From Acidobacteriota bacterium (lineage in GTDB: Bacteria; Acidobacteriota; Polarisedimenticolia; J045): a stretch of 64,000 nucleotides of DNA. The stretch is taken from NCBI GenBank assembly GCA_030949985.1, contig JAUZRX010000081.1:1-64000 (forward strand). The letters run 5' to 3'. This document shows, one piece after another, positions 1 to 64,000 of this stretch. The notes beneath the pieces are model-generated. The model was not told where the DNA came from. It saw nothing but the letters and a program-made list of their open reading frames with translations, and did no database searches. Numbering within the stretch: the stretch's first letter is position 1; each line of letters begins with the position of its first letter. Made by a program: the position numbers and the translations under genes.

Positions 1-1
1 C

Positions 2-103
2 GAGGTGGACCTGCCGCCGACCTGGGAGGCGGTCTATCGCCGCCGCCTGCCCTTCCCGTCCCACCTGGAAGTCAAGCCCCACGACCTGAAGAACGCTTTC
101 TGA
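2..103 (+). CDS. C-terminal end of an unknown protein (partial)
   Basis: An open frame enters from the left edge and stops at TGA 101-103. Only 33 residues are visible, ending in PHDLKNAF. Codon use is high in GC at third positions, as in the other genes here, so this is probably the end of a real gene. The fragment is charged and proline-rich, with no motif I recognise, so no function can be offered. The next gene starts 239 bp downstream behind its own promoter-like element, which suggests a transcription boundary. Confidence 0.5.
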   Translation, partial: EVDLPPTWEAVYRRRLPFPSHLEVKPHDLKNAF

Positions 104-276
104 GCGCGCCCGGCCGGCCCGGCCGATGGATCCCGGGGCGCCCCCGCGCCCGGCGGCGCCGGGAGGGGGGGCCTGCGGGCGCCGCCGGGCCGTCACCGGC
201 TGGCGAGGGGGGGCTGCGGGGCGCGCTCCGGGGGGCCGGCGCCCGGCGGGAGGGCCCCCCCCGGCCGGGCAGCCGG

Positions 277-309
277 GAACAACATTGTTCGCTCCACGGT
301 GGGTATAAT
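277..309 (+). promoter_or_regulatory. Dyad operator candidate and -10 element before the XdhC-like gene
   Basis: A 6-2-6 inverted repeat, GAACAA-CA-TTGTTC, lies at 277-290. A perfect TATAAT follows at 304-309, 34 bp before the ATG at 343. The dyad sits where a -35 box would be expected, and no good -35 hexamer is visible, so a regulator could bind here. The AT-rich island stands out in very GC-rich surroundings. GAAC-N6-GTTC resembles, but does not match, the GAAC-N4-GTTC SOS box of Firmicutes. The binding protein is unknown. Confidence 0.45.
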
Positions 310-342
310 TGGCCGCCCCCCATCCGCCGGAAACGGCAGGTC

Positions 343-1410
343 ATGAAAGAACTCGCAGACATCCTCGCCGCCTACGACGACGTGGGCCGGTCGGGGCCGG
401 CCATGGTGCTGGCGACCCTGGTACGCACCTTCGGCCCCTGCTACCGCCGCCCAGGAGCGCGCATGCTCCTGATCGAGGGCGGGCACCAGGTCGGCCTGCT
501 CAGCGGCCGCAACGTGGAGAAGGCCGTCCACGCGCGGGCCCGGAGCGTCGCGGAGGCCGGAAGGCCCGAGCTCTGCGTGTTCACCTCGGCGGAGCAGGCC
601 CAGGGTATCGACGCGACGCCGGCGGAGAACCATGTCCTGCTCGAACCGCTCACCGGCGAGCCCGACGAACTGCCGTTGCGGCTGCTGCGCGCATGCCTCG
701 AGCAGCGCCGTACCTACGCGGTCGCCACCGTCTTCGCCAGCAGCGGTCCCGACTGCCCGGCCGCCGGAGCGCGCTGGTTCCTCGACGAGCAAGGTCAGCT
801 TTTCTCGCCCCCCGCCCCGGACGCCATCGACCGCGCCATTCGACGGGACCTGGAGTCCGCCAGCGCGGCCGGAGGGGCGCGGGCCCTGGAGTACGACTCG
901 GATCAGGGCCGGGTGGAAGTCCTGCTCGAACGACTGACGCCACCGCCCGTGCTGACGATCTTCGGCGGCGGTCTCGACGTCTGCCCGCTGGTGAGAATGA
1001 GCAAAGAGCTGGGCTGGCATACCTGGATCGTCGACCCCGACCCGGCCTGTGCCAACAAGGGCCGCTTCGAACTCGCCGACCGGGTCATCGTCGCGCGTCT
1101 CGAGCAGTTCGAGGAGAACCTGCAGATCGACGACCACACCATCGCCATCCTCGCCACCCACAACTTCACCTACGACCTGCGCCTGCTCGCCTGCCTGCTC
1201 GGGCGGAATTGCCGCTATGTCGGCATAGTCGGGCCGCGGGAGCGTTCCGAACGCCTGCTCACGGCCCTGCGCCGGAAATCCCCCGCCCAGGCCCGAAAGG
1301 CCGCGGGGCGGGTCTTCGCCCCGGCAGGCCTCCAGATCGGCGCCGAAACACCGCAGGAAAACGCCCTGGCCATTCTCTCGCAGATACGCGCCCGACTCTC
1401 CGGCCGCTGA
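343..1410 (+). CDS. XdhC/CoxI-family protein
   Basis: The 355-residue protein has the two-part XdhC architecture. Residues about 15-95 match the N-terminal XdhC/CoxI domain. Residues about 200-350 form the Rossmann-like XdhC_C domain, with a glycine-rich FGGGLDV turn, a GIVGPRERSERLL segment and the typical closing GLQIGAETPQENALAIL. Family members help insert or sulfurate the molybdenum cofactor of xanthine dehydrogenase-type enzymes in the cytoplasm. The N-terminal motif normally reads GGCVEG with a conserved cysteine, but here it is SGRNVEKAV, so that cysteine is missing. No molybdenum hydroxylase gene lies nearby in this window, so the partner is unknown. It converges on the RNase gene with only 17 bp between stops. 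Confidence 0.8.
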   Translation: MKELADILAAYDDVGRSGPAMVLATLVRTFGPCYRRPGARMLLIEGGHQVGLLSGRNVEKAVHARARSVAEAGRPELCVFTSAEQAQGIDATPAENHVLLEPLTGEPDELPLRLLRACLEQRRTYAVATVFASSGPDCPAAGARWFLDEQGQLFSPPAPDAIDRAIRRDLESASAAGGARALEYDSDQGRVEVLLERLTPPPVLTIFGGGLDVCPLVRMSKELGWHTWIVDPDPACANKGRFELADRVIVARLEQFEENLQIDDHTIAILATHNFTYDLRLLACLLGRNCRYVGIVGPRERSERLLTALRRKSPAQARKAAGRVFAPAGLQIGAETPQENALAILSQIRARLSGR

Positions 1411-1427
1411 AGCGCGGCGTAGCCCCC

Positions 1428-3446
1428 TTACTCGGCGGCCGCCGGTTCCGCCTCGCCGACGGCCCGCACCCACCACAAGGGACGCGGATGGGGCCCCTCT
1501 TCGGTGTCGGCCCCGAGGGCCGGCAGGGCGGCGAGGGGGGCTTCCTGGCCGCCTGCGGCCGGCGACGGCGGCTCGTCGACCGCCCCCCCAGGCTCCGCAC
1601 CGTTGCCGTCGTTCTTCTTGCGGCGGCGGCGGCGGCGACGTTTCTTCTTCGGCGTCTCGGCGTCGGCCGTATCCGCGTCGCCGGCGTCCACCGCTTCGGC
1701 CTCTTCGGCCGCCACCGCCTCGTCGGGCTTCTGGGCGGAGGCCCCTTCGTCGCCGGCCGAGCCCTCGGCAGCATCGGCCGCGGCACCGGTCTTCTTTTTC
1801 CGGCGGCGGCGACGGCGGCGTTTCTTCTTCGGCGTCTCGACGCCGTCCTGAGCATCTCCCCCCCCCTCGGAGGCGGCGGCCTCGGCTCCATCCTGCTCCT
1901 CTTCGATGGCGGCCATGATCTCGCTGTGTACCGGGGCTGCGACCACGGGCCGATGCTCGGAAGACCGGCTCCGCTCTTCCGTCAGCACTTCCATGTCGTC
2001 GCGCTTCATACCCGCACGCGCGTGCACCACGATGCGAGTCTCGAAACGCTCCTCCCAGCGGGCCAGCTCGCGCCGCTTGGCATTGAGCAGGTACTCGGCG
2101 ACCTCCTGGGGAACCACCAGTTCGATGCGCTCGAGGTCGCCCTTGACCACCCTTGTCTGAAGCCGCCGAAGAACACCCAGCGCCGCGGCCTCGACCGTCT
2201 TGATCGACCCGGTCCCCTCGCAGGTCGGGCAGTCCGTGTATCGCAAGGAGGTCTTGTTGGGGTTCAAGCGCTGCCGCGAAATCTCCATCAGGCCCAGGCG
2301 TGAGATGCGCGTGATGTCGTAGCGCGCCTTGTCCTTCTTCAGCGCCTCCTTCATCGCCTTTTCCACCTGGCGCACGTTCTTCGACTGCCGCATGTCGATG
2401 AAATCGATCACCACCAGCCCACCCAGGTCGCGCAGGCGGAGTTGCCGGCCGATCTCGGCCGCCGCCTCCAGGTTGGCCTTCAGAGCCGTGTCCTCGATAT
2501 GCCCCTCGTGGCGCATCCTGCCCGAGTTGACGTCCACCGACGTCAGCGCCTCCGTCGTGTCGAAGACCAGCGCGCCTCCCGACTTGAGCGGCACGCTGCG
2601 GCGGAAGATGTACTCGATCTGTTCTTCGAGATTGTGCTTGTTGAACAGCGGCCGCTCGCCCTGGTAGAAATGAACGGTCTTCTTCTTGTGCGGCAGGACG
2701 ATCTCGAAGAACTGCTGGATCTCGCGCCAGGTTTCCTCGTCGTCCACCAGAATCTCGTCGATCTCCGGCGTGTAGAGATCGCGGATCGCTCGAATCACCA
2801 GGCTTCGTTCCTGGTAGATCAGCTTCGGCGCGCGGAGCTGGGCCGCCGCCTCGATCTTCTCCCACAAGCGGGTCAGGTACTTGAGATCCCGCTGCAATTC
2901 GGCCTTGGTCGCGGCGGCCCCGGCGGTGCGCACGATCAGCCCGAAGCCCTCCGGCGTCGGCAGACTCTCGAGGGTCTTGCGCAGCTTCTCCCGCTGCTTG
3001 TCGTCCAGCTTGCGTGAAATACCGGCACTCGAATCGTGCGGCGTGAGCACCAGGTAGCGGCCAGGCAGGGAAAAGTAGGTCGAGAGCGTCGGGGGCTTGC
3101 TGCCGTAGGCATCACGCACGACCTGCACGAGCAATTCCTGGTTGCGCTGCAGGTGATGCTCGATGCGACCGCGGGCCTGGTCGCCCCGGGGCGGGTGAAT
3201 CTTGAAGTTCACTTCGTCAAGGGGAAGAAAACCCGCCCGGTCGTCGCCGATATCGACGAAACAGGCCTGCAAGCCCGTATGCACGGTCTCGATCTTGCCC
3301 TTGTAGATGTTGCCCTTCGTCGACCGGTGATCGAAGGTCTCGATTTCAAAGGTTTCGAGCACTCCCTCCGTCACGATCGCCACCCGGCTCTCTTCCGCGT
3401 GGGTGACGTTGATCAACATCAGGCTTCTTTTCTTTTTTTCGCTCAC
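1428..3446 (-). CDS. rng: Ribonuclease E/G family endoribonuclease with arginine-rich tail
   Basis: RNase E/G enzymes cut single-stranded RNA in rRNA maturation and mRNA decay. The N-terminal region (residues about 10-130) is the S1-like domain that opens RNase G. The catalytic core carries D305 in SVDVNSGR and D348 in VIDFIDM, and the zinc-link cysteines C406 and C409 in CPTCEGTG. Each is two positions from its E. coli RNase E counterpart (303, 346, 404, 407). The open frame extends further upstream, but the GTG at 3446 has GGAG 8 nt before it; an ATG at 3419 is the alternative. Beyond residue about 515 comes an acidic, alanine-rich tail with two copies of a basic block, ETPKKKRRRRRRRKK, 60 residues apart, which may bind RNA or partners. 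A radical SAM gene lies 60 bp upstream on the same strand. Confidence 0.93.
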   Translation of the reverse strand: MSEKKKRSLMLINVTHAEESRVAIVTEGVLETFEIETFDHRSTKGNIYKGKIETVHTGLQACFVDIGDDRAGFLPLDEVNFKIHPPRGDQARGRIEHHLQRNQELLVQVVRDAYGSKPPTLSTYFSLPGRYLVLTPHDSSAGISRKLDDKQREKLRKTLESLPTPEGFGLIVRTAGAAATKAELQRDLKYLTRLWEKIEAAAQLRAPKLIYQERSLVIRAIRDLYTPEIDEILVDDEETWREIQQFFEIVLPHKKKTVHFYQGERPLFNKHNLEEQIEYIFRRSVPLKSGGALVFDTTEALTSVDVNSGRMRHEGHIEDTALKANLEAAAEIGRQLRLRDLGGLVVIDFIDMRQSKNVRQVEKAMKEALKKDKARYDITRISRLGLMEISRQRLNPNKTSLRYTDCPTCEGTGSIKTVEAAALGVLRRLQTRVVKGDLERIELVVPQEVAEYLLNAKRRELARWEERFETRIVVHARAGMKRDDMEVLTEERSRSSEHRPVVAAPVHSEIMAAIEEEQDGAEAAASEGGGDAQDGVETPKKKRRRRRRRKKKTGAAADAAEGSAGDEGASAQKPDEAVAAEEAEAVDAGDADTADAETPKKKRRRRRRRKKNDGNGAEPGGAVDEPPSPAAGGQEAPLAALPALGADTEEGPHPRPLWWVRAVGEAEPAAAE
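1621..1659 (-). repeat. Direct repeat, copy A, coding the basic block of the RNase tail
   Basis: This stretch and 1801-1839 are near-identical and lie exactly 180 bp apart. Both encode the TPKKKRRRRRRRKK block of the RNase E/G tail. They differ by a few substitutions in the arginine run and at the end. The period of 60 codons suggests internal tandem duplication of a tail segment. Confidence 0.8.
1801..1839 (-). repeat. Direct repeat, copy B, coding the basic block of the RNase tail
   Basis: Partner of the copy at 1621-1659, in the same reading frame 180 bp away. It encodes the first (N-terminal) of the two lysine/arginine blocks in the protein. Confidence 0.8.
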
Positions 3447-3506
3447 GCGCACATCTCCACGGGAGGTCGGGCCACGCCTCGAGGGCGACGTCACCGCTGA
3501 TTCTCG

Positions 3507-4421
3507 TCATCCTGGTGTCCCCTCGGCGCTCGCGGGATAGATTTCCACGTCCACCGCGGGAAGCGCGGCGCGCACGACACGCGCAATCGCCTCGAGCGCG
3601 ACGGCATCGAGGGCCCGGATCTCCGGACGGGGCGGCCGGCGGGCCACGGTGGTCAGTTGCACGGCCTGCAACCCACCGCCCGCGGCGACCAGCCCGGAGA
3701 GCCTCGCGGCATAGGCTTCGATCTCGCCCACCGCGGGAGCACGCCCCGCCTCTTCGAAGAAAAGGGATTGAATGACGAGGGGACGGCGACGGGCCTCCTC
3801 CTCGATGTTGTCGAGAATGCGGGAAAAGGGAATCTTCGTCACCGCCACGTGGCGGTAGAAGTCCTCCGTACCCGCATCCAGTTTGGCCCACACCCTCCCG
3901 CCGCGGGCGGCGAGGGCGTCGAGCCCCGCGCGCACCCGCGGCCGGTGGAACAGGCTCGCATTGGTGATCAGCGTCATGGGAGTCCCGGGCAGAGAGCGCT
4001 CGATGACGTCCCCGACACTCGTGACCAGTTCCGCCCAGCGCGGATAGCTCGTCGGTTCTCCGTCCCCGGAAAAAGCCACATCCGCCAGCCGCCGATGGGA
4101 GGGGGCGACCCCCTCGAGGGACGCCAGGGCGTCGAGCCGACCGGCGGCGGCGAGGCGGAGGATTTCATCCAGTTCCGCCAGCAGCACCTGCTCGTCGACC
4201 TGCCGCTCCGGCGGCGGCACCGTGCGATCGACCTGGCAGTAGAGGCAGTCAAAGTTGCACACCTTGTCCGGATTGAGATTGATGCCCACCGAAACGCCCC
4301 GGGCGCGCCGGGACAGGACGGCGTAGACGTAGCGCCGCCCTCCGAGACGTCTCGGGTGGCGCGTGAAGCTGAAGGCCTCTCGGCTGCGGGGCCCGGTCGC
4401 AGACCCTCCGGAGGGGCTCAT
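3507..4421 (-). CDS. Radical SAM protein (COG0731-like)
   Basis: The 304-residue protein has the radical SAM cluster motif CNFDCLYCQ near residue 57, the CxxxCxxC that holds a 4Fe-4S cluster and binds S-adenosylmethionine. It is preceded by SVGINLNPDKV, typical of the COG0731 group (relatives of tRNA wyosine synthetase) often annotated simply as radical SAM protein. FSGDGEPTSYPRW fits the SAM-binding GGE-type strand, and TLITNASLF follows the usual barrel layout. The substrate cannot be told from sequence. The stop lies 60 bp before the RNase gene, so the two are probably co-transcribed. GC-rich N-terminal extensions make the exact start uncertain by about 15 codons. Confidence 0.85.
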   Translation of the reverse strand: MSPSGGSATGPRSREAFSFTRHPRRLGGRRYVYAVLSRRARGVSVGINLNPDKVCNFDCLYCQVDRTVPPPERQVDEQVLLAELDEILRLAAAGRLDALASLEGVAPSHRRLADVAFSGDGEPTSYPRWAELVTSVGDVIERSLPGTPMTLITNASLFHRPRVRAGLDALAARGGRVWAKLDAGTEDFYRHVAVTKIPFSRILDNIEEEARRRPLVIQSLFFEEAGRAPAVGEIEAYAARLSGLVAAGGGLQAVQLTTVARRPPRPEIRALDAVALEAIARVVRAALPAVDVEIYPASAEGTPG

Positions 4422-4510
4422 CGAACCCCCACCGTGAGGAACCTCCAGGCCAAGGCGCCCGGCTCGGGGCGCGGGAAGAAACGCACGCTATCTCATCTCC
4501 AGGGCCTTAC

Positions 4511-4516
4511 TATACT
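4511..4516 (+). promoter_or_regulatory. Possible -10 element before the HprK-like gene
   Basis: TATACT at 4511-4516 is a good -10 hexamer in otherwise GC-rich sequence, but no clear -35 box is seen 17 bp upstream. A transcript from here would start near 4523, about 40 nt before the proposed start codon at 4563. Confidence 0.35.
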
Positions 4517-4562
4517 GGCGCCGGCCCCTACCCGGCCAGCCCACCTTCCCCGGGAGGTTCCC

Positions 4563-5645
4563 ATCGACCCCCTCGTCCGTCACATCGACATCCTCGGTTC
4601 CCGGGCCCGGATCCTCACCGATTCGGCGGAACTGTGCCGCGTCCTCGAAGCCCGCCTCGGGGCTTTTCTCACATCGGTCGAGGCCGGCGGCCCCACCATC
4701 GAGGTTCGACTGGATCCGCCGCCGGGGCGGATGACCATCGCCTCCCAGCCACTGGACCTGGATCCCGCGGCCCCGCTGGAACAGGCCTTCGGCGTGATCT
4801 TCAGACACCTTCTCGACCGGGTCGGCGACTACCTGCTGCTCCACTCGGCGGCGTTGAGCGCGGGAGGACGGGCCCTGCTGGTGGCCGGGCCCTCGGGGTC
4901 GGGAAAGACCACCCTCGCGATGGCCCTGATCCGGCGCGGCCTGCGGCTGCTGAGCGACGACATGGCGCCGCTGGGCCTGGCCGACGGGCGGATCCATCCT
5001 TTCCACAAGGCCCCCGGAATCCGACCCGGCGCAGCGGCGAAGCTCGCGGGGGGCGCGACGGGCCCCCTCGATCCGGCCGGGCTCCCCCCCGGCACCCTCG
5101 AAGAGAGCCCCATGCCGCTGGGCGCGGTCTTCTTCATCGGGGGAGCGGGCGACGCAGTCGATCCCACGGCCGCCTATTTCTTCGTCCTGACCTTCTCGGG
5201 CCCTCCCACCGAGGAAGAAATCGCGGCTTTCAGCGCACTGCCGGGTGTCCACCTGGCGGCCCGGGAGGGCTGGGAGATCGTCCTGCGGATCGATCCCCGC
5301 GAGAATGCGACCGAGGCCTTCGAGGCCTGCCTGGCCCGTCACGAGGGCCGGCTCCTCGAGTACGGCACCATCGCCTCGGTGGATCGCTCGCAAGGCGACG
5401 CCCCCAGCGCCCAGACGATCCCGCCCAGTCGCGCCCTGGTGCTGCTGGCCCGTGAGGCACAGAACCGGCGTCGGGCCGGCGCCCTCGAGCAAGGTGCCGG
5501 CGGCGATCGTTGGCTCGCCGGCCTGGCCGAAGCGCTCAGGGACACGCCTTGCTGGAGCGTGGCGGCCGGCTCACCGGACCGGACCGCCGCCCTGATCCGC
5601 GAACTCTTCCTGGGCCCGCCCCGCCCCCGCAAGACAGCGGGCTAG
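4563..5645 (+). CDS. HPr kinase/phosphorylase-like P-loop protein
   Basis: The protein has HprK-type kinase features. There is a short N-terminal beta-rich region, then [27 protein letters not shown]-like sequence with the Walker A P-loop GPSGSGKTT, followed by [11 protein letters not shown], the conserved acidic segment after the P-loop in HprK relatives. Such stand-alone proteins are common outside sugar phosphotransferase operons and their targets are mostly unknown. No HPr or PTS gene is visible nearby. The start is unusual: GGGAGG at 4552-4557 is well placed for ATC at 4563, while the nearest in-frame ATG lies near codon 56 and an upstream GTG (4434) precedes the likely promoter. The start is therefore provisional. 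Its stop interlocks with the convergent cold-shock gene in a CTAG. Confidence 0.7.
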
Positions 5646-5848
5646 CCTTCCGCGCGGGAGACGTTCTGGGCCTGCAGGCCCTTGTCCGTTTCGACGACTT
5701 CGAACTCGACGGCCTCGCCTTCCGCAAGGGTCCGGAAACCCTCGCCGGTGATGCTGCTGTAGTGCACGAAGACATCGGGTCCGTCGTCCTGGGAGATGAA
5801 GCCGAAGCCCTTCTCCTCGTTGAACCACTTCACTTTTCCTCTTGCCAT
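5642..5848 (-). CDS. csp: Cold-shock domain protein
   Basis: At 68 residues this is the normal length of a CspA-family protein. It has both RNA-binding motifs, KGFGFI (RNP1) and VFVHY (RNP2), within the five-stranded OB fold. The N terminus, [10 protein letters not shown], is typical. The protein binds single-stranded RNA or DNA and acts as an RNA chaperone in the cytoplasm. It stands alone and converges on the HprK-like gene, sharing the CTAG at 5642-5645. AGAGGA sits just upstream of the ATG as ribosome binding site. Its control cannot be judged from the short upstream region. Confidence 0.97.
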
Positions 5849-6018
5849 GGTCCTCTCACGCTCGGTTTTCCGACCGCCTGCGGAATTCTATCGCCGAACC
5901 GGCCGGCGATGACAGTGGACAAGTATAGAATGGCTTTCGGGCGGTCGGACAGGCCGGAACAGCCCCGGAAGGAGCGCGACCTGGGCTCCCAGGATCATCG
6001 CAGCGGGAGGGAAGCGGA

Positions 6019-7017
6019 ATGACCCAGTGGTACCTGAGTTTCGACGGCAAACAAATCGGCCCCCTCGACGAGGCCGCGGCGCAGGCGCAGGCCCAGGCGC
6101 GTCCCGACGGCCACTGCTGGCGGGAGGGCTTCACCGAGTGGTTGCCCGTCTCCCAGGTCCCCGAACTCGGCGGCCAGGCCTCGCCCCCGGCGCCGCCGGC
6201 CCACCCGCCCCGGTCGAAGGTCGCGGACGAAATCGACTACAAGCTGTTCGGCGAAGACATGCAATTCGTCGAGATCGAACTCGACCCCGGCGAGAGCGCC
6301 GTCGCCGAAGCCGGCGCGATGATGTACAAGGACGCCACGGTGAAAATGGAAACCGTCTTCGGCGACGCCTCCCAGGCCCAGCGAGGCTTCATGGACAAGC
6401 TGGTCGGCGCGGGCAAGAGGCTGCTCACCGGCGAGAGCCTGTTCATGACGGTCTTCACCCACGAGGGGTCGGGCAAGGCCCACTGCGCGTTCGCCGCTCC
6501 CTACCCGGGAACGATCATCCCCGTGTCGCTGCTCGACCACGGCGGCAGGCTGATTTGCCAGAAAGACAGCTTTCTCTGCGCCGCCAAGGGCGTGTCCATC
6601 GGCCTCCACTTCCAGCGCAAGATCCTCACCGGCCTGTTCGGCGGCGAGGGCTTCATCATGCAGAAGCTGGAGGGAGACGGCCTGGCCTTCCTCCATGCGG
6701 GAGGAACAGTGGTCGAGCGCCAACTCGCCCCCGGAGAAACACTGCACGTGGACACGGGCTGCATCGTCGGCATGCAGGAGTCCATCGGCTTCGACATCCA
6801 GCAGGTCGGTGGGATCAAGTCGATGCTCTTTGGAGGCGAGGGCATGTTCTTCGCCACGCTCCAGGGACCGGGCAAGGTGTGGCTGCAATCGCTGCCCTTC
6901 TCCCGCCTGGCGGGCCGCATGCTGGCGGCCGCGCCCCGGGCCGGCGGCAAGCGCCGGGGCGAGGGATCGGTGCTCGGCGGCCTGGGCGACCTGCTCGACG
7001 GCGACGGGAGTTTCTGA
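6019..7017 (+). CDS. AIM24/TIGR00266-family protein with N-terminal GYF_2 domain
   Basis: The 332-residue protein joins two parts. Residues 1-50 ([15 protein letters not shown]...[11 protein letters not shown]) match the GYF_2 (DUF4339) domain, which in many bacteria is attached to membrane or secretion proteins. Residues about 65-300 match the TIGR00266/AIM24 beta-fold, with [20 protein letters not shown] and [14 protein letters not shown]. The biochemical role of the family is not known; yeast AIM24 is linked to mitochondrial membrane organisation. There is no signal peptide, so it is probably cytoplasmic. The ATG has a clear GGGAGGG ribosome binding site. It runs divergently from the cold-shock gene and converges on the S9 peptidase with 1 bp between stops. 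Confidence 0.85.
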
Positions 7018-7018
7018 C

Positions 7019-9442
7019 TCACCCGCCGTCTTCGTCCGGCGCTCCATGAATTTCAAGGGGAATCGCCGGCAGGTCGCTGACCTTGAGCTGCCAGCGATGA
7101 TTCTCCTCGGGAATCTCGAACACCACGCTGACGGGCAGCACCGGGGGCTGGTGCTGTTCGCCGGCCCAGGCCTCGAGAGCACCCCGGCCCCAGAAGAGCA
7201 CGCTCGCACCCTGGACCTCGAGCGGAACACCGATGGGCCGCAGCAGGGCTCCTTTCTCATCCACCAGAACGATGTCGGAACCGCCCCCGGAAGGCACCAG
7301 GCGCAGGAACTCCGGACCTGGCTCCCGGGCCGCGATCTGCAGGGAAATCTCGAGGAAGATCTTGCCTTCCGGAGGGCGGACGCCCGCGTACTCCTCCCGC
7401 AGACGGTGGCCCAGGGGAAGCAAGGTGACCGGATCTCCCGCCACCTCCCGGCCGGGAACATGGGGCCCCGCCACGCCCAGCACGTGCCGCGCCAGCCACT
7501 CTTCGATCCTCAGCAGGGCGTCGAGACGGTGACGGGGCTCGGCCAGGCCATGGCCTTCCCGGGGATAGAGCACCAGCTCGGTGGTGCGCCCCAGCGCCAC
7601 CAGGGCGCGATGCAGGGCCTTGGCGTTGGTGAAGTAGGTATTGTCGTCCTCCCACCCGTGGAGGATCAGTATCGGGGCCGTGATGCCGTCGGCCCGGTAG
7701 AGGGGTGAGCGCTGCTGGTAGAGTGCGGCCTGCTGCCAGGGAGCCCCGCCCAGGTAGTGTTCCTCCCAGCTCGAGTAGGCGGATGTGGCGTAGTCCTGGG
7801 CCAGGTCGAAAATGCCGGCGATGGAGATCCCGGCCCGGAAGTGATCGGTGGTGGCCAGCATCCAGTTGACCAGGTAACCGCCATAGCTGGCTCCCGCCAC
7901 GGCAGCCCGTTCCAGGTCGACCAGCCCCCGGCGCCGCAACTCCGCCAGGCCCGCTTCGATGTCCCGCACGTCACCGCCGCCCAGGTCTCCACGCAGGGCC
8001 AGGGCGTAATCCTGCCCCCCTCCCGACGACCCCCGGTACTGGGGCAGGAAGACCGCCCAGCCCGCGGCGGCCAGGGCTTCCGCATCGTAGACCCGGTAGG
8101 TATCGACGACCCGCCAATGGGGGCCGCCGTGGAGCCACGTCAGCACGGGAGGAGGAGCCGGGGTCGGCTCGGGGGGCAGCAGCAGCAGGCCCTCGTGATC
8201 GAAACCTTCGCACTGCCACGTGATGCGCTCCCGGCGCGCGCGTTGCCACTTTTCGGCGGGGGCGCCGAGGGCCGTGACGACGCGACACCGCCCGTCGGCC
8301 AGGTCCAGCAGAGCCACCTCGGGAGGCGCGGAGGCCGTTTCCATGACCAGCGCCAGCTTGCGGCAGGCGCGGGCCGCGCTCAGCCCGGAGAGGACCGCGC
8401 CCTCGGGGCCGACCAGTTCGAACCCTCCGTCGGCCGGATCGATGAGCGCCAGCCGGCTGACCATGCCCCAGGCCAGGAGCACCGCCACCCTCCCGTCGGG
8501 CAACGGCAGCATCTCTTCGAGATCTCGATCGAGGTCCCCCAGCAGGGGGCGCGGCGGCTGGTCCCGTCGCGCCAGGTCCCAGGCGAAGAGTTCCTGGCGG
8601 CTGTAGGAGACCTTGGGATCGGCCCAACCCCAGAAGAGCAGGAAGCGGCCGTCGGAGGTGAAACGGGGACCCGATTCGCACCCCCCCCGTCCTCCACTGA
8701 CACGCACGGTATCACCCCGCTCGAGGTCCAGCAGCAGCACTTCCGCCCGGTCCTGGTCCTCGGGTCGCCCCGTGTGATCGGTGGAGTAGGCCAGCAGCCT
8801 GCCGTCCGGAGAGAGATCGAACTCCCCCACCCCCCGCCGCCCGCCGAGCAGACGGCGCGACTCGCCGCCCTCGAGGGGATGACTCCAGATCTCCCAGGTG
8901 GGAATCGCGGCGTGGGCCACCACCGCGTCGTCGTGGACCTCCCGCCGCTGCCGCCGCCAACTGCTCTCCGCCGGGGGGCGGGGCGCCTGCTGCAGGGTCA
9001 CCACCGCCGTGCCGTCGTGGTTCCAGGTGCAGATCTCCACGCCTTCGGGAGCCTGGGTCAGCCGCCGCGCCTCGCCGCCCTCGGCCGGCAAGAGAAAGAC
9101 CTGCCGTTTTTCCCCTCCATCCTCGCGCGCGTCGTCTTCTTCATCCTCGTGGGGTTGAGGCCGGAAAGTGACGAAAGCCAGGTGCCGGCCGTCCGGAGAC
9201 CACCGCGGCTGTCCCGCATCGCTCAATCCCCGGGTCAGTTGCCGGGTCTCCACCGGGATCCCGCCGCCCCCGCTCAAATCGGCGAGATGTATCTGCCAGC
9301 GCTCCTCCCCCTTCTCCCAGTCCACCTCCCCCACGATGAAGGCCACCCGCCGCCCACAGGGAGACAGGCTCGGCTCACCCGGAACCTTGAGACTGATCAG
9401 GTCCCGCGCCGTCACGCGGCGGACTTGCCTGCTTTCGTTCAT
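7019..9442 (-). CDS. S9-family serine peptidase, cytoplasmic, with C-terminal extension
   Basis: The 807-residue protein is an acylaminoacyl-peptidase/prolyl-oligopeptidase relative that would trim oligopeptides. Residues about 15-400 show repeated SPDGR-type blades of a beta-propeller, for example LSPDGRLLAYSTD. The alpha/beta-hydrolase domain has Ser519 in GASYGG, Asp599 or Asp600 in GWEDDNTY, and His631 in REGHGL. No signal peptide is present, so it should act in the cytoplasm. After the catalytic His there are about 175 more residues. The last 130 look like a beta-rich module absent from ordinary S9 enzymes, whose ends usually lie soon after the His helix. The ATG at 9442 is preceded by AGGAGAG at good spacing; the upstream in-frame extension is not needed. 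Confidence 0.9.
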   Translation of the reverse strand: MNESRQVRRVTARDLISLKVPGEPSLSPCGRRVAFIVGEVDWEKGEERWQIHLADLSGGGGIPVETRQLTRGLSDAGQPRWSPDGRHLAFVTFRPQPHEDEEDDAREDGGEKRQVFLLPAEGGEARRLTQAPEGVEICTWNHDGTAVVTLQQAPRPPAESSWRRQRREVHDDAVVAHAAIPTWEIWSHPLEGGESRRLLGGRRGVGEFDLSPDGRLLAYSTDHTGRPEDQDRAEVLLLDLERGDTVRVSGGRGGCESGPRFTSDGRFLLFWGWADPKVSYSRQELFAWDLARRDQPPRPLLGDLDRDLEEMLPLPDGRVAVLLAWGMVSRLALIDPADGGFELVGPEGAVLSGLSAARACRKLALVMETASAPPEVALLDLADGRCRVVTALGAPAEKWQRARRERITWQCEGFDHEGLLLLPPEPTPAPPPVLTWLHGGPHWRVVDTYRVYDAEALAAAGWAVFLPQYRGSSGGGQDYALALRGDLGGGDVRDIEAGLAELRRRGLVDLERAAVAGASYGGYLVNWMLATTDHFRAGISIAGIFDLAQDYATSAYSSWEEHYLGGAPWQQAALYQQRSPLYRADGITAPILILHGWEDDNTYFTNAKALHRALVALGRTTELVLYPREGHGLAEPRHRLDALLRIEEWLARHVLGVAGPHVPGREVAGDPVTLLPLGHRLREEYAGVRPPEGKIFLEISLQIAAREPGPEFLRLVPSGGGSDIVLVDEKGALLRPIGVPLEVQGASVLFWGRGALEAWAGEQHQPPVLPVSVVFEIPEENHRWQLKVSDLPAIPLEIHGAPDEDGG

Positions 9443-9546
9443 GGGACTCTCCTGGCGGCGGCGCATTCTACCGACCCGCCCCCGGCAGCCGCCACTTCCG
9501 CTCAAGCCTTCCAGGCCAGGGTCGATAAGCCCGGTGGGGAAAAACT

Positions 9547-10524
9547 GTGCCTGCCGATGTCGTCAGCCCGCCGAAAGCCTTTTTCTCGATCTCCCTCGAG
9601 ATGATCGAGCCGGGCGAGCTGCTGCCCTGCGACCTGTGGCTCCGGCCGCCCGGCGGCGCACCGGTGCTCTACCGCTCCGCCCGGCTGCCGTTTCTCGAGG
9701 AACATCGCGAGCGACTGGAGCTGTCGGGTGTCGACGTGCTGCACATCTCGTTCGAGGACGCCGAAGCCTGGTCCGACTTCGTGGCGGAGCGGCTCAAGCG
9801 CCGCATCCTCGACCCCCACCGCCCCATCGAGGAGCGGGTCGACGAACTGATCAACAGCTCCCGCACGTTGATGCGCGAGGTCTTCGACGACCCCCGCGCA
9901 CCCGGTGTGCGGCGCACCATCGAGCACCTGGGCGACACCGTCAATCGCCTGATCGCCGAACCCGGCGCCTTCCACAGCGCCGTCCGCCTGATGGAACACG
10001 ACTACTACACCTACACCCACTGTTTCCATGTCTCGGTCTACGCGGTGGGCCTGGGACGAGCAGCGGGCATCGACGACCAGGACTACCTGACGAGCCTCGG
10101 CCAGGGGGGGCTGATTCACGACGTGGGCAAGACGAATCTTCCCGCCGGGCTGATCAACAAGCCGGGACGCCTGAGCGAAAGCGAGTTCCGGCTGATGAAG
10201 ACCCACCCCGAGCAGGGCATTAAGATTCTCGACCAGATGAACTGGCGCGACCCGATCGTGCGGGACGTGACGCTCAGCCATCATGAACGCCTCGACGGCT
10301 CGGGCTATCCCCGGGGCCTGGCGGGAGATTCCATCTCCGTCGCCGCGCGCATCTCGGCGATCTGCGACGCCTTCGACGCGATGACCACGGACCGCTCCTA
10401 CAGCCGCGGCATGAGTTCCCTCGATGCCCTGAAGATCCTCCGTGGCGACCACCGCAACCGCTACGATCAGCGCCTGCTCGAGACCTTCATCCGCATGCTG
10501 CTCGACCCGGAGAAATCATCATGA
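9547..10524 (+). CDS. HD-GYP domain protein (probable cyclic-di-GMP phosphodiesterase)
   Basis: The protein (325 residues) carries a full HD-GYP domain: H191-D192 in GLIHDVGK, HHERLDGSGYP with G253-Y254-P255, and FDAMTTDRSY. HD-GYP enzymes hydrolyse cyclic-di-GMP or related dinucleotides. The first 130 residues form a predicted non-catalytic sensor or PilZ-like region that I cannot name. There is no membrane segment. The start is a GTG at 9547 with GGTGGGG before it. The gene overlaps the next one by ATGA at 10521-10524, so a cyclic-nucleotide-binding protein is made in step with it. It diverges from the S9 peptidase across 104 bp. Confidence 0.92.
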   Translation: MPADVVSPPKAFFSISLEMIEPGELLPCDLWLRPPGGAPVLYRSARLPFLEEHRERLELSGVDVLHISFEDAEAWSDFVAERLKRRILDPHRPIEERVDELINSSRTLMREVFDDPRAPGVRRTIEHLGDTVNRLIAEPGAFHSAVRLMEHDYYTYTHCFHVSVYAVGLGRAAGIDDQDYLTSLGQGGLIHDVGKTNLPAGLINKPGRLSESEFRLMKTHPEQGIKILDQMNWRDPIVRDVTLSHHERLDGSGYPRGLAGDSISVAARISAICDAFDAMTTDRSYSRGMSSLDALKILRGDHRNRYDQRLLETFIRMLLDPEKSS

Positions 10525-11309
10525 GCATCCTCGGCTTCCTCTTCGGCACCGCCCGGAACCAGGCCCCCGGCACCCCACGAGCCGGGGAGTTGGAGGAGAC
10601 CCTCGCCGAGTACCGGCGTCGAGCGCGGCGCGAGCCCCGGCAGGCCGCCGACTGGCAGCGACGCATCGCCGAAACGCTGATCCAGGCCGAGCGCCGGGAC
10701 GAGGCCGTCGAGGCCTACCTGAAAGCGGCGGAGATCTACGAAAAGGACGACCTGAATCTCAAGGCGATGGCGATCTACAAGGCGGTGCTCCGGCTGGATC
10801 CGGAAAACGAGGTGGTGCGCGGCAAGCTGGGCGAGCTGGCCCGCGCCGAAGAGCCGGCAGCCGCAGACCCGCCGGGCGACCCCGGTGCCATGACGCTGCG
10901 CACGCGCCTGCAGCGCTACGCGCCGCTCTTCTCGGAAATGGACCGGGAAACCCTCTGCGCGGTCGTCGAAGTAATGGCATGCCACCGGCTGGAAGCGGGC
11001 GAGGTGATCTTCCGCCAGGGGGATGCCGGCGACTCCCTGTTCATCATCACCTCCGGTGAAGTGGCCCTGACCGTGGAAGGCGCGGACAAGGAACCGATCG
11101 AACTCCAGCGCCTGAGCGATGGCGCCTGTTTCGGCGAGGTCTCGGCCCTCTCGCGCCTGCCACGCAACGTCAGCGCCATCGCCACCACACCCACCGAAGT
11201 GCTGGAGTTGAGCCGGGACTACCTGGAAGCCGTCTCGATCGCCCACCCCCAGGTCTGGACCATTCTCGAGCGTTTTCAGCAGCGCCGACTGGTGCCGGTG
11301 GGCTGCTAG
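10521..11309 (+). CDS. TPR-like plus cyclic-nucleotide-binding domain protein
   Basis: Of its 262 residues, positions about 25-105 form helical TPR-like repeats (AEYRRRARREPRQAADW, EAYLKAAEIYEK, KAVLRLDPENEVV). Residues about 125-245 form a CRP/cNMP-binding beta-roll: GDAGDSLFIITSGEVAL, then GACFGEVSALSRLPRNVSA where the phosphate-binding cassette sits. The cassette has FGE and the arginine four residues after SALS, so nucleotide binding is plausible. No DNA-binding helix-turn-helix follows, so this is not a CRP-type transcription factor. It starts inside the stop of the HD-GYP gene, implying a joint signalling role. The output partner is unknown. Confidence 0.85.
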   Translation: MSILGFLFGTARNQAPGTPRAGELEETLAEYRRRARREPRQAADWQRRIAETLIQAERRDEAVEAYLKAAEIYEKDDLNLKAMAIYKAVLRLDPENEVVRGKLGELARAEEPAAADPPGDPGAMTLRTRLQRYAPLFSEMDRETLCAVVEVMACHRLEAGEVIFRQGDAGDSLFIITSGEVALTVEGADKEPIELQRLSDGACFGEVSALSRLPRNVSAIATTPTEVLELSRDYLEAVSIAHPQVWTILERFQQRRLVPVGC

Positions 11310-11339
11310 CAACCCGCGCCGGTATGGGACAATGCTCCC

Positions 11340-11678
11340 ATGCGCGCCCTGCTCAGAGCCTGGCGGCGCCGGCGACGGCAAGCCCGCCTCCACCGGTGCG
11401 CCCACCGCGAACTGGACCGACTCTTCTTCGAGCGACGGCAGGTGCTGGCCGCCGGTCGCCTCGAACCCCGCCACCGCTCCCGCATCACCCTGCTCGAAGT
11501 CGAAGCCGGTGCCTCCGGCGAGGTGAGACGCATCCTCTTCGGCATCATCCGTCATCCGCGGCCCCACCCCCTCGCACCCAGGGGTGACGAGGTTCTCGAG
11601 GTGCTCGAGTACCTGCCCGGCCGGGGGCGGCTGTCCGTGGCCGGCAGCCGCAACCTGACTCGTCGCGGCAAGCCCTGA
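11340..11678 (+). CDS. Small basic protein of unknown function
   Basis: A 112-residue frame follows the cyclic-nucleotide-binding gene after 30 bp, with codon use like its neighbours. The N terminus is strongly basic (RRRRRQARLHR), and the middle contains two strands, SRITLLEVEAG and EVLEVLEYLP. No signal peptide, membrane segment or known motif is visible. No strong ribosome binding site precedes the ATG. It may be a real small RNA- or lipid-binding protein or, less likely, a chance frame; the opposite strand is also open here, which lowers certainty. Confidence 0.45.
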   Translation: MRALLRAWRRRRRQARLHRCAHRELDRLFFERRQVLAAGRLEPRHRSRITLLEVEAGASGEVRRILFGIIRHPRPHPLAPRGDEVLEVLEYLPGRGRLSVAGSRNLTRRGKP

Positions 11679-11857
11679 TCCCGCCGGGACCCGCCACCGA
11701 GGAAGAAGGGCAGGGGACGGCAACGCGGGAGGCGTGATCGCCTTGACCGACATCGGTGTCGACAAGTTCCATCCGGGACCCGGCGTCCCCGCCCGGCGCG
11801 CAGGGCCTCGCCCTCAGCGAGCCGCAGGAGCGGGTGACGCGGATCCCTTGTCGCCGG

Positions 11858-14464
11858 TCACTCCTCCGGCGGCTCTTCGTCGAAGGGATCCCGTCGGGGC
11901 CACAGGGCCCGGGCCACCACCAGGGCGAGGACCAGCAGGCCCGCGCCCAGGCTGGCCCAAAACGGCCATTCGACGCGCGGAGCGGCCACCACGCGGGTGT
12001 CGCCGTAACCGATGAAGCTGAACTCGACCGTACTCTCGCCGCTGACGGTCAACAGCTCGTTGCGGGCCGCCTTCAACGCCTCGATCTTGCTCTGCCCGCG
12101 CCCCAGCGCCCGGTAGAAGGCGGGCCAGAAGATCTTCCCGTCCCGCGGTTCGAGGTCCGCCAGGGGAACCAGCGCGGCCCGCGCACCGAGGGCCGCCACC
12201 CGCATCGCCATCCGCACCCACGAAGCGGGATGTCGCGCCCAGCCTCCCGCGGGGGCCAACGCCACCAGGCTCGGCCCCTCCCCGATTTCGAACAGATCCT
12301 CGCAGCTCGTGGTCGCCGGCTCCGCGTCCTTCCGGCCCCCGGGCAGGAGCAGAACGATCTCTCCCGTGCCCTGCCCGGCGGCGAGCAGGGGAAGCGCGAG
12401 GTGCACCACGCCCCCCAGGCCGCGCAGGCTGCGCCGGGCCCGGGCGGCGAGGTCGGGCGCCGGACCGAGCACCTGCGCAGGGGCGAAGGCCTCGGAGAGG
12501 TCGAGGCTGGTGCCGGGGAAACCCGGCACCGACTCGTTGACCAGGGCGAGGAAACCCGCCTTCTCCCGCTCGAGCCGCACCCGCGTTCCCGCGGGGTCGA
12601 TGACCCCCCCCAGCGAAGCGACCAGGGCCACCTGCATCGAGCCGTCGAGACGCCGCTGATCGGGACGCGCGCGGGCTCCCTCCGGAGGCACCAGCCCTCC
12701 CCAGGGCACCGCGGACAGAAAGCCGTCGGGACAGATCATCAAGCCGGACTCGGCCGAGTAGCCGTCGAGCAATCCCCCGAGGAGCGTCCGCGACGCCGCC
12801 TCGACCACCGCGGTCGGCGGCGCCGGAACCGCCAGCGATTCCGCGGCCTCGAAAAGCCGGTCGCCGGCGGGCAGTTCGACGGCGCGGGTGATGCCGGGCT
12901 CCATCAGCCAGGCGAAGGTCCGACTCTCACCGATGGCGAAGTAGATCAGCCCGGTGTTGCGCGCGGCGAGGTAGCGGCGAATACGGGAAGCGTCGGCTTC
13001 CCAGCCGCCGGCGGCGAGCCTCAGGGCCGGATCGAGAGTGGTGCGGACTTTCTCGGCCTCCTCGAGCCGGGCTTCCGAGCGGGCGGAGGACTCGACCTTC
13101 TGGGGCACGGCGGAAGCGAGGGAAAGCTCGATGGCCCGGCGGGGCAGAACGGGATCGACCAGCCGCTCGCCGGGCATCCCGGCTCCGGGCCACGCGGCCA
13201 GGGCGGCCTGGGCATGAACCTTGGCCAGCGGGCGACGCCCCCCCCAACGAGCCTGCACCGCGCGATCCATCTCCACGACCGCCAGCCAACGGGACGACCC
13301 CGCGGCCCGCGCCAGGTCCGCGGCCCGCGACAGGCGGGAGGAAGCCGACACGTCGTCTCCCTGCTGCAGATCCACCCAGCTCCCGGCGATGGCTCCCAGC
13401 AGGGTCATCCACAGCGGGTCGCCGGCGGCCGCCCCGGCCCGCTGGAGGGCGCGCCGGGCCTCGCCCGGACGCTCGAGGTGCGCCAGGGCCAGGGCCCGCA
13501 GCACTTCGATGGTGCGCAGCGTCTCCGCGTCCGGATCGAGGGAAGCGACACGGTTGAGCACGTCGAGGGCCCTGCGAGCCTCGGCGGCCTGCCGGGTGCG
13601 GACGAGGACCCACGCGGCGTCGAGACCCGCCTGCCGCCGTACCGCCAGGTCGACGACAGGGCTGGCCATCGCCCTTTCATGGGCCGCCACCAGTGCGACC
13701 CGGGCCGCCGGCAGACGCCCGAGCAGGGACTGGGCCGAGGCCTTGCAGACCGCGGCCCGGTACTGCAGGCGCGGGTTGCCGCTCACCAGGTCGGCCACCA
13801 GTGAACACCAATAGGCGGCGGAGGGCTCATCCTCGAGGGCCAGCAGCCATTCGCCGGCCCTCAGGGCCACCCGGGGGTCCACCTCGGCGGACTCGCGCCC
13901 GGCCGCGAAGCGGTGGAGGACTCCCAGCGCGGCCAGGCGCTGGTCACACAGCGCTCTCGCCTCGGCCACCATCAACGCGGCCTCGGGCTCGGCCGGCCGC
14001 CAGGGAGCCAGGCTCCCGAGCAGACGCTCCGCCTCGTCGCAGCGCCGGCCGTGCGCCAGGTCCAGGGCGCGGGCCGCCCGATGCAGGCCGTCACCGTCCT
14101 CGGCCAGGAAGACCCGGCCTTCCTGCCCCGGCCCGTAGTGCACGAGGCTGCGATAGAGCGCCGCGATCACCTCCCCGGACTCCCCGGAGCGGTGACGCAG
14201 AACACGGAGGATCCGGGGGAAGGCCTGCCGGGGAACGCCCCGGGCCGCAGAGAGCCGCACGGCCGCCAGGGCCCGGACGGCCGGATCGGCGGGCAGACCG
14301 GGGATCGCCTCGGGCCCCCGGACCAGGCTCGCCGCGCCGGCCTCCCCGATGGCGATGCGCACCCGGCGCTCCACGTCCAGCACACCGGCCGCCTCCTGGC
14401 CTCCGGCGACGAGAACCGACCCGATCCCCACCCCGGCCAGCAGCAGCGCTCTCCCTCGCAACAC
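11858..14464 (-). CDS. Membrane-anchored protein with helical repeats and a degenerate CHAT domain
   Basis: The 868-residue protein starts with a signal-peptide-like hydrophobic stretch. It continues with several hundred residues of alanine/arginine-rich helical repeats resembling TPRs (residues about 60-480). From about 510 it resembles a CHAT domain: LMICPDGFLSAVPWGGLV at about 575-592 matches the conserved CHAT PDG-L-PW block. CHAT domains are caspase-like peptidases using His and Cys. Here the His block reads VVHLALPLL (H688) without the following THG-type histidine. The usual LSAC-type strand reads LVALAPAGGW near residue 735, with no cysteine. The domain is therefore probably inactive and may serve as a scaffold. 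A single membrane helix near residues 838-858 and a short charged tail end the protein, so most of it should lie outside the cytoplasm. Confidence 0.75.
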   Translation of the reverse strand: MLRGRALLLAGVGIGSVLVAGGQEAAGVLDVERRVRIAIGEAGAASLVRGPEAIPGLPADPAVRALAAVRLSAARGVPRQAFPRILRVLRHRSGESGEVIAALYRSLVHYGPGQEGRVFLAEDGDGLHRAARALDLAHGRRCDEAERLLGSLAPWRPAEPEAALMVAEARALCDQRLAALGVLHRFAAGRESAEVDPRVALRAGEWLLALEDEPSAAYWCSLVADLVSGNPRLQYRAAVCKASAQSLLGRLPAARVALVAAHERAMASPVVDLAVRRQAGLDAAWVLVRTRQAAEARRALDVLNRVASLDPDAETLRTIEVLRALALAHLERPGEARRALQRAGAAAGDPLWMTLLGAIAGSWVDLQQGDDVSASSRLSRAADLARAAGSSRWLAVVEMDRAVQARWGGRRPLAKVHAQAALAAWPGAGMPGERLVDPVLPRRAIELSLASAVPQKVESSARSEARLEEAEKVRTTLDPALRLAAGGWEADASRIRRYLAARNTGLIYFAIGESRTFAWLMEPGITRAVELPAGDRLFEAAESLAVPAPPTAVVEAASRTLLGGLLDGYSAESGLMICPDGFLSAVPWGGLVPPEGARARPDQRRLDGSMQVALVASLGGVIDPAGTRVRLEREKAGFLALVNESVPGFPGTSLDLSEAFAPAQVLGPAPDLAARARRSLRGLGGVVHLALPLLAAGQGTGEIVLLLPGGRKDAEPATTSCEDLFEIGEGPSLVALAPAGGWARHPASWVRMAMRVAALGARAALVPLADLEPRDGKIFWPAFYRALGRGQSKIEALKAARNELLTVSGESTVEFSFIGYGDTRVVAAPRVEWPFWASLGAGLLVLALVVARALWPRRDPFDEEPPEE

Positions 14465-14734
14465 CCGACGTCTCCTCGCCCCCGGCCGGCATCGTCACCG
14501 ACGCGACGCTGTGGCCCGGGCCGGCGTCCCGGCCGGGCACCGCCGAGGAGGATAACCCGTCCACCCAATCCCGGTCAGCGACTTGGCGCCGACAGCGCCC
14601 GCCCGCCATCGATCGCCCGGGAACCGCGCCGCCAGTCGCGGCGAACACCAGCTTCGCCGGCTCGCGCCCGGCCCTGCCCGCTGAACGCCGCCTCGGTAAG
14701 ATGGGGGGCGAGCGCGGAGAGCGCGGAGGAACCG

Positions 14735-17311
14735 ATGAACGGAATCCGGCCGACATCGACGTCCGTCGCCACCCTGGCCCTGGTGGCCCTCGCACTGGCG
14801 ACCCCTGCCGGAGCGACGGCAAGCGAGACTTCCGGGTCGGGCCCGCAGCCGGGACAGTGGCTTGTGGCGGGCCCCCTGCCCGCGCCGGCGAGCCCGCCTC
14901 CCGGCCTCCTCGCCCCGGAGATCGAAACCGTCGCCGAAATCGACACCCATCGCGCCTGGCCCGTGGCGGGTCGACCCCTGGCGGAAACCCCCGACCTCCG
15001 GTGGCAGGCCGTCGAGGCGGAGCCGGGGCCGCGCCTCGAGCAGGCCGGCATCTACTGGGTCGCCACACGCCTGCACCTGCCGCGCTGGACCGAAGTGACC
15101 CTCGAGGCCCGCAGCGCCGCCGGCCTGACCGTCTACGCCGACGGCGAAGAGATCGCCTCCCGCGGGGCCCGGTCCGAGCCCTCGTCCCTCGAGGCCACGG
15201 TGGCCCACGCCCGCGGCCTGGTCTCCCTGCTCCTGCGGGTCGAGGTGGTGGACCCGACCCCGCTGCCGGCAACCCTCGCGCTGGCCGCCGCCGGCCGGCC
15301 CGCCGTCTCCCTCGCCTGGTCCGCCACCGGGCCGAGACCCCTCTTCGACTACGCCGACCGGAGACGGCTGGCCGACTACACCAGCCTGGCCGTCTCCACC
15401 GGCGGCCAGTGGATCGCCCGCAGCCTGCGTCGTGACTCTTCGGGTGCCGGCGCGCCCCTGTCGACCCTCGAGGTGCTCGACCCGCGGGGGGCGCTCGTCG
15501 CTTCAGGACTGGCCGGAGAGGGCGCCCGCGCGCTGGCCTTCTCTCCGGTGGAAGACCTGCTGCTGATCACGCGGCCCCACGGCGAGGGCACCGATCTGCT
15601 GACCTGGAAGGCGCCGCGGGGCCCCCTGCGCCGGGTGCTGGTCGGTGAAGAGGGCCTCGCCTGGGCAGGCTTCGCCCCCACGGGCAAGGCACTGCTGGTG
15701 CTCTCCTCCACCGGCGCCAGGCGCAGCCGGCGGGACGACGAGACGGCCCGACGGCGAACGGCGCCGCGGGAAGGGCTGCCCGACTACCTCACCGGGCCCC
15801 ACCTCCACCTGGTCGATCTGGCCACGGGCAACCGCCGGCGCCTGACCCTGCCCGGCGATTTCGTCCTCGACGGCGCGTGCTTCGCCGACGACTCGCACGT
15901 GGTGTACGCCCGCACCGTGCCCCGCCGGGAGCGCCCCTGGTTCCAGACCGAGCTGCGCGAGATCGACCTGCGCAGCGGCGCCGACCGGTTGCTCCGGGTC
16001 TTCGTAGCGGGCTGGGAATTCCGGCCCCGGGCGCTGATCGCCGAGCCCGCCGGGGAACGCGTCGCCTTTCTCGGACCGCCCGCCGAACTCGGCCCCGGCA
16101 GGGGGGAACACAACGTCTACAACGCCCAGATCTGGGTCCTCGACCGAGCGAGCGGCAGCCTCGAACGCATCACGGGTTCCGGCGCAGAGGCCTACGGGGG
16201 ACGGGGCGGCGTTCTGGTGTGGGCGGGGGCAGGCCGAATGGTGGCCACAGCCACCACCGGGGCCCGGCGGCGGTGGGTACGCGTCGAGGAGACGGACGAC
16301 GGGTGGAACGTGCTGCCCCTGCCGGCGGAAGGCGAAGTTCTGACCCGCGCGGCGGCCTCTTCCGACGGCCGTTTCCTCGCCTCGGTCCTCTCCTCCCCGA
16401 CCCGTCCGGCGGCGCTGTTCTTCACCTCGCTCGAACAGGGCACCGGGAATCGGGTCGAAGAGCCCAACGCCGCCGTCGCGGAAGAGTGGATGCTCAGCGC
16501 GGCGCGGGACGCCTCCTTCCGCGGGCCGGGCGGCGAGCGTATCGAAGCCTGGTACTACCCGCCCCTTTTCGCCTTCGAAGCGCGCCGGATTCCGCTGGTG
16601 GTCTACACCTACGGCGGTGCCGTCCCCACCCTGCGCGCCTTCGACCCGATGCACCAGTTCCTCGCGGCCCACGGCTATGGGGTGCTGGTGATCAACCCCC
16701 GGGGCGCCTACGGCCGCGGTGAGCGTTTCGCCGATCATCACGCCGGTGACTGGGGCCCCAAGGCGGCGGCCGACGTGCTGGCGGGCATCGACGCCCTGCT
16801 GCGCGCGCACCCGGAGATCAACCCCGCCTCCGTCGGGCTCTACGGCGGCTCCTACGGCGGATTCCTCACCGCCTACCTGCTTTCCACCACGGATCGCTTC
16901 GCCGCGGCGGTCTCCCTCTACGGGATCTCCAGTCTCGCCTCCTACTGGGGCCAGGGAGACTGGGGGTGGACCTACGGCGACATGGCGTCGGCGGGCGCCG
17001 CCCCCTGGACCGATCCCGACCTTTTTGTCCGGCACTCGCCGCTGTTCCGCGCGGAAAAGATCCACACCCCCCTGCTCCTGCTCCACGGAACCGCCGACGG
17101 CAACGTCCCTCCCACCGAGTCCCGGCAGCTCTTCACCGCGCTGAAGATCCTCGGCCGCCCGGTGGAATGGGTCCTCTTTCCCGGCGAAGACCACGGCATT
17201 TCGGGGACCTTCGAGCGCCGCACCGAACACCGCACCATGATCCTCGAGTGGTTCGACCGCTTCCTGCGGGACCAGGGCGAGGCGTGGGAGCACCGCTGGA
17301 AGAACCCGTGA
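14735..17311 (+). CDS. Secreted S9-family serine peptidase
   Basis: The protein (858 residues) has a signal peptide (about 1-30, ending near GATAS). Next comes a beta-sandwich region (residues about 40-200: GQWLVAGPLPAP, GIYWVATRLHLP, GLTVYADGEEIASRG) resembling the jelly-roll domains of glycoside hydrolases. A beta-propeller and a prolyl-oligopeptidase catalytic domain follow. The catalytic residues are Ser706 in GGSYGG, Asp788 in GTADGNVP and His820 in GEDHGI. The lengthened N terminus is unusual for S9 enzymes. The ATG at 14735 follows GGAGGAACCG, an ideal ribosome binding site, so the long upstream frame is ignored. It should cut peptides in the periplasm or outside the cell. It runs divergently from the CHAT-like gene. 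Confidence 0.9.
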   Translation: MNGIRPTSTSVATLALVALALATPAGATASETSGSGPQPGQWLVAGPLPAPASPPPGLLAPEIETVAEIDTHRAWPVAGRPLAETPDLRWQAVEAEPGPRLEQAGIYWVATRLHLPRWTEVTLEARSAAGLTVYADGEEIASRGARSEPSSLEATVAHARGLVSLLLRVEVVDPTPLPATLALAAAGRPAVSLAWSATGPRPLFDYADRRRLADYTSLAVSTGGQWIARSLRRDSSGAGAPLSTLEVLDPRGALVASGLAGEGARALAFSPVEDLLLITRPHGEGTDLLTWKAPRGPLRRVLVGEEGLAWAGFAPTGKALLVLSSTGARRSRRDDETARRRTAPREGLPDYLTGPHLHLVDLATGNRRRLTLPGDFVLDGACFADDSHVVYARTVPRRERPWFQTELREIDLRSGADRLLRVFVAGWEFRPRALIAEPAGERVAFLGPPAELGPGRGEHNVYNAQIWVLDRASGSLERITGSGAEAYGGRGGVLVWAGAGRMVATATTGARRRWVRVEETDDGWNVLPLPAEGEVLTRAAASSDGRFLASVLSSPTRPAALFFTSLEQGTGNRVEEPNAAVAEEWMLSAARDASFRGPGGERIEAWYYPPLFAFEARRIPLVVYTYGGAVPTLRAFDPMHQFLAAHGYGVLVINPRGAYGRGERFADHHAGDWGPKAAADVLAGIDALLRAHPEINPASVGLYGGSYGGFLTAYLLSTTDRFAAAVSLYGISSLASYWGQGDWGWTYGDMASAGAAPWTDPDLFVRHSPLFRAEKIHTPLLLLHGTADGNVPPTESRQLFTALKILGRPVEWVLFPGEDHGISGTFERRTEHRTMILEWFDRFLRDQGEAWEHRWKNP

Positions 17312-17338
17312 CCCGTCCCCCGGCATGCGGGGGGCGGG
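17312..17338 (+). terminator. Stable hairpin between the S9 peptidase and SoxYZ-like genes
   Basis: Right after the S9 stop codon, CCCGTCCCCCG (17312-17322) can pair with CGGGGGGCGGG (17328-17338) around the loop GCATG, an 11-bp stem with one G-U pair. No U tract follows, so it may be an RNA-stability or attenuation element rather than an intrinsic terminator. Confidence 0.4.
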
Positions 17339-17359
17339 CACGCAACGAGAGGAGTCTGC

Positions 17360-18127
17360 ATGCAGGAGTCTTCGGTCCCCCCGCGCCGTTTTCCTGGACC
17401 CCGCACCTGGCTGCCCGCCCTCGGCATCCTTTGCGTCCTCGTCACGCCGCCCGCGCCTCCGCCGGCGGCGGCAGAAGCCGTCGTCAGTCCGTCGATCGCC
17501 GGGATCCTCCAACACCTCACCGGCGTCGGGGCATACACCCCAAGCGACGCCATCGCACTGGTGGTTCCCGATCGGGCGGACCGGGGCGAGCGGGTCCCCG
17601 TCACCGTCCACGTCCGGGACCGGGCCGTCGACGCCCTGTTCGTCTTCGTGGAAAGCGCCGCCGAGCCCCTCGCGCTGCACCTGTGGCTGACTGATGGGGT
17701 GACGCCGCGGATCGTCACCCGGGTACGCCTGTGCAGGACCGGCCGCGTCGTCGCCGTGGCGCAGACGGCCGAGGGGCTGATCGGAACCGCGCGCACGGTC
17801 TACCTGGGGGCCCGGGCCCGGTGTGCGCCAGCGGCCGAGGTCGTCGACGGGGGCGGCACGCTGCAGGTCCGCACCCGGGTGCGCAGCCGCCGCGGACGCG
17901 TCCGCTTGCGCACCCGGGTCGCGCCGCCACCGCCCCCCGGCACCCGCCTGGCGAGCCTCTCCCTCCATCACGGGGACGAGGCGATCTTCCAGATGCAGGC
18001 GGGCGCCTCACTGGCCGCCACGGCGCCCCTCGAACTCTCGTTCACCACAGCGCCGAGCGCCTACCTGCACCTGCGCTGGACGGACAACCACCAGCGCTCC
18101 GGTGAACACTCGCTCCACCTGCCCTGA
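17360..18127 (+). CDS. SoxYZ-like fusion protein, exported
   Basis: The 255-residue protein has a signal peptide (about 1-38) and two beta-sandwich halves. The first resembles SoxY: AIALVVPDRADRGERVPVTV, ALFVFVESAAEPLALHL and a TRVRLC strand match SoxY strands. The second, from about residue 165, resembles SoxZ, with LELSFTTAPSAYLHLRWTDN near the end. SoxYZ carries sulfur intermediates on a C-terminal GGCGG of SoxY. Here the corresponding site reads VYLGARARC (C155), lacking GGCGG, so a swinging-arm role is doubtful. Fusions of this kind also occur beside PQQ dehydrogenases, but no sox or dehydrogenase gene lies nearby. It follows the secreted S9 gene by 48 bp, separated by the hairpin. The family call is from pattern alone. 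Confidence 0.6.
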   Translation: MQESSVPPRRFPGPRTWLPALGILCVLVTPPAPPPAAAEAVVSPSIAGILQHLTGVGAYTPSDAIALVVPDRADRGERVPVTVHVRDRAVDALFVFVESAAEPLALHLWLTDGVTPRIVTRVRLCRTGRVVAVAQTAEGLIGTARTVYLGARARCAPAAEVVDGGGTLQVRTRVRSRRGRVRLRTRVAPPPPPGTRLASLSLHHGDEAIFQMQAGASLAATAPLELSFTTAPSAYLHLRWTDNHQRSGEHSLHLP

Positions 18128-18132
18128 GCCCG

Positions 18133-18654
18133 TCAGGAATCCCGCAGCACGTTGAGGTGATCACGGTAGCGGGAGCGGATCGCGATGAAGTCCCGGTGTT
18201 CGAGGTTGAGTTCGCGGGAGATGTTCCGGATCTCGTTGTCCTCGACCACCGAGATCCCCCCCTCGGCGGCCGAGACCGCGAAAAGGCAGTCGAGCAAGGC
18301 CAGCTTTTGCTCCCGAGTGGCCATGCGCTCGAATTCCCGGGTGACGGAAAAGTTCTCCCGACCGCCGAAGAGAATATTCTGGCTCTTGGCCATCTGTACG
18401 ACGATCACCGCCTGCTCGAGGGGCAGTCCGCCCCGTTCGTGTACCAGGCGCTCCATTTCGCGGGTCTCGTCCTCGCCGATCTCGTTGTCGGCATGGGCCA
18501 CCCGGCCCAGCAGCCAGGCGAAACAGGCGATGAAGCGGGCGCGCCGGGGTTCGAGCTTGTCGAGGGCGTCGACGATGCGCCGCACTGCGGTGACCCGGGC
18601 CGGATCTCCTTCCATGGCCGTGCGATCGAACCCGAGAAAAGACAGCAGAGACAT
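18133..18654 (-). CDS. TerB-like tellurite-resistance family protein
   Basis: The 173-residue all-helical protein matches the TerB fold: ACFAWLLGRVAHADNEIGEDETREMERLV, two acidic helices, and EQKLALLDCLFAVSAAEGGISVVEDNEIRNISREL, the second acidic repeat. TerB-like proteins bind divalent metal through clustered acidic side chains. Many members have no link to tellurite. No signal peptide is present. The gene converges on the SoxYZ-like gene with 5 bp between stops and lies downstream of the S8 peptidase on the same strand (56 bp), but no functional partner is evident. The exact role is unknown. Confidence 0.8.
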   Translation of the reverse strand: MSLLSFLGFDRTAMEGDPARVTAVRRIVDALDKLEPRRARFIACFAWLLGRVAHADNEIGEDETREMERLVHERGGLPLEQAVIVVQMAKSQNILFGGRENFSVTREFERMATREQKLALLDCLFAVSAAEGGISVVEDNEIRNISRELNLEHRDFIAIRSRYRDHLNVLRDS

Positions 18655-18710
18655 CGGTCACCTCGTTTCGGGCACCACCTCACCACGATCGCCGGCGTCC
18701 CGCAAACGGC

Positions 18711-21413
18711 TCAGGGCTGAATCGATTCCACCCGGTAGAAGTACAGGGCAGGCGTCGGGGCCGCCGCGTCCACGTCGGTGAAGCTCTCGAGTACGGGCCG
18801 GCCCACGGTGGAAAAAGGCCCCTGGGCGGCGGTCGAGCGCTGCACCCGATACCCCAGCTCCGGATCCCGCCCCCCCGCGGCGGAGGGCGGATCCCAGCTC
18901 ACTTCGATGTGACCTCCGGGAGCACGGGCCAGGCGCACTGTCGCGCCCACGGCATCCGGCGCGGGGTCGGCGGCGATGGACCAGGGCTGGCAGTCGAGGG
19001 ATATCCCCGTCAGCGTCAGATCGTCGAGACCGCCCTCCACCACGTCCTCGCCGCCGGCGTCCTCCACGAGAAAGCGCACCGAGGTGGTGGCCGAAGGCGT
19101 CATCAGGTCGGACAGGACGATCCGCCGACGTCGCCAGCGGTTCTCCGTGGCGGTGATCTCCTCCACCAGGGTCCAGTCGGTTCCGTCGGCGCTGGCCTCC
19201 ACCAGGTAGCGATCCTCGCCGCCGGCGTCGGCCCCGTAGAACCAGCGATGGAAGACCAGTTCCAGCTCCCCGTGGACCGAGGCGTCCACGGCAGGAGAGG
19301 TGAGCACGGTCCGGCCGGCGTCCACGTCCGCCGCCAGGGGATCGGTGGGACCGTTACCGCTGACCCAGGCCACCGTCCCGGGATCGGCGCTGTGGTCCTG
19401 GCCGGGATTGGCGGCGGTCCCCCCGTGCAGCGTGCCCACCGGGACCTGGCGCACCCAGGCCCCCGCCGTGGCCGTGCCCGAGACGGTGAAACCCGCCGCC
19501 TGCTCGAACTCCGTGGCGATCAAGTCCTCCCGGGTCTCCGTTCCCACCGGCACGAACACCGCCTCGATCCGTCGCCGACCGCCCTCCCGCACCTCCACCT
19601 CCAGGCGCACCCGCCTCGCACAGGTGCCCGGCCCGAACTCCGCGGAGAGATGCGGCGCGACGGTGGAAGCCGTGGCCTGGGGGCCGATGGCTCCGATCCA
19701 CTGGTAGCCGTCCCGCACCTGGACTTCCGAGCCGGCCCCCAGCAGCACCTCCACATCGGTCAGGGTGGACGAAGAGGTGTTGGCCACTTCGACGCGCAGC
19801 CGGTCGATCTCGCCCTCGTCGGCCGCCCCATCGCCATCGCCCCGGGGCGGACCGGGGTCGATCACCTCCACCACCCGCACCTCGAGGGGCGGCCCCAGGG
19901 CCGAGGTCGCCGCGAGAGCATCGGGGAACCCGGCACCGAAGCGGTTGTCGCGACCTGCCGGCCCCTTGTCGACGGCGGTCTCGAGCAGGGCCCGCGCCAC
20001 CTCGGCGGGGCTCGCCCCGGGGACGGCCTGCAGCATCAGGGCCGCGATCCCGGCGACCCGCGGCGCCGCGGCGGAGGTGCCCCCGTAGGAAACGTAACCC
20101 CCTCCGAGGGCCGTCGTCGTGGAGTTGTCGCCGGGGGCGACCAGGTCCGGTTTGCCCAGGCCCGGAGAGCCGTCCCAGGTGGGATAGTCCCGGTACCCGG
20201 GGGGCATGTCGAAGGGGTAGGAGGCATCCCGGTGGGCCTTGATGTCGGTCCACTCGGACGGCCCGTGGGCCGAGGTGACCGCGATGGACAGGGAGCGGGC
20301 GTCCACGTTGCCCACCGCCAGTACGCTGGCCAGCCCTTCCTGCGGCGTCTGCTCGGGGTGATGCCACGGCGGCGGGCAGTTGGCCGGCGCCGCCACGTTG
20401 TAGGGGACCGGTTCGGCGTCCAGGGCAGCCCCGGTGTTGCCGGCGCTGTTGACGTGCAGCACCCCCGCGGCCAGTTCCACTTCCGCCTGACGGCGCCACG
20501 AGGCGTAGTCGGGCGAGAAGGACCACTTCCAGGAAGAGGACTGGCTGATGATCGCCGCGCCGTTGTCCACGGCGTACTGGCTGGCCTCCCACATGGCCGA
20601 TTGAGTCGAGCCTCTCCGCAACACCATCAGCGTCGCGTCGGGCGCGACACCGGTCTGCTTGCCGGCACTGCCGTCGCCCGCGATCAGGCCGGCGCTCTTG
20701 GTGCCGTGACCGGAAAGATCGGAGGGATCGTTGTCGTTCGAAGAAAAATTCCAGCCCCGGTCGTCGTCCACGTAACCGTTGCCGTCGTCGTCGATGCCGT
20801 TGCCGGGGATCTCGTCCTCGTTGACCCACAGGTGGTCCGCCAGGTCGGGATGGGAAAAGTCGACGCCGGTGTCGATCAGCGCGACGACGACGCCCCGACC
20901 GGTCAGTCCCCGATCCCAAACCTCCGGCACCCGCAGGGCGACCAGGGGGGGTTCGGGAGGCACGCCGCGATTGGGGCCTTCACCCTGATCGTCGATCTCG
21001 GCGTCGCCGCGGGGGGGGTCGGCGAACACCGCCTCCACCGTCGGCAGGGCGGCGACTTCCCGCCAGGCGCCGTCGTCGGCGTGGGCGCAGACCACGGAAG
21101 GCCCCCACAGGACCCGGACGTTCTCCGCCCCGGCCGCCGCCAGGCGCGCCAGCACGTCCCGCGCGGCGAGCGCCGTCTCCCGGCGCAGGTCGTCCACCAG
21201 GCGGCGCCGCATCTCACCCGCCGGCAGGTCTTGCCAGCGCCGCACCCTCTCGAGCGGGCGGATCGCCCGCACCAGGCGCGCACAGCGCGGCTCGAACGCG
21301 GCGGGCGCCGCCGGCGACGGCACCGACCCCGCCACCAGCGACAGGACGGCCGCCGCCAGCAGGGGCATGCCCCGCGGCATCCGTGATGCGCCTGTCCGGC
21401 CCTGGCTCTTCAT
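18711..21413 (-). CDS. Secreted subtilisin-like (S8) serine peptidase
   Basis: The protein has about 900 residues, with a signal peptide (about 1-35), a propeptide-like region (about 40-130), then an S8 domain. The catalytic triad is Asp181 (ALIDTGVDFSHPDL), His236 (SGHGTKSAG) and Ser447 (GGTSAAAPRVAG), with the oxyanion Asn in NSAGNTG. Calcium-like DDDGNGYVDDD sits after the Asp. The C-terminal half has a CARDB-like beta-sandwich (LRVEVANTSSSTLTDVEV), a jelly-roll (HGELELVFHRWFYG) and an FN3-like tail (GGHIEVSWDPP, YFYRVESIQP). Start: ATG 21413 is chosen over an upstream in-frame extension because the signal peptide begins there; GGGAACC precedes it. It would degrade protein outside the cell. 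SppA is encoded divergently, 140 bp away. Confidence 0.92.
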   Translation of the reverse strand: MKSQGRTGASRMPRGMPLLAAAVLSLVAGSVPSPAAPAAFEPRCARLVRAIRPLERVRRWQDLPAGEMRRRLVDDLRRETALAARDVLARLAAAGAENVRVLWGPSVVCAHADDGAWREVAALPTVEAVFADPPRGDAEIDDQGEGPNRGVPPEPPLVALRVPEVWDRGLTGRGVVVALIDTGVDFSHPDLADHLWVNEDEIPGNGIDDDGNGYVDDDRGWNFSSNDNDPSDLSGHGTKSAGLIAGDGSAGKQTGVAPDATLMVLRRGSTQSAMWEASQYAVDNGAAIISQSSSWKWSFSPDYASWRRQAEVELAAGVLHVNSAGNTGAALDAEPVPYNVAAPANCPPPWHHPEQTPQEGLASVLAVGNVDARSLSIAVTSAHGPSEWTDIKAHRDASYPFDMPPGYRDYPTWDGSPGLGKPDLVAPGDNSTTTALGGGYVSYGGTSAAAPRVAGIAALMLQAVPGASPAEVARALLETAVDKGPAGRDNRFGAGFPDALAATSALGPPLEVRVVEVIDPGPPRGDGDGAADEGEIDRLRVEVANTSSSTLTDVEVLLGAGSEVQVRDGYQWIGAIGPQATASTVAPHLSAEFGPGTCARRVRLEVEVREGGRRRIEAVFVPVGTETREDLIATEFEQAAGFTVSGTATAGAWVRQVPVGTLHGGTAANPGQDHSADPGTVAWVSGNGPTDPLAADVDAGRTVLTSPAVDASVHGELELVFHRWFYGADAGGEDRYLVEASADGTDWTLVEEITATENRWRRRRIVLSDLMTPSATTSVRFLVEDAGGEDVVEGGLDDLTLTGISLDCQPWSIAADPAPDAVGATVRLARAPGGHIEVSWDPPSAAGGRDPELGYRVQRSTAAQGPFSTVGRPVLESFTDVDAAAPTPALYFYRVESIQP

Positions 21414-21553
21414 CGGCGGTTCCCGGCTCCTTCTCCTGCTCCTGTCTTGGAATACGGCGCCCGGCCAGCGCGAGCAAGTCGCCCGCGGCGCCCCCGCGAC
21501 CGGCGCCCACCCCCGGGGGGGGTAGAATGCCGCATCCAGGAGGAGAGCCCTCG

Positions 21554-23281
21554 ATGACACGAGCCGGCAAGCTGGCCCTGCTTTTGATCGCCTTGACCAT
21601 CGCCCTGGCCATGGTCGCCATGGTGGGAATCGTAGCCTTCCTGTCGGGCGGGGGCATGCCCACCGGGCCACGCCCGGTACTCGCCGTCTCCCTCGGCGGG
21701 CCGCTCCCTGAAAACCGGGCCCGCGGACCGCTCGAGGGGTTCTTCGGCGAGGGGGGCCCCAGTCTGCGAGAAATCCTGGAAGGCATCGACCAGGCGCGGA
21801 AGGACCCGAAAATCCAGGGACTGCTGGTGGAGGTCGACTCGGCTCCCGGCTGGGCCCAGGCCGAAGAGCTGCGCAAAGCCATCGAGGCCTTCTCCGCCGA
21901 CGGCAAGTGGTCGGTCGCCTTCACCGAGAACGCCGGCTCGGCGGGAGCCTACCTGCTCGCCACGGCCTGCCAGGAGGTGGTGCTCGCGCCGCCGGGTGAA
22001 GTGGGCCTCTACGGCCTGCGCGCCGAAACGCCCTTCCTGCGCGGCCTGTTCGACAAGCTGCACATCCTGCCCCAGATGGCCCAGCGCAAAGAATTCAAGA
22101 ACGCCGCCGACGTCTACATGCGCCGCGACTACAGTCCGGCCCACCGCCAGGCGATGAACAGCCTGCTGGGGGCGATCTTCGGCGACCTGGTGGACAGTAT
22201 CGCCGGGGCGCGGGGGCTGACTCCCGAGCGGGTGCGGGAGCTGGTCGACCAGGGCCCCTTCCTCGCCAACGAAGCCCTCGAGGCCTCGCTGGTCGACCGC
22301 CTGGCCTACAAGGACGAAGTGCTCAGCTCGATCCGCGCCCGGGTCGGAAGGGACAAGCCCTTCATTCGTGTCGAAGACTACATCCGCCGCCACCGGGCCC
22401 ACCGGAGCCGGGGCGCGGGCATCGCCCTGATCTACGCCGTGGGCACCATCGCCCGAGGCGAATCCGAGCAGCGGCCCCTGGGCGACACGATGATGGGCTC
22501 GAAGACCATCATCCGCGCCCTGCGCGAGGCGCGGGAGGACGACAGCATCAAGGCCGTGGTGCTGCGCATCGACAGCCCGGGTGGATCCTACGTGGCCTCC
22601 GACCTGATGCGCCGGGAGATCGTCCTGACCCGGCAGAAAAAGCCGGTGATCGCCAGCATGGGCAACGTGGCGGCTTCCGGCGGCTATTTCATCGCCATGC
22701 AGACCGACCATATCCTGGCCGACCGGGCCACGATCACGGGCTCGATCGGTGTGCTCTCCGGCAAGCTGGTGACGGGCCGGTTCTGGGACGACATCACGGG
22801 CATCCATTTCTCGGGCATCCAGATCGGCGAGAACGCCGACATGTATTCGAGCCTCGAACCCTTCGACGAGCAGGGCTGGAAACGACTCAACGCGATCCTG
22901 GACGCGATCTACGCCGACTTCGTCGGCAAGGCCGCGGAGGGACGCTCGATGACCTACGACCAGCTCGAGCCCCTGGCCCACGGTCGGGTCTGGACCGGCT
23001 CCCAGGCCTTCGAGCGTGGCCTGGTGGACGAGATCGGAGGCCTGGGCCGAGCGCTCGAAATCGCCGCCGAGCGCGGGGGCTTTGCCGAAGGCCAGTCGTA
23101 CCGCCTGCTGGTCCTGCCCCGCCCGCCGGGCTTTTTCGACATGCTGCGCCAGCGCCGGGGCCTCGTGCTGGCCTCCGAGCTTCCCGCCTCCCTCACCGAC
23201 CTGGCACGGGTCATGCGCCTGCTGCAAAGCACCTCGGGCGATTGCTACCTCTACGCGGCCGACCTGCCCCGAATCCGCTGA
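21554..23281 (+). CDS. sppA: Signal peptide peptidase SppA (67-kDa type)
   Basis: The 575-residue protein has an N-terminal membrane anchor (residues about 6-31) and two tandem S49 domains, as in E. coli SppA (long form). The catalytic pair is Lys182 in EFKNAADVYMRRDYSPA, matching the YKSA region of E. coli Lys209, and Ser375 in NVAASGGYF. IDSPGGSYVASDLMRREI and ADRATITGSIGVL are typical of the C-terminal half. SppA digests cleaved signal peptides in the membrane and periplasm. AGGAGG precedes the ATG at 21554; the open frame upstream belongs to non-coding sequence. It lies 187 bp upstream of the MqnA-family gene. The product fits a cell that exports many proteins. Confidence 0.95.
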   Translation: MTRAGKLALLLIALTIALAMVAMVGIVAFLSGGGMPTGPRPVLAVSLGGPLPENRARGPLEGFFGEGGPSLREILEGIDQARKDPKIQGLLVEVDSAPGWAQAEELRKAIEAFSADGKWSVAFTENAGSAGAYLLATACQEVVLAPPGEVGLYGLRAETPFLRGLFDKLHILPQMAQRKEFKNAADVYMRRDYSPAHRQAMNSLLGAIFGDLVDSIAGARGLTPERVRELVDQGPFLANEALEASLVDRLAYKDEVLSSIRARVGRDKPFIRVEDYIRRHRAHRSRGAGIALIYAVGTIARGESEQRPLGDTMMGSKTIIRALREAREDDSIKAVVLRIDSPGGSYVASDLMRREIVLTRQKKPVIASMGNVAASGGYFIAMQTDHILADRATITGSIGVLSGKLVTGRFWDDITGIHFSGIQIGENADMYSSLEPFDEQGWKRLNAILDAIYADFVGKAAEGRSMTYDQLEPLAHGRVWTGSQAFERGLVDEIGGLGRALEIAAERGGFAEGQSYRLLVLPRPPGFFDMLRQRRGLVLASELPASLTDLARVMRLLQSTSGDCYLYAADLPRIR

Positions 23282-23467
23282 CCGACGGACGATGAAGCCG
23301 ACCTTCCCGCTGGAACTTCCCGACGGCCCATGCAGCGATCGGCCGCCGCGGCCCCGTGCGCACGGGCCCGGGCGCGAGGGCCCGGGGGTCGGCCAGGAGC
23401 CCGGAACCCCCGTACCCGTCTCCCCCGAAAAGCCGCGCGGGGCCGGACGACCGGGGGAGGCCCGACC

Positions 23468-24301
23468 ATGAAACGCCTGCGCGTGGGAGTTTCCACCTTC
23501 CTCGAGACCCGCCCTCTGAGTTGGGGGCTGGACCTGCCCCCCTGGAACGAGCGCTTCGCGGTGACGTCCTTCGAGGATCCCCGCCAGGCGGCCGGCGCCC
23601 TCGATGCCGGCTCGCTGGACCTGGCGCTGCTGCCCCCGGACCTGCTGGCCCCCCGCGCCGGGCGGCTGGAAATCGTTCCGGGCCTGGCCGTGACCTCCCG
23701 CGGAGGCTGCGGCGTCGCACGCCTGCTCTACCAGCCGCCCCTCGGTCGGATCGGAACCGTGGGTTCTTCCTGCCCCGGGCACGGCGCCGAATCGCTGCTG
23801 GCCCTGCTCTTCGCCGCCAGCGGCAGGACGGTCACCTTCGACGAAACGTCCCGGCAGGCGCGGCTGGTCACCCTCGGGTCGGGGGAAGAGCCGCCGGGAG
23901 CAGACCACCGGGTTCTCGACCTGTCCACGGCCTGGTGGGAACTGACGGGTCTGCCCATGGTCTGGTGGACCTGGGCCGCACGACCGGCGGTGGTGACCCG
24001 TGACGTCTACGGCATCCTGCACAACGCCCGGACGCGGGGCCGCCACGACCTCCAGCGCCATCTCCGGCAGTGGCTGCCCCACAAGCCGGAACAGCACCAG
24101 TCCGTGGCCACGACCTTCGAAGAAAAGATACGGCTGCGGCTGGGCAACGACGAGATGGCCTCCCTCCGGCGGTTGTGGCAGGAACTCGAAAGCCTGGCCC
24201 TGGTACCCGTTGCCGGTGCACCGCGACTGCTGTCCTTCGGCAAGAGGGGACTCTGCGGTCCCGCTCCGGGCAGCGGGAATGCTTCCCGACCGCGAAATTG
24301 A
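23468..24301 (+). CDS. mqnA: MqnA-family protein (futalosine menaquinone pathway, chorismate dehydratase-like)
   Basis: The 277-residue protein has the periplasmic-binding-protein-like fold of MqnA/MqnD. MRLRVGV-type opening (KRLRVGVSTFLETRPLSWGL), then LDLALLPPDLL, and AWWELTGLPMVWWTWAARP, which is the block AW-TGLPFVFA-W in the family. MqnA turns chorismate into 3-enolpyruvyl benzoate at the start of futalosine-dependent menaquinone synthesis. Length is as expected. The family's hallmark serines cannot be verified by eye, and MqnD (cleaving dehypoxanthine futalosine) is the nearest alternative. No other mqn gene is in view. GGGAGG precedes the ATG. The last 25 residues look unrelated to the fold. 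Confidence 0.7.
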   Translation: MKRLRVGVSTFLETRPLSWGLDLPPWNERFAVTSFEDPRQAAGALDAGSLDLALLPPDLLAPRAGRLEIVPGLAVTSRGGCGVARLLYQPPLGRIGTVGSSCPGHGAESLLALLFAASGRTVTFDETSRQARLVTLGSGEEPPGADHRVLDLSTAWWELTGLPMVWWTWAARPAVVTRDVYGILHNARTRGRHDLQRHLRQWLPHKPEQHQSVATTFEEKIRLRLGNDEMASLRRLWQELESLALVPVAGAPRLLSFGKRGLCGPAPGSGNASRPRN

Positions 24302-24379
24302 ACAAACCAAGTTTTACTCAAAGCTTGCGCCGACCGAGAAACCCGCGGCAGCGCCCTTCCATCCCGCCCCCAACAGCAG

Positions 24380-24385
24380 TATGCT
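24380..24385 (+). promoter_or_regulatory. Possible -10 element before the first sigma factor gene
   Basis: TATGCT at 24380-24385 lies 109 bp before the ATG at 24494. A weak TTCCAT occupies the -35 position with a 17-bp spacer. The region 24302-24493 otherwise shows only non-coding sequence with a relatively AT-rich patch near 24301-24325. Confidence 0.3.
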
Positions 24386-24493
24386 CTGTGATTGGAAGCG
24401 GAGACTCTCCCGACATGGCTCCCGACGCGGGGCGAGACGCACTCCCGGCACCACGGCGGGGCCGTCGCAGCGAAGGGTCTTCCGGGAGGGGAA

Positions 24494-25348
24494 ATGCCGC
24501 ACGTGGATCCGGGCGAACCCGACGCCCGGCGGCGGATCATCGACTGTTACCTGCACGATGTGCGGAGACAGTGCCCGGCTGCCGCAAGGCCCGGTCGCCG
24601 CGGCGAGCAGCCGGCCGCTGAGACCCAAGCCGGAAATCCGGTCCGCGACCTGGTCGAGCCTCACCTTTTCTACGTGGTGAAGGTGGCCGGCGAATACAGC
24701 TCCAAGAACATCGCTTTCGAAGACCTGCTGGCCGAAGGCAACCTGGGGCTCGTCGAGGCCGCCCACCGTTTCGACCCCCGGCGGGGGGTGCAGTTCCTGA
24801 CCTACGCCACGTGGTGGATCCGCAAACGGATTCTCGAGTTTCTCTCCCGGGAAAGCTCGTGCGTGCGCCTGACGCGCTATGCGCGCGAGCAGCGCAAAGA
24901 AGTCGAACAGGCCCGCGAGAAACTGCGGGGCACCCTGGGCCGGGAACCCGATCTCACCGAACTCGCCACAGAGACCGGCCTGGACGAAAAAGCGGTGACC
25001 CTGCGCAGCATGAAAGAGCCCCGGGTGCTCTCCCTCGAGCGCCCCGCGGACGACACCGGCAACCGCCTGGGAGACCTGCTGCCCGACCATGAGAGTCGGC
25101 CCGACCCCGAACAGCGCCTGGTCGATGCGCGTCTGCGGGACAGGGTCCGTCACGAGGTCGAAAAACTACCGCCTACCGAAAGGTGGATCGTCTGCAATCG
25201 CTTTCAGCTCACCGAACAGACTCCGCTCACGCTCCAGGAGATCGGCAATCGCCTGGGACTCAGCCGTGAGCGTGCGCGCCAGATCGAGCAACGAGCGCTG
25301 GCCCGGCTGCGGCGTCGCCTGCGAGCCGCCCTGGACCCCCCGGGCTAG
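24494..25348 (+). CDS. RNA polymerase sigma factor, sigma-70 family (group 2/3)
   Basis: The protein (284 residues) has region 2 (residues about 52-125: LVEPHLFYVVKVA, FEDLLAEGNLGLVEAA, FLTYATWWIRKRI), region 3 (REPDLTELATETGLDEKAV) and region 4 (residues about 215-275: LPPTERWIVCNRF, LTLQEIGNRLGLSRERARQIE with the helix-turn-helix). A full region 1.1 is absent, so it is not the housekeeping sigma; it is more likely an alternative factor directing a stress or stationary-phase regulon. The ATG at 24494 is preceded by GGGAGGGG. The frame extends 34 codons upstream from a weaker ATG. A second, similar factor lies at 54462-55358. Confidence 0.9.
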   Translation: MPHVDPGEPDARRRIIDCYLHDVRRQCPAAARPGRRGEQPAAETQAGNPVRDLVEPHLFYVVKVAGEYSSKNIAFEDLLAEGNLGLVEAAHRFDPRRGVQFLTYATWWIRKRILEFLSRESSCVRLTRYAREQRKEVEQAREKLRGTLGREPDLTELATETGLDEKAVTLRSMKEPRVLSLERPADDTGNRLGDLLPDHESRPDPEQRLVDARLRDRVRHEVEKLPPTERWIVCNRFQLTEQTPLTLQEIGNRLGLSRERARQIEQRALARLRRRLRAALDPPG

Positions 25349-25486
25349 TTGCCGACATCGAGCGGCGCGAGACGGCGACGAGCGTTGCCGGGGCACTGTC
25401 GGCCCCGGGGCGGGATGGTGCACACGGCGGCAGCTTCGAAGGCATGGCTCTCCGTGACTTCACTTTCCTTCTGACAGGAGGTCCCC

Positions 25487-27859
<2,373 letters not shown>

Positions 27860-27905
27860 CCGGTCCGCTTGCCCCGGCGCGCCGGCCGCGGTATCCAAGG
27901 GGACG

Positions 27906-28091
27906 ATGCTCTCCTTCTGGTACCAGGAAATCGTCGGCGGCGCGATCTTCGTGCTGGGCCTGGCGCTGGCCTGGCGCGGTGGCGAACTGGGATTGAACCG
28001 GGCCGGCCGCGGCCGGCTGGCGGTGCTGCTGGGTGGTCTGCTGGCCCTGGCCGCGCTGCAAGGCGCCTTCGAGTGGGCGGCGGCCAGGTGA
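27906..28091 (+). CDS. Small membrane protein coupled to a sodium/solute symporter
   Basis: Sixty-one residues form two predicted hydrophobic helices, IVGGAIFVLGLALAW and LAVLLGGLLALAALQGAF, separated by a short basic loop. It lies 47 bp after the copper ATPase and overlaps the symporter start by GTGA (28088-28091), which implies translational coupling. Small partner proteins are known for some symporters, so it may be an accessory subunit, but no family motif is visible. It could also help in copper handling. The coupling is the evidence for reality. Confidence 0.6.
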   Translation: MLSFWYQEIVGGAIFVLGLALAWRGGELGLNRAGRGRLAVLLGGLLALAALQGAFEWAAAR

Positions 28092-29926
28092 TCGACGGCC
28101 TGGACCTGGGCGTCCTGATCGCCTACTTCGTGTTGATCATCGGCTTCGGAGCCTGGGCCGCCCGTCACAGTCGCGGGCTGACGGATTTCCTGCTCGGCGG
28201 CCAACGCTTCGCGTGGTGGCTGGTGGCCTTCTCCTGCGTGGCCACCGTGGTCGGCTCCTATTCCTTCGTCAAGTACTCGGCGGCCGGCTTCCGCTTCGGC
28301 CTGAGTTCCTCCCAGACCTACCTCAACGACTGGTTCTGGATGCCCCTCTGGCTCTTCGGCTGGCTGCCCCTGGTCTACTACGGGCGCATCACCTCCGTCC
28401 CGGAGTACTTCGGCCGGCGCTTCGGCCCCGTCGTCCGGCAGGTGGCCATGGCCTTGCTGCTGCTGTACCTGCTGGGCTACCTGGGCATCAACTTCCTGAC
28501 CATGGGCACCGCTCTCGAAGCCATGGTGGGCTGGCCGCTGCTGGCCTCGGCCGCGGGCGCCGCCCTGGTCTGCGGGGTCTACACCTCCCACGGCGGTCAG
28601 ACGGCCGTGATCTTCACCGACCTGCTCCAGGGGGCGCTGCTGATCGCCGCGGGCGTGGGTCTCTTCCTGGCGGGCATCGCCGCCGTCGGCGGCCCCGGTC
28701 CCTTCTGGGACGGACTGGGCCCCGGCGGGCGCCACGCCCTGGCCGCCTTCAATACGCCCCCCGACTTCAACTTCGTGGGTATCTTCTGGCAGGACGGATG
28801 CGCCGGGGGCATCGCCTTCTATTTCATCAACCAGGGCATCCTGCTGCGCTTTCTGTCGGCCCGCAGCCTGGGCCACGCGCGCAAGGCCGCGGTGGTGGTC
28901 CTGCTGGTGCTGATGCCGCTGGCGGCGGTGGCCGTCTCGGGTGCCGGCTGGATCGGCCGGGTCATGGTCAGCCAGGGTACGCTCCCCGAGACCACGGCGG
29001 CGGCGGGCATCTTCGTCACCGTCGCCGAGCGCGTGCTGCCCGCCGGTCTTTTCGGCCTGGTCGTCGCCGCCCTGGTCGCCGCACTGATGTCCACCGCCGA
29101 CACCCTGATCAACGCCATCGCCACGATCAGCGTGGTGGACCTCTGGCGTCCCTGGCACGCCCGGCACGGCCGACGCCCCGACGACGGACGCGCCCTTGTC
29201 GCCGCCCGCTGGGCCTCGGCCCTGGCCACCGTGGCGGGACTCGCCCTGGTCCCGCTCTTTGCCTCGTTCCGTTCGATCTACCGGGCCCACGGGACCTTCA
29301 CCGCCGCAATCACACCGCCACTGGCCGTCGCCCTGCTGCTGGCCTTCTGCTGGAAGCGCGTCAGTCCGCGGGCCGTGCTGCTGGTGATGCTCGGCGGGGT
29401 GACGCTGATCGCCGCTTCTTTCATCTGGCCGGGCCTGGTCGTTCCCTTCGCCCATGGCATCGACCTGGAAGCGGGAGCCAAGTCCTACAGTTACATCCGC
29501 GCCCTCTACGGACTGGTGGTCTGCCTGCTTCTGGGAGTGGCGGGCACCCTGCTCTGGCCGGCGAAGCGCGTCCCCCCGGGCCACCTGACCCTCGGACCCG
29601 TGACAGAAAAAATGCGCGTTTTCAAAAGCGGCCGGCCACCCCGCCCCGGGCCGGGCCCACGACTCGTGCTGAAGCTGACCGACGGCGGCGACGAAGACGA
29701 AGCGGTGCGGCTTCACCCCGCGGACGCCCGGCGCCTCGACGTCGAAGACGGCGACCTGCTGGCCATCTGCGAAGCCCACTGGCTGCGGGGCGGCTTCCAG
29801 GCCTTCGGCGCGCCGGTGGCCATCAGCCCCGAGACGACGCCCGGCACGTTGCGCGCCCCCGACGCCCCCCTCGCCCGGCTGCGGCTGGCCCCCGGCAGGC
29901 GGGTGGCCGTACGCCGGGAACTCTGA
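28088..29926 (+). CDS. Sodium:solute symporter family (SSS) transporter with C-terminal soluble domain
   Basis: The protein (612 residues) has about 13 hydrophobic helices. SSS features include FLLGGQRFAWWLVAFSCVATVVGSYSFVKYSA-like helix 2, VPEYFGRRFG, SHGGQTAVIFTDLLQ and ALMSTADTLINAIATISVVDL, near the sodium-binding helix. The substrate is unknown. After the last helix, about 110 residues form a soluble domain with HPADARRLDVEDGDLLAIC and APVAISPETTPGTLRA. This resembles the barrel domain of molybdopterin-dinucleotide-binding proteins (ADA..L.I.DGD.V). Such a domain fused to a symporter is uncommon. Start is a GTG at 28088, inside the preceding gene's stop. It acts in the inner membrane. 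Confidence 0.85.
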   Translation: MIDGLDLGVLIAYFVLIIGFGAWAARHSRGLTDFLLGGQRFAWWLVAFSCVATVVGSYSFVKYSAAGFRFGLSSSQTYLNDWFWMPLWLFGWLPLVYYGRITSVPEYFGRRFGPVVRQVAMALLLLYLLGYLGINFLTMGTALEAMVGWPLLASAAGAALVCGVYTSHGGQTAVIFTDLLQGALLIAAGVGLFLAGIAAVGGPGPFWDGLGPGGRHALAAFNTPPDFNFVGIFWQDGCAGGIAFYFINQGILLRFLSARSLGHARKAAVVVLLVLMPLAAVAVSGAGWIGRVMVSQGTLPETTAAAGIFVTVAERVLPAGLFGLVVAALVAALMSTADTLINAIATISVVDLWRPWHARHGRRPDDGRALVAARWASALATVAGLALVPLFASFRSIYRAHGTFTAAITPPLAVALLLAFCWKRVSPRAVLLVMLGGVTLIAASFIWPGLVVPFAHGIDLEAGAKSYSYIRALYGLVVCLLLGVAGTLLWPAKRVPPGHLTLGPVTEKMRVFKSGRPPRPGPGPRLVLKLTDGGDEDEAVRLHPADARRLDVEDGDLLAICEAHWLRGGFQAFGAPVAISPETTPGTLRAPDAPLARLRLAPGRRVAVRREL

Positions 29927-29937
29927 CTCCAGGCGGC

Positions 29938-29966
29938 TTGCCATATCCCCGTTACGGTCATATGCT
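29938..29966 (+). promoter_or_regulatory. Sigma-70 promoter before the DUF5320-like/thioesterase pair
   Basis: TTGCCA (29938-29943) and TATGCT (29961-29966) are separated by exactly 17 bp, a near-consensus housekeeping promoter. Transcription would start near 29973, giving a leader of about 30 nt to the ATG at 30004. Confidence 0.65.
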
Positions 29967-30003
29967 CTATCCGCCCACCCCGCGAATATCGAGGACAGGC
30001 ACC

Positions 30004-30276
30004 ATGGCCAACAGAAACCACCGAGGGCCGGCCGAGCTGGGACCGGCGACAGGACGCCGTCGCGGACCCTGCGGACGGGGAGCCACCCATCGCCACGGGC
30101 AGGAGCAAGACCATGCACCGGGCTGTCGGCGAGGCCTCGGCATGGGGCCGCGCTGGATCGAACATCTCCCTCCGAACGAACAGCGCCACTGGCTCGAACA
30201 GCGTCGAGCCATGATCGACCAGCGGCTGGCGGAGTTGCCCCCCGTGCCGGAAAACGATGGATCGGAACCGTCATGA
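30004..30276 (+). CDS. DUF5320-like small protein
   Basis: The 90-residue protein opens with RGPAELGPATGRRRGPCG, close to the GP-G-GP-TGR-G-C opening of DUF5320 proteins. Its end, LEQRRAMIDQRLAELPP, is the short C-terminal coiled coil seen in that family. A His/Cys-rich middle (HRHGQEQDHAPGC) could bind metal. DUF5320 proteins occur near nitrogenase-cofactor and metal-handling genes, but their function is unknown. No signal peptide is visible. It has its own promoter and overlaps the thioesterase by ATGA (30273-30276). It is too short to classify firmly. Confidence 0.55.
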   Translation: MANRNHRGPAELGPATGRRRGPCGRGATHRHGQEQDHAPGCRRGLGMGPRWIEHLPPNEQRHWLEQRRAMIDQRLAELPPVPENDGSEPS

Positions 30277-30764
30277 GCGAGCAGCGGGCCTTCCAGGACG
30301 ACTATCCCGATGACTTCAACCACTGCTACGGTTGCGGCCAGCTCAACCCGGAAGGTCTGCGCATCCGCACCTACTGGGACGGAGAGACCACCCTGACGCG
30401 CTACACGCCGCGGGCCTGCCACACCGCCATTCCCGGCTACGTCTACGGCGGTCTGATCGCCTCGCTGATCGACTGCCATGGCACCGCCAGCGCCGCCGCG
30501 GCAGCCTGTCGCCGGGACGGCCGACCGATGGATGCGTCCCCGCGGCAGCGCTTCGTCACCGCCAGCCTGAAGGTGGACTACCTGCGCCCGACGCCCCTCG
30601 GCCCCGAACTGGAGTTGCGTGGCCGCATCACCGACCTCGGCCGGCGCCGCATCACGGTGGAGGTCGAGCTCAGCGCCGCCGGTCGCGTCACCGCCCGCGG
30701 CACGGTGGTCGCCGCCGCGCTACCCGAGAACTGGGGCCGGGGCGGAACGCACCGGAAAGATTGA
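30273..30764 (+). CDS. PaaI-family hotdog-fold thioesterase
   Basis: Length (163 residues) and pattern fit a PaaI/HGG-type thioesterase: NHCYGCGQLNPEGL, then YVYGGLIASLIDCHGTAS with the active-site region, and LKVDYLRPTPLG. Such enzymes hydrolyse acyl-CoA or acyl-ACP in the cytoplasm. The pair CYGCG near the start is often present in this subgroup (may bind metal). The gene starts at ATG 30273 inside the stop of the DUF5320-like gene, so both are made together. The specific substrate is not shown. It converges on PldA with 35 bp between stops. Confidence 0.85.
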   Translation: MSEQRAFQDDYPDDFNHCYGCGQLNPEGLRIRTYWDGETTLTRYTPRACHTAIPGYVYGGLIASLIDCHGTASAAAAACRRDGRPMDASPRQRFVTASLKVDYLRPTPLGPELELRGRITDLGRRRITVEVELSAAGRVTARGTVVAAALPENWGRGGTHRKD

Positions 30765-30799
30765 CCGCCGCCGGAAGCGGCGGCCTCGGCCGATCCGGA

Positions 30800-31627
30800 T
30801 CAACGCACCAGCATCAGGCCGATGCGGACCTGCGAGGCCCGCTTGCGATCGTAGTCCAGCAGGCTCTCACCCCAGCCGGCGAAATACTGGACGTGGAGGT
30901 AGGAGTCGAAACGACCGGAGAAGAGCCGGTCGAGGGGGTAGCTGGCATGGATCTCGATGCTGCCGTAGGCGCGGCGTGAGCCCTTGCGCCCGATCACCGA
31001 AAAACCCCAGCTGTCCTGCTTTTCCACCTTCAGCAACACCTCGGCCCAACCCCGGTAGTCTGCGATGTCCGGGTTGTCGCTCAGGTCGCCCACGTAGAGC
31101 CAGAACTTGGGCGCCAGGGTCCAGACGTAGCCCCGCGTCTCGCCCCAGGCCAGCAGGGGCCGCACGAAAACCGTGTTGACGCTGCGCGAAGCCTCCGCCG
31201 AACGGCCGTTGGACTCGTGTTCGAGCCCCGCCTGGATCCCGCAGCGCCGCGCCCCCAACCAGTGCCGACCGAGATCGGAGCGGAAGAAGAAAAGACTCGG
31301 CCGGTAGGAAGTGTCGCGAAAGGGCGCCGACTCGGAGCCGATGTCCCACAGGGAGGTCTGGGTGTAGCCGAAGTAGAGGTGGGCCGCCAGGGCATCGCCC
31401 GCCGCCCCCCCGTCGGCGCCGACGAAGCGATAGCGGAAGCTGAGCTGAAAGCGCGCGTTGGCCGATTCCCGCCACCCCACCGAGAAGTACATCGGCTCGT
31501 TGAGGGAGAACTTCCTCGCATATCGGGCGGGCAGGGGGCTTTCGGTGGTTTCCCCCGAGTTCACGTCGGCCGCCGCCGGCGGGATGACGAGCACGCACAA
31601 TGCGATCACAATGGCCAGACGCGTCAT
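30800..31627 (-). CDS. pldA: Outer-membrane phospholipase A (OMPLA)
   Basis: The 275-residue protein has a signal peptide ending near AAADV, then LNEPMYFSVGWRESANARFQLSFRYR, matching the opening strands of OMPLA. The catalytic motif is EHESNGRS, with His137, Ser139 and Asn151 (SRSVN) in the spacing of E. coli His142, Ser144 and Asn156. The rest shows alternating strands of a 12-stranded barrel. It hydrolyses phospholipids in the outer leaflet when the membrane is disturbed. GAGG precedes the ATG at 31627, so the longer frame upstream is not used. The gene is divergent from a glycerol-1-phosphate-dehydrogenase-like gene only 46 bp away, suggesting shared control. Confidence 0.95.
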   Translation of the reverse strand: MTRLAIVIALCVLVIPPAAADVNSGETTESPLPARYARKFSLNEPMYFSVGWRESANARFQLSFRYRFVGADGGAAGDALAAHLYFGYTQTSLWDIGSESAPFRDTSYRPSLFFFRSDLGRHWLGARRCGIQAGLEHESNGRSAEASRSVNTVFVRPLLAWGETRGYVWTLAPKFWLYVGDLSDNPDIADYRGWAEVLLKVEKQDSWGFSVIGRKGSRRAYGSIEIHASYPLDRLFSGRFDSYLHVQYFAGWGESLLDYDRKRASQVRIGLMLVR

Positions 31628-31673
31628 CCGGAGCCCTCGACGATGGTGGGCCGCCACGACGCCGGCCCACGGC

Positions 31674-33068
31674 ATGATAGCCCTCAGCGGAGAAAGCGGC
31701 TTGTCTTCCTCGCCTCTTCCGGACTCACTGGCCCGCTGGCTCGACCGGCCCTTCGAGGGCTGCCCCTGCGGCCGCGTCCACCGGGTGCCGATCACTCGCC
31801 TGGGATGGGGGGCGGGACTGATCGACGCCGTCGCGGAGTTCCTCCCCCCGCCCGCCGCCGCCGGAAACCTGTTGCTGATCTCCGACCCCGACACCTGGCA
31901 GGCCGCCGGCGGGACAGTGGCGCGAACCCTGCGGGCCGCGGGGCACACCCTCGCCGAACAGCACCTGCCCGCCGCCCCCCACGCCGACGACGCCACCGTG
32001 GCCCACCTGCTGGACACGCTGCCCACGGAGCCGGGCTGGGTGATCGCCGTCGGCTCGGGCACGATAGGCGACCTGGGCAAGGTGATCGCCGCCCGCACCG
32101 GGGCCCGGCAGTGCACTGTCGCCACGGCCGCCTCCATGAACGGCTACGCCTCGTCCATCGCGGCCCTCACCGAGCGCGGCCTGAAGGTGACGCGGCCGGT
32201 GGCGCCTCCCGCGGTGATCGTGGTCGATACCCGGGTGCTGGCCGCGGCGCCGCCGCAGCTGGGAGCCGCGGGTTTCGGGGACCTGCTCAGCAAGCCCCTT
32301 TCCAGCGCCGACTGGCTGCTCGCCCACTGGCTGCTGGACGAACCCCTCTGCCCGACGGCGCTCTCCCTGGCGGACCAGGCGGTGCAGCAGGCCCGCCGCC
32401 ATGCCGCCGGCCTGCCCCGGGGCGACCCCGCCGCCCACGGCGCCCTGATCGAGGCGCTGCTGCTGTCGGGGATCTCGATGTCCATCGCCGGGGCTTCCTC
32501 GCCGGCTTCGGGGGGCGAACACCTGCTCTCGCACTACCTGGACATCAGCGCCGAGGCCTGGGCCCGCCCCAGCCGCCTCCACGGAGAGCAGGTCGCGGTG
32601 GGGACCCTGGTCTGCCGCCGCCTCTACGCCTACCTCCGCAGCGCCGGGCCGCCGCAGGGCCCCGCCGGCGCCGAAGAAGACGACACCACCCTGCGCCGCC
32701 TCCACGGGCACCTGTCCCCGGGCGCTCTGGCCGCCTTGCTCGACGAAGCCCGCGCCGCCCGCCGACGCCGGCCCGACCGCCGGGCCCGCGTCGCCCGCCT
32801 GCAGCGGGATTGGCGTGCCCTCTGGCGCACCCTCGACACCCAGCTCCAGCCCGCCGGCGACCTCGAGCGGGACCTCGAGGCCGCCGGCTGTCCGACCCGT
32901 TTCTCCCAGATCGACGTGGATCCCTCCCGCGCCCGGCGACTCCTCGCGCGGGCCCGGCACATGCGCAGCCGCTACACGGTGCTCGACCTGGCCGCCGACA
33001 TGGGACTCCTCGAGCCCTTCATCGCCCGGGAGTGCGGCGGCGGCCCGGAAGACCCGCCCCCGTCCTGA
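31674..33068 (+). CDS. sn-glycerol-1-phosphate dehydrogenase-like protein (AraM/EgsA family)
   Basis: Motifs of the Fe-ADH_2 fold are in order: VGSGTIGDLGKVIA (NAD binding), TAASMNGYASSIAAL, GFGDLLSKPLSSADWLL, and the metal-binding blocks PASGGEHLLSHYLD and LHGEQVAVGT. These are close to AraM and archaeal EgsA enzymes, which reduce dihydroxyacetone phosphate to glycerol-1-phosphate, the archaeal-type lipid headgroup. A long C-terminal region of about 110 residues past residue 350 is highly Arg/Ala-rich and not catalytic. An N-terminal Cys pair (CPCGRVH) is unusual. Start: ATG 31674 with a poor ribosome binding site, so provisional. No PcrB-type GGGP synthase is visible nearby. Role unproven. 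Confidence 0.75.
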   Translation: MIALSGESGLSSSPLPDSLARWLDRPFEGCPCGRVHRVPITRLGWGAGLIDAVAEFLPPPAAAGNLLLISDPDTWQAAGGTVARTLRAAGHTLAEQHLPAAPHADDATVAHLLDTLPTEPGWVIAVGSGTIGDLGKVIAARTGARQCTVATAASMNGYASSIAALTERGLKVTRPVAPPAVIVVDTRVLAAAPPQLGAAGFGDLLSKPLSSADWLLAHWLLDEPLCPTALSLADQAVQQARRHAAGLPRGDPAAHGALIEALLLSGISMSIAGASSPASGGEHLLSHYLDISAEAWARPSRLHGEQVAVGTLVCRRLYAYLRSAGPPQGPAGAEEDDTTLRRLHGHLSPGALAALLDEARAARRRRPDRRARVARLQRDWRALWRTLDTQLQPAGDLERDLEAAGCPTRFSQIDVDPSRARRLLARARHMRSRYTVLDLAADMGLLEPFIARECGGGPEDPPPS

Positions 33069-33267
33069 TCCGCGCCCCGTCCCGCGCGAGAGCGGGGACA
33101 CCGCGCCACCCGGTCGACCGGGCGATGTCGCAAGGCCGACGGAACGGCACCGGACGCGGGCCCCCCGGCGGGAAAGGCGGCTCGGGCCCGCCCGGCCTTC
33201 TGCCCAAGATTCGCTTCTCCGCCGGGAACGATCGCGGTATCTTTGGCGCACGAGGAGGTACCCCCCC

Positions 33268-36200
33268 ATGCGCAAGTTGTTGACCCTGCCCGTTCTGTCG
33301 TTGTGTCTGCTCGTCGCCGGCCCCCCTTTCGCGGCGGCGGAGACCGACCTTCCGCGCCCCGAAGTGGGCCTCGAACAGCTCGAAACGGGCACGGCCATCC
33401 GCGTCACCACGTCAAGGCCCGACGGGACGCGACACACCGAAACCCTGCGCACGACCCGGGCCCGGGTCACCGCCCCCCTCAGCGGCGCGGATCCCGCCTC
33501 CCAGGCGGTCTTCGCCCTGTGGGACGAGGACGGCACCCGGTGGACCGCGACCAGCCGCGACGGGGGCCTCCACTGGTCCGACGCGACACCGATCAAGGTG
33601 GAACTCCGCCTCAGGGCCGGCACCCTGCCTCCGGGGGCGCCCCCCCCGCAGCCGCCGGCGGACCTGGCCTCCCGGGGCGACGAGCGGCTGTTCATCGTCC
33701 AGTTCCGCACCCGCAGTCTTCCCGAGTGGCGCGGCAGCCTCGCCGCCGCGGGCGCCGAAGTCCTGGCCTACTTCCCGTACAACGCTCACATCGTGCGCGC
33801 CGACCCCGCCGTCATCGAGCGGGTGGCGAGCCGCGATTTCGTCGAGCGCGTGTTGCCCTACGAGCCCGCGTGGCGCCTGTCGCCGGAACTGCGGGCCTGG
33901 GTCGAGGGAAGCGGCGAGCCTCGACGCCGCAGGGTACGGCTGATGGCCTTCGAATGGGGCAGCGCCGGCAAAAGCCGCATCGCCGCCGCCGCCCAGGCGC
34001 TGGGAGCCGAGATCTTCACCAACTGGCCCAGCGGTCACATCATCGAGATCGACCTCGACCGGGATCAGCTCCGCCGCCTGGCCCACCACGACGACGTGAT
34101 GTGGGCCGACCCCTGGAGCGCCCCGGAAACCGACATGGACCTGGTGCGCGAGGACGCGGGGACGAACTGGGTGGAGAACAACTTCGGCTACTGCGGCCAG
34201 GACGTGCGCGGAGAGGTGATGGACGCCGGCGTCCAGGAAGACCACATGGACTTCGACGGCATCCTGCTCCACGGAGGGCATGACGTCGCCTCTCACGGCA
34301 CCAGCACCTACGGCATCGTCTTCGGCAACGGCGATCGGGACGGTGACGGTGAGGCCAAGGGCACCGGGCACATGCCCTGCCCCGAGGCCCAGGGCATCTT
34401 CGCCGACTACGGCAACGTGGGCGACCGTTTCGCCCACACCCAGGAGCTGAAAAACTCCCCCTACTTCGCCTCCTTCCAGACCAACTCCTGGGGCGACGCC
34501 CGGACCCGGTCCTACACCAGCGTCTCCCACCAGATGGACGACATCATCTGGCGCCTGGACATCGCCATCACCCAGTCGCAGTCCAATGCGGGCAACCAGG
34601 ATTCGAGACCGCAGGCCTGGGCGAAGAACATCATTTCCGTCGGCGGCGTGCGCCACAAGAACACCCTCGACACCTCCGACGACGAGTGGGCCTCCGGCGC
34701 CTCCATCGGCCCCGCCGAAGACGGTCGCATCAAGCCCGACATCAACTACTGGTACGACAGCATCTACACCACCACCACCGGCAACGGTTACACCGCCACC
34801 TTCGGCGGCACCTCCGCGGCCACCCCGGAGTCGGCGGGCGTGTTGGGCCTGATGGTCCAGATGTGGGCCGACAACGTCTGGGGCACCGACCCCCAGGGCA
34901 CCACGGTCTTCGAAAAGCAACCCCACTTCGCCACGATCAAGGCGCTGATGATCAACAATGCCCAGCAGTACGACTTTTCGGGAACCGATCACGACCTGAC
35001 GCGTGTCCACCAGGGCTGGGGCCGTCCCAGCGCCCGGCTAGCCAAGGAACGGGCCTCCCGCAGCCTGATCGTCGACCAGGACGTGCCGCTGCAGCTCGGC
35101 GAAACCGTCTCCTACGACGTGGACGTGCAGGCCGGTGAAAGCGAACTGAAGGTGACGATGATCTACCCCGACCCCCCGGGTACGACGTCAGCTTCCCTGC
35201 ACCGCATCAACGACGTGAACCTCAAGGTCACCTCGCCCTCGGGAACGGTCTACCACGGCAACGTGGGCCTCGACGCCTCGCCTTACTCCACCCCGGGCGG
35301 CGCACCCAACGACGTGGACACGGTGGAGAACGTCTTCGTCCAGAACCCCGAGCAGGGGCTCTGGACAGTGGAAATCTCGGCCGTGGAAATCAACCAGGAC
35401 GCCTTCCTCGACACGCCGGAAGACGACGTCACCTTCGCGCTGGTGGTCACCGGCGGAACCGGTTTGGTCTGCGACGGACCGGCCACCGACTTCACCATCA
35501 CGCCGAACCCGGCGCGCGTGGGCGACAGCGTCCTCTTCGACAGCACGGTCAACGGCGGCAGCGGCGGTCCCTACACCTACGACTGGGATTTCGACGGCGA
35601 CGGGATCACGGACTCCACCGAAGCCGATCCGACCCACGTCTACAACCGTCCCTACAACGGCCCGGTCACCCTCGAGGTGCGGGACAGCGGTGACTGCCCG
35701 AGTTCCGTCGAGCACAGCATCACCGTCACCGGCCCGGACATCCGCTTCCACGAATACATCAACCTGACCGAGATCGACGGCAACGCCAACGGCGCCATCG
35801 ACCCGGGCGAGATCTGGGAACTGACCGTCAACCTGCGCAACGACGGCGACGAGACCGCGGTGGCTGTCGAAGCCGACCTCTCCCTCGGCGAGGGCACCGC
35901 CGGCCCCGTCTCCCTGCTCACCCCCTCGGCGGCCTACCAGGACATTCCGGCCACCGCGATCGCCGCGGGCTCTCCGGCCTACCGTTTCCAGGTCGGCCAG
36001 GACTTCCCCTGCGGTTTCAACATCTACTTCGACGTGGTCGACATCCGCTCCGCCGATCCGGCGGTGACCTACCCCGCCGAGCCCCGGGCGATCAAGCTCC
36101 TGGTCGGCGGCGCGGGCCCGGCGGTGGATTTCTTCCAGGACGGCTTCGAGACCAGCAACGGCTGGTCGGCCGCCGGAGGCGGCGAGTGGCAACGCGGCGC

Positions 36201-37023
36201 CCCCCAGGGCCTGGGCTCCGGCACGACGTTCCCGGGCTCGCAGGCCTACCCGGATCCCGAAACGGCCTACGAGGGCACCAGCGTGATCGGCACGGACCTC
36301 AGCGGCCAGGGCCTGGTCAAGGGCAACTACGAGGACTCGATCACCTCCACCTACACTTCGCCGGTCATCGACGCCTCGGGCTCGGTGGGCGTCGAGATGC
36401 GCTTTCAGCGCTGGTTGAACGTGGTCCCCCAAGACCGGGCCTACCTTCAGGTCAGCCCCGACGGCTCGAGCTGGACCACGATCTGGGAAGCCACCGGCGG
36501 GCTGACGGAAAACACCTGGACGCCGATGTTCTTCGACGTGTCGGACTACGCCGATCGCCAGGCCGGGTTCCGGATTCGCTTCGGCATGGATTCCGACGAC
36601 CAGGCCACCGCCTCGGGCTGGAACATCGACGACCTGGTCCTCAGCGGTGTGACCAAGGATTCCTGCGAGCCCGTGTCTCGCGCCGTACCGGGGGCCAGCG
36701 GTGGCCTGCGGGTCACGCGGGCGGCGGGAGGTGTCCTCGACCTGGGCTGGAACGCCGACTGCGGCGCGGGCACGGCCTACGGTGTCTACCGCGGCGACCT
36801 GCGCCTGGGCTACGCATCGATCGCCGCCGAGCCGGGCCTCTGCTCGGTGGCCGGCACCGGCGCCACCGTCGACGAAGGCCCGGGGCAGGCCGACTTCTTC
36901 CTGGTCGTCCCCAACGACGCCGCCTTCGAGGGCGGCTACGGCAGCGACAGCCAGGGAGCCCCCCGCCAACCGGCGGCGGCGGCCTGCTATCCCCAGGACC
37001 GGGTGGACGCCTGCGCCCCCTAG
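33268..37023 (+). CDS. Large secreted subtilisin-like (S8) peptidase with PKD and jelly-roll domains
   Basis: This 1251-residue protein has a signal peptide (1-24), a long prodomain-like region (about 25-300), and an S8 catalytic domain: Asp319 (GEVMDAGVQ), His343 (ASHGTSTYG), Ser516 (GGTSAATPESAG), with Asn in SNAGNQ. A beta-sandwich follows (VTMIYPDPPGTT). A PKD domain is near 755-820 (YDWDFDGDGITDST), then CARDB-like (DPGEIWELTVNLRNDGDE), jelly-roll (VEMRFQRWLNVV) and a final cysteine-bearing tail (LDLGWNADC, FEGGYGSDSQG). It should degrade protein outside the cell. The Asp motif departs from the usual DTG/DSG. AGGAGG precedes the ATG. A strong terminator follows at 37108. Confidence 0.92.
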   Translation: MRKLLTLPVLSLCLLVAGPPFAAAETDLPRPEVGLEQLETGTAIRVTTSRPDGTRHTETLRTTRARVTAPLSGADPASQAVFALWDEDGTRWTATSRDGGLHWSDATPIKVELRLRAGTLPPGAPPPQPPADLASRGDERLFIVQFRTRSLPEWRGSLAAAGAEVLAYFPYNAHIVRADPAVIERVASRDFVERVLPYEPAWRLSPELRAWVEGSGEPRRRRVRLMAFEWGSAGKSRIAAAAQALGAEIFTNWPSGHIIEIDLDRDQLRRLAHHDDVMWADPWSAPETDMDLVREDAGTNWVENNFGYCGQDVRGEVMDAGVQEDHMDFDGILLHGGHDVASHGTSTYGIVFGNGDRDGDGEAKGTGHMPCPEAQGIFADYGNVGDRFAHTQELKNSPYFASFQTNSWGDARTRSYTSVSHQMDDIIWRLDIAITQSQSNAGNQDSRPQAWAKNIISVGGVRHKNTLDTSDDEWASGASIGPAEDGRIKPDINYWYDSIYTTTTGNGYTATFGGTSAATPESAGVLGLMVQMWADNVWGTDPQGTTVFEKQPHFATIKALMINNAQQYDFSGTDHDLTRVHQGWGRPSARLAKERASRSLIVDQDVPLQLGETVSYDVDVQAGESELKVTMIYPDPPGTTSASLHRINDVNLKVTSPSGTVYHGNVGLDASPYSTPGGAPNDVDTVENVFVQNPEQGLWTVEISAVEINQDAFLDTPEDDVTFALVVTGGTGLVCDGPATDFTITPNPARVGDSVLFDSTVNGGSGGPYTYDWDFDGDGITDSTEADPTHVYNRPYNGPVTLEVRDSGDCPSSVEHSITVTGPDIRFHEYINLTEIDGNANGAIDPGEIWELTVNLRNDGDETAVAVEADLSLGEGTAGPVSLLTPSAAYQDIPATAIAAGSPAYRFQVGQDFPCGFNIYFDVVDIRSADPAVTYPAEPRAIKLLVGGAGPAVDFFQDGFETSNGWSAAGGGEWQRGAPQGLGSGTTFPGSQAYPDPETAYEGTSVIGTDLSGQGLVKGNYEDSITSTYTSPVIDASGSVGVEMRFQRWLNVVPQDRAYLQVSPDGSSWTTIWEATGGLTENTWTPMFFDVSDYADRQAGFRIRFGMDSDDQATASGWNIDDLVLSGVTKDSCEPVSRAVPGASGGLRVTRAAGGVLDLGWNADCGAGTAYGVYRGDLRLGYASIAAEPGLCSVAGTGATVDEGPGQADFFLVVPNDAAFEGGYGSDSQGAPRQPAAAACYPQDRVDACAP

Positions 37024-37107
37024 CAGCCCCGGGCAGCAGCCTTGCCGGCGCGGGGAGACGAGATCGTCGAACGTTCCCCGCCCGGCGGCAAGAATCGTCG
37101 AAGCCGA

Positions 37108-37143
37108 CGACCTTCCCGGATCACCGGGAAGGTCGTTTGCTTT
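37108..37143 (+). terminator. Intrinsic terminator after the large S8 peptidase
   Basis: CGACCTTCCCGG (37108-37119) and CCGGGAAGGTCG (37124-37135) form a perfect 12-bp stem with loop ATCA, followed by TTTGCTTT. It lies 85 bp after the peptidase stop codon and before the sigma-54-type promoter of the next gene, isolating the two units. Confidence 0.9.
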
Positions 37144-37181
37144 CAGCACCTTGAAAGTCCTTTTTCAGGACCGCCTCCCCG

Positions 37182-37197
37182 TGGCACGAAAAGTGCT
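37182..37197 (+). promoter_or_regulatory. Sigma-54-type promoter before the DUF2202 gene
   Basis: TGGCACGAAAAGTGCT fits the RpoN consensus TGGCACGNNNNTTGCW at all but one position (G for T at the twelfth). GG and GC have the required spacing. Transcription would start near 37208, 45 bp before the ATG at 37253. An imperfect TGAAA/TTTCA repeat just upstream (37152-37167) might bind an activator, but this is weak. Confidence 0.65.
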
Positions 37198-37252
37198 TAT
37201 TCCCCTTCCGTCGGCGCTCACCCACCCGGGCGGCCCGGCAAGGAGGAAACCG

Positions 37253-37987
37253 ATGAGACGCATCCTGACCAGCCTGCTGATCGTGGCCCTCGCAGCATCC
37301 TTCACCCTCGCCCGCGGAGGCCCCGGAGGCGGCCCCGGGAACAGTGCCTGTGATCTGCCCTCGATCGTCAAGGATCTGCCCTACGAAGAGCTGAGCGCCG
37401 CCGAACGCGATGGCGTGATCTACATGATCGAGGAAGAGAAGCTGGCCCGCGACGTCTACCTCGCGATGGACGATCTGTGGGGTCTGCGCGTGTTCCGCAA
37501 CATCGCCCGGGCCGAGCAGTCTCACATGGATGCGGTCTTTTCCCTGATCGAGAAGTACGGCCTGCCGGACCCCGTGGGTGACAACGGCCCCGGCGAGTTC
37601 ACCAACCCGGACCTGGCCGCCCTCTACAACCAGCTCATCGAGCAGGGCAGCCAGTCCATCAACGACGCCCTGCTGGTGGGCGCCACCATCGAAGACATGG
37701 ACATCTCCGACCTCCAGGTCGACCTGCCCGAGGCGGACAACGAAGACGTGCGCACCGTCTACCAGAACCTGATGAAGGGCTCCCGCAACCACCTGCGCTC
37801 CTTCTATGACCTGCTGCAGTCCAACGGTGTGGACTACACGCCGCAGTACCTCTCTCAGGCCGATTTCGACGCCATCGTCTCCAGCCCCAAGGAACGGGGC
37901 ATGCTCGATGCCGACGGCAACCCGATGCCCGGCTGCAGCGGCCCCGCCGGCCGCGGCGGGGGCCGGGGCCGCGGCGGACGGCGCTGA
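37253..37987 (+). CDS. DUF2202 ferritin-like exported protein
   Basis: A 244-residue protein has a signal peptide (about 1-21) and then an all-helical domain. EEEKLARDVYLAMDDLWG and IARAEQSHMDAVFSLIEKYG are the DUF2202 helices, with ExxH-type residues that could hold a di-iron centre as in ferritin-like proteins. Length fits the family. The C terminus ends in a Gly/Arg-rich stretch, GRGGGRGRGGRR. Function of the family is unknown; iron or copper homeostasis and oxidative stress have been suggested. AGGAGG precedes the ATG. It lies alone between a terminator and a hairpin, behind a sigma-54-type promoter, so it is likely under special induction. Confidence 0.85.
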   Translation: MRRILTSLLIVALAASFTLARGGPGGGPGNSACDLPSIVKDLPYEELSAAERDGVIYMIEEEKLARDVYLAMDDLWGLRVFRNIARAEQSHMDAVFSLIEKYGLPDPVGDNGPGEFTNPDLAALYNQLIEQGSQSINDALLVGATIEDMDISDLQVDLPEADNEDVRTVYQNLMKGSRNHLRSFYDLLQSNGVDYTPQYLSQADFDAIVSSPKERGMLDADGNPMPGCSGPAGRGGGRGRGGRR

Positions 37988-38013
37988 CCTCCCTCCCTCC
38001 CTCTTTTTCCTTC

Positions 38014-38041
38014 GGCGCCCGGCTTTCCCCGGCCGGGCGCC
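38014..38041 (+). terminator. Hairpin after the DUF2202 gene
   Basis: GGCGCCCGGC (38014-38023) pairs perfectly with GCCGGGCGCC (38032-38041) around an 8-nt loop. No U tract follows, so termination efficiency is uncertain, but position 27 bp after the stop fits a transcript end. Confidence 0.5.
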
Positions 38042-38082
38042 CAACTTGCCACCGGGCGGGCGATCGGCCATTGTTGCCCGGG

Positions 38083-39384
38083 ATGAGCCAGCCGAAACCC
38101 CAGACGCCGCCGGCGACCCCACCCCGAAGGGTGCTCCTGCGCTGCCTGCTGCCGGCGGCGGTCTTCACCGGGCTGATGGCCCTGTTCTTCACGACCTACG
38201 AGCCCTACCAGCAGATCGGCGACAACCTGGTGCCCTGGGAGCAGGTGCGGGAAGAGGCCCCCCCGGCGGACAGCGCGTCGTGGCGGGGGAACTGGAGACG
38301 GGTCCACCGGGAAGCGGACGGCGGCCCGACCGGCGGCCCCTGCCTGCGGCTCGATCCCGGCGAGGGACGCGGCGGGATGGTGGAGTACGTCCTCGAGCAA
38401 CCTCGCCGCTTCGACCATTTCACCGTGACGGGCTGGATGCGAACCGAGGACGTGACCGTGGGGCGGCGTCCCTGGAACGTGGCCCGCATCCTGCTCTTCT
38501 TCCGCGATGGAGAGGGCAAACCCCACTGGAAACACCGCCACACCGTCTGCCTCGTCGAGGGCACGCAGCCGTGGCGCCTGTGCCGCGGCGTCATCGATGT
38601 TCCGGAGTTTGCGGTCACCGGGCACCTCTACGTCCAGAACGCCGGCGCCACGGGCACCCTGTGGATCGATGACGTGACGGTGCGGCCGTCCGCGCCGCGC
38701 AGCGCCTACCCCCTCTGGCGGATGCTCTTCGCGGCCGGGTGGGGGGCGACGGCGCTCTACTGCGCCACCTTCCTCGGCCTCTGGCGCCGCTTCCTCGGAC
38801 TGGCGGTGATCGCCAATGCCCTGGTCATCGTCATCGGGCTGACCGCACCCGAAGGCGTGCTGCAAAAGGCCGCCGAAGAGCAGATCATCCTGGCCGACAC
38901 GGTTCGCCAGGCGCTGCCGGAGTTCGGCGGCACCGGCGCCCCGGCTCCCGCCTCGGCGGAGACCCGCCCCGCCCCGCCGCCGGCCCGGAAGCAGAAAAAG
39001 GCCGCGGCCCGGCCGGAAAAACCGGCCCGCCCCGCGCCCCGGGTCGCCCCCGAGCGGCTGCGGGAGTACATCGATTGGGCCAAGACCCGCTCCCACCAGG
39101 TGCTCTTCGCCCTGCTCGGCTTTTTCGCCATGCTGGCCCTGGCGACGGGTATCGCGCCCGGGACACCCGCGCCCCGGCAATTCGGCCTGGCGGCCCTGGG
39201 TATCGTGGGGCTGCTGCTCTTCGCCGGCGCCACGGAAATCCTCCAGTTCGTCTCCCTCAGCCGGGCCCCGACCTGGGAAGATTTCATCTTCGACAGCGGA
39301 GGCCTGGCGGTCGGTGTCGGCGCGGCCCTCATCGCGCTTCCCGTGCTCCGCCGTCTCCGGCCGACGCGCCGCGCAAACGGCTGA
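38083..39384 (+). CDS. VanZ-like membrane protein with a periplasmic beta-domain insert
   Basis: The 433-residue protein begins with a membrane helix (VLLRCLLPAAVFTGLMALFF). A soluble beta-rich segment follows (residues about 50-210: DHFTVTGWMRTEDVTVG, GTLWIDDVTVRP) like a carbohydrate-binding jelly-roll. Further helices follow, with an Ala/Pro/Lys-rich linker (residues about 285-325). The C-terminal helices carry ATEILQFVSLSRAPTWEDFIFDSGG, the VanZ signature (E..Q, R..D). VanZ-family proteins affect cell-envelope and teicoplanin resistance; their activity is unclear. Here the family's core is interrupted by the insert. The ATG at 38083 lacks a strong ribosome binding site; a TTG at 38071 is an alternative. 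Confidence 0.75.
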   Translation: MSQPKPQTPPATPPRRVLLRCLLPAAVFTGLMALFFTTYEPYQQIGDNLVPWEQVREEAPPADSASWRGNWRRVHREADGGPTGGPCLRLDPGEGRGGMVEYVLEQPRRFDHFTVTGWMRTEDVTVGRRPWNVARILLFFRDGEGKPHWKHRHTVCLVEGTQPWRLCRGVIDVPEFAVTGHLYVQNAGATGTLWIDDVTVRPSAPRSAYPLWRMLFAAGWGATALYCATFLGLWRRFLGLAVIANALVIVIGLTAPEGVLQKAAEEQIILADTVRQALPEFGGTGAPAPASAETRPAPPPARKQKKAAARPEKPARPAPRVAPERLREYIDWAKTRSHQVLFALLGFFAMLALATGIAPGTPAPRQFGLAALGIVGLLLFAGATEILQFVSLSRAPTWEDFIFDSGGLAVGVGAALIALPVLRRLRPTRRANG

Positions 39385-39449
39385 TTGCCCGCCACGCGCT
39401 CTTCGGCCTATCCTGATCGGGCACCAGGGGGACGGCAGGAGAACCGACC

Positions 39450-40754
39450 ATGTCTTTCCATTCCGCCAGGCCGCTCATCGCCCAGGCCCTGATGGTCTGC
39501 CTGCTCTTTTCCTGCGCCACGACGAACCTGCCGCCGATCTCCGCCGCGGGGCAGGCCTTCGAGCCCACGCGGGACGAAGCGCGACTGTGGCAGGAATCGC
39601 GGGAAGAAGAAAACAAGCTGCTCGAGAAAGTCTCGATCTACGACGACCCGCTGCTCGAGGACTACCTGCTCGCCATCGTCGGACGCCTCAATCCCGCCTC
39701 GATGGCCGCCAACCCGCTGATCTCCTACCGCGTGCGTGTGATCGAAGAGCCCACCCTCAACGCCTTCGCCTATCCCCACGGCTCGCTCTACATCCACACC
39801 GGCCTGCTCGCCCAGATGGAAAACGAGGACCAGCTCGCCACCGTTCTGGGCCATGAAATGACCCACGTGGAAAATCGGCACATGCTGCGCTACCAGCGCT
39901 CGGCGCGAAACAAGCAGATCGGTCTCTTCGCCCTGGCGGTGGCCGGCGCCCTGTGGGCCGCCAGCGAGTCCGCCCACGCGGCCAGCGAGGGGCACTACGG
40001 CCGGGCGGCGCGCATCGACGTGCTCTCGGACCTGCTCATCGGCCTCGGCCTGCAGCTCGCTTTCATCGCCGCGGTCAACGGCTACGGCCGGGAGCTGGAG
40101 CGGGAAGCCGACGAGGGGGGATTCGCCAAGATGCTGGACGGCGGGTACGACACGCGGCAGGCGGAGAAGGTCTACGAGAAGCTGGCGGAAGAAACCGCCA
40201 GGTCATCCAAGCTGGAAGCCTTCTTCTTCGGCTCCCATCCGCGTATCGAAGAACGCATCGTCTCGGCCCGCCAGTGGGGCCGGGCCCATCCGGCCACGGA
40301 ACCCGGGACCACCGAAGCGGGCCTGAGTACTTTCGAAAAGCGCCTGCGCCCGGTGATCCGCGACGACGCCGCCCTCAACCTGGCCCTCGGGCGCCTGGGC
40401 CGGGCCGAGGAAGAGCTGCGCCGCGCCCTGGCGATGGAACCCCGGGATCCGCGCACCCTGACCCTGATCGGAGAGCTGAAACTGGCCCAGGCCGAGCAGA
40501 CCGGGGGCGAGGAGAAGGCCGACCTGGAGGCCGCCGCCCAAGATGCCCTGCAGCAGGCGATCGAGCTGGATCCCAGGAGTCCCAAGCCTCACCGGGAACT
40601 GGGCCTGCTGGCCTACCGCCGGGGCGACGGCGCCTTTGCCTGCCGCGAGCTGCGGGCCTACCTCGACCTCTCCCCGGCGGGCGCCGAAGACCGTACGAAG
40701 ATCCGCGACTACGTGCTCGAACTCGAGCGCGACGGCCTCTGCGAGTCGCCCTGA
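39450..40754 (+). CDS. M48-family zinc metalloprotease lipoprotein with TPRs (BepA-like)
   Basis: The protein (434 residues) has a lipoprotein signal, with lipobox LFSC ending at Cys22. The M48 peptidase domain has zinc motif HEMTH (His135, Glu136, His139) and third ligand Glu219 in EREADEGG. Residues about 310-434 form TPR-like repeats (ALNLALGRLGRAEEELRRALAM, ALQQAIELDPRSPKPH). The layout matches BepA/LoiP-type periplasmic proteases that care for outer-membrane protein assembly. It is likely attached to the outer or inner membrane from the periplasmic side. The next gene starts 24 bp downstream, forming an operon. Confidence 0.9.
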   Translation: MSFHSARPLIAQALMVCLLFSCATTNLPPISAAGQAFEPTRDEARLWQESREEENKLLEKVSIYDDPLLEDYLLAIVGRLNPASMAANPLISYRVRVIEEPTLNAFAYPHGSLYIHTGLLAQMENEDQLATVLGHEMTHVENRHMLRYQRSARNKQIGLFALAVAGALWAASESAHAASEGHYGRAARIDVLSDLLIGLGLQLAFIAAVNGYGRELEREADEGGFAKMLDGGYDTRQAEKVYEKLAEETARSSKLEAFFFGSHPRIEERIVSARQWGRAHPATEPGTTEAGLSTFEKRLRPVIRDDAALNLALGRLGRAEEELRRALAMEPRDPRTLTLIGELKLAQAEQTGGEEKADLEAAAQDALQQAIELDPRSPKPHRELGLLAYRRGDGAFACRELRAYLDLSPAGAEDRTKIRDYVLELERDGLCESP

Positions 40755-40778
40755 CTCCACCGAGCAAGGAGCCCGAGC

Positions 40779-41651
40779 ATGCAACCCACCCCGACCCTGC
40801 AACAGGAGCGCAGCACGACCTGGATCGTCATCATCGTCGCTTTGCTGGTGGTCGGCGGGCTGTGCTGGTGGCTGTGGACCCGGCAGACGGAAGGGGGCTC
40901 CGCGGAGGCGACGGTGGAGGCTGCGCCCACGGAACCCGCCGCCAAGGCCGCCGTCCGTGACGAGCCGGCCGGAGAGCCCGCCGCACCGGCGGCGCCGCGC
41001 GACGAGTGGGCCGCGGCCGTCACCGCACTGCCCGACTTCTCCTGGCCCCCGGACAGGAGCGCGGCCATCGCGGCGCGGGAAGACCTGCTCCGGGCGCTGG
41101 CGCGCCTCGACCCCGGGGCCGGGGGAGCGGGGCTCTACGCCCGGCTCTCCGCCGCGGCCATCGCACTGGCGGACCACCCCCCGGCGGCGGGAGAGATCCG
41201 CGACCCGCTCACCCTGCTGGCCAACGTGCTGCACCTGGCCCGGGTCCTGGGCAAGCGCCGCACCGTCGAGTTCAAGACTCTTGTCGGGGCTTCCGACGTG
41301 GACACCGAGACCCTCGCCGCCGCCCTGTACACCTGGCTGCTGACCCGCGAGGCCGCCGAGGATCCGCGGGAACGATCGATCACCCTGGAGCGGCTCTACG
41401 CCTACGCGGGCTGGCTGCTCGACTCGGTGGGCGGCCGGGCCCTGCTCGCCCGCCGACAGCCCCGTCACGAAGCGCTGGCCGAGTTCTACGCCCTGGTCAC
41501 GGTGGACCTGGCCCGCCGTGCGCAGATCAGCTCCCGGGGCACCGATCCCCGCCCCCACTTCGCCCGCTGCCGCCGGCTGATCGAAACCCAGCGACTGGAC
41601 CGCAAGCAGGCCTACCTGGACGCCCTCGAGCGGGTGGAGAGCCGGTGGTAG
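40779..41651 (+). CDS. Single-pass membrane protein of unknown function
   Basis: The 290-residue protein has one membrane helix (IVIIVALLVVGGLCWWLW, residues about 16-33) near the N terminus and then an Ala/Glu/Pro-rich linker. Residues about 75-290 form a mostly helical soluble domain (AAIAAREDLLRALARLDP, ALAEFYALVTVDLARRA, LDRKQAYLDALERVES). No known domain is recognised. It lies between the M48 protease and an alpha/beta hydrolase whose start overlaps its end by 7 bp, so the three genes are probably co-expressed. The N-in topology would place the helical part in the periplasm. Confidence 0.75.
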   Translation: MQPTPTLQQERSTTWIVIIVALLVVGGLCWWLWTRQTEGGSAEATVEAAPTEPAAKAAVRDEPAGEPAAPAAPRDEWAAAVTALPDFSWPPDRSAAIAAREDLLRALARLDPGAGGAGLYARLSAAAIALADHPPAAGEIRDPLTLLANVLHLARVLGKRRTVEFKTLVGASDVDTETLAAALYTWLLTREAAEDPRERSITLERLYAYAGWLLDSVGGRALLARRQPRHEALAEFYALVTVDLARRAQISSRGTDPRPHFARCRRLIETQRLDRKQAYLDALERVESRW

Positions 41652-42450
41652 ACGGCGTCGCCCCCGCCGGCGCCCCGCTCTTCCACCGTCTCCGAGGTCG
41701 GGGTCCGGTGGTGGTCCTGCTCAACGGGGTCTCCATGACCCTTTCCGCCTGGGAAAGCGTGGCCACGCTCCTCGAGGGCCGGTACCGGGTGCTGCGCTGC
41801 GACTTTCGGGGTCAGCTCCGTTCCCCCGGCCCGCCACCGGCCACCCTCGAAGGCCACGCCCGCGATCTGCTGGCGCTGCTCGATCACCTGGGCCTCGAGC
41901 GCGTGCACCTGGTGGGGGCCTCTTTCGGGGCGGCGGTGGCCCGCCGTGCGGTGACCCTCGAGCCGGAGCGGGCCCTCTCGCTGACCTGCGCCACGGCCGC
42001 CGCGGGCCGGACGGCGACCCTCGAGCGGGCCGCCCGCCGGTGGCTGGCCGCCGCCCGCGCGGTCCTGGCGGGCGGTGATCCGGGCGCGGTTTTCGACGCC
42101 TTCGAGCCCTGGGTCTACAGCCCGCGCTACCTCGAAGAGCATCCCCGGCACCGCCAGGTCTTCCGGGCCCAGGTGGCCACGTTGCCCCGCCGCTGGTTCG
42201 TCGGCCTGGCGACCCTGCTCGAGTGCGTGCTCGCCGACGACGAACGGGCCGTGACGCGGGCCCCGTGCCCGGCCCTGGTGATCGCCGCGGGCGCCGATCG
42301 CCTGGTCGCCGTCGAAGAAGCCGCCGAGCTGGCCACGGGCCTCGGGGCGGCCTTCGAAATCATCCCCGGCGCCGGGCACGCCCTGGCGATCGAGCACCCG
42401 GCGGCCTGCGCCCGCGCCTGCCTGGGGTTTCTCGACCGCCTCGGGAGCCG

Positions 42451-42454
<4 letters not shown>
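41645..42454 (+). CDS. Alpha/beta-hydrolase fold protein
   Basis: Residue numbering starts at the GTG at 41645, with GGAG 5 nt upstream; this start overlaps the previous gene by 7 bp. The 269-residue protein has the core of the fold: [18 protein letters not shown], the nucleophile elbow VGASFGAAV (Ser93), [13 protein letters not shown] (Asp218), and [13 protein letters not shown] (His245). All triad members are present, so it is probably an active esterase or related hydrolase. No signal peptide is visible. The substrate is unknown. The stop codon is interlocked with that of glnS in CTAG (42451-42454). Confidence 0.85.
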
Positions 42455-44163
<1,709 letters not shown>

Positions 44164-44318
44164 GGCCTTTTCGTCCTTTCCCGCAGGTGGCGGCGCGCCA
44201 TTGTGCCCCAGCTTGGCAAGGCGCGACAAGGCAGCCGGCACGTTCGACACCGCCGGGCGGCCGGACTAACCTGTCGCCCCCGGTGGAACCGCCTGACGAC
44301 CGGGGCCAGAGGTGCACG

Positions 44319-45818
44319 ATGACGAATTCCGAGGTCCGGGTCCGGGTGGCGCCCTCTCCCACCGGGGACCCCCACGTGGGCACGGCCTACCAGGCCCTGT
44401 TCAACTACGCCTTCGCCCGCAGCCGGGGCGGCAAGTTCATCCTGCGTATCGAGGACACCGATCGGGCCCGCTCCACGCCTCAGTCCGAAGCGGCGATTCT
44501 CGAGGCCCTGGGCTGGCTGGGGCTGAAGTGGGACGAGGGGCCCGACGTGGGGGGGCCTTACGGACCCTACCGGCAGAGCGAGCGGGCCGAGATCTACCGC
44601 GAACACGTGCAGAGACTGCTGGACGAGGGCCACGCCTATCGCTGCTTTCTCAGCCGGGAAGAGCTGGAGAAGATGCGGGCCGAGCAGCGGGAGAAGGGCC
44701 TGCCGGCGTTCAAGGATCTCGAGGGGCGCGAACGGCCGGAGGAAGAATCCCGCCGCCGCGCGGAGGCCGGCGAGCCCTTCACCGTCCGGATGAAAACGCC
44801 CCTCGACGGCGAGTGTGTCATCGAAGATCTGCTCCACGGCGAGGTGCGCAAGGACTGGGCGTCCATCGACGACCAGATCATCCTCAAGTCGGATGGCTTT
44901 CCCACCTATCACCTGGCCAACGTGGTGGACGACCACCTGATGGGCATCACCCACGTGATCCGGGGCGAGGAGTGGATCAACTCGGTGCCCAAGCACCTCG
45001 AGCTCTACCGCTTCTTCGGCTGGCAGCCGCCGGTGTTCTGCCACCTGCCGCTGCTGCGAAACAACGACAAGAACCGCTCCAAGCTTTCCAAGCGCAAGAA
45101 CCCCACCTCGATCCTCTACTATCGGCGGGCGGGTTTCCTGCCCCAGGCCCTGCTCAATTTTCTCGGCCTGCTGGGCTGGTCGATGCCCGGTGAAGAAGAA
45201 AAGTTCACCCTCGAGGAGATGATCGCCGCCTTCCGCCTGGAAGACATCAACCTCGGCGGCCCGGTCTTCGACGTACAGAAGCTCAAGTGGCTCAACGGCC
45301 GCTACATTCGCGAGGACTACGACGCCGCCGGCCTGCGCCGTGAGCTGGAGAAGTGGGCGATCAACGCCGAGACACTGGAAAAGATCCTGCCCCTGGCCCA
45401 ACCCCGCCTGATGACCCTTTCGGACTGGGGCTACCTGACGGCCTTCTTCTTCGCCGACGAGGTGCCCCTCGACCCCGGGGCGCTCGAGCTCAAGGGCGGC
45501 AGCGCCGAGGACCTGGCGCGCCTGTTCCAACTGGCCGTGTGGAAACTGGAGGCCCTGCGGGACTTCAGCAGCGAAAACCTCGAGGCCCTGTTCTCGGAGC
45601 TGGCCCAAGACACCGGCCTCAAGCTGCGGGATCTGACCCGGCCGTTCTACGTCGCCCTGACGGGGCGCAGCGCCGCCACCCCCCTCTACCAGTCCATGGA
45701 GATCCTCGGCTCGGACATGGTGCGCATGCGCCTGCGCCGGGCCATCGAGGCCCTCGGCGGCCTGTCCGCCAAGAAGCTCAAGGCTCTCGAGAAGGAGTAC
45801 GCCGCGGGGCGCCGGTAG
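44319..45818 (+). CDS. gltX: Glutamyl-tRNA synthetase
   Basis: At 499 residues, this has HIGH motif APSPTGDPHVGTAY, RIEDTD, and the KMSKS equivalent KLSKRKN. Standard bacterial GluRS elements (YRCFLSREEL, LKSDGFPTYHLANVVDD, NFLGLLGWSMP) are in place, with the C-terminal anticodon-binding helices (SMEILGSDMVRMRLRRAI). It charges tRNA-Glu in the cytoplasm. An AGAGG sequence precedes the ATG at 44319. It faces away from glnS, sharing a short regulatory region. The two synthetases are evolutionarily related, so placement together is of interest. Confidence 0.98.
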   Translation: MTNSEVRVRVAPSPTGDPHVGTAYQALFNYAFARSRGGKFILRIEDTDRARSTPQSEAAILEALGWLGLKWDEGPDVGGPYGPYRQSERAEIYREHVQRLLDEGHAYRCFLSREELEKMRAEQREKGLPAFKDLEGRERPEEESRRRAEAGEPFTVRMKTPLDGECVIEDLLHGEVRKDWASIDDQIILKSDGFPTYHLANVVDDHLMGITHVIRGEEWINSVPKHLELYRFFGWQPPVFCHLPLLRNNDKNRSKLSKRKNPTSILYYRRAGFLPQALLNFLGLLGWSMPGEEEKFTLEEMIAAFRLEDINLGGPVFDVQKLKWLNGRYIREDYDAAGLRRELEKWAINAETLEKILPLAQPRLMTLSDWGYLTAFFFADEVPLDPGALELKGGSAEDLARLFQLAVWKLEALRDFSSENLEALFSELAQDTGLKLRDLTRPFYVALTGRSAATPLYQSMEILGSDMVRMRLRRAIEALGGLSAKKLKALEKEYAAGRR

Positions 45819-45856
45819 CCCGCGCGACGCGCTTGTCCGCCACCCTCCCCCGTCCC

Positions 45857-47806
45857 TCAGGGAGCGCAGGTGCCCGCGGTGTCCTTGATGGTTCGACAAA
45901 TCGTGGACCGGGACGAACGCTCGCTGCCGTCGGCGGCGCTGCCGTGGGAGCCCTCGACGTCGCCGGCGGCATCGTCGGCCACCACCACCAGGCCCACGCC
46001 GCCTCCCGGCGGCGGCCCCGTCCAGGTGCCCGAGGTGCCGATGTCGCAGGTCTCGTCCACCACCACGTAACCGGCAATCTGGGCCAGGTCGTACCAGACG
46101 ATGTGATGGCCGTCCGCCGGGCAGGCCCCCGCGTCCCAGTCGACCGTCAGTTCGCCGCCCGTCGCCTTGATCACGGTGAGCTGGGTCCCGGCGACGCTCC
46201 TGCCGTCGGGCACGGGAGGCGGTGAAGCCGGCGGAGGCTGGTCCTCGAAACGCACCGAGGCGATGAGCTGATTGCCCGCCAGCGAGCTGTTCTTCATGTA
46301 CTGGGCGATCATCCACAACCGGTTGGTATCCAGCGGGTCTTCACCGATGGCGTGGTAGTCGCCGTGGCGACCGGAGGTATTGGCGCGGGTGCCGTCGACC
46401 ACCGCCTCGGCGCCCCGCAGGGTGCCGTCGGCGGCGAAGTTCCAGTAGCGCGCCCCGACGAAGATGTCGGGCCCCGACCACGCGGTGAGCAGGGCGAAGT
46501 CGTCGTCCTCCCGGTCGGGCAGCACGTAGGGCATGAAGGCGTCATACCCGGCCTCGGAGATCTCGTAGGTCTGTTGCCGCACCGCCGGATCGGCGCTCAC
46601 GTCGATCCGGTGCACCCAGCAGGTGATATCGCTGCCGCTGACGGCCTGGGCGGTGAAGAGTTTCCCGCCGCGGTAGTAGACGTTCCACAACTGGGCGTCC
46701 CGGGCGGTGACGCTCGCCCCTCCCGACTGGCGCGCGCTCCCCGGGGCGAAGTACAGCGCGGGCAACGCGACCGATTGGGTGGTCAGGGTCGGCGAAGCGA
46801 AGCGATCACCGCTGAGGCGGAAGAGGTCGAGCGAGGAACCGAAGCTGTTGTTCACGTGCGCCAGGAAGTACTCGTCCCCCGCCACCACGTCGACCACCGT
46901 GGCCGGGCGCAGCACGAAGGGCACCCCCCCGCCGCTCGTACGCACGTCGATCAGGTGGGTGTTGTCCAGGGGCAGGCCGGCATATCCGTCGGCCTTGTCG
47001 TAGATGAAGATCGTCACGTTGCGGAAGTTGTCCCCGCGATCCCACATGTTGGCCGTCAGGTAGACCGCGTTGCGGTCGATGCCGATCGATGCGTAGTCGG
47101 CCCAGTTTCCGGCCTGCCCGTCGTCCGCGTCGATCCAGTAGGTGTTCCACGACCCGGTGGGATCGGCACTCTGCGAGAAGGCGATGTAGATGCGCGAATC
47201 CTGGGCTCCGCCGTTGTCCGCCAGGGCGGTGACGATGAAGCGATCTTCGAAGGGGTCGTAGACCGCCAGGGGATCGAAGCGGGAGAAGCCGGAAGGAATG
47301 CCGAAGAAGGCCCCCAGGCTGGTCGGACCCGAGAGCAGGGTTCCGCTCTTGTCGTACATGGCGATGCGCTGGTTGATCAACACCACCACGTGGTCGCTGC
47401 CCGCTGCCATGACGGGATCCGGCGGATAGAGACCCCCGTGGTAGGGCCCGTCGAAACGCCGGTCGATGGCGGGCGGCGCAGCGTCCCCGGCTGCCCGAAA
47501 GCCGTCGCCGGTCCGGGTCGGCACGAGACGCCGGTCGGCGGAGCCCACTTCCGGGCGCCCGGCCGCCCCACCGCCGGGACCGATCAGGCGATTGGGCACC
47601 GCCTCGGGCACGACATCGACCTCCCCGTCGGCGACCGCCAGTTCGGCGGCCGCCACGGCCCGCAGCCGGGCGGGTTTCGGGCCGTGGTGCACCCTGGCCG
47701 GAGCGGGAGCCGCCCCGGCCAGGGCCCCGGAGACGATCAGCACGCAGCCGACCCACAGCCCTTTCGGGCCGAACCCGGCCCGTCTTCTCGAAGCGCTCGG
47801 TTTCAT
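45857..47806 (-). CDS. Secreted propeller-like protein with shared C-terminal tail domain
   Basis: The 649-residue protein has a signal peptide (about 1-38) followed by a beta-rich region with repeats like FDPLAVYDPFEDRFIVTALAD and IYIAFSQSADPTGSWNTY. This pattern is seen in secreted proteins with a beta-propeller. The final 115 residues (GGELTVDWDAGAC, LVVVADDAAGDVEGSHGSAADG, ending TCAP) align with the end of the large S8 peptidase at 33268-37023. No catalytic motif is seen. It starts at 47806, overlapping the stop of the cyclophilin-like gene by ATGA, so the two are made together. It is probably extracellular. Function unknown. Confidence 0.7.
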   Translation of the reverse strand: MKPSASRRRAGFGPKGLWVGCVLIVSGALAGAAPAPARVHHGPKPARLRAVAAAELAVADGEVDVVPEAVPNRLIGPGGGAAGRPEVGSADRRLVPTRTGDGFRAAGDAAPPAIDRRFDGPYHGGLYPPDPVMAAGSDHVVVLINQRIAMYDKSGTLLSGPTSLGAFFGIPSGFSRFDPLAVYDPFEDRFIVTALADNGGAQDSRIYIAFSQSADPTGSWNTYWIDADDGQAGNWADYASIGIDRNAVYLTANMWDRGDNFRNVTIFIYDKADGYAGLPLDNTHLIDVRTSGGGVPFVLRPATVVDVVAGDEYFLAHVNNSFGSSLDLFRLSGDRFASPTLTTQSVALPALYFAPGSARQSGGASVTARDAQLWNVYYRGGKLFTAQAVSGSDITCWVHRIDVSADPAVRQQTYEISEAGYDAFMPYVLPDREDDDFALLTAWSGPDIFVGARYWNFAADGTLRGAEAVVDGTRANTSGRHGDYHAIGEDPLDTNRLWMIAQYMKNSSLAGNQLIASVRFEDQPPPASPPPVPDGRSVAGTQLTVIKATGGELTVDWDAGACPADGHHIVWYDLAQIAGYVVVDETCDIGTSGTWTGPPPGGGVGLVVVADDAAGDVEGSHGSAADGSERSSRSTICRTIKDTAGTCAP

Positions 47807-48630
47807 CGCGTTTCCTTTCCGTCGCCCGGCAGGGGGACGATCTCTCGCAGGCGGATCGGCCGGAGCGGCACGTGAGACTTGTCGACCTCGAGGCGCTCGA
47901 TGGTTTCGAGCACGTCCCAGCCTCCCACGACCCGGCCGAAGACCGTCGCCCGGCCATCCCGGGCGGGCAAGTCACGGAAGGCCAGCAGGAAGCGCTCGTC
48001 GGCCTCGCCGGGCCAGAGATTGGCGGTGGCCACCGCCCCCCGCTGCACCGGCCAGGGAGAACGGCCCCGCGTGTACTCGAACCCCAGCGCCTCGAGCAGC
48101 CACAGGCGAGAGCGCCCCTCGAGGGCGTCGGTTCCCGCCATGCCTCTTCGCCGCAGGCCCTCGATCAGGGTCTCGAGTCCCAGGGGCACGGCCCGCCCCG
48201 CATCGACCAGGTGCCGGTAGCGAGGGTAGATCTCGAGCTGCCAGAGGTTCTGTCGCGCGGCGGCGTCGCCCAGGCTCCTGCCGCCGAGGCCCATGGCCCG
48301 GGCGTCGATCTCGTCCGGCTGCTCACCGGCGCGCCCGCTGGGACCGGGTCTCGCCCCGCTCTCCGCGCCGGGCCGGCAACCCCAGGTGACCCAGCCCCCG
48401 GCGCGCAGTTCGCAAACCACGGTGCCGCGATAGGACACCGGACCGTCCCCCCCCGCGGCGCCCGCCCGCGCGAGAAAGCGTTGCACCGTGACCGGCGCCA
48501 CCGCGGGGAAGAGCGCGATCTCCACCGGCCCCAGCGACGTGCGCAGGACGACGCGCGGGTCTTCCCCCTGGCTGAATCCGGGAGCCGGGAGCAAGGCGAC
48601 GAACAGCAGCAACAGGCCTCGAATCATCAT
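47803..48630 (-). CDS. Cyclophilin-type peptidyl-prolyl isomerase-like protein, exported
   Basis: The 275-residue protein has a signal peptide (about 1-21). It then has cyclophilin-like strands: VVLRTSLGPVEIALFPAVAPVTVQRFL at the start and ATVFGRVVGGWDVLETIERLEVD at the end, both standard in PPIases. Between them the usual active-site FHR-iPGF-QGGD is replaced by YRGTVVCELRAGGWVTWGC and an insertion of about 80 residues (residues about 85-175). The catalytic Arg is therefore uncertain and the protein may have lost isomerase activity. It could still bind proline-rich clients in the periplasm. It is coupled by ATGA to the secreted protein downstream, perhaps as its dedicated chaperone. Confidence 0.65.
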   Translation of the reverse strand: MMIRGLLLLFVALLPAPGFSQGEDPRVVLRTSLGPVEIALFPAVAPVTVQRFLARAGAAGGDGPVSYRGTVVCELRAGGWVTWGCRPGAESGARPGPSGRAGEQPDEIDARAMGLGGRSLGDAAARQNLWQLEIYPRYRHLVDAGRAVPLGLETLIEGLRRRGMAGTDALEGRSRLWLLEALGFEYTRGRSPWPVQRGAVATANLWPGEADERFLLAFRDLPARDGRATVFGRVVGGWDVLETIERLEVDKSHVPLRPIRLREIVPLPGDGKETR

Positions 48631-48783
48631 CGGGCGGGGGGCTTACCTTGTCGTGATTCCGCACGAGCGCGTCGAGCCGGTAATGTACGAGGTGCATTCC
48701 ACCCCGGCCACAATCTTGTGCCCCGGGGTCGATGAACACTCGGGGCCACTTGCTGTAGGCTGGCCCGACTCCAAGGAGCGCCC

Positions 48784-50352
48784 GTGAGCACCTCTTCCCC
48801 GTCGATCTGGAAACGATTTCCCCGGGCCTTTTGGGCCGCCAACACCATGGAGATCTTCGAGCGCATGGGTTGGTACGGCTTCTACGCCGTCTCCTCGCTC
48901 TACCTCACCGGAGCCGTGGCCGACGGGGGGCTGGGCCTGAGCTCCCAGGACCGGGGCGTGATCCAGGCCCTGGTGACCTTCTTCCTCTACCTCTTCCCGG
49001 CCTTCTTCGGCGCGCTGGCCGACCGCTACGGCTACCGGCGGATGTTCCTCGCCTCCTGCGCGGTGATGATCCCGGCCTACCTGCTGCTGGGCCATCCCCG
49101 CACCTTCTGGACGTTTTTCGCGGTCTACATGCTCGTGGCCATCGGCCACGGGATGTTCAAGCCCGTGGTCATCGGCACCGTGGCACGCACCACCGACGCC
49201 ACCACGGGCACCCTCGGCTTCGGCATCTTCTACATGATGGTGAACATCGGCGGTTTTCTCGGGCCCATCGCGGCGGGCGTCGTGCGGGGCTGGAGCTGGC
49301 GCTACGTCTTCTACGCCTCGGCGGGATGGATCGTCCTGCTGGGGCTGACCTGCCTGCTCTTCTACCGCGAGCCGGAGGGCCGCCAGGCGGGCGCCGGCCA
49401 TCACAGCCTGGGCCGGGTGGTCGCCGACATGATCGCGGTGATCGGCAACTTCCGCTTCTTTCTGCTGGTGGCCGGAGAGATGCTGATCCTGGTGCTCGGA
49501 GCCAAGTGGCTCGAGCCGGGCACCTTCCTCGGCCTGGCCGCGGCGTGGCTGCTGCTCAACCTGGGCTGGGACGCCCTGTTGCGCGCCCGGGGGATCGGCG
49601 GCGGCGGCCCGTTGACCCGCCCGATGGAGGTCGGCGAAGGACGCTACCTGGTCTTCCTGCTGCTGATGGCCGGGTTCTGGACCTCCTTCAACCAGATCTT
49701 CATGACCCTCCCCGAGTACATCCGTGACTACGTGGACACCTCCGACCTGGTGGGCGCCTTCGGCCCCCTCGGCCGGTGGATCATGGAAGCCTTCCACAAC
49801 GACTTCTTCCTCTCCCTCGGCATCGACTCGAGCACCTGGGCCCGGGGCGTGCTCGAACACGGACAGATCAAGCCCGAGCACCTGATCAACCTCAACGCCC
49901 TGGGCATCATCCTCGGCCAGGTGGCCATCTCTTACCTGGCGCGCAACCTCCGGCCGTTCACCACCATCATCAGCGGTGTGCTGATCACGGCGATTTCCTT
50001 CCTGGTCTACCTCGGCGGCGCGGGCGGCTTCTGGATCGTCGTCGGCGTGCTGGTCTTCTCCGTGGGCGAAATGCTGGCCTCGCCGAAAAGCAAGGAGTAT
50101 GCCGGGCGCATCGCCCCGCCGGACAAGGTGGGACTCTACATGGGCTACTTCTACTGGTGCGTGGCCCTGGGCAATCTCTTCGGCGGCCTGCTGTCGGGAG
50201 TGATGTACCAGTACTTCGGCCCCAAGGGTATCGACCGCCCCGGCGTGATGTGGCTCGCCTTCGCCGCCCTGGCCCTGGTCAGTACGGTGGCCCTCGCGGT
50301 TTACAATGCCTGGCTGCAGCGGCAGGACGCCGCCACCCGACGAGAGCCATGA
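48784..50352 (+). CDS. Major facilitator superfamily transporter, POT-like
   Basis: The 522-residue protein has 12-14 predicted helices. MEIFERMGWYGFYAVSSLYL resembles the E..ER..YYG opening of proton-dependent oligopeptide transporters, and FGALADRYGYRRMFLASC is the MFS loop. IFYMMVNIGGFLGP matches the POT family FYLxxNxG helix. It therefore probably imports di- or tripeptides with protons, fitting the peptidases nearby, though substrate is not proven. The start is GTG 48784 with AAGGAG upstream. It ends with ATGA overlap onto the acyltransferase gene. Confidence 0.82.
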   Translation: MSTSSPSIWKRFPRAFWAANTMEIFERMGWYGFYAVSSLYLTGAVADGGLGLSSQDRGVIQALVTFFLYLFPAFFGALADRYGYRRMFLASCAVMIPAYLLLGHPRTFWTFFAVYMLVAIGHGMFKPVVIGTVARTTDATTGTLGFGIFYMMVNIGGFLGPIAAGVVRGWSWRYVFYASAGWIVLLGLTCLLFYREPEGRQAGAGHHSLGRVVADMIAVIGNFRFFLLVAGEMLILVLGAKWLEPGTFLGLAAAWLLLNLGWDALLRARGIGGGGPLTRPMEVGEGRYLVFLLLMAGFWTSFNQIFMTLPEYIRDYVDTSDLVGAFGPLGRWIMEAFHNDFFLSLGIDSSTWARGVLEHGQIKPEHLINLNALGIILGQVAISYLARNLRPFTTIISGVLITAISFLVYLGGAGGFWIVVGVLVFSVGEMLASPKSKEYAGRIAPPDKVGLYMGYFYWCVALGNLFGGLLSGVMYQYFGPKGIDRPGVMWLAFAALALVSTVALAVYNAWLQRQDAATRREP

Positions 50353-51101
50353 AATCCCGCATCCGCCTGCTGGGCCACGCCATGTTGCTCGGCTGGTACG
50401 ACCCGCTGCGGGCCGTGCTGACCTGGCGCCGGCCGGTGCCCGTCAACGAGAAGCTCACCCGGGTCTGGGCCCAGTCCCTGACCCGGCGGATCGGCGCCCG
50501 GCTGGTGCCCCTCGAGGGCGCCGAGCTGCTGACCGACCGGCGCTGCCTCTACTTCTTTCCCCATCGCAGCTTCGCCGATCTCTTCCTGCACAAGGAAATC
50601 ACCCGGGGGCTGGGGGCGACCCTTTCCCGGGCGGGGATGGGGGTGGCCTTCCCCCTGACCTGGCTGACCACCCGTACCGACCGCTCGACGTGGTTCTTCC
50701 GCAGGGACAAGCGGCGGGGGGTGCGCGCGTTCTTCGAGTGGCTCGACCGGGAGTTCGACCTCTGCCCCCTCAACGGCCTGATCGTCTATCCGGAGGGAAC
50801 CCGCAACCGGAGCGAGCAGCCCCTGCCGCTGAAGGGAGGCATGATCCACTATGCCTTCTCCCGCGGGTTGCCGATCCAGGTCATCGCCACCCACCGCACC
50901 GAGCGCGTGGTCAACGAGGCGGAGTGGACCTACCACTACGACCAGGCGGTTCCCTACCGGATCGAGCCCCCCATCGACCCCGCCGACTACGAAGACCGGC
51001 GCAGCTTCCACGCGCGGGTGGAGGAGGTTTTCGGCCGGGCCTTCCGGGAAGTCACCGTGGGCCCCCTGCCGGGTGTGGAACCGCCCTCCCCCGACCGCTG
51101 A
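50349..51101 (+). CDS. 1-acyl-glycerol-3-phosphate acyltransferase-like (PlsC family)
   Basis: The 250-residue protein has acyltransferase motif I HRSFAD (His72-x4-Asp77), and motif III YPEGTRNRSE (Glu149). Motif LPLKGGMIHYAF matches the fourth block. These acylate lysophosphatidic acid or related lipids at the inner membrane. It overlaps the POT-like gene by ATGA (50349-50352), so it is made in step with it. The next gene, an ABC exporter ATPase, begins 130 bp later. No signal peptide is visible; a hydrophobic N-terminal helix is weak. It could act on another lysolipid acceptor. Confidence 0.85.
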   Translation: MKSRIRLLGHAMLLGWYDPLRAVLTWRRPVPVNEKLTRVWAQSLTRRIGARLVPLEGAELLTDRRCLYFFPHRSFADLFLHKEITRGLGATLSRAGMGVAFPLTWLTTRTDRSTWFFRRDKRRGVRAFFEWLDREFDLCPLNGLIVYPEGTRNRSEQPLPLKGGMIHYAFSRGLPIQVIATHRTERVVNEAEWTYHYDQAVPYRIEPPIDPADYEDRRSFHARVEEVFGRAFREVTVGPLPGVEPPSPDR

Positions 51102-51231
51102 GCGCCGCCCGCCGACCGCTGGCGCGGCCCGCGGCGCGACCTGCAAGGCCGCGCGATGTGAAGCGTATCGGGCGGGTATGATGCAGACGCGAGTCGGCGG
51201 GCCCGACCCGCCGCGAAGAGGAGAAGCCCAG

Positions 51232-52212
51232 GTGCAAGAGGCAATCCTGCTGGAAGGCATCCGCAAGACCTTCGGCGAGAAGGTAGCGGTGGACGACTTC
51301 GACCTGGTGGTTCCCCAGGGCCGGCTCTACGGCTTCATCGGCCCCAACGGCGCGGGCAAGACCACCACGATCCGCATGATCATGTCGATTCTCTTCGCCG
51401 ACCGCGGTCGCCTGACCGTGCTCGGCCGCCCCTCGGCCCTCGAGGCCAAGGACCGCATCGGCTACCTGCCCGAAGAGCGCGGCGTGTACAAGAAAATGAA
51501 GGTCGCGGCCTTCCTCGAGTTCATCGCCCAGCTCAAGAACGCGCCCCGGCGGGACCTGCGCCGGCGGATCATGGGCTGGCTCGAGCGGGTGGGCCTGGAG
51601 GACGTGGCGAAAAAGAAGTGCGAAGAACTCTCCAAGGGCATGCAGCAGAAGATCCAGCTCCTTTCCTCGATCATCCACGAGCCGGACCTGCTGATCCTCG
51701 ACGAGCCCTTCAGCGGCCTCGACCCGGTGAACATGCGCCTGCTGCGCGACCTGGTGCTCGAGCAACACCGACGGGGCGCGACGGTCATCTTCTCGACCCA
51801 CGTGATGCAGCAGGCCGAACAACTCTGCGAGAACATCGTGATGATCAACAACGGCCGCAAGGTGCTCGACGCGCCCCTGGAAGAGATCCGCAGGCGGTTC
51901 GATCCCCGCGCGCTGATCCTCGAGCCGCTCGAGGCCGACGCCGACCTGGCGCCGGTACAGGAACTGTCCTGTGTCGAGCGGGTAAAGCCCTCTCCCCAGG
52001 GCGTGGAGATCGGGCTGACGGAGGGCACCGACCCCTCCGCCGCCATCGCCGCCATCGCCGGGACGCTGCCGGTGGCCCGGGTGGAGATCCACCGGCCCAC
52101 CCTCGAGGAAATCTTCATCGAGATCGTCACCGGTGACCGCCATGCCTCCGATGAGCGGGCGCGGACCCTTCGCGCCGCCCTGCAGGACCCGGACCGGGGA
52201 GGTGTCCGATGA
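51232..52212 (+). CDS. ABC transporter ATP-binding protein (NatA-like)
   Basis: The 326-residue protein has Walker A FIGPNGAGKTTTIRM, signature LSKGMQQKIQL, Walker B LLILDEPFSGLDP and the H-loop STHVMQQAE. The length and the C-terminal domain of about 100 residues fit NatA-type subunits of Na+- or drug-exporting ABC systems (DUF4162-like). GTG 51232, with GAGGAG ahead, is chosen since the conserved start IRKTFGEKVAVDDF begins shortly after; an ATG at 51178 is the alternative. It overlaps the permease gene by ATGA (52209-52212), so the two form one transporter. Confidence 0.9.
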   Translation: MQEAILLEGIRKTFGEKVAVDDFDLVVPQGRLYGFIGPNGAGKTTTIRMIMSILFADRGRLTVLGRPSALEAKDRIGYLPEERGVYKKMKVAAFLEFIAQLKNAPRRDLRRRIMGWLERVGLEDVAKKKCEELSKGMQQKIQLLSSIIHEPDLLILDEPFSGLDPVNMRLLRDLVLEQHRRGATVIFSTHVMQQAEQLCENIVMINNGRKVLDAPLEEIRRRFDPRALILEPLEADADLAPVQELSCVERVKPSPQGVEIGLTEGTDPSAAIAAIAGTLPVARVEIHRPTLEEIFIEIVTGDRHASDERARTLRAALQDPDRGGVR

Positions 52213-53606
52213 AGATCTCGCGCGTTCTCTGCATCGCCCGCCGGGAATTCATCGCCACCGTGCTGACCAAGGGCTTTCTGATCGGCGTGCTCGTGGTGCC
52301 GGTGATCGTGTTGACGATGGTCGTGGTGATGCCGCTCCTGATCAACGAAGAGGCCCCCGGCGTCGAAGGCGAGGTGGCGGTGATCGACCCCACAGGCGCC
52401 GTCGTGCCGGGCCTGGGCGACTATCTCGCGCCGGAGGCCATCGCCGCCCGCCGCAGCGAAGAGACCGCCGCCGTCGCTGACGAACTCGCCGACCGCGCCC
52501 GAATGGCCGAAAACGACGCCGTCGGGGAGGCCATCGACCAGGCGGTCCAAAAGAGTCTCGGCGAGGTGCCCCTGTTCCACGTCACCCCGCTCGACCCCCG
52601 CAGCACGGACGTGGAACAGGAAAAGCAGGCCCTGCTGACCGACACCCCGGGCGCCGTGCGCCGACTGGCCCTGGTGATCCTCGACGATCATGTCATCCGC
52701 GAGAATGCCGACGGAGCATTCGGCTCCTACCGGATCTTCGTGCGGAGCAAACTCGACGACCGGATCGTCGACGAGATCCGTTCCGGCCTCCGGCGCTCGA
52801 TCATCGAGGCCCGCATCGAAACCCACGGGATGGACCCGGAGTTGATCAACCGGCTGACCCGCGTCGAGCGGGTCGCCGCCACCGCGGTCACCGCCTCGGG
52901 CGAGAAGACGTCCAACGAGGTGCTCAACATCCTGGTGCCCATGGGCTTCATGGGACTGCTGTTGATCTCCGTGATGACCGGCAGCCAGGGCCTGCTGACC
53001 TCCACCATCGAGGAGAAGTCCAACCGCGTGGTGGAGGTGCTGCTCTCGGCGGTCTCACCCATGGAACTGATGAGCGGCAAGATTCTCGGCCAGATGGGCG
53101 TCGGCCTGTTGATGCTGCTGATCTATGCCGGCATGGGCATTTTCGGCCTCTCCGCCTTCGCGGTGCTGGGCCTGATCGATCCCCTGCTCTTCGTCTTCCT
53201 GATCATCTTCTACTTCATCGCCTACTCGACCCTCGCCGCGCTGATGGGAGCCATCGGGGCGGCGGTCAACGAGTTGCGGGAAGCCCAATCCCTGATGACG
53301 CCCGTGATGCTGATCGTGATGATTCCCTGGCTGCTGTGGATGCCCATCAGCCGGGATCCCAACTCCGTCTTCGCCACGACGCTCAGCTTCATCCCGCCGA
53401 TCAACACCTTCGTGATCCTGATCCGCATGGCTTCCACGGCTCCCCCGCCCCTGTGGCAGGTGCTGCTCTCGGTGCTGGTGGGCATCGGCGGTGTCTACGT
53501 GGCGCTCAGGATGGCGGCCAAGGTTTTCCGCATCGGGCTGCTGATGTACGGCAAGCCGCCGAGTTTCAAGACCCTGCTGCAGTGGATCCGGATGGCGGAC
53601 GCGTAG
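52209..53606 (+). CDS. ABC transporter permease (NatB/ABC-2 type)
   Basis: The 465-residue protein has a first helix (residues about 22-42), a large periplasmic domain (residues about 43-235) and then five helices from about 238. EEKSNRVVEVLLSAVSPMELMSGKILGQ is the conserved ABC-2/NatB segment. The architecture (one helix, large loop, cluster of helices) fits the family. It pairs with the preceding ATPase gene (ATGA overlap) to export sodium, drugs or lipids. The substrate is unknown. It ends 12 bp before the convergent fabI gene. Confidence 0.9.
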   Translation: MKISRVLCIARREFIATVLTKGFLIGVLVVPVIVLTMVVVMPLLINEEAPGVEGEVAVIDPTGAVVPGLGDYLAPEAIAARRSEETAAVADELADRARMAENDAVGEAIDQAVQKSLGEVPLFHVTPLDPRSTDVEQEKQALLTDTPGAVRRLALVILDDHVIRENADGAFGSYRIFVRSKLDDRIVDEIRSGLRRSIIEARIETHGMDPELINRLTRVERVAATAVTASGEKTSNEVLNILVPMGFMGLLLISVMTGSQGLLTSTIEEKSNRVVEVLLSAVSPMELMSGKILGQMGVGLLMLLIYAGMGIFGLSAFAVLGLIDPLLFVFLIIFYFIAYSTLAALMGAIGAAVNELREAQSLMTPVMLIVMIPWLLWMPISRDPNSVFATTLSFIPPINTFVILIRMASTAPPPLWQVLLSVLVGIGGVYVALRMAAKVFRIGLLMYGKPPSFKTLLQWIRMADA

Positions 53607-53618
53607 CGCCCGCGCCGA

Positions 53619-54407
53619 TCAGAAGCCGACGAAGTTGGCGCCGCAATCGACGAAATGGTTCTCACCGGTCACGCCGGAGGCCAGGTCGGAGACCAGGTAC
53701 ACGGCCGCGCCCCCCACCTCTTCTCCCCGCACGTTGCGCTGCAGGGGCGAGCGCCGGGCGTCGTGGTTGAGCATGTTGCGAAACCCCTTGATCGCCGAGG
53801 AGGCCAGCGTGCGCAGGGGGCCGCCGGAAATGCTGTTGACCCGGATGTTGTCGGGCCCCAGGTCCTGCGCCAGGTAGCGCACGCTGCTTTCGAGGGCCGC
53901 CTTGGCCACGCCCATGGCGTTGTACCCGGGAACGGCGCGCTGGGCGCCCAGGTAGGTCATGGCCAGGATCGACCCGCCACCGCCGGCCTTCATCTGTTCG
54001 CGGGCATGGCGGGCCATGGACACCAGCGAGAACACCGACACGTCCATCGCCTGCAGGAAACTCTCACGCGGCGTGTCGATGAAGTTGCCGGGCCGAAGAT
54101 AGTCCTTGTCGGCGAAGGCGATCGAGTGAATGACAAAATCGAGACGCTCGTGGTCCTTCCGGTAGGCCTCGAAGATCGCCTGGAGGTTGCCGGGCTGCGA
54201 ACAGTCGCAGGGGTGGATCCACTCTTCCTTCAGCTCGAGGGCCTCGATCGCCAGCCGCGCCCGGGCTTCCATTTTCTCCCCCGGAAACACGCCGAAAGCG
54301 CAGTGCGCCCCGTGGTCGATCAGCGCCTTGGCGATGTGCCAGCCATAGGACCGCTCGTTGGCCACGCCAAAAACGATCCCTTGCTTACCCTGGAGTAAGT
54401 TGCTCAT
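53619..54407 (-). CDS. fabI: Enoyl-[acyl-carrier-protein] reductase
   Basis: The 262-residue SDR-fold enzyme matches FabI: GVANERSYGWHIAKAL (NADH binding), MTYLGAQRAVPGYNAMGVAK with Tyr152, Tyr162 and Lys169 equal in spacing to E. coli Tyr146, Tyr156 and Lys163, and RVNSISGGPLRTLAS. FabI performs the final reduction in fatty acid elongation. It is the target of triclosan and isoniazid-like drugs. The C terminus ends normally. GAGGTGAGACG precedes the ATG. It sits alone between the ABC permease (convergent) and a sigma factor gene 54 bp upstream on the same strand. Confidence 0.97.
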   Translation of the reverse strand: MSNLLQGKQGIVFGVANERSYGWHIAKALIDHGAHCAFGVFPGEKMEARARLAIEALELKEEWIHPCDCSQPGNLQAIFEAYRKDHERLDFVIHSIAFADKDYLRPGNFIDTPRESFLQAMDVSVFSLVSMARHAREQMKAGGGGSILAMTYLGAQRAVPGYNAMGVAKAALESSVRYLAQDLGPDNIRVNSISGGPLRTLASSAIKGFRNMLNHDARRSPLQRNVRGEEVGGAAVYLVSDLASGVTGENHFVDCGANFVGF

Positions 54408-54461
54408 CGTCTCACCTCTGTCGGGTCGTCGGGCCCCGGGCCCCCGGAGATGGACGTGAAG

Positions 54462-55358
54462 CTACAAGATTGCCCGGTGCTTGGCAAACACGCCCCCGGG
54501 CCGGTTCCGCCGGCCGCAGGACGGCGCCGCCGGGCGCGGGGCGGGACTCAGGAGTCGCCGGAGGCGGGCGCGGGTCTGCATCTCGATCTGGCGGACCCGT
54601 TCCCGGGAACAGCCCAGGCATCGCCCGATCTCCTCCAGCGTCATCACCTGCGCTCCGCCCAGTCCGTAGCGATGCTGGAGAATGAACCGCTCCTTGGAGG
54701 GAAGCCTGCCGATCGCCCGATCGAGCCGCGCCATTCTCTCGCGCAGCAGTACCTGCTGCTCGGCATCGGGCCGCTCCTCGTCGACCAGGCGATCCTCCAT
54801 CGAGGGGCCGTCCTCGTCCTCCCAGCGGCCGGAGAGAGACAACTCGCCATGGCCCTGGGTCTGTTCCGCCTGCTCGACCTCCCGCCAGGTGAGTTCGGTC
54901 CGCTCGATCAGTTCCTCGTCGGTGGGAGTCCGGCCGAGAGCGGCGGTCATCTCACGCCGGATCTCCCGTACCTTGCGTTCGATCCGGTGGCGGTACTCCG
55001 GGGTCCGGACCAGGGGATGGTCCCGCAGCACCCGCAACATGGCCTTGCGGATCCACCAGACGGCATACGTCAAGAAGGTCGTTCCCCGCTCCGGATCGTA
55101 GCGCAGCGCGGCTTCCATCAGGGCCAGGTTGCCCTCGTTGATCAGGTCGAGGCTCGACACACCCCGGCGGCTGTAGAAGCGCGAGAGGCTCACGACGAAG
55201 GGAAGGTTCGCCGAGACCAGCGTCGCCAGGGCCTCGTCGTCACCCTGCTGGGCGCGGCGGGCCAGTTCCTTCTCGCCGTCGCGATCGACTCTCGGGCAGC
55301 CACGGAGATCCTGGAGATAGAGGCTGAAGAGCATGTTTTGCCGGCCGTAGGTCGCCAT
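54462..55358 (-). CDS. RNA polymerase sigma factor, sigma-70 family
   Basis: The 298-residue factor has region 1.2 (YLQDLRGCPRVDRDGEKELAR), region 2 (residues about 38-108: NLPFVVSLSRFYSRRG, DLINEGNLALMEAA, FLTYAVWWIRKAML), region 3 (GRTPTDEELIERTELTWREV) and region 4 (TLEEIGRCLGCSRERVRQIEMQTRARL). It belongs to the RpoH/SigA-like group 2-3 alternative factors. It resembles the factor at 24494-25348 but has region 1.2. The C-terminal 25 residues are a basic, proline-rich extension. GGGAGG precedes the ATG at 55358. It could drive fabI in a shared transcript. Confidence 0.92.
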   Translation of the reverse strand: MATYGRQNMLFSLYLQDLRGCPRVDRDGEKELARRAQQGDDEALATLVSANLPFVVSLSRFYSRRGVSSLDLINEGNLALMEAALRYDPERGTTFLTYAVWWIRKAMLRVLRDHPLVRTPEYRHRIERKVREIRREMTAALGRTPTDEELIERTELTWREVEQAEQTQGHGELSLSGRWEDEDGPSMEDRLVDEERPDAEQQVLLRERMARLDRAIGRLPSKERFILQHRYGLGGAQVMTLEEIGRCLGCSRERVRQIEMQTRARLRRLLSPAPRPAAPSCGRRNRPGGVFAKHRAIL

Positions 55359-55499
55359 GGTGCGTCCCTCCCAGTGTTCGTTCCGAGGATAGGACGGGCT
55401 CCTACCAACCGCGTGACGGGGGGGTCACAAGCCTGAAAACCGCTTCCGGCGGAGCCGCGGTCGAGGCGCTATCGCCCACGCGTGGCGGGCCGGGGCGCC

Positions 55500-56891
55500 T
55501 CAGGTGCCGCGGCGGGCGACCCGCTGAACCTGGTCGAGGTAGCGCCCCACGTCTTCCCGGGGGCGTATTTCCTGGGCCCGCTCGAGCAACGGTACGGCTT
55601 CCGCGTAGCGCGACTGCCCCACCAGGACCTGGGCGTGCCGCACCCGCGCCACGGCTTCGTAGTCTTCCAGCGCTTCCGCCCGCTCGTAGTAGAGGATGGC
55701 GCGCTGCGGCTGGCCGGCCCGGGCGAAGTGATTGCCCAGCAGGATCAGCGCATCGCCGTCGAGGGGATCGAGGTCGACGATCTCCTCGAGCACGCGCACC
55801 ACCCGCTCGCCCTTCTCGCCCGACGCCATCGCCACCCGGGCCTGCACCTTGAGCACTTCCCGGCGGGAGGCGTCGTCCAGTCGACCCTCGTAGACCCGCG
55901 AGATCTCTTCGAGCAGGGAGCCGGCCTGGGCGAACGCGCCCCGCTGCGCGAGAATCCGGCACCAGCGGAGCGGTACCGAAACATCCTGCTCCGGGTCCAG
56001 TTCGAGGGCCCGGCGATAAGCCCCCGCCGCCAGATCCCAGAGTTCCTGGTTGACGTAGATATCTCCCAGGATGCGCTCGCTGTCGACCGTGGCCTTCCCC
56101 ATCCGGCTGACGATCTCGTAGTTCTCCGCCGCTCGGAGCGGTTTGCCGAGCCCGATCCAGGCATTGGCCTGCATCAGCCAGAAGTCCGCCCGGTCCGGGG
56201 AACGTTCGATCAACTCCCGGCAGAGGCTCACCGCCTCGGCGTACTTTTCCTGGCGCAGCACGCTGTGGGTCAGCCCGATCTTCCAGTCCTCGGTGGTCGG
56301 ATCGAGCAGCATGGCGGTGCGGTAGGCCGACTCGGCGGCGATGTGCCGGCCCGTCTGGGAGTAGGCGTAGCCGAGCAGGCCATAGGTCACGCCGTCCGCG
56401 GCACCGAGCTCGATCGCGCGGCTCAGGGGCTCCAGGGCCTCGGCGAACTTCCCCAGCCGAACGTAGATCTGTCCGAGTTGACGGTGCGCCCTGCGAAAAC
56501 TCGGAAACTTGACGATGGCCGCCGAATAGCTCGCGGCCGCCGGCTCGAGCTCACCGTCCTGGTAGTGAAGATTGCCCAGGAGAAAATCGAAGACCGCGCT
56601 GCTCTCCGGCGTGATCACCGCTTCCACCGCCGCCTTGGCCGCGGCGGTGTCGTCCCCCGAGACCAGGGGGAGCAGCTCCTGCAGCGTGGCCTGGTCGGTG
56701 GCGCTCAGACGCGGCTCGATCTCGGCGTTGACGCCGTAGCTTCCCGTGAAACTGCGACGCCAGGATTCGCTGTCCCAGATGCCCAGATCGCCGACGCTCC
56801 CGCCGGCCTCCCCGGCGACAGCGAGACCCGACGCCCCGACCGACGCGACCGTCAGGGCCAGCAGCGGCAACATGGCAAATCGTCTGAACAT
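55500..56891 (-). CDS. Periplasmic TPR protein of the TonB operon
   Basis: The protein has about 463 residues, with a signal peptide (about 1-27) and then at least eight TPR-like repeats: AAASYSAAIVKFPSFRRAH, ALEPLSRAIELGAADG, AESAYRTAMLLDPTTE, AGAYRRALELDPEQD, AILYYERAEALEDYE. Such repeat proteins bind partners, and one is present in TonB2-type operons of Vibrio and Shewanella, where it stabilises TonB. The gene follows tonB closely. ATG 56891 with GAGG before it is preferred; an upstream ATG (56915) overlaps the tonB stop by ATGA. It is last in the operon. Confidence 0.88.
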   Translation of the reverse strand: MFRRFAMLPLLALTVASVGASGLAVAGEAGGSVGDLGIWDSESWRRSFTGSYGVNAEIEPRLSATDQATLQELLPLVSGDDTAAAKAAVEAVITPESSAVFDFLLGNLHYQDGELEPAAASYSAAIVKFPSFRRAHRQLGQIYVRLGKFAEALEPLSRAIELGAADGVTYGLLGYAYSQTGRHIAAESAYRTAMLLDPTTEDWKIGLTHSVLRQEKYAEAVSLCRELIERSPDRADFWLMQANAWIGLGKPLRAAENYEIVSRMGKATVDSERILGDIYVNQELWDLAAGAYRRALELDPEQDVSVPLRWCRILAQRGAFAQAGSLLEEISRVYEGRLDDASRREVLKVQARVAMASGEKGERVVRVLEEIVDLDPLDGDALILLGNHFARAGQPQRAILYYERAEALEDYEAVARVRHAQVLVGQSRYAEAVPLLERAQEIRPREDVGRYLDQVQRVARRGT

Positions 56892-56911
56892 GAGTAAGCC
56901 TCGGCGCGCCG

Positions 56912-57589
56912 TCATCCGGCGTTGAAGCGGATCGGGATGCGCAACTTGAAGGGCACCGCGCGTCCATTGCGGGTACCGGGTTCGAATTTCCACTGTTTGA
57001 CGGCCTCGAGGGCCGGCTTCTCGAAGAGCGGGTCGGAAGACTTCTCGACCTTGGGATTCTTCACTTTCCCGTTCTGATCGACGAGGAAGACCACGAAGAC
57101 CGTGCCGGTCTTGCCCTTCTTCCGCAGTTCCTGGGGGTAGCGCGGCATACGCTGGAAGATGAGGGACGGCTTCTGATCCAGGTCGTCCAGCGAGAAGACC
57201 TCGTCGATCGCCTCTTCACGCCGCCCCGCCGTCAGCTGGGCCGCGATATCCACGACAAAGTCGCCGAAGGCCCCCCCCACCGGATTCGGGTTGAGGGCCA
57301 GTTCGAGCTGGGCCAGGTCGAGGGGCGCCGCCTGCTCCTCGAGCTGCGGCGGCGGCTCCTCCTCGGGCTCCTCTTCCACTTTCTCCTCCACGGGCGGCGG
57401 CGGTGGCGGCGGGTTGAAGTCGGCCACATCCACCGGCTCGAGCACCAGGTCCGCCGGTGCGGGCGACCCGATGGCCTGCATCAACGGCAGCAGCACGAAG
57501 AGCCCGAGGGTACAGGCCAGCGCGCCGACCACCACCAGCGCTTTCTGCAACATCCAGAGCAGGGGATGGATCTTCGGCTCGAGGGTCAT
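56912..57589 (-). CDS. tonB: Energy transducer TonB
   Basis: The 225-residue protein has an N-terminal membrane anchor (residues about 15-35), a proline-rich stretch (FNPPPPPPPVEEKVEEEPEEE) that spans the periplasm, and the TonB C-terminal domain (residues about 145-225: RMPRYPQELRKKGKTGTVFV, ALEAVKQWKFEPGTRNGRAV). The YP motif and final KLRIPIRF-type strand are typical. It carries energy from ExbB/ExbD to the receptor encoded upstream. The linker between anchor and C domain is short in comparison with E. coli TonB. The start is ATG 57589. Its gene follows exbD by 11 bp. Confidence 0.95.
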   Translation of the reverse strand: MTLEPKIHPLLWMLQKALVVVGALACTLGLFVLLPLMQAIGSPAPADLVLEPVDVADFNPPPPPPPVEEKVEEEPEEEPPPQLEEQAAPLDLAQLELALNPNPVGGAFGDFVVDIAAQLTAGRREEAIDEVFSLDDLDQKPSLIFQRMPRYPQELRKKGKTGTVFVVFLVDQNGKVKNPKVEKSSDPLFEKPALEAVKQWKFEPGTRNGRAVPFKLRIPIRFNAG

Positions 57590-57600
57590 CGCGTCTCTCC

Positions 57601-58014
57601 CTAGTCGACTCGCCGCTGTGTGGCGATGCTGACCTTCTGCGCCCCGGCCATCTTGGCCTCGTCGATGACCCGCACCATCAGCGAGGCCCGCGCCTGGCCG
57701 TCGGCCTGCACGATCACCGGCACCTCTTCCTTCTGCAGCATCCGCTTGACCAGCGGCTGGACGCCGGCCACGCCGATCTGCCGGCCGCCGTAGACCACCT
57801 GCCCCTCACCGGTCACCGCCAGCAGGACGGAGTTCTTCTCGAGCTGCACCGAGGACGCGGCCTGGGGTTTGTCCACTTCGACTCCCGTCTCGTCGATGAA
57901 GGTGGTGGTCACGATGAAGAAGATCAGCAGAATGAACACGCAGTCGATCAGGGGCGACATGTCGATCCCCGTCGACTCTTCGTCTCCACTCCCGAGCTTG
58001 CGAAAACGGCTCAT
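57601..58014 (-). CDS. exbD: Biopolymer transport protein ExbD
   Basis: The 137-residue protein has a single helix near the N terminus (residues about 18-40) with the conserved Asp in GIDMSPLIDCVFILLIFFIVTT, aligned with ExbD Asp25. It is followed by a periplasmic beta-rich domain (VLLAVTGEGQVVYGGRQ, PVIVQADGQARASLMVRVIDEAK). Its gene overlaps the short exbB by ATGA (58011-58014). It is the proton-channel partner of ExbB in the TonB system. It conforms well to the family. Confidence 0.95.
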   Translation of the reverse strand: MSRFRKLGSGDEESTGIDMSPLIDCVFILLIFFIVTTTFIDETGVEVDKPQAASSVQLEKNSVLLAVTGEGQVVYGGRQIGVAGVQPLVKRMLQKEEVPVIVQADGQARASLMVRVIDEAKMAGAQKVSIATQRRVD

Positions 58015-58646
58015 AGCGCACTCTCCTTCCCCGCGGATCGGCCCCCGCGCTGCCGGTGGAAGACATGCTGCACACAGACGGTCTCGACACGGGCGAGAAA
58101 GGCCTCGTAACGCTCCTTCTCCCGGCCCAGGTGGTACTGGAGAAAGAGGCCCGGCAACGCGATCACGAGCCCGGTCTCGGTGGTGATCAGCGCTTCCGAG
58201 ATCCCCCCGGCGATCATGCTCATCGTCTTCTCTCCGCCCGATCCCGAGGCGAGGGCGGCGAAGGTGGTCAGCATGCCGGTCACCGTGCCCAGCAGTCCCA
58301 ACAGGGGGGCTGAACTCACGCAGCGCTTCATGAAACGCAAATCTCGCTCGAAGGGCGCGAGCCGCGACAGCTGCACCTCTCCGAAGCGATCGAGGAGGTC
58401 TTCGATACTCGTCGCGGCCAGCGCGAAGTCCATCACTTCACCCAGGCGCCCCCGCCGCTTTTCCGGCCGGGTGATCCACTCGCGCCAGACCCGTTCGGAG
58501 ACCCGCGGAACACCCCGGGACTTGAGGGAAATCCAGATGTGAATGCCGAGAGCGAACAGCACCAGGGCGTTGGCCGCCAGGGGGATCATCCACCAGCCCC
58601 CGGCGCGCCAGATACCCCATGCCTGCTCGAACAGCCCCTGGAACAT
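58011..58646 (-). CDS. exbB: Biopolymer transport protein ExbB (short, MotA/TolQ family)
   Basis: The 211-residue protein has three helices, and the MotA/TolQ/ExbB core SSAPLLGLLGTVTGMLTTFAAL followed by ISEALITTETGLVIALPG. It follows the long ExbB-type gene (58648-60090) with only 1 bp between stop and start and overlaps exbD. It resembles the ExbB2 subunit in Vibrio TonB2 systems. GGGATG near residue 1 has the start MFQGLFEQAW. An upstream in-frame extension belongs to other sequence. Confidence 0.93.
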   Translation of the reverse strand: MFQGLFEQAWGIWRAGGWWMIPLAANALVLFALGIHIWISLKSRGVPRVSERVWREWITRPEKRRGRLGEVMDFALAATSIEDLLDRFGEVQLSRLAPFERDLRFMKRCVSSAPLLGLLGTVTGMLTTFAALASGSGGEKTMSMIAGGISEALITTETGLVIALPGLFLQYHLGREKERYEAFLARVETVCVQHVFHRQRGGRSAGKESAL

Positions 58647-58647
58647 C

Positions 58648-60090
58648 TCAACCCTGCTCGGCGGCCGCCGCGTCCCGCCCGGCCGAAGCGAGCGAAAGAC
58701 GATTGACGAACGAGATCGCCGTCTTTTCCATGCCATCGACGAAACGCCGGGCGCGGCGGGACAGGTAGGCGTGGAACAGCAGCGAGGGGATGGCCACGAT
58801 CAGCCCGAACTCGGTGGTGATCAGCGCCTCGGAAATGCCGGAGGAGAGGGTCTTCGCGTCTCCCGTGCCGTAGACGGTGATCAGCTTGAAAGTGTTGATG
58901 ATGCCGGTGACCGTGCCGAGGAGGCCGAGCAGGGGCGCCGCCGCGGCGCAGATCGCGATGAACCAGAGAAAGCGCTGGAGGCGCAGCCGGGTATCCAGCA
59001 TCTTTTCGTACATCACCTCCTCGACCAGTTCCCGCGGCTCCGCGGCGTGCTCGACTCCCACCCGCAGCATCTCTCCCGTGGGGCCGGGGATCGCCTCGAG
59101 CCTGGCCATGGCGCCGTCCAGGTCCCGCCGGCGGACCGCGTCGAGCAGGCTGTTGACCCGTTTCTTCGACGGGTTGCGGATACGGGCCAACTGGAACCAC
59201 TTGAGCAGGGCGACGAGCAGCGCGGCCGCGGCCATCAGCAGCATCGGCACCATCACCGGGCCGCCCTTTTCGATGTGCTCGAGTGGCGTATCGCCGGCGG
59301 CCTTCATCTTGTCGGCGTTGCCCAGGGTCGGATCGAGCGGCAGCAGTCCCTCGCCCGTCTCCACCACCTTCGCGGCCTCCGCCTGCAGCACGGGATCGCC
59401 GAAGATCGTCATCGACGGTTCGAGAGAGCCGAGTTGCTGTTCGGCGAGGCCCGCCGCGGCGCCATCCCGGGTGCGGAAGAGGGCGATCGGTCCCAGCAGC
59501 GCGAAATCGACGTCCTCGACCGTGCCGTCGGCGGCGACGGCACGACCCGCAAATCGGGTGCCGGCGAGCGCCTCCTCCAGGCGGGTGAGGCGGGCCTCGA
59601 CCAGCTCGAGCTGCCGGGCGTAAACCTGGTCCGCGGCAAGCTGCTGGTTCTCGGGGGCGTTGCGGGCCGCCTCGATCAGGGGGCGGAAGCGCTGCAGCTC
59701 GGTGATGTGCACCCGCGTCTCGAAATTACGGACGTACTCGTCGAGCAGGTTCCCCAGGTAGGTCTCCTCGGCGTGGCGGGCTTCGAGCCGGGCCTGGCGG
59801 TTGCTCAACTCCAGCCGACGCTTGTCCACCGCACGGACCCGCTCGTCGAGGCGGGCCTCGCGGGAGGCGAGCTGCGACTCGAGGCTTCTGAGCCGTCGGC
59901 TGAGCGGCAGCTTCTCCGCGGCGATGCGCGCCTGCAACTCGGAGAGTTGCCGAAGACTGGCCGCGAGGTCTTTTTCCACCGATGCGCGGGTTCCGGCGAA
60001 TTCCGATTGCCCCACCGCCCATCCGGCGCAGGGCGCCAGCAGCAGGGCCGAGGCCAGCAGCGGCCTCCAGCGAAGACGGATCCTGCTCAT
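58648..60090 (-). CDS. Long MotA/TolQ/ExbB protein with coiled-coil N terminus (TtpC-like)
   Basis: The 480-residue protein has a signal peptide (about 1-25), a coiled-coil region (residues about 35-110: LRQLSELQARIAAEKLPLSRRL, RLEARHAEETYL) and a beta-rich segment. Three membrane helices follow, with the ExbB core APLLGLLGTVTGIINTFKLI and ISEALITTEFGLIVAIPS at the C terminus. This layout equals TtpC of Vibrio TonB2 operons, which has an ExbB domain with a periplasmic N-terminal extension. It overlaps the DUF3450 gene by ATGA (60087-60090). It would form a second proton channel component in the complex. Confidence 0.9.
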   Translation of the reverse strand: MSRIRLRWRPLLASALLLAPCAGWAVGQSEFAGTRASVEKDLAASLRQLSELQARIAAEKLPLSRRLRSLESQLASREARLDERVRAVDKRRLELSNRQARLEARHAEETYLGNLLDEYVRNFETRVHITELQRFRPLIEAARNAPENQQLAADQVYARQLELVEARLTRLEEALAGTRFAGRAVAADGTVEDVDFALLGPIALFRTRDGAAAGLAEQQLGSLEPSMTIFGDPVLQAEAAKVVETGEGLLPLDPTLGNADKMKAAGDTPLEHIEKGGPVMVPMLLMAAAALLVALLKWFQLARIRNPSKKRVNSLLDAVRRRDLDGAMARLEAIPGPTGEMLRVGVEHAAEPRELVEEVMYEKMLDTRLRLQRFLWFIAICAAAAPLLGLLGTVTGIINTFKLITVYGTGDAKTLSSGISEALITTEFGLIVAIPSLLFHAYLSRRARRFVDGMEKTAISFVNRLSLASAGRDAAAAEQG

Positions 60091-60884
60091 GGCCTTTCCT
60101 CGTCTACGATGGTCACCGGCAACGGCACGTAGGCCGGCGCCTCTTCGTTTTCGAGAATCTTCACCAGGCGAGTGACCTGCGGTGCGATCGGGTCGGCGGC
60201 GATCCAGCGCCACCCATCGGGGCCGCTCCGGCCGAGCCCCGCGTGACTGCCGTCGCGCGTGACGTACCACGCCTGCCCGAGACCCGCGTACACCGTCTGT
60301 ACCTCCGCTCGCTTGCCGGATGGCAGTTCCCGGATCTCACTGACGAGGTTGATCTCCCGCTGGAACTTGTTCACTTCGTTCAGGATTCCGATCACGTTCT
60401 GGTAGCGCTCGGCCGGGGAGAGTTCCCGCGCACCGCCGGGCCGGGGCAGCCGGCGGCTGAGTACCGAAACCTTTTCCCGCAGGGGATCGGGCAGCCGGTC
60501 GAGCAGGGCGCGTGTGGCCTTTTCGAGGGCCGGGATCCGCCGGGCGAGGGTCACCGAAGCCCGGTCGAGTTCCCGCTCCCTGGCGGCGAGTTCCCTTTCC
60601 TTCCCGGCCACCTCCGCCAGGTCCTTCTCGGCCTCCTCGATTTTCTGATCGAGGGCGGCGATCTGCCGCTCGAGAATGGAGATCCGCTCGGTGAGCACCT
60701 CCTTGCCGAGCTTCCAGTCGCGTTTCTCCCGGGCGATGACCTGCTGGGTCTCGACCCACTTGGCCAGCCGCGCCCGGGTCTCTTCGAGGTCGGTGGTCCG
60801 GCCGCCGTCCGCCGGGGGAGCGGCGGCGGCCGCGGGAACCAGGGCCGCGGTGACCAGGATGGCGATGCGATCACGGATATTCAT
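60087..60884 (-). CDS. DUF3450 family periplasmic coiled-coil protein
   Basis: The 265-residue protein has a signal peptide (about 1-22) then a strongly coiled-coil region (residues about 30-125: ARLAKWVETQQVIAREKRDWKLGKEVL-like, ISILERQIAALDQKIEEAEKD). A C-terminal domain includes RYQNVIGILNEVNKFQREINLVSEIREL and VQTVYAGLGQAWYVTRDGSHAG. These are the features of DUF3450, always found next to TtpC/ExbB genes in TonB2 operons. It probably links the channel to partners in the periplasm. The start is ATG 60884, with AGGAG 13 nt upstream; a GTG at 60914 is possible. Confidence 0.9.
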   Translation of the reverse strand: MNIRDRIAILVTAALVPAAAAAPPADGGRTTDLEETRARLAKWVETQQVIAREKRDWKLGKEVLTERISILERQIAALDQKIEEAEKDLAEVAGKERELAARERELDRASVTLARRIPALEKATRALLDRLPDPLREKVSVLSRRLPRPGGARELSPAERYQNVIGILNEVNKFQREINLVSEIRELPSGKRAEVQTVYAGLGQAWYVTRDGSHAGLGRSGPDGWRWIAADPIAPQVTRLVKILENEEAPAYVPLPVTIVDEERP

Positions 60885-60994
60885 GGCTTCATTGTTCTCC
60901 TGCGCTTGTGACACCCGGGTTGCCCCGGGGTGACAAAGTTCTTAACCGGCCATGGCCGCGCTCCCCGCTCGCGGGACGCCGACCGTCGACCCCG

Positions 60995-63900
60995 TCACCA
61001 GCTCCAGCGCAAGGCGATCTTGTAGCGCCTGGCGGTGGGTACGAGGCTCTTGATGGCCTCGGCTCCCTCCGGGGTGCGGTAGACCACCTGCTTGTCGTCG
61101 GCGAGCAGATTCTTGGCGCTCAAGCTCAAGCTGGTGACGGCGCCCAGCTTCTGGCTGACCTTGACGTTGAGGGACGAGAACGGCGCCTCGAGGGCGTCCG
61201 GAACGCCTCCGGTCTCCACGTCACCGACCGCCGCCCCGGCTCGAAGCCGTTCGCCGACCCGGTTGTAGAAGACGCTGGCGCTGAGCCCCGTGTCCTCGTT
61301 GTCGTAGCTGAGATTGAAATTGGCGATCGACGCCGGTTGCCCGGCGAGGGCCCGGCGGTCCCGGCCGAGGGCGAAGGCCGCCAGCGCTTCCTGCTCGAAG
61401 CCGGGAATATCGACCTCGGAATCGAGCCACGTGTAATTCGCGCTGACGGTGAAATGCCTCAGCCGGCGGCCGAACCGATCCAGCGGCGCCCTGGCCTCGG
61501 CCTCCACGCCGAGAATCCTTCCGGTATCGAAATTCACCGGCTGGGTGAAACTCCGTCCGGCGGCTCCGAAGTTGAGATATTCGATGGGCTTGTCGATCTT
61601 CTTCCGGAAAACACTCAGGGCGAGCACCTCTCCCGGCCGGCGGAACCACTCCCAGCGCAGGTCCCAGTTGGTGATTTTCGACATCTCCAGCCGGGGATTG
61701 CCCACGAACTCGTCACCGAAGAGGAACTCCTCGGTGGCGACGGGAGCCAGTTCACGGAGGGTCGGACGGGCCAGGGTGCGGGACCAGGAGGCGCGCACCT
61801 GCATGCCGTCACGGAGTTCCCAGATCAGCCCCACCGAGGGGAGGACGGATCGGTCGTCGATCCGCGCCACACCTTCTTCCTCGGGCACCTCCACGATGCC
61901 GCGATCGCCGGACTCGGGCCTGACCTCGATGATCTCCACCCGCCCGGCCGGCCCGGCGGGAATCACCCCCAGTTCCGTCCTCTCCCAGCGGCCGCCGGCA
62001 ACCAGCTTGAGCGACGGCAACAGCGGCCATTCGGCCATCAGGTAGAACGCGCCGATCCGTTGCCTGCCGACGTAGTCCACGTCCTGGTTGAGCGGCGTGA
62101 GGGTCCACAGGAGCTGGTTGTCCGCCACGTGGGGCGAGTCGACGTTGGGCGCCAGTCCGATGCGATCGGCGTCGAGAAAGACATCGCTCCAGAGCGCTGC
62201 GGGATCTTCGGTGATCCAACTGAAGCGGCTCCTGTTTTCGATACGCTCCGGGTTGCGGCAACACTGCCGGCTGGGAAAGTCGTAGAAGAACGATTCCTGC
62301 TCGTAGGTCCGGTCGTCGTCTTCGAAGTAGAAGCCACCCTTGAGCCTGGCCTCCCGGTCGCCGAGGACCCGCAGCGGGAGTTCGGCGTTGGCGGCGTAGA
62401 CCATGCCGGTTTCTTCGATCTCCCGGAAGATTCTGCGTGTGCTGGACGAAGGCGAGACGCCCGACGTGCGAAATTGCGCGACTCCGAAACCACGCTCGGT
62501 GAAGTAGGTGAAGAGATTGCGGAAGAAGCGGACATCGGGTTCTTTCTGCCGGGTCAGGTTCGACGCCACGCTCCAGTCCAGGTGGAGGCCGTCGCCCACG
62601 GGCCAACCTTCGAAATCATGCTTGCCTTGCAGTTGAAGCGACGCGACCGTGCGCTCGACGTAGCGCAGAGATTGATTCTGGATGACGTTGATCTGCTCGA
62701 CCGAACTCCCGTCGTCGCTGACCTGGAAGCGGGCCTCGTCGCTGGCCGACTGGTTGCCGACGAAGCGCAACGTGAACTCGTGGTCGTCGTTGGGCTGGAA
62801 GACCAGCGCCCCCAGCCCGCCGATCAGCAATTCGTCGGTGCCCTTGCTGTCGGTACGCGGACGGAGCAGGGTGATCGCCCCGTCGCTGCCGCTGACACCG
62901 ACCTTGTTGTTGATGCCATCGTCGTAGTAATGGTACTTGTGCGAATAACTCAACGCGCCGAGCACGCCGATCCGGCCCCAAGCCCCGATGGAGTACTTGT
63001 TGCCGGAGACCAGGGAGAAGCTTCCGTTGGCCGGAGCCGTCTTGCGGCTGGTTCCCATCACCGGCACGAACATCCGCGTCAGCTTGTCGTAGGCCAACGC
63101 CGCCTCGAGATCCGCGGGCAGCACCCGCGGGCGATAGCGGATCGCGCTGAAGGACTTGGTCAGTTCCACCCGGCCCACATCGGGCATCGAGCGGTCGGAC
63201 CCGCCGAAACCGGTGGGATCGACTCCGCCGCCGCGGTAGGTGAGGAACTCGCCGTTGCCCGTGGCCAGGTCGTCGTACTCCACCGCCACCGAGGTGGAGA
63301 GAAGGTAGTTCTCGGGGATCGACTTGGTGCGGACGTCGACGCCTCCACCAGTGAAATCCCCCTGCAGATCGGGGGTGAAGGTCTTGGTCACGGTGATGCT
63401 CTCCACCGTGCCGGTGGGGAAGACGTCGAGCTGAACCGCCCGTTTGCGGGGGTCGGCGCTGGGCACCCGGATCCCGTTGAGCGTGGTGCCGGTATAGCGG
63501 TCACTCAGTCCCCGGACGGTGGCGTACTTGCCGTCGACCACCGAGGCTCCGACCACCATCTTGATCGCCCCCGCGACATCGGAGGCATCGGCCTTCTTGA
63601 ACAGCTCGGAGGAGATCGCGTCCTGCAGGGTGACCGCCGAAGCGCGGATCTCGAGCAAATCGACCTCCGTGCCGGAGAGGAAGTCGTCTCCCGTGACCAC
63701 CAGCTCGTCCATCTCCAGCACGGCGATCGAAAGCTCCACCCGCAACTCGCTCAGCCGGCCGGGCGACACCGCCACGTCCGCGATGACCCGGCGCTGATAG
63801 CCGGCCTTCGAACAAACGACCGTGTACTTCCCCGGCGGGAGCTGCTCGAGCACGAAGTTGCCGGCATCCGATGTCAGCGCCGTGTGCCGGGTTCCGGCGA

Positions 63901-64000
63901 TCTCCACCCTCACGCCGGCCAGGGGAACATCGAAGTCGGCATCGTAGACCAGGCCCCGAATACCACCGTTGGACGCGCCCTGTCCGCTGGACAGGCCCAC
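60995..64000 (-). CDS. TonB-dependent receptor (N terminus beyond the window)
   Basis: At least 1001 residues are visible, running off the right edge. Numbering from the edge, residues about 12-95 form a carboxypeptidase-regulatory-like domain (GLVYDADFDVPLAGVRVEI, GNFVLEQLPPGKYTVV). The plug domain follows (ATVRGLSDRYTGTTLNGIRVP), then the barrel, ending in the aromatic terminus KIALRWSW. The order (CarboxypepD_reg, plug, barrel) is common in receptors for glycans or peptides. Substrate is unknown. The gene is 110 bp upstream of the DUF3450 gene, so it is the first member of the operon and likely the receptor the energy system serves. Confidence 0.95.
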   Translation of the reverse strand: MGLSSGQGASNGGIRGLVYDADFDVPLAGVRVEIAGTRHTALTSDAGNFVLEQLPPGKYTVVCSKAGYQRRVIADVAVSPGRLSELRVELSIAVLEMDELVVTGDDFLSGTEVDLLEIRASAVTLQDAISSELFKKADASDVAGAIKMVVGASVVDGKYATVRGLSDRYTGTTLNGIRVPSADPRKRAVQLDVFPTGTVESITVTKTFTPDLQGDFTGGGVDVRTKSIPENYLLSTSVAVEYDDLATGNGEFLTYRGGGVDPTGFGGSDRSMPDVGRVELTKSFSAIRYRPRVLPADLEAALAYDKLTRMFVPVMGTSRKTAPANGSFSLVSGNKYSIGAWGRIGVLGALSYSHKYHYYDDGINNKVGVSGSDGAITLLRPRTDSKGTDELLIGGLGALVFQPNDDHEFTLRFVGNQSASDEARFQVSDDGSSVEQINVIQNQSLRYVERTVASLQLQGKHDFEGWPVGDGLHLDWSVASNLTRQKEPDVRFFRNLFTYFTERGFGVAQFRTSGVSPSSSTRRIFREIEETGMVYAANAELPLRVLGDREARLKGGFYFEDDDRTYEQESFFYDFPSRQCCRNPERIENRSRFSWITEDPAALWSDVFLDADRIGLAPNVDSPHVADNQLLWTLTPLNQDVDYVGRQRIGAFYLMAEWPLLPSLKLVAGGRWERTELGVIPAGPAGRVEIIEVRPESGDRGIVEVPEEEGVARIDDRSVLPSVGLIWELRDGMQVRASWSRTLARPTLRELAPVATEEFLFGDEFVGNPRLEMSKITNWDLRWEWFRRPGEVLALSVFRKKIDKPIEYLNFGAAGRSFTQPVNFDTGRILGVEAEARAPLDRFGRRLRHFTVSANYTWLDSEVDIPGFEQEALAAFALGRDRRALAGQPASIANFNLSYDNEDTGLSASVFYNRVGERLRAGAAVGDVETGGVPDALEAPFSSLNVKVSQKLGAVTSLSLSAKNLLADDKQVVYRTPEGAEAIKSLVPTARRYKIALRWSW

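Follow-up and report, generated by a model that had tools for sequence, protein, structure and literature searches.

A planctomycete TonB2-type operon with its own receptor and an ElpS-like secreted partner: a candidate phosphate-starvation uptake module

What would a TonB2-type energiser with a receptor of its own import in a planctomycete, and why would it keep a private motor? The question is raised by an operon at the end of the window, by which we mean the whole stretch of 64,000 nucleotides analysed, from a genome of 3.7 Mb. TonB2-type systems with extra proteins are known mainly from Vibrio iron uptake, and the roles of TtpB, TtpC and TtpD are unsettled. The 2010 description of ElpS reportedly gave it no molecular function. 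Both puzzles come together in this one operon and therefore become testable, as the questions of whether phosphorus is imported and why the motor is private. Our favoured answer, which we consider fairly probable, is a module for uptake across the outer membrane under phosphate starvation, equipped with a TonB motor of its own.

Layout and spread of the operon

All seven genes of the window operon lie on the - strand (55500-64060), in reading frames of the contig from which internal stops are absent. A first-pass annotation had named them as receptor, DUF3450, long ExbB, short ExbB, ExbD, TonB and TPR genes, and the Pfam search supports every assignment, DUF3450, MotA_ExbB, TonB_C and the receptor included. 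The coordinates likewise bear out the tight packing described then, with ATGA overlaps and gaps of 1-110 bp; down the operon the spacing is 110 bp, ATGA overlap (-4), 1 bp, ATGA overlap (-4), 11 bp and 38 bp. Calling the operon complete was right in that the seven genes are real, but the unit runs on upstream with a TPR gene and the gene for a secreted protein, here called BHX, both of which were missed, the receptor gene being cut by the window end. The features are:

55500..56873, - strand: TPR protein at the TtpD position (457 aa; signal-peptide-like start; Pfam TPRs)
56912..57589, - strand: TonB (225 aa; Pfam TonB_C, 1e-23)
57601..58014, - strand: ExbD (137 aa; Pfam ExbD, 4.5e-27)
58011..58646, - strand: short ExbB (211 aa; MotA_ExbB, 1.3e-21)
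58648..60090, - strand: long ExbB, or TtpC (480 aa; MotA_ExbB, 6.6e-30; DUF3450, 5e-4)
60087..60884, - strand: DUF3450 protein, or TtpB (265 aa from ATG; Pfam DUF3450, 1.3e-24)
60995..64000 in the window, GTG start at 64060 outside it, - strand: TonB-dependent receptor (1021 aa in total)
64091-65287 of the contig, past the window and upstream of the receptor, - strand: second TPR protein, in the conserved unit
65398-66172 of the contig, cut by the contig end, - strand: BHX, C-terminal part, secreted protein

An alternative GTG start at 60914 is also open for the DUF3450/TtpB gene. The receptor consists of CarboxypepD_reg, Plug and TonB_dep_Rec domains (Pfam). In the numbering of locus L004 the receptor lies at 996-4061, the second TPR gene at 4092-5288 and the BHX part at 5399-6172; the contig of the window, C81, ends at 66172, inside BHX. 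Elsewhere in the window, two class I tRNA synthetase genes of Glu/Gln type occupy 42451-45818 as divergent neighbours.

Chance is no plausible source of the arrangement, since further planctomycete genomes, drawn from several families, have the genes in this order. A profile search found DUF3450 in 10 of 396 planctomycete genomes, and a close relative of the window protein occurs in 8 of the 41 genomes of the window's class. For the window's DUF3450 protein the genome collection gave named relatives in Planctomycetota only, which agrees with the non-proteobacterial host proposed earlier. The receptor gene directly precedes DUF3450 in every relative of the window type, and the TPR gene at the TtpD position closes the unit in all complete relatives. 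The receptor may rightly be called dedicated, as first suggested, because the neighbourhood survey found it adjoining the energiser genes in every relative of the type. Six further members of the class share the second TPR gene and BHX; BHX is placed after the last TPR gene, not before the receptor, in L005 and L006. The seven-gene form, with a short ExbB, is confined to the window, L036, L038 and L040. A form without it is present in L005, L006, L037 (cut after ExbD, so that later genes there lie outside the data), L039, L041 and L042, and suggests that an ExbB of the TtpC type can suffice alone.

Transfer of the operon from Vibrio-like bacteria is unsupported: the receptor groups with planctomycete copies, and the DUF3450 score is 87 bits against ~290 bits in two gamma-like planctomycete copies. 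The latter, L034 (G343:C688) and L035 (G379:C207), are gamma-type DUF3450-TtpC-ExbB-ExbD-TonB clusters in planctomycete bins, from which an adjacent BHX/receptor pair is absent. They represent recent transfer or bin contamination, G343 being 7% contaminated.

Motor proteins

The energiser had been described as TonB2/TtpC-type, and the detection of DUF3450 and TtpC-like domains in a gene order that fits the Vibrio plan confirms this. TtpC combines a DUF3450-like periplasmic N-terminal domain with a C-terminal ExbB domain (Pfam, profile match), and DUF3450 has previously been reported as the N-terminal domain of such A subunits (PMC12505986). By profile comparison the TtpC N-terminal domain and DUF3450 look homologous; the full profiles match at 8e-10 and the globular part at 1.5e-6, which is not significant in clade subsets. 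The DUF3450 model, of moderate confidence (pLDDT 75), has a ~100-residue helix and a five-stranded domain and gave no match in the PDB. These parts of DUF3450 and TtpC would bridge the periplasm.

The Glu of the third membrane helix (TM3) is missing from the gamma TtpC and short ExbB sequences that we examined, but the two ExbB proteins of the window retain it in the motif SEAL. This motif forms part of SEALITT, whose Glu and Thr, both kept, we take to be E176 and T181 in E. coli numbering. The membrane Asp of ExbD is also kept (SPLIDCVF). The ExbB tree has five robust groups; the order of its deep branches is compatible with both a shared and a separate origin of the two-ExbB arrangement of Planctomycetota and that of gammaproteobacteria.

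BHX, its receptor and their likely cargo

BHX is a large, repeat-rich secreted protein with the family motifs DDGIExFGGTVN and GDDSxDxxxGWxG. It gave no useful Pfam or NCBIfam match, carbohydrate-related and SusD Pfam models included, no PDB relative by profile search and an uninformative AlphaFold model (pLDDT 29); from the look of its sequence and the literature it may be a beta-helix protein. The proteins of Caulobacter, Alteromonas and Sphingomonas have a lipobox, whereas the lipobox Cys is lacking in the complete planctomycete N-termini (L005, L102), and BHX is therefore called ElpS-like and not ElpS. The N-terminal piece in the window genome is probably C86:8303-9142, at a contig end. 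C86 would join C81 within BHX; no sequence overlap joining the two was found.

Assemblies break inside the BHX gene at the ends of C81 and C86 and in the contigs behind L038, L039/L103, L041/L104, L036/L105 and L107. The gene has long internal repeats, of which two or more copies are found in L040, L060 and L061. A second short BHX-like N-terminus in the window genome (L108, G000:C54:1-378; 35 bits, contig end) is perhaps another partial member. In L109, L110, L111 and L122 BHX is followed by a small protein of 141-176 aa with no Pfam match. In L044 (G000:C60) two neighbouring genes, 5544-7613 and 7681-10062, encode response-regulator-like proteins of 689 and 793 aa with TonB_C-type domains, an odd combination.

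BHX and the receptor are obligately paired. Among the 41 genomes of the window's class, strong BHX profile matches occur in 8/8 that bear the operon and 0/33 that do not, and just one of the 33 has weak BHX-like repeats; the chance of this pattern is 1e-8 if genomes are independent, which these, being related by descent, are not. Beyond the class BHX is found in the absence of DUF3450; in all 20 planctomycete loci sampled there, a receptor from the same clade is its immediate neighbour, and such a receptor lies near BHX in 20 of 21 plasmid records, where it is the best receptor match. In the tree, 26 BHX-partner receptors form one clade (SH-aLRT 99), apart from four other receptors of the window genome, and this clade also takes in the receptors of the Sphingomonas and Indioceanicola pairs. 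Among NCBIfam models TIGR01782, not a siderophore family, comes closest to the receptor (8e-68, below cut-off), and the receptor profile had no PDB match at 1e-20. The carboxypeptidase-like N-terminal domain noticed in the first pass is present, but it is a general receptor appendage (excerpted text of PMC6434023) that carries no cargo information, and it is absent from proteobacterial (gamma, alpha) members of the clade.

Phosphorus, rather than the peptides proposed earlier, is the likely cargo because the receptor always accompanies a secreted partner that is produced under phosphate starvation in other bacteria. According to the available sections of PMC2996285, ElpS of Caulobacter is a surface lipoprotein produced under phosphate starvation, its gene lies beside that of receptor CC0171, low-phosphate stalks contain both proteins, and the co-occurrence of elpS and cc0171 was already noted by the authors. 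The same sections report that cc0171 is constitutive and that a change in intracellular phosphate was not detected. They give the order cc0170 (elpS)-cc0171-gsp for Caulobacter and Sphingomonas alaskensis; Sphingomonas and Indioceanicola in our data have BHX-receptor-gspN-gspD-gspE. In Flavobacterium, FII lies beside a receptor in a PhoBR operon and is strongly induced by Pi depletion (PMC8115612, in the part available).

The genomic context points the same way. Alteromonas macleodii pBGP9 (L060) has phoB-phoR-pstS-oxygenase-BHX-receptor-DUF3450-TtpC-ExbB-ExbD-TonB-TPR in one cluster. Among planctomycetes, G082 has phoB-phoR-Porin_O_P-pstS-pstC-pstA-pstB-phoU-BHX, a neighbourhood that rests on an inferred contig join, and in G137 pstS-pstC-pstB-phoU-phoB is divergent from BHX. 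Genes for pst/phoU also occur near BHX in the flanks of L120 and L121, and in L109, L119 and L125 the receptor comes after a gene pair of PhoB/PhoR type. Pst/PhoU genes are found in 4 of 28 loci against ~0.14-0.28 expected, an excess of ~14 to 28 times by rough estimate; the majority of the BHX loci sampled lack any pho/pst gene in the span covered. In the window genome no pst gene was seen on the contigs inspected, and the N-terminal BHX piece on C86, the contig presumed to join C81, has nearby only a divergent PhoB-like regulator that scores below the cut-off of its family. PHO-box-like repeats upstream of BHX were unconvincing (shuffle fractions 0.013 in G046, 0.04 in G247, 0.07 in G071, 0.16 in the window genome, the rest >=0.29).

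For the direction of transport, the cargo, regulation in this bacterium and what each accessory protein does, we infer the following scheme. BHX would bind or process a source of phosphorus at the surface, be it a phosphate ester, a polymer carrying phosphate or bound Pi, and its obligate partner, the receptor, would take up what is captured. TonB, driven by the ExbB/ExbD proton motor, would open the receptor plug and admit the cargo to the periplasm, where the DUF3450/TtpB, TtpC and TPR proteins may assist or steady TonB and phosphatases and PstSCAB would take the cargo over. A more elaborate version, which we offer tentatively and think may well not hold in full, is a nutrient-dedicated TonB machine in which this planctomycete class, and perhaps Alteromonas independently, has joined a widespread, free-standing module of ElpS-like protein and receptor to a private motor of the TonB2 type. 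In the seven-gene form both ExbB proteins would be proton-competent, possibly in a mixed pentamer, with paired DUF3450/TtpC coiled coils bridging the periplasm.

The receptor and motor could instead export BHX or assemble it at the surface. Myxococcus Oar with its Ton system does so for the protease PopC, and CarboxypepD_reg, the domain of the window receptor, is listed among the receptor architectures in the same excerpted source (PMC6434023); the strict one-to-one association of a secreted protein and a receptor is also what a secretor and its substrate might show. We nevertheless regard export as unlikely. Caulobacter ElpS is still surface-located without the T2SS, and deletion of cc0171 left ElpS production on, its localisation in the mutant not being reported in the sections available (PMC2996285). 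Gamma and alpha members of the receptor clade lack the N-terminal domain, and clustering with pst is better explained by uptake.

Uptake of iron-siderophores or haem, as by Vibrio TonB2, would fit an energiser that is that of the Vibrio system (PMC6957404), and one Pseudoalteromonas copy of BHX lies near siderophore genes. It is nonetheless improbable, given that siderophore genes were not noticed near the planctomycete loci, that the window receptor stands apart in the tree from siderophore/haem-like receptors of the same genome and that TIGR01782 is not a siderophore family. TIGR01782, a Xanthomonas-Caulobacter family in which sugar substrates are common, thus lends something to uptake of polysaccharides or oligosaccharides, in which BHX would act at the surface as a carbohydrate-binding or pectin-lyase-like protein. 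The Flavobacterium FI and FII proteins weakly resemble polygalacturonases (PMC8115612, in the part available). We place little weight on a sugar cargo in view of the pst/pho clustering, the failure of BHX to match any Pfam family, carbohydrate-related ones included, and a family search that saw no carbohydrate-active genes in the flanks examined. Peptide uptake, proposed at first from a supposedly peptidase-rich region, is scarcely credible: a scan of 31-50 kb gave only an S8 subtilase and an M48 peptidase (33-41 kb, >14 kb from the operon), these and an MFS transporter that matches POT weakly lie at least 5 kb away with unrelated genes between, flanks differ in relatives, and the N-terminal domain, absent from proteobacterial clade members, says nothing on cargo.

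Comparison with known systems

The proposed uptake of a phosphorus source by BHX, receptor and private motor has partial counterparts in several bacteria. SusCD and PusCD differ in that BHX matches no SusD Pfam model and so does not qualify as a SusD-type lipoprotein partner. As in Myxococcus Oar-PopC, a receptor is encoded with its own ExbB/ExbD/TonB genes, but Oar-PopC exports a protease, and a BHX partner or DUF3450 gene goes unmentioned in the excerpted text (PMC6434023). In Flavobacterium, the TonB-dependent transporter Fjoh_0545, a CarboxypepD_reg_2 receptor, and the FII lipoprotein Fjoh_0546, a secreted pectin-lyase-fold protein, are induced by Pi depletion; unlike in the window, a linked TonB motor is not reported for them in the available part of PMC8115612, and the likeness of FII to BHX is one of description.

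ElpS (CC0170) and CC0171 of Caulobacter are also a secreted or surface protein and a neighbouring TonB-dependent receptor, but they lie beside a T2SS and not a TonB system. The likeness of BHX and its receptor to this pair runs through the Sphingomonas and Indioceanicola homologues in elpS-gsp order, CC0170 and CC0171 being likened by gene order, and the window-side BHX fragment alone overlaps just the C-terminal part of those homologues. The Alteromonas macleodii plasmid shares the order BHX-receptor-DUF3450-TtpC-ExbB-ExbD-TonB-TPR and adds phoBR-pstS alongside; it differs from the window unit in having no second TPR gene and a receptor without the N-terminal domain. Because that receptor sits in a separate subclade, with alphaproteobacterial pairs, the linkage of BHX and receptor to a TonB motor may have arisen twice.

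In Vibrio vulnificus the TonB2 operon reads ttpB (DUF3450)-ttpC-exbB-exbD-tonB-ttpD (TPR); a gene for an outer-membrane receptor heads TonB3 (PMC6957404). As in TonB2 and TonB3, DUF3450 comes first in the window energiser, followed by a long ExbB with a periplasmic domain, short ExbB, ExbD, TonB and, last, TPR, and as in TonB3 a receptor heads the operon. Unlike either, the window unit belongs to a planctomycete, includes BHX and a second TPR gene, and has relatives in a sister form without the short ExbB. The receptor-headed seven-gene order was thus already known from TonB3; what is new is the host and the partners, BHX and the second TPR protein.
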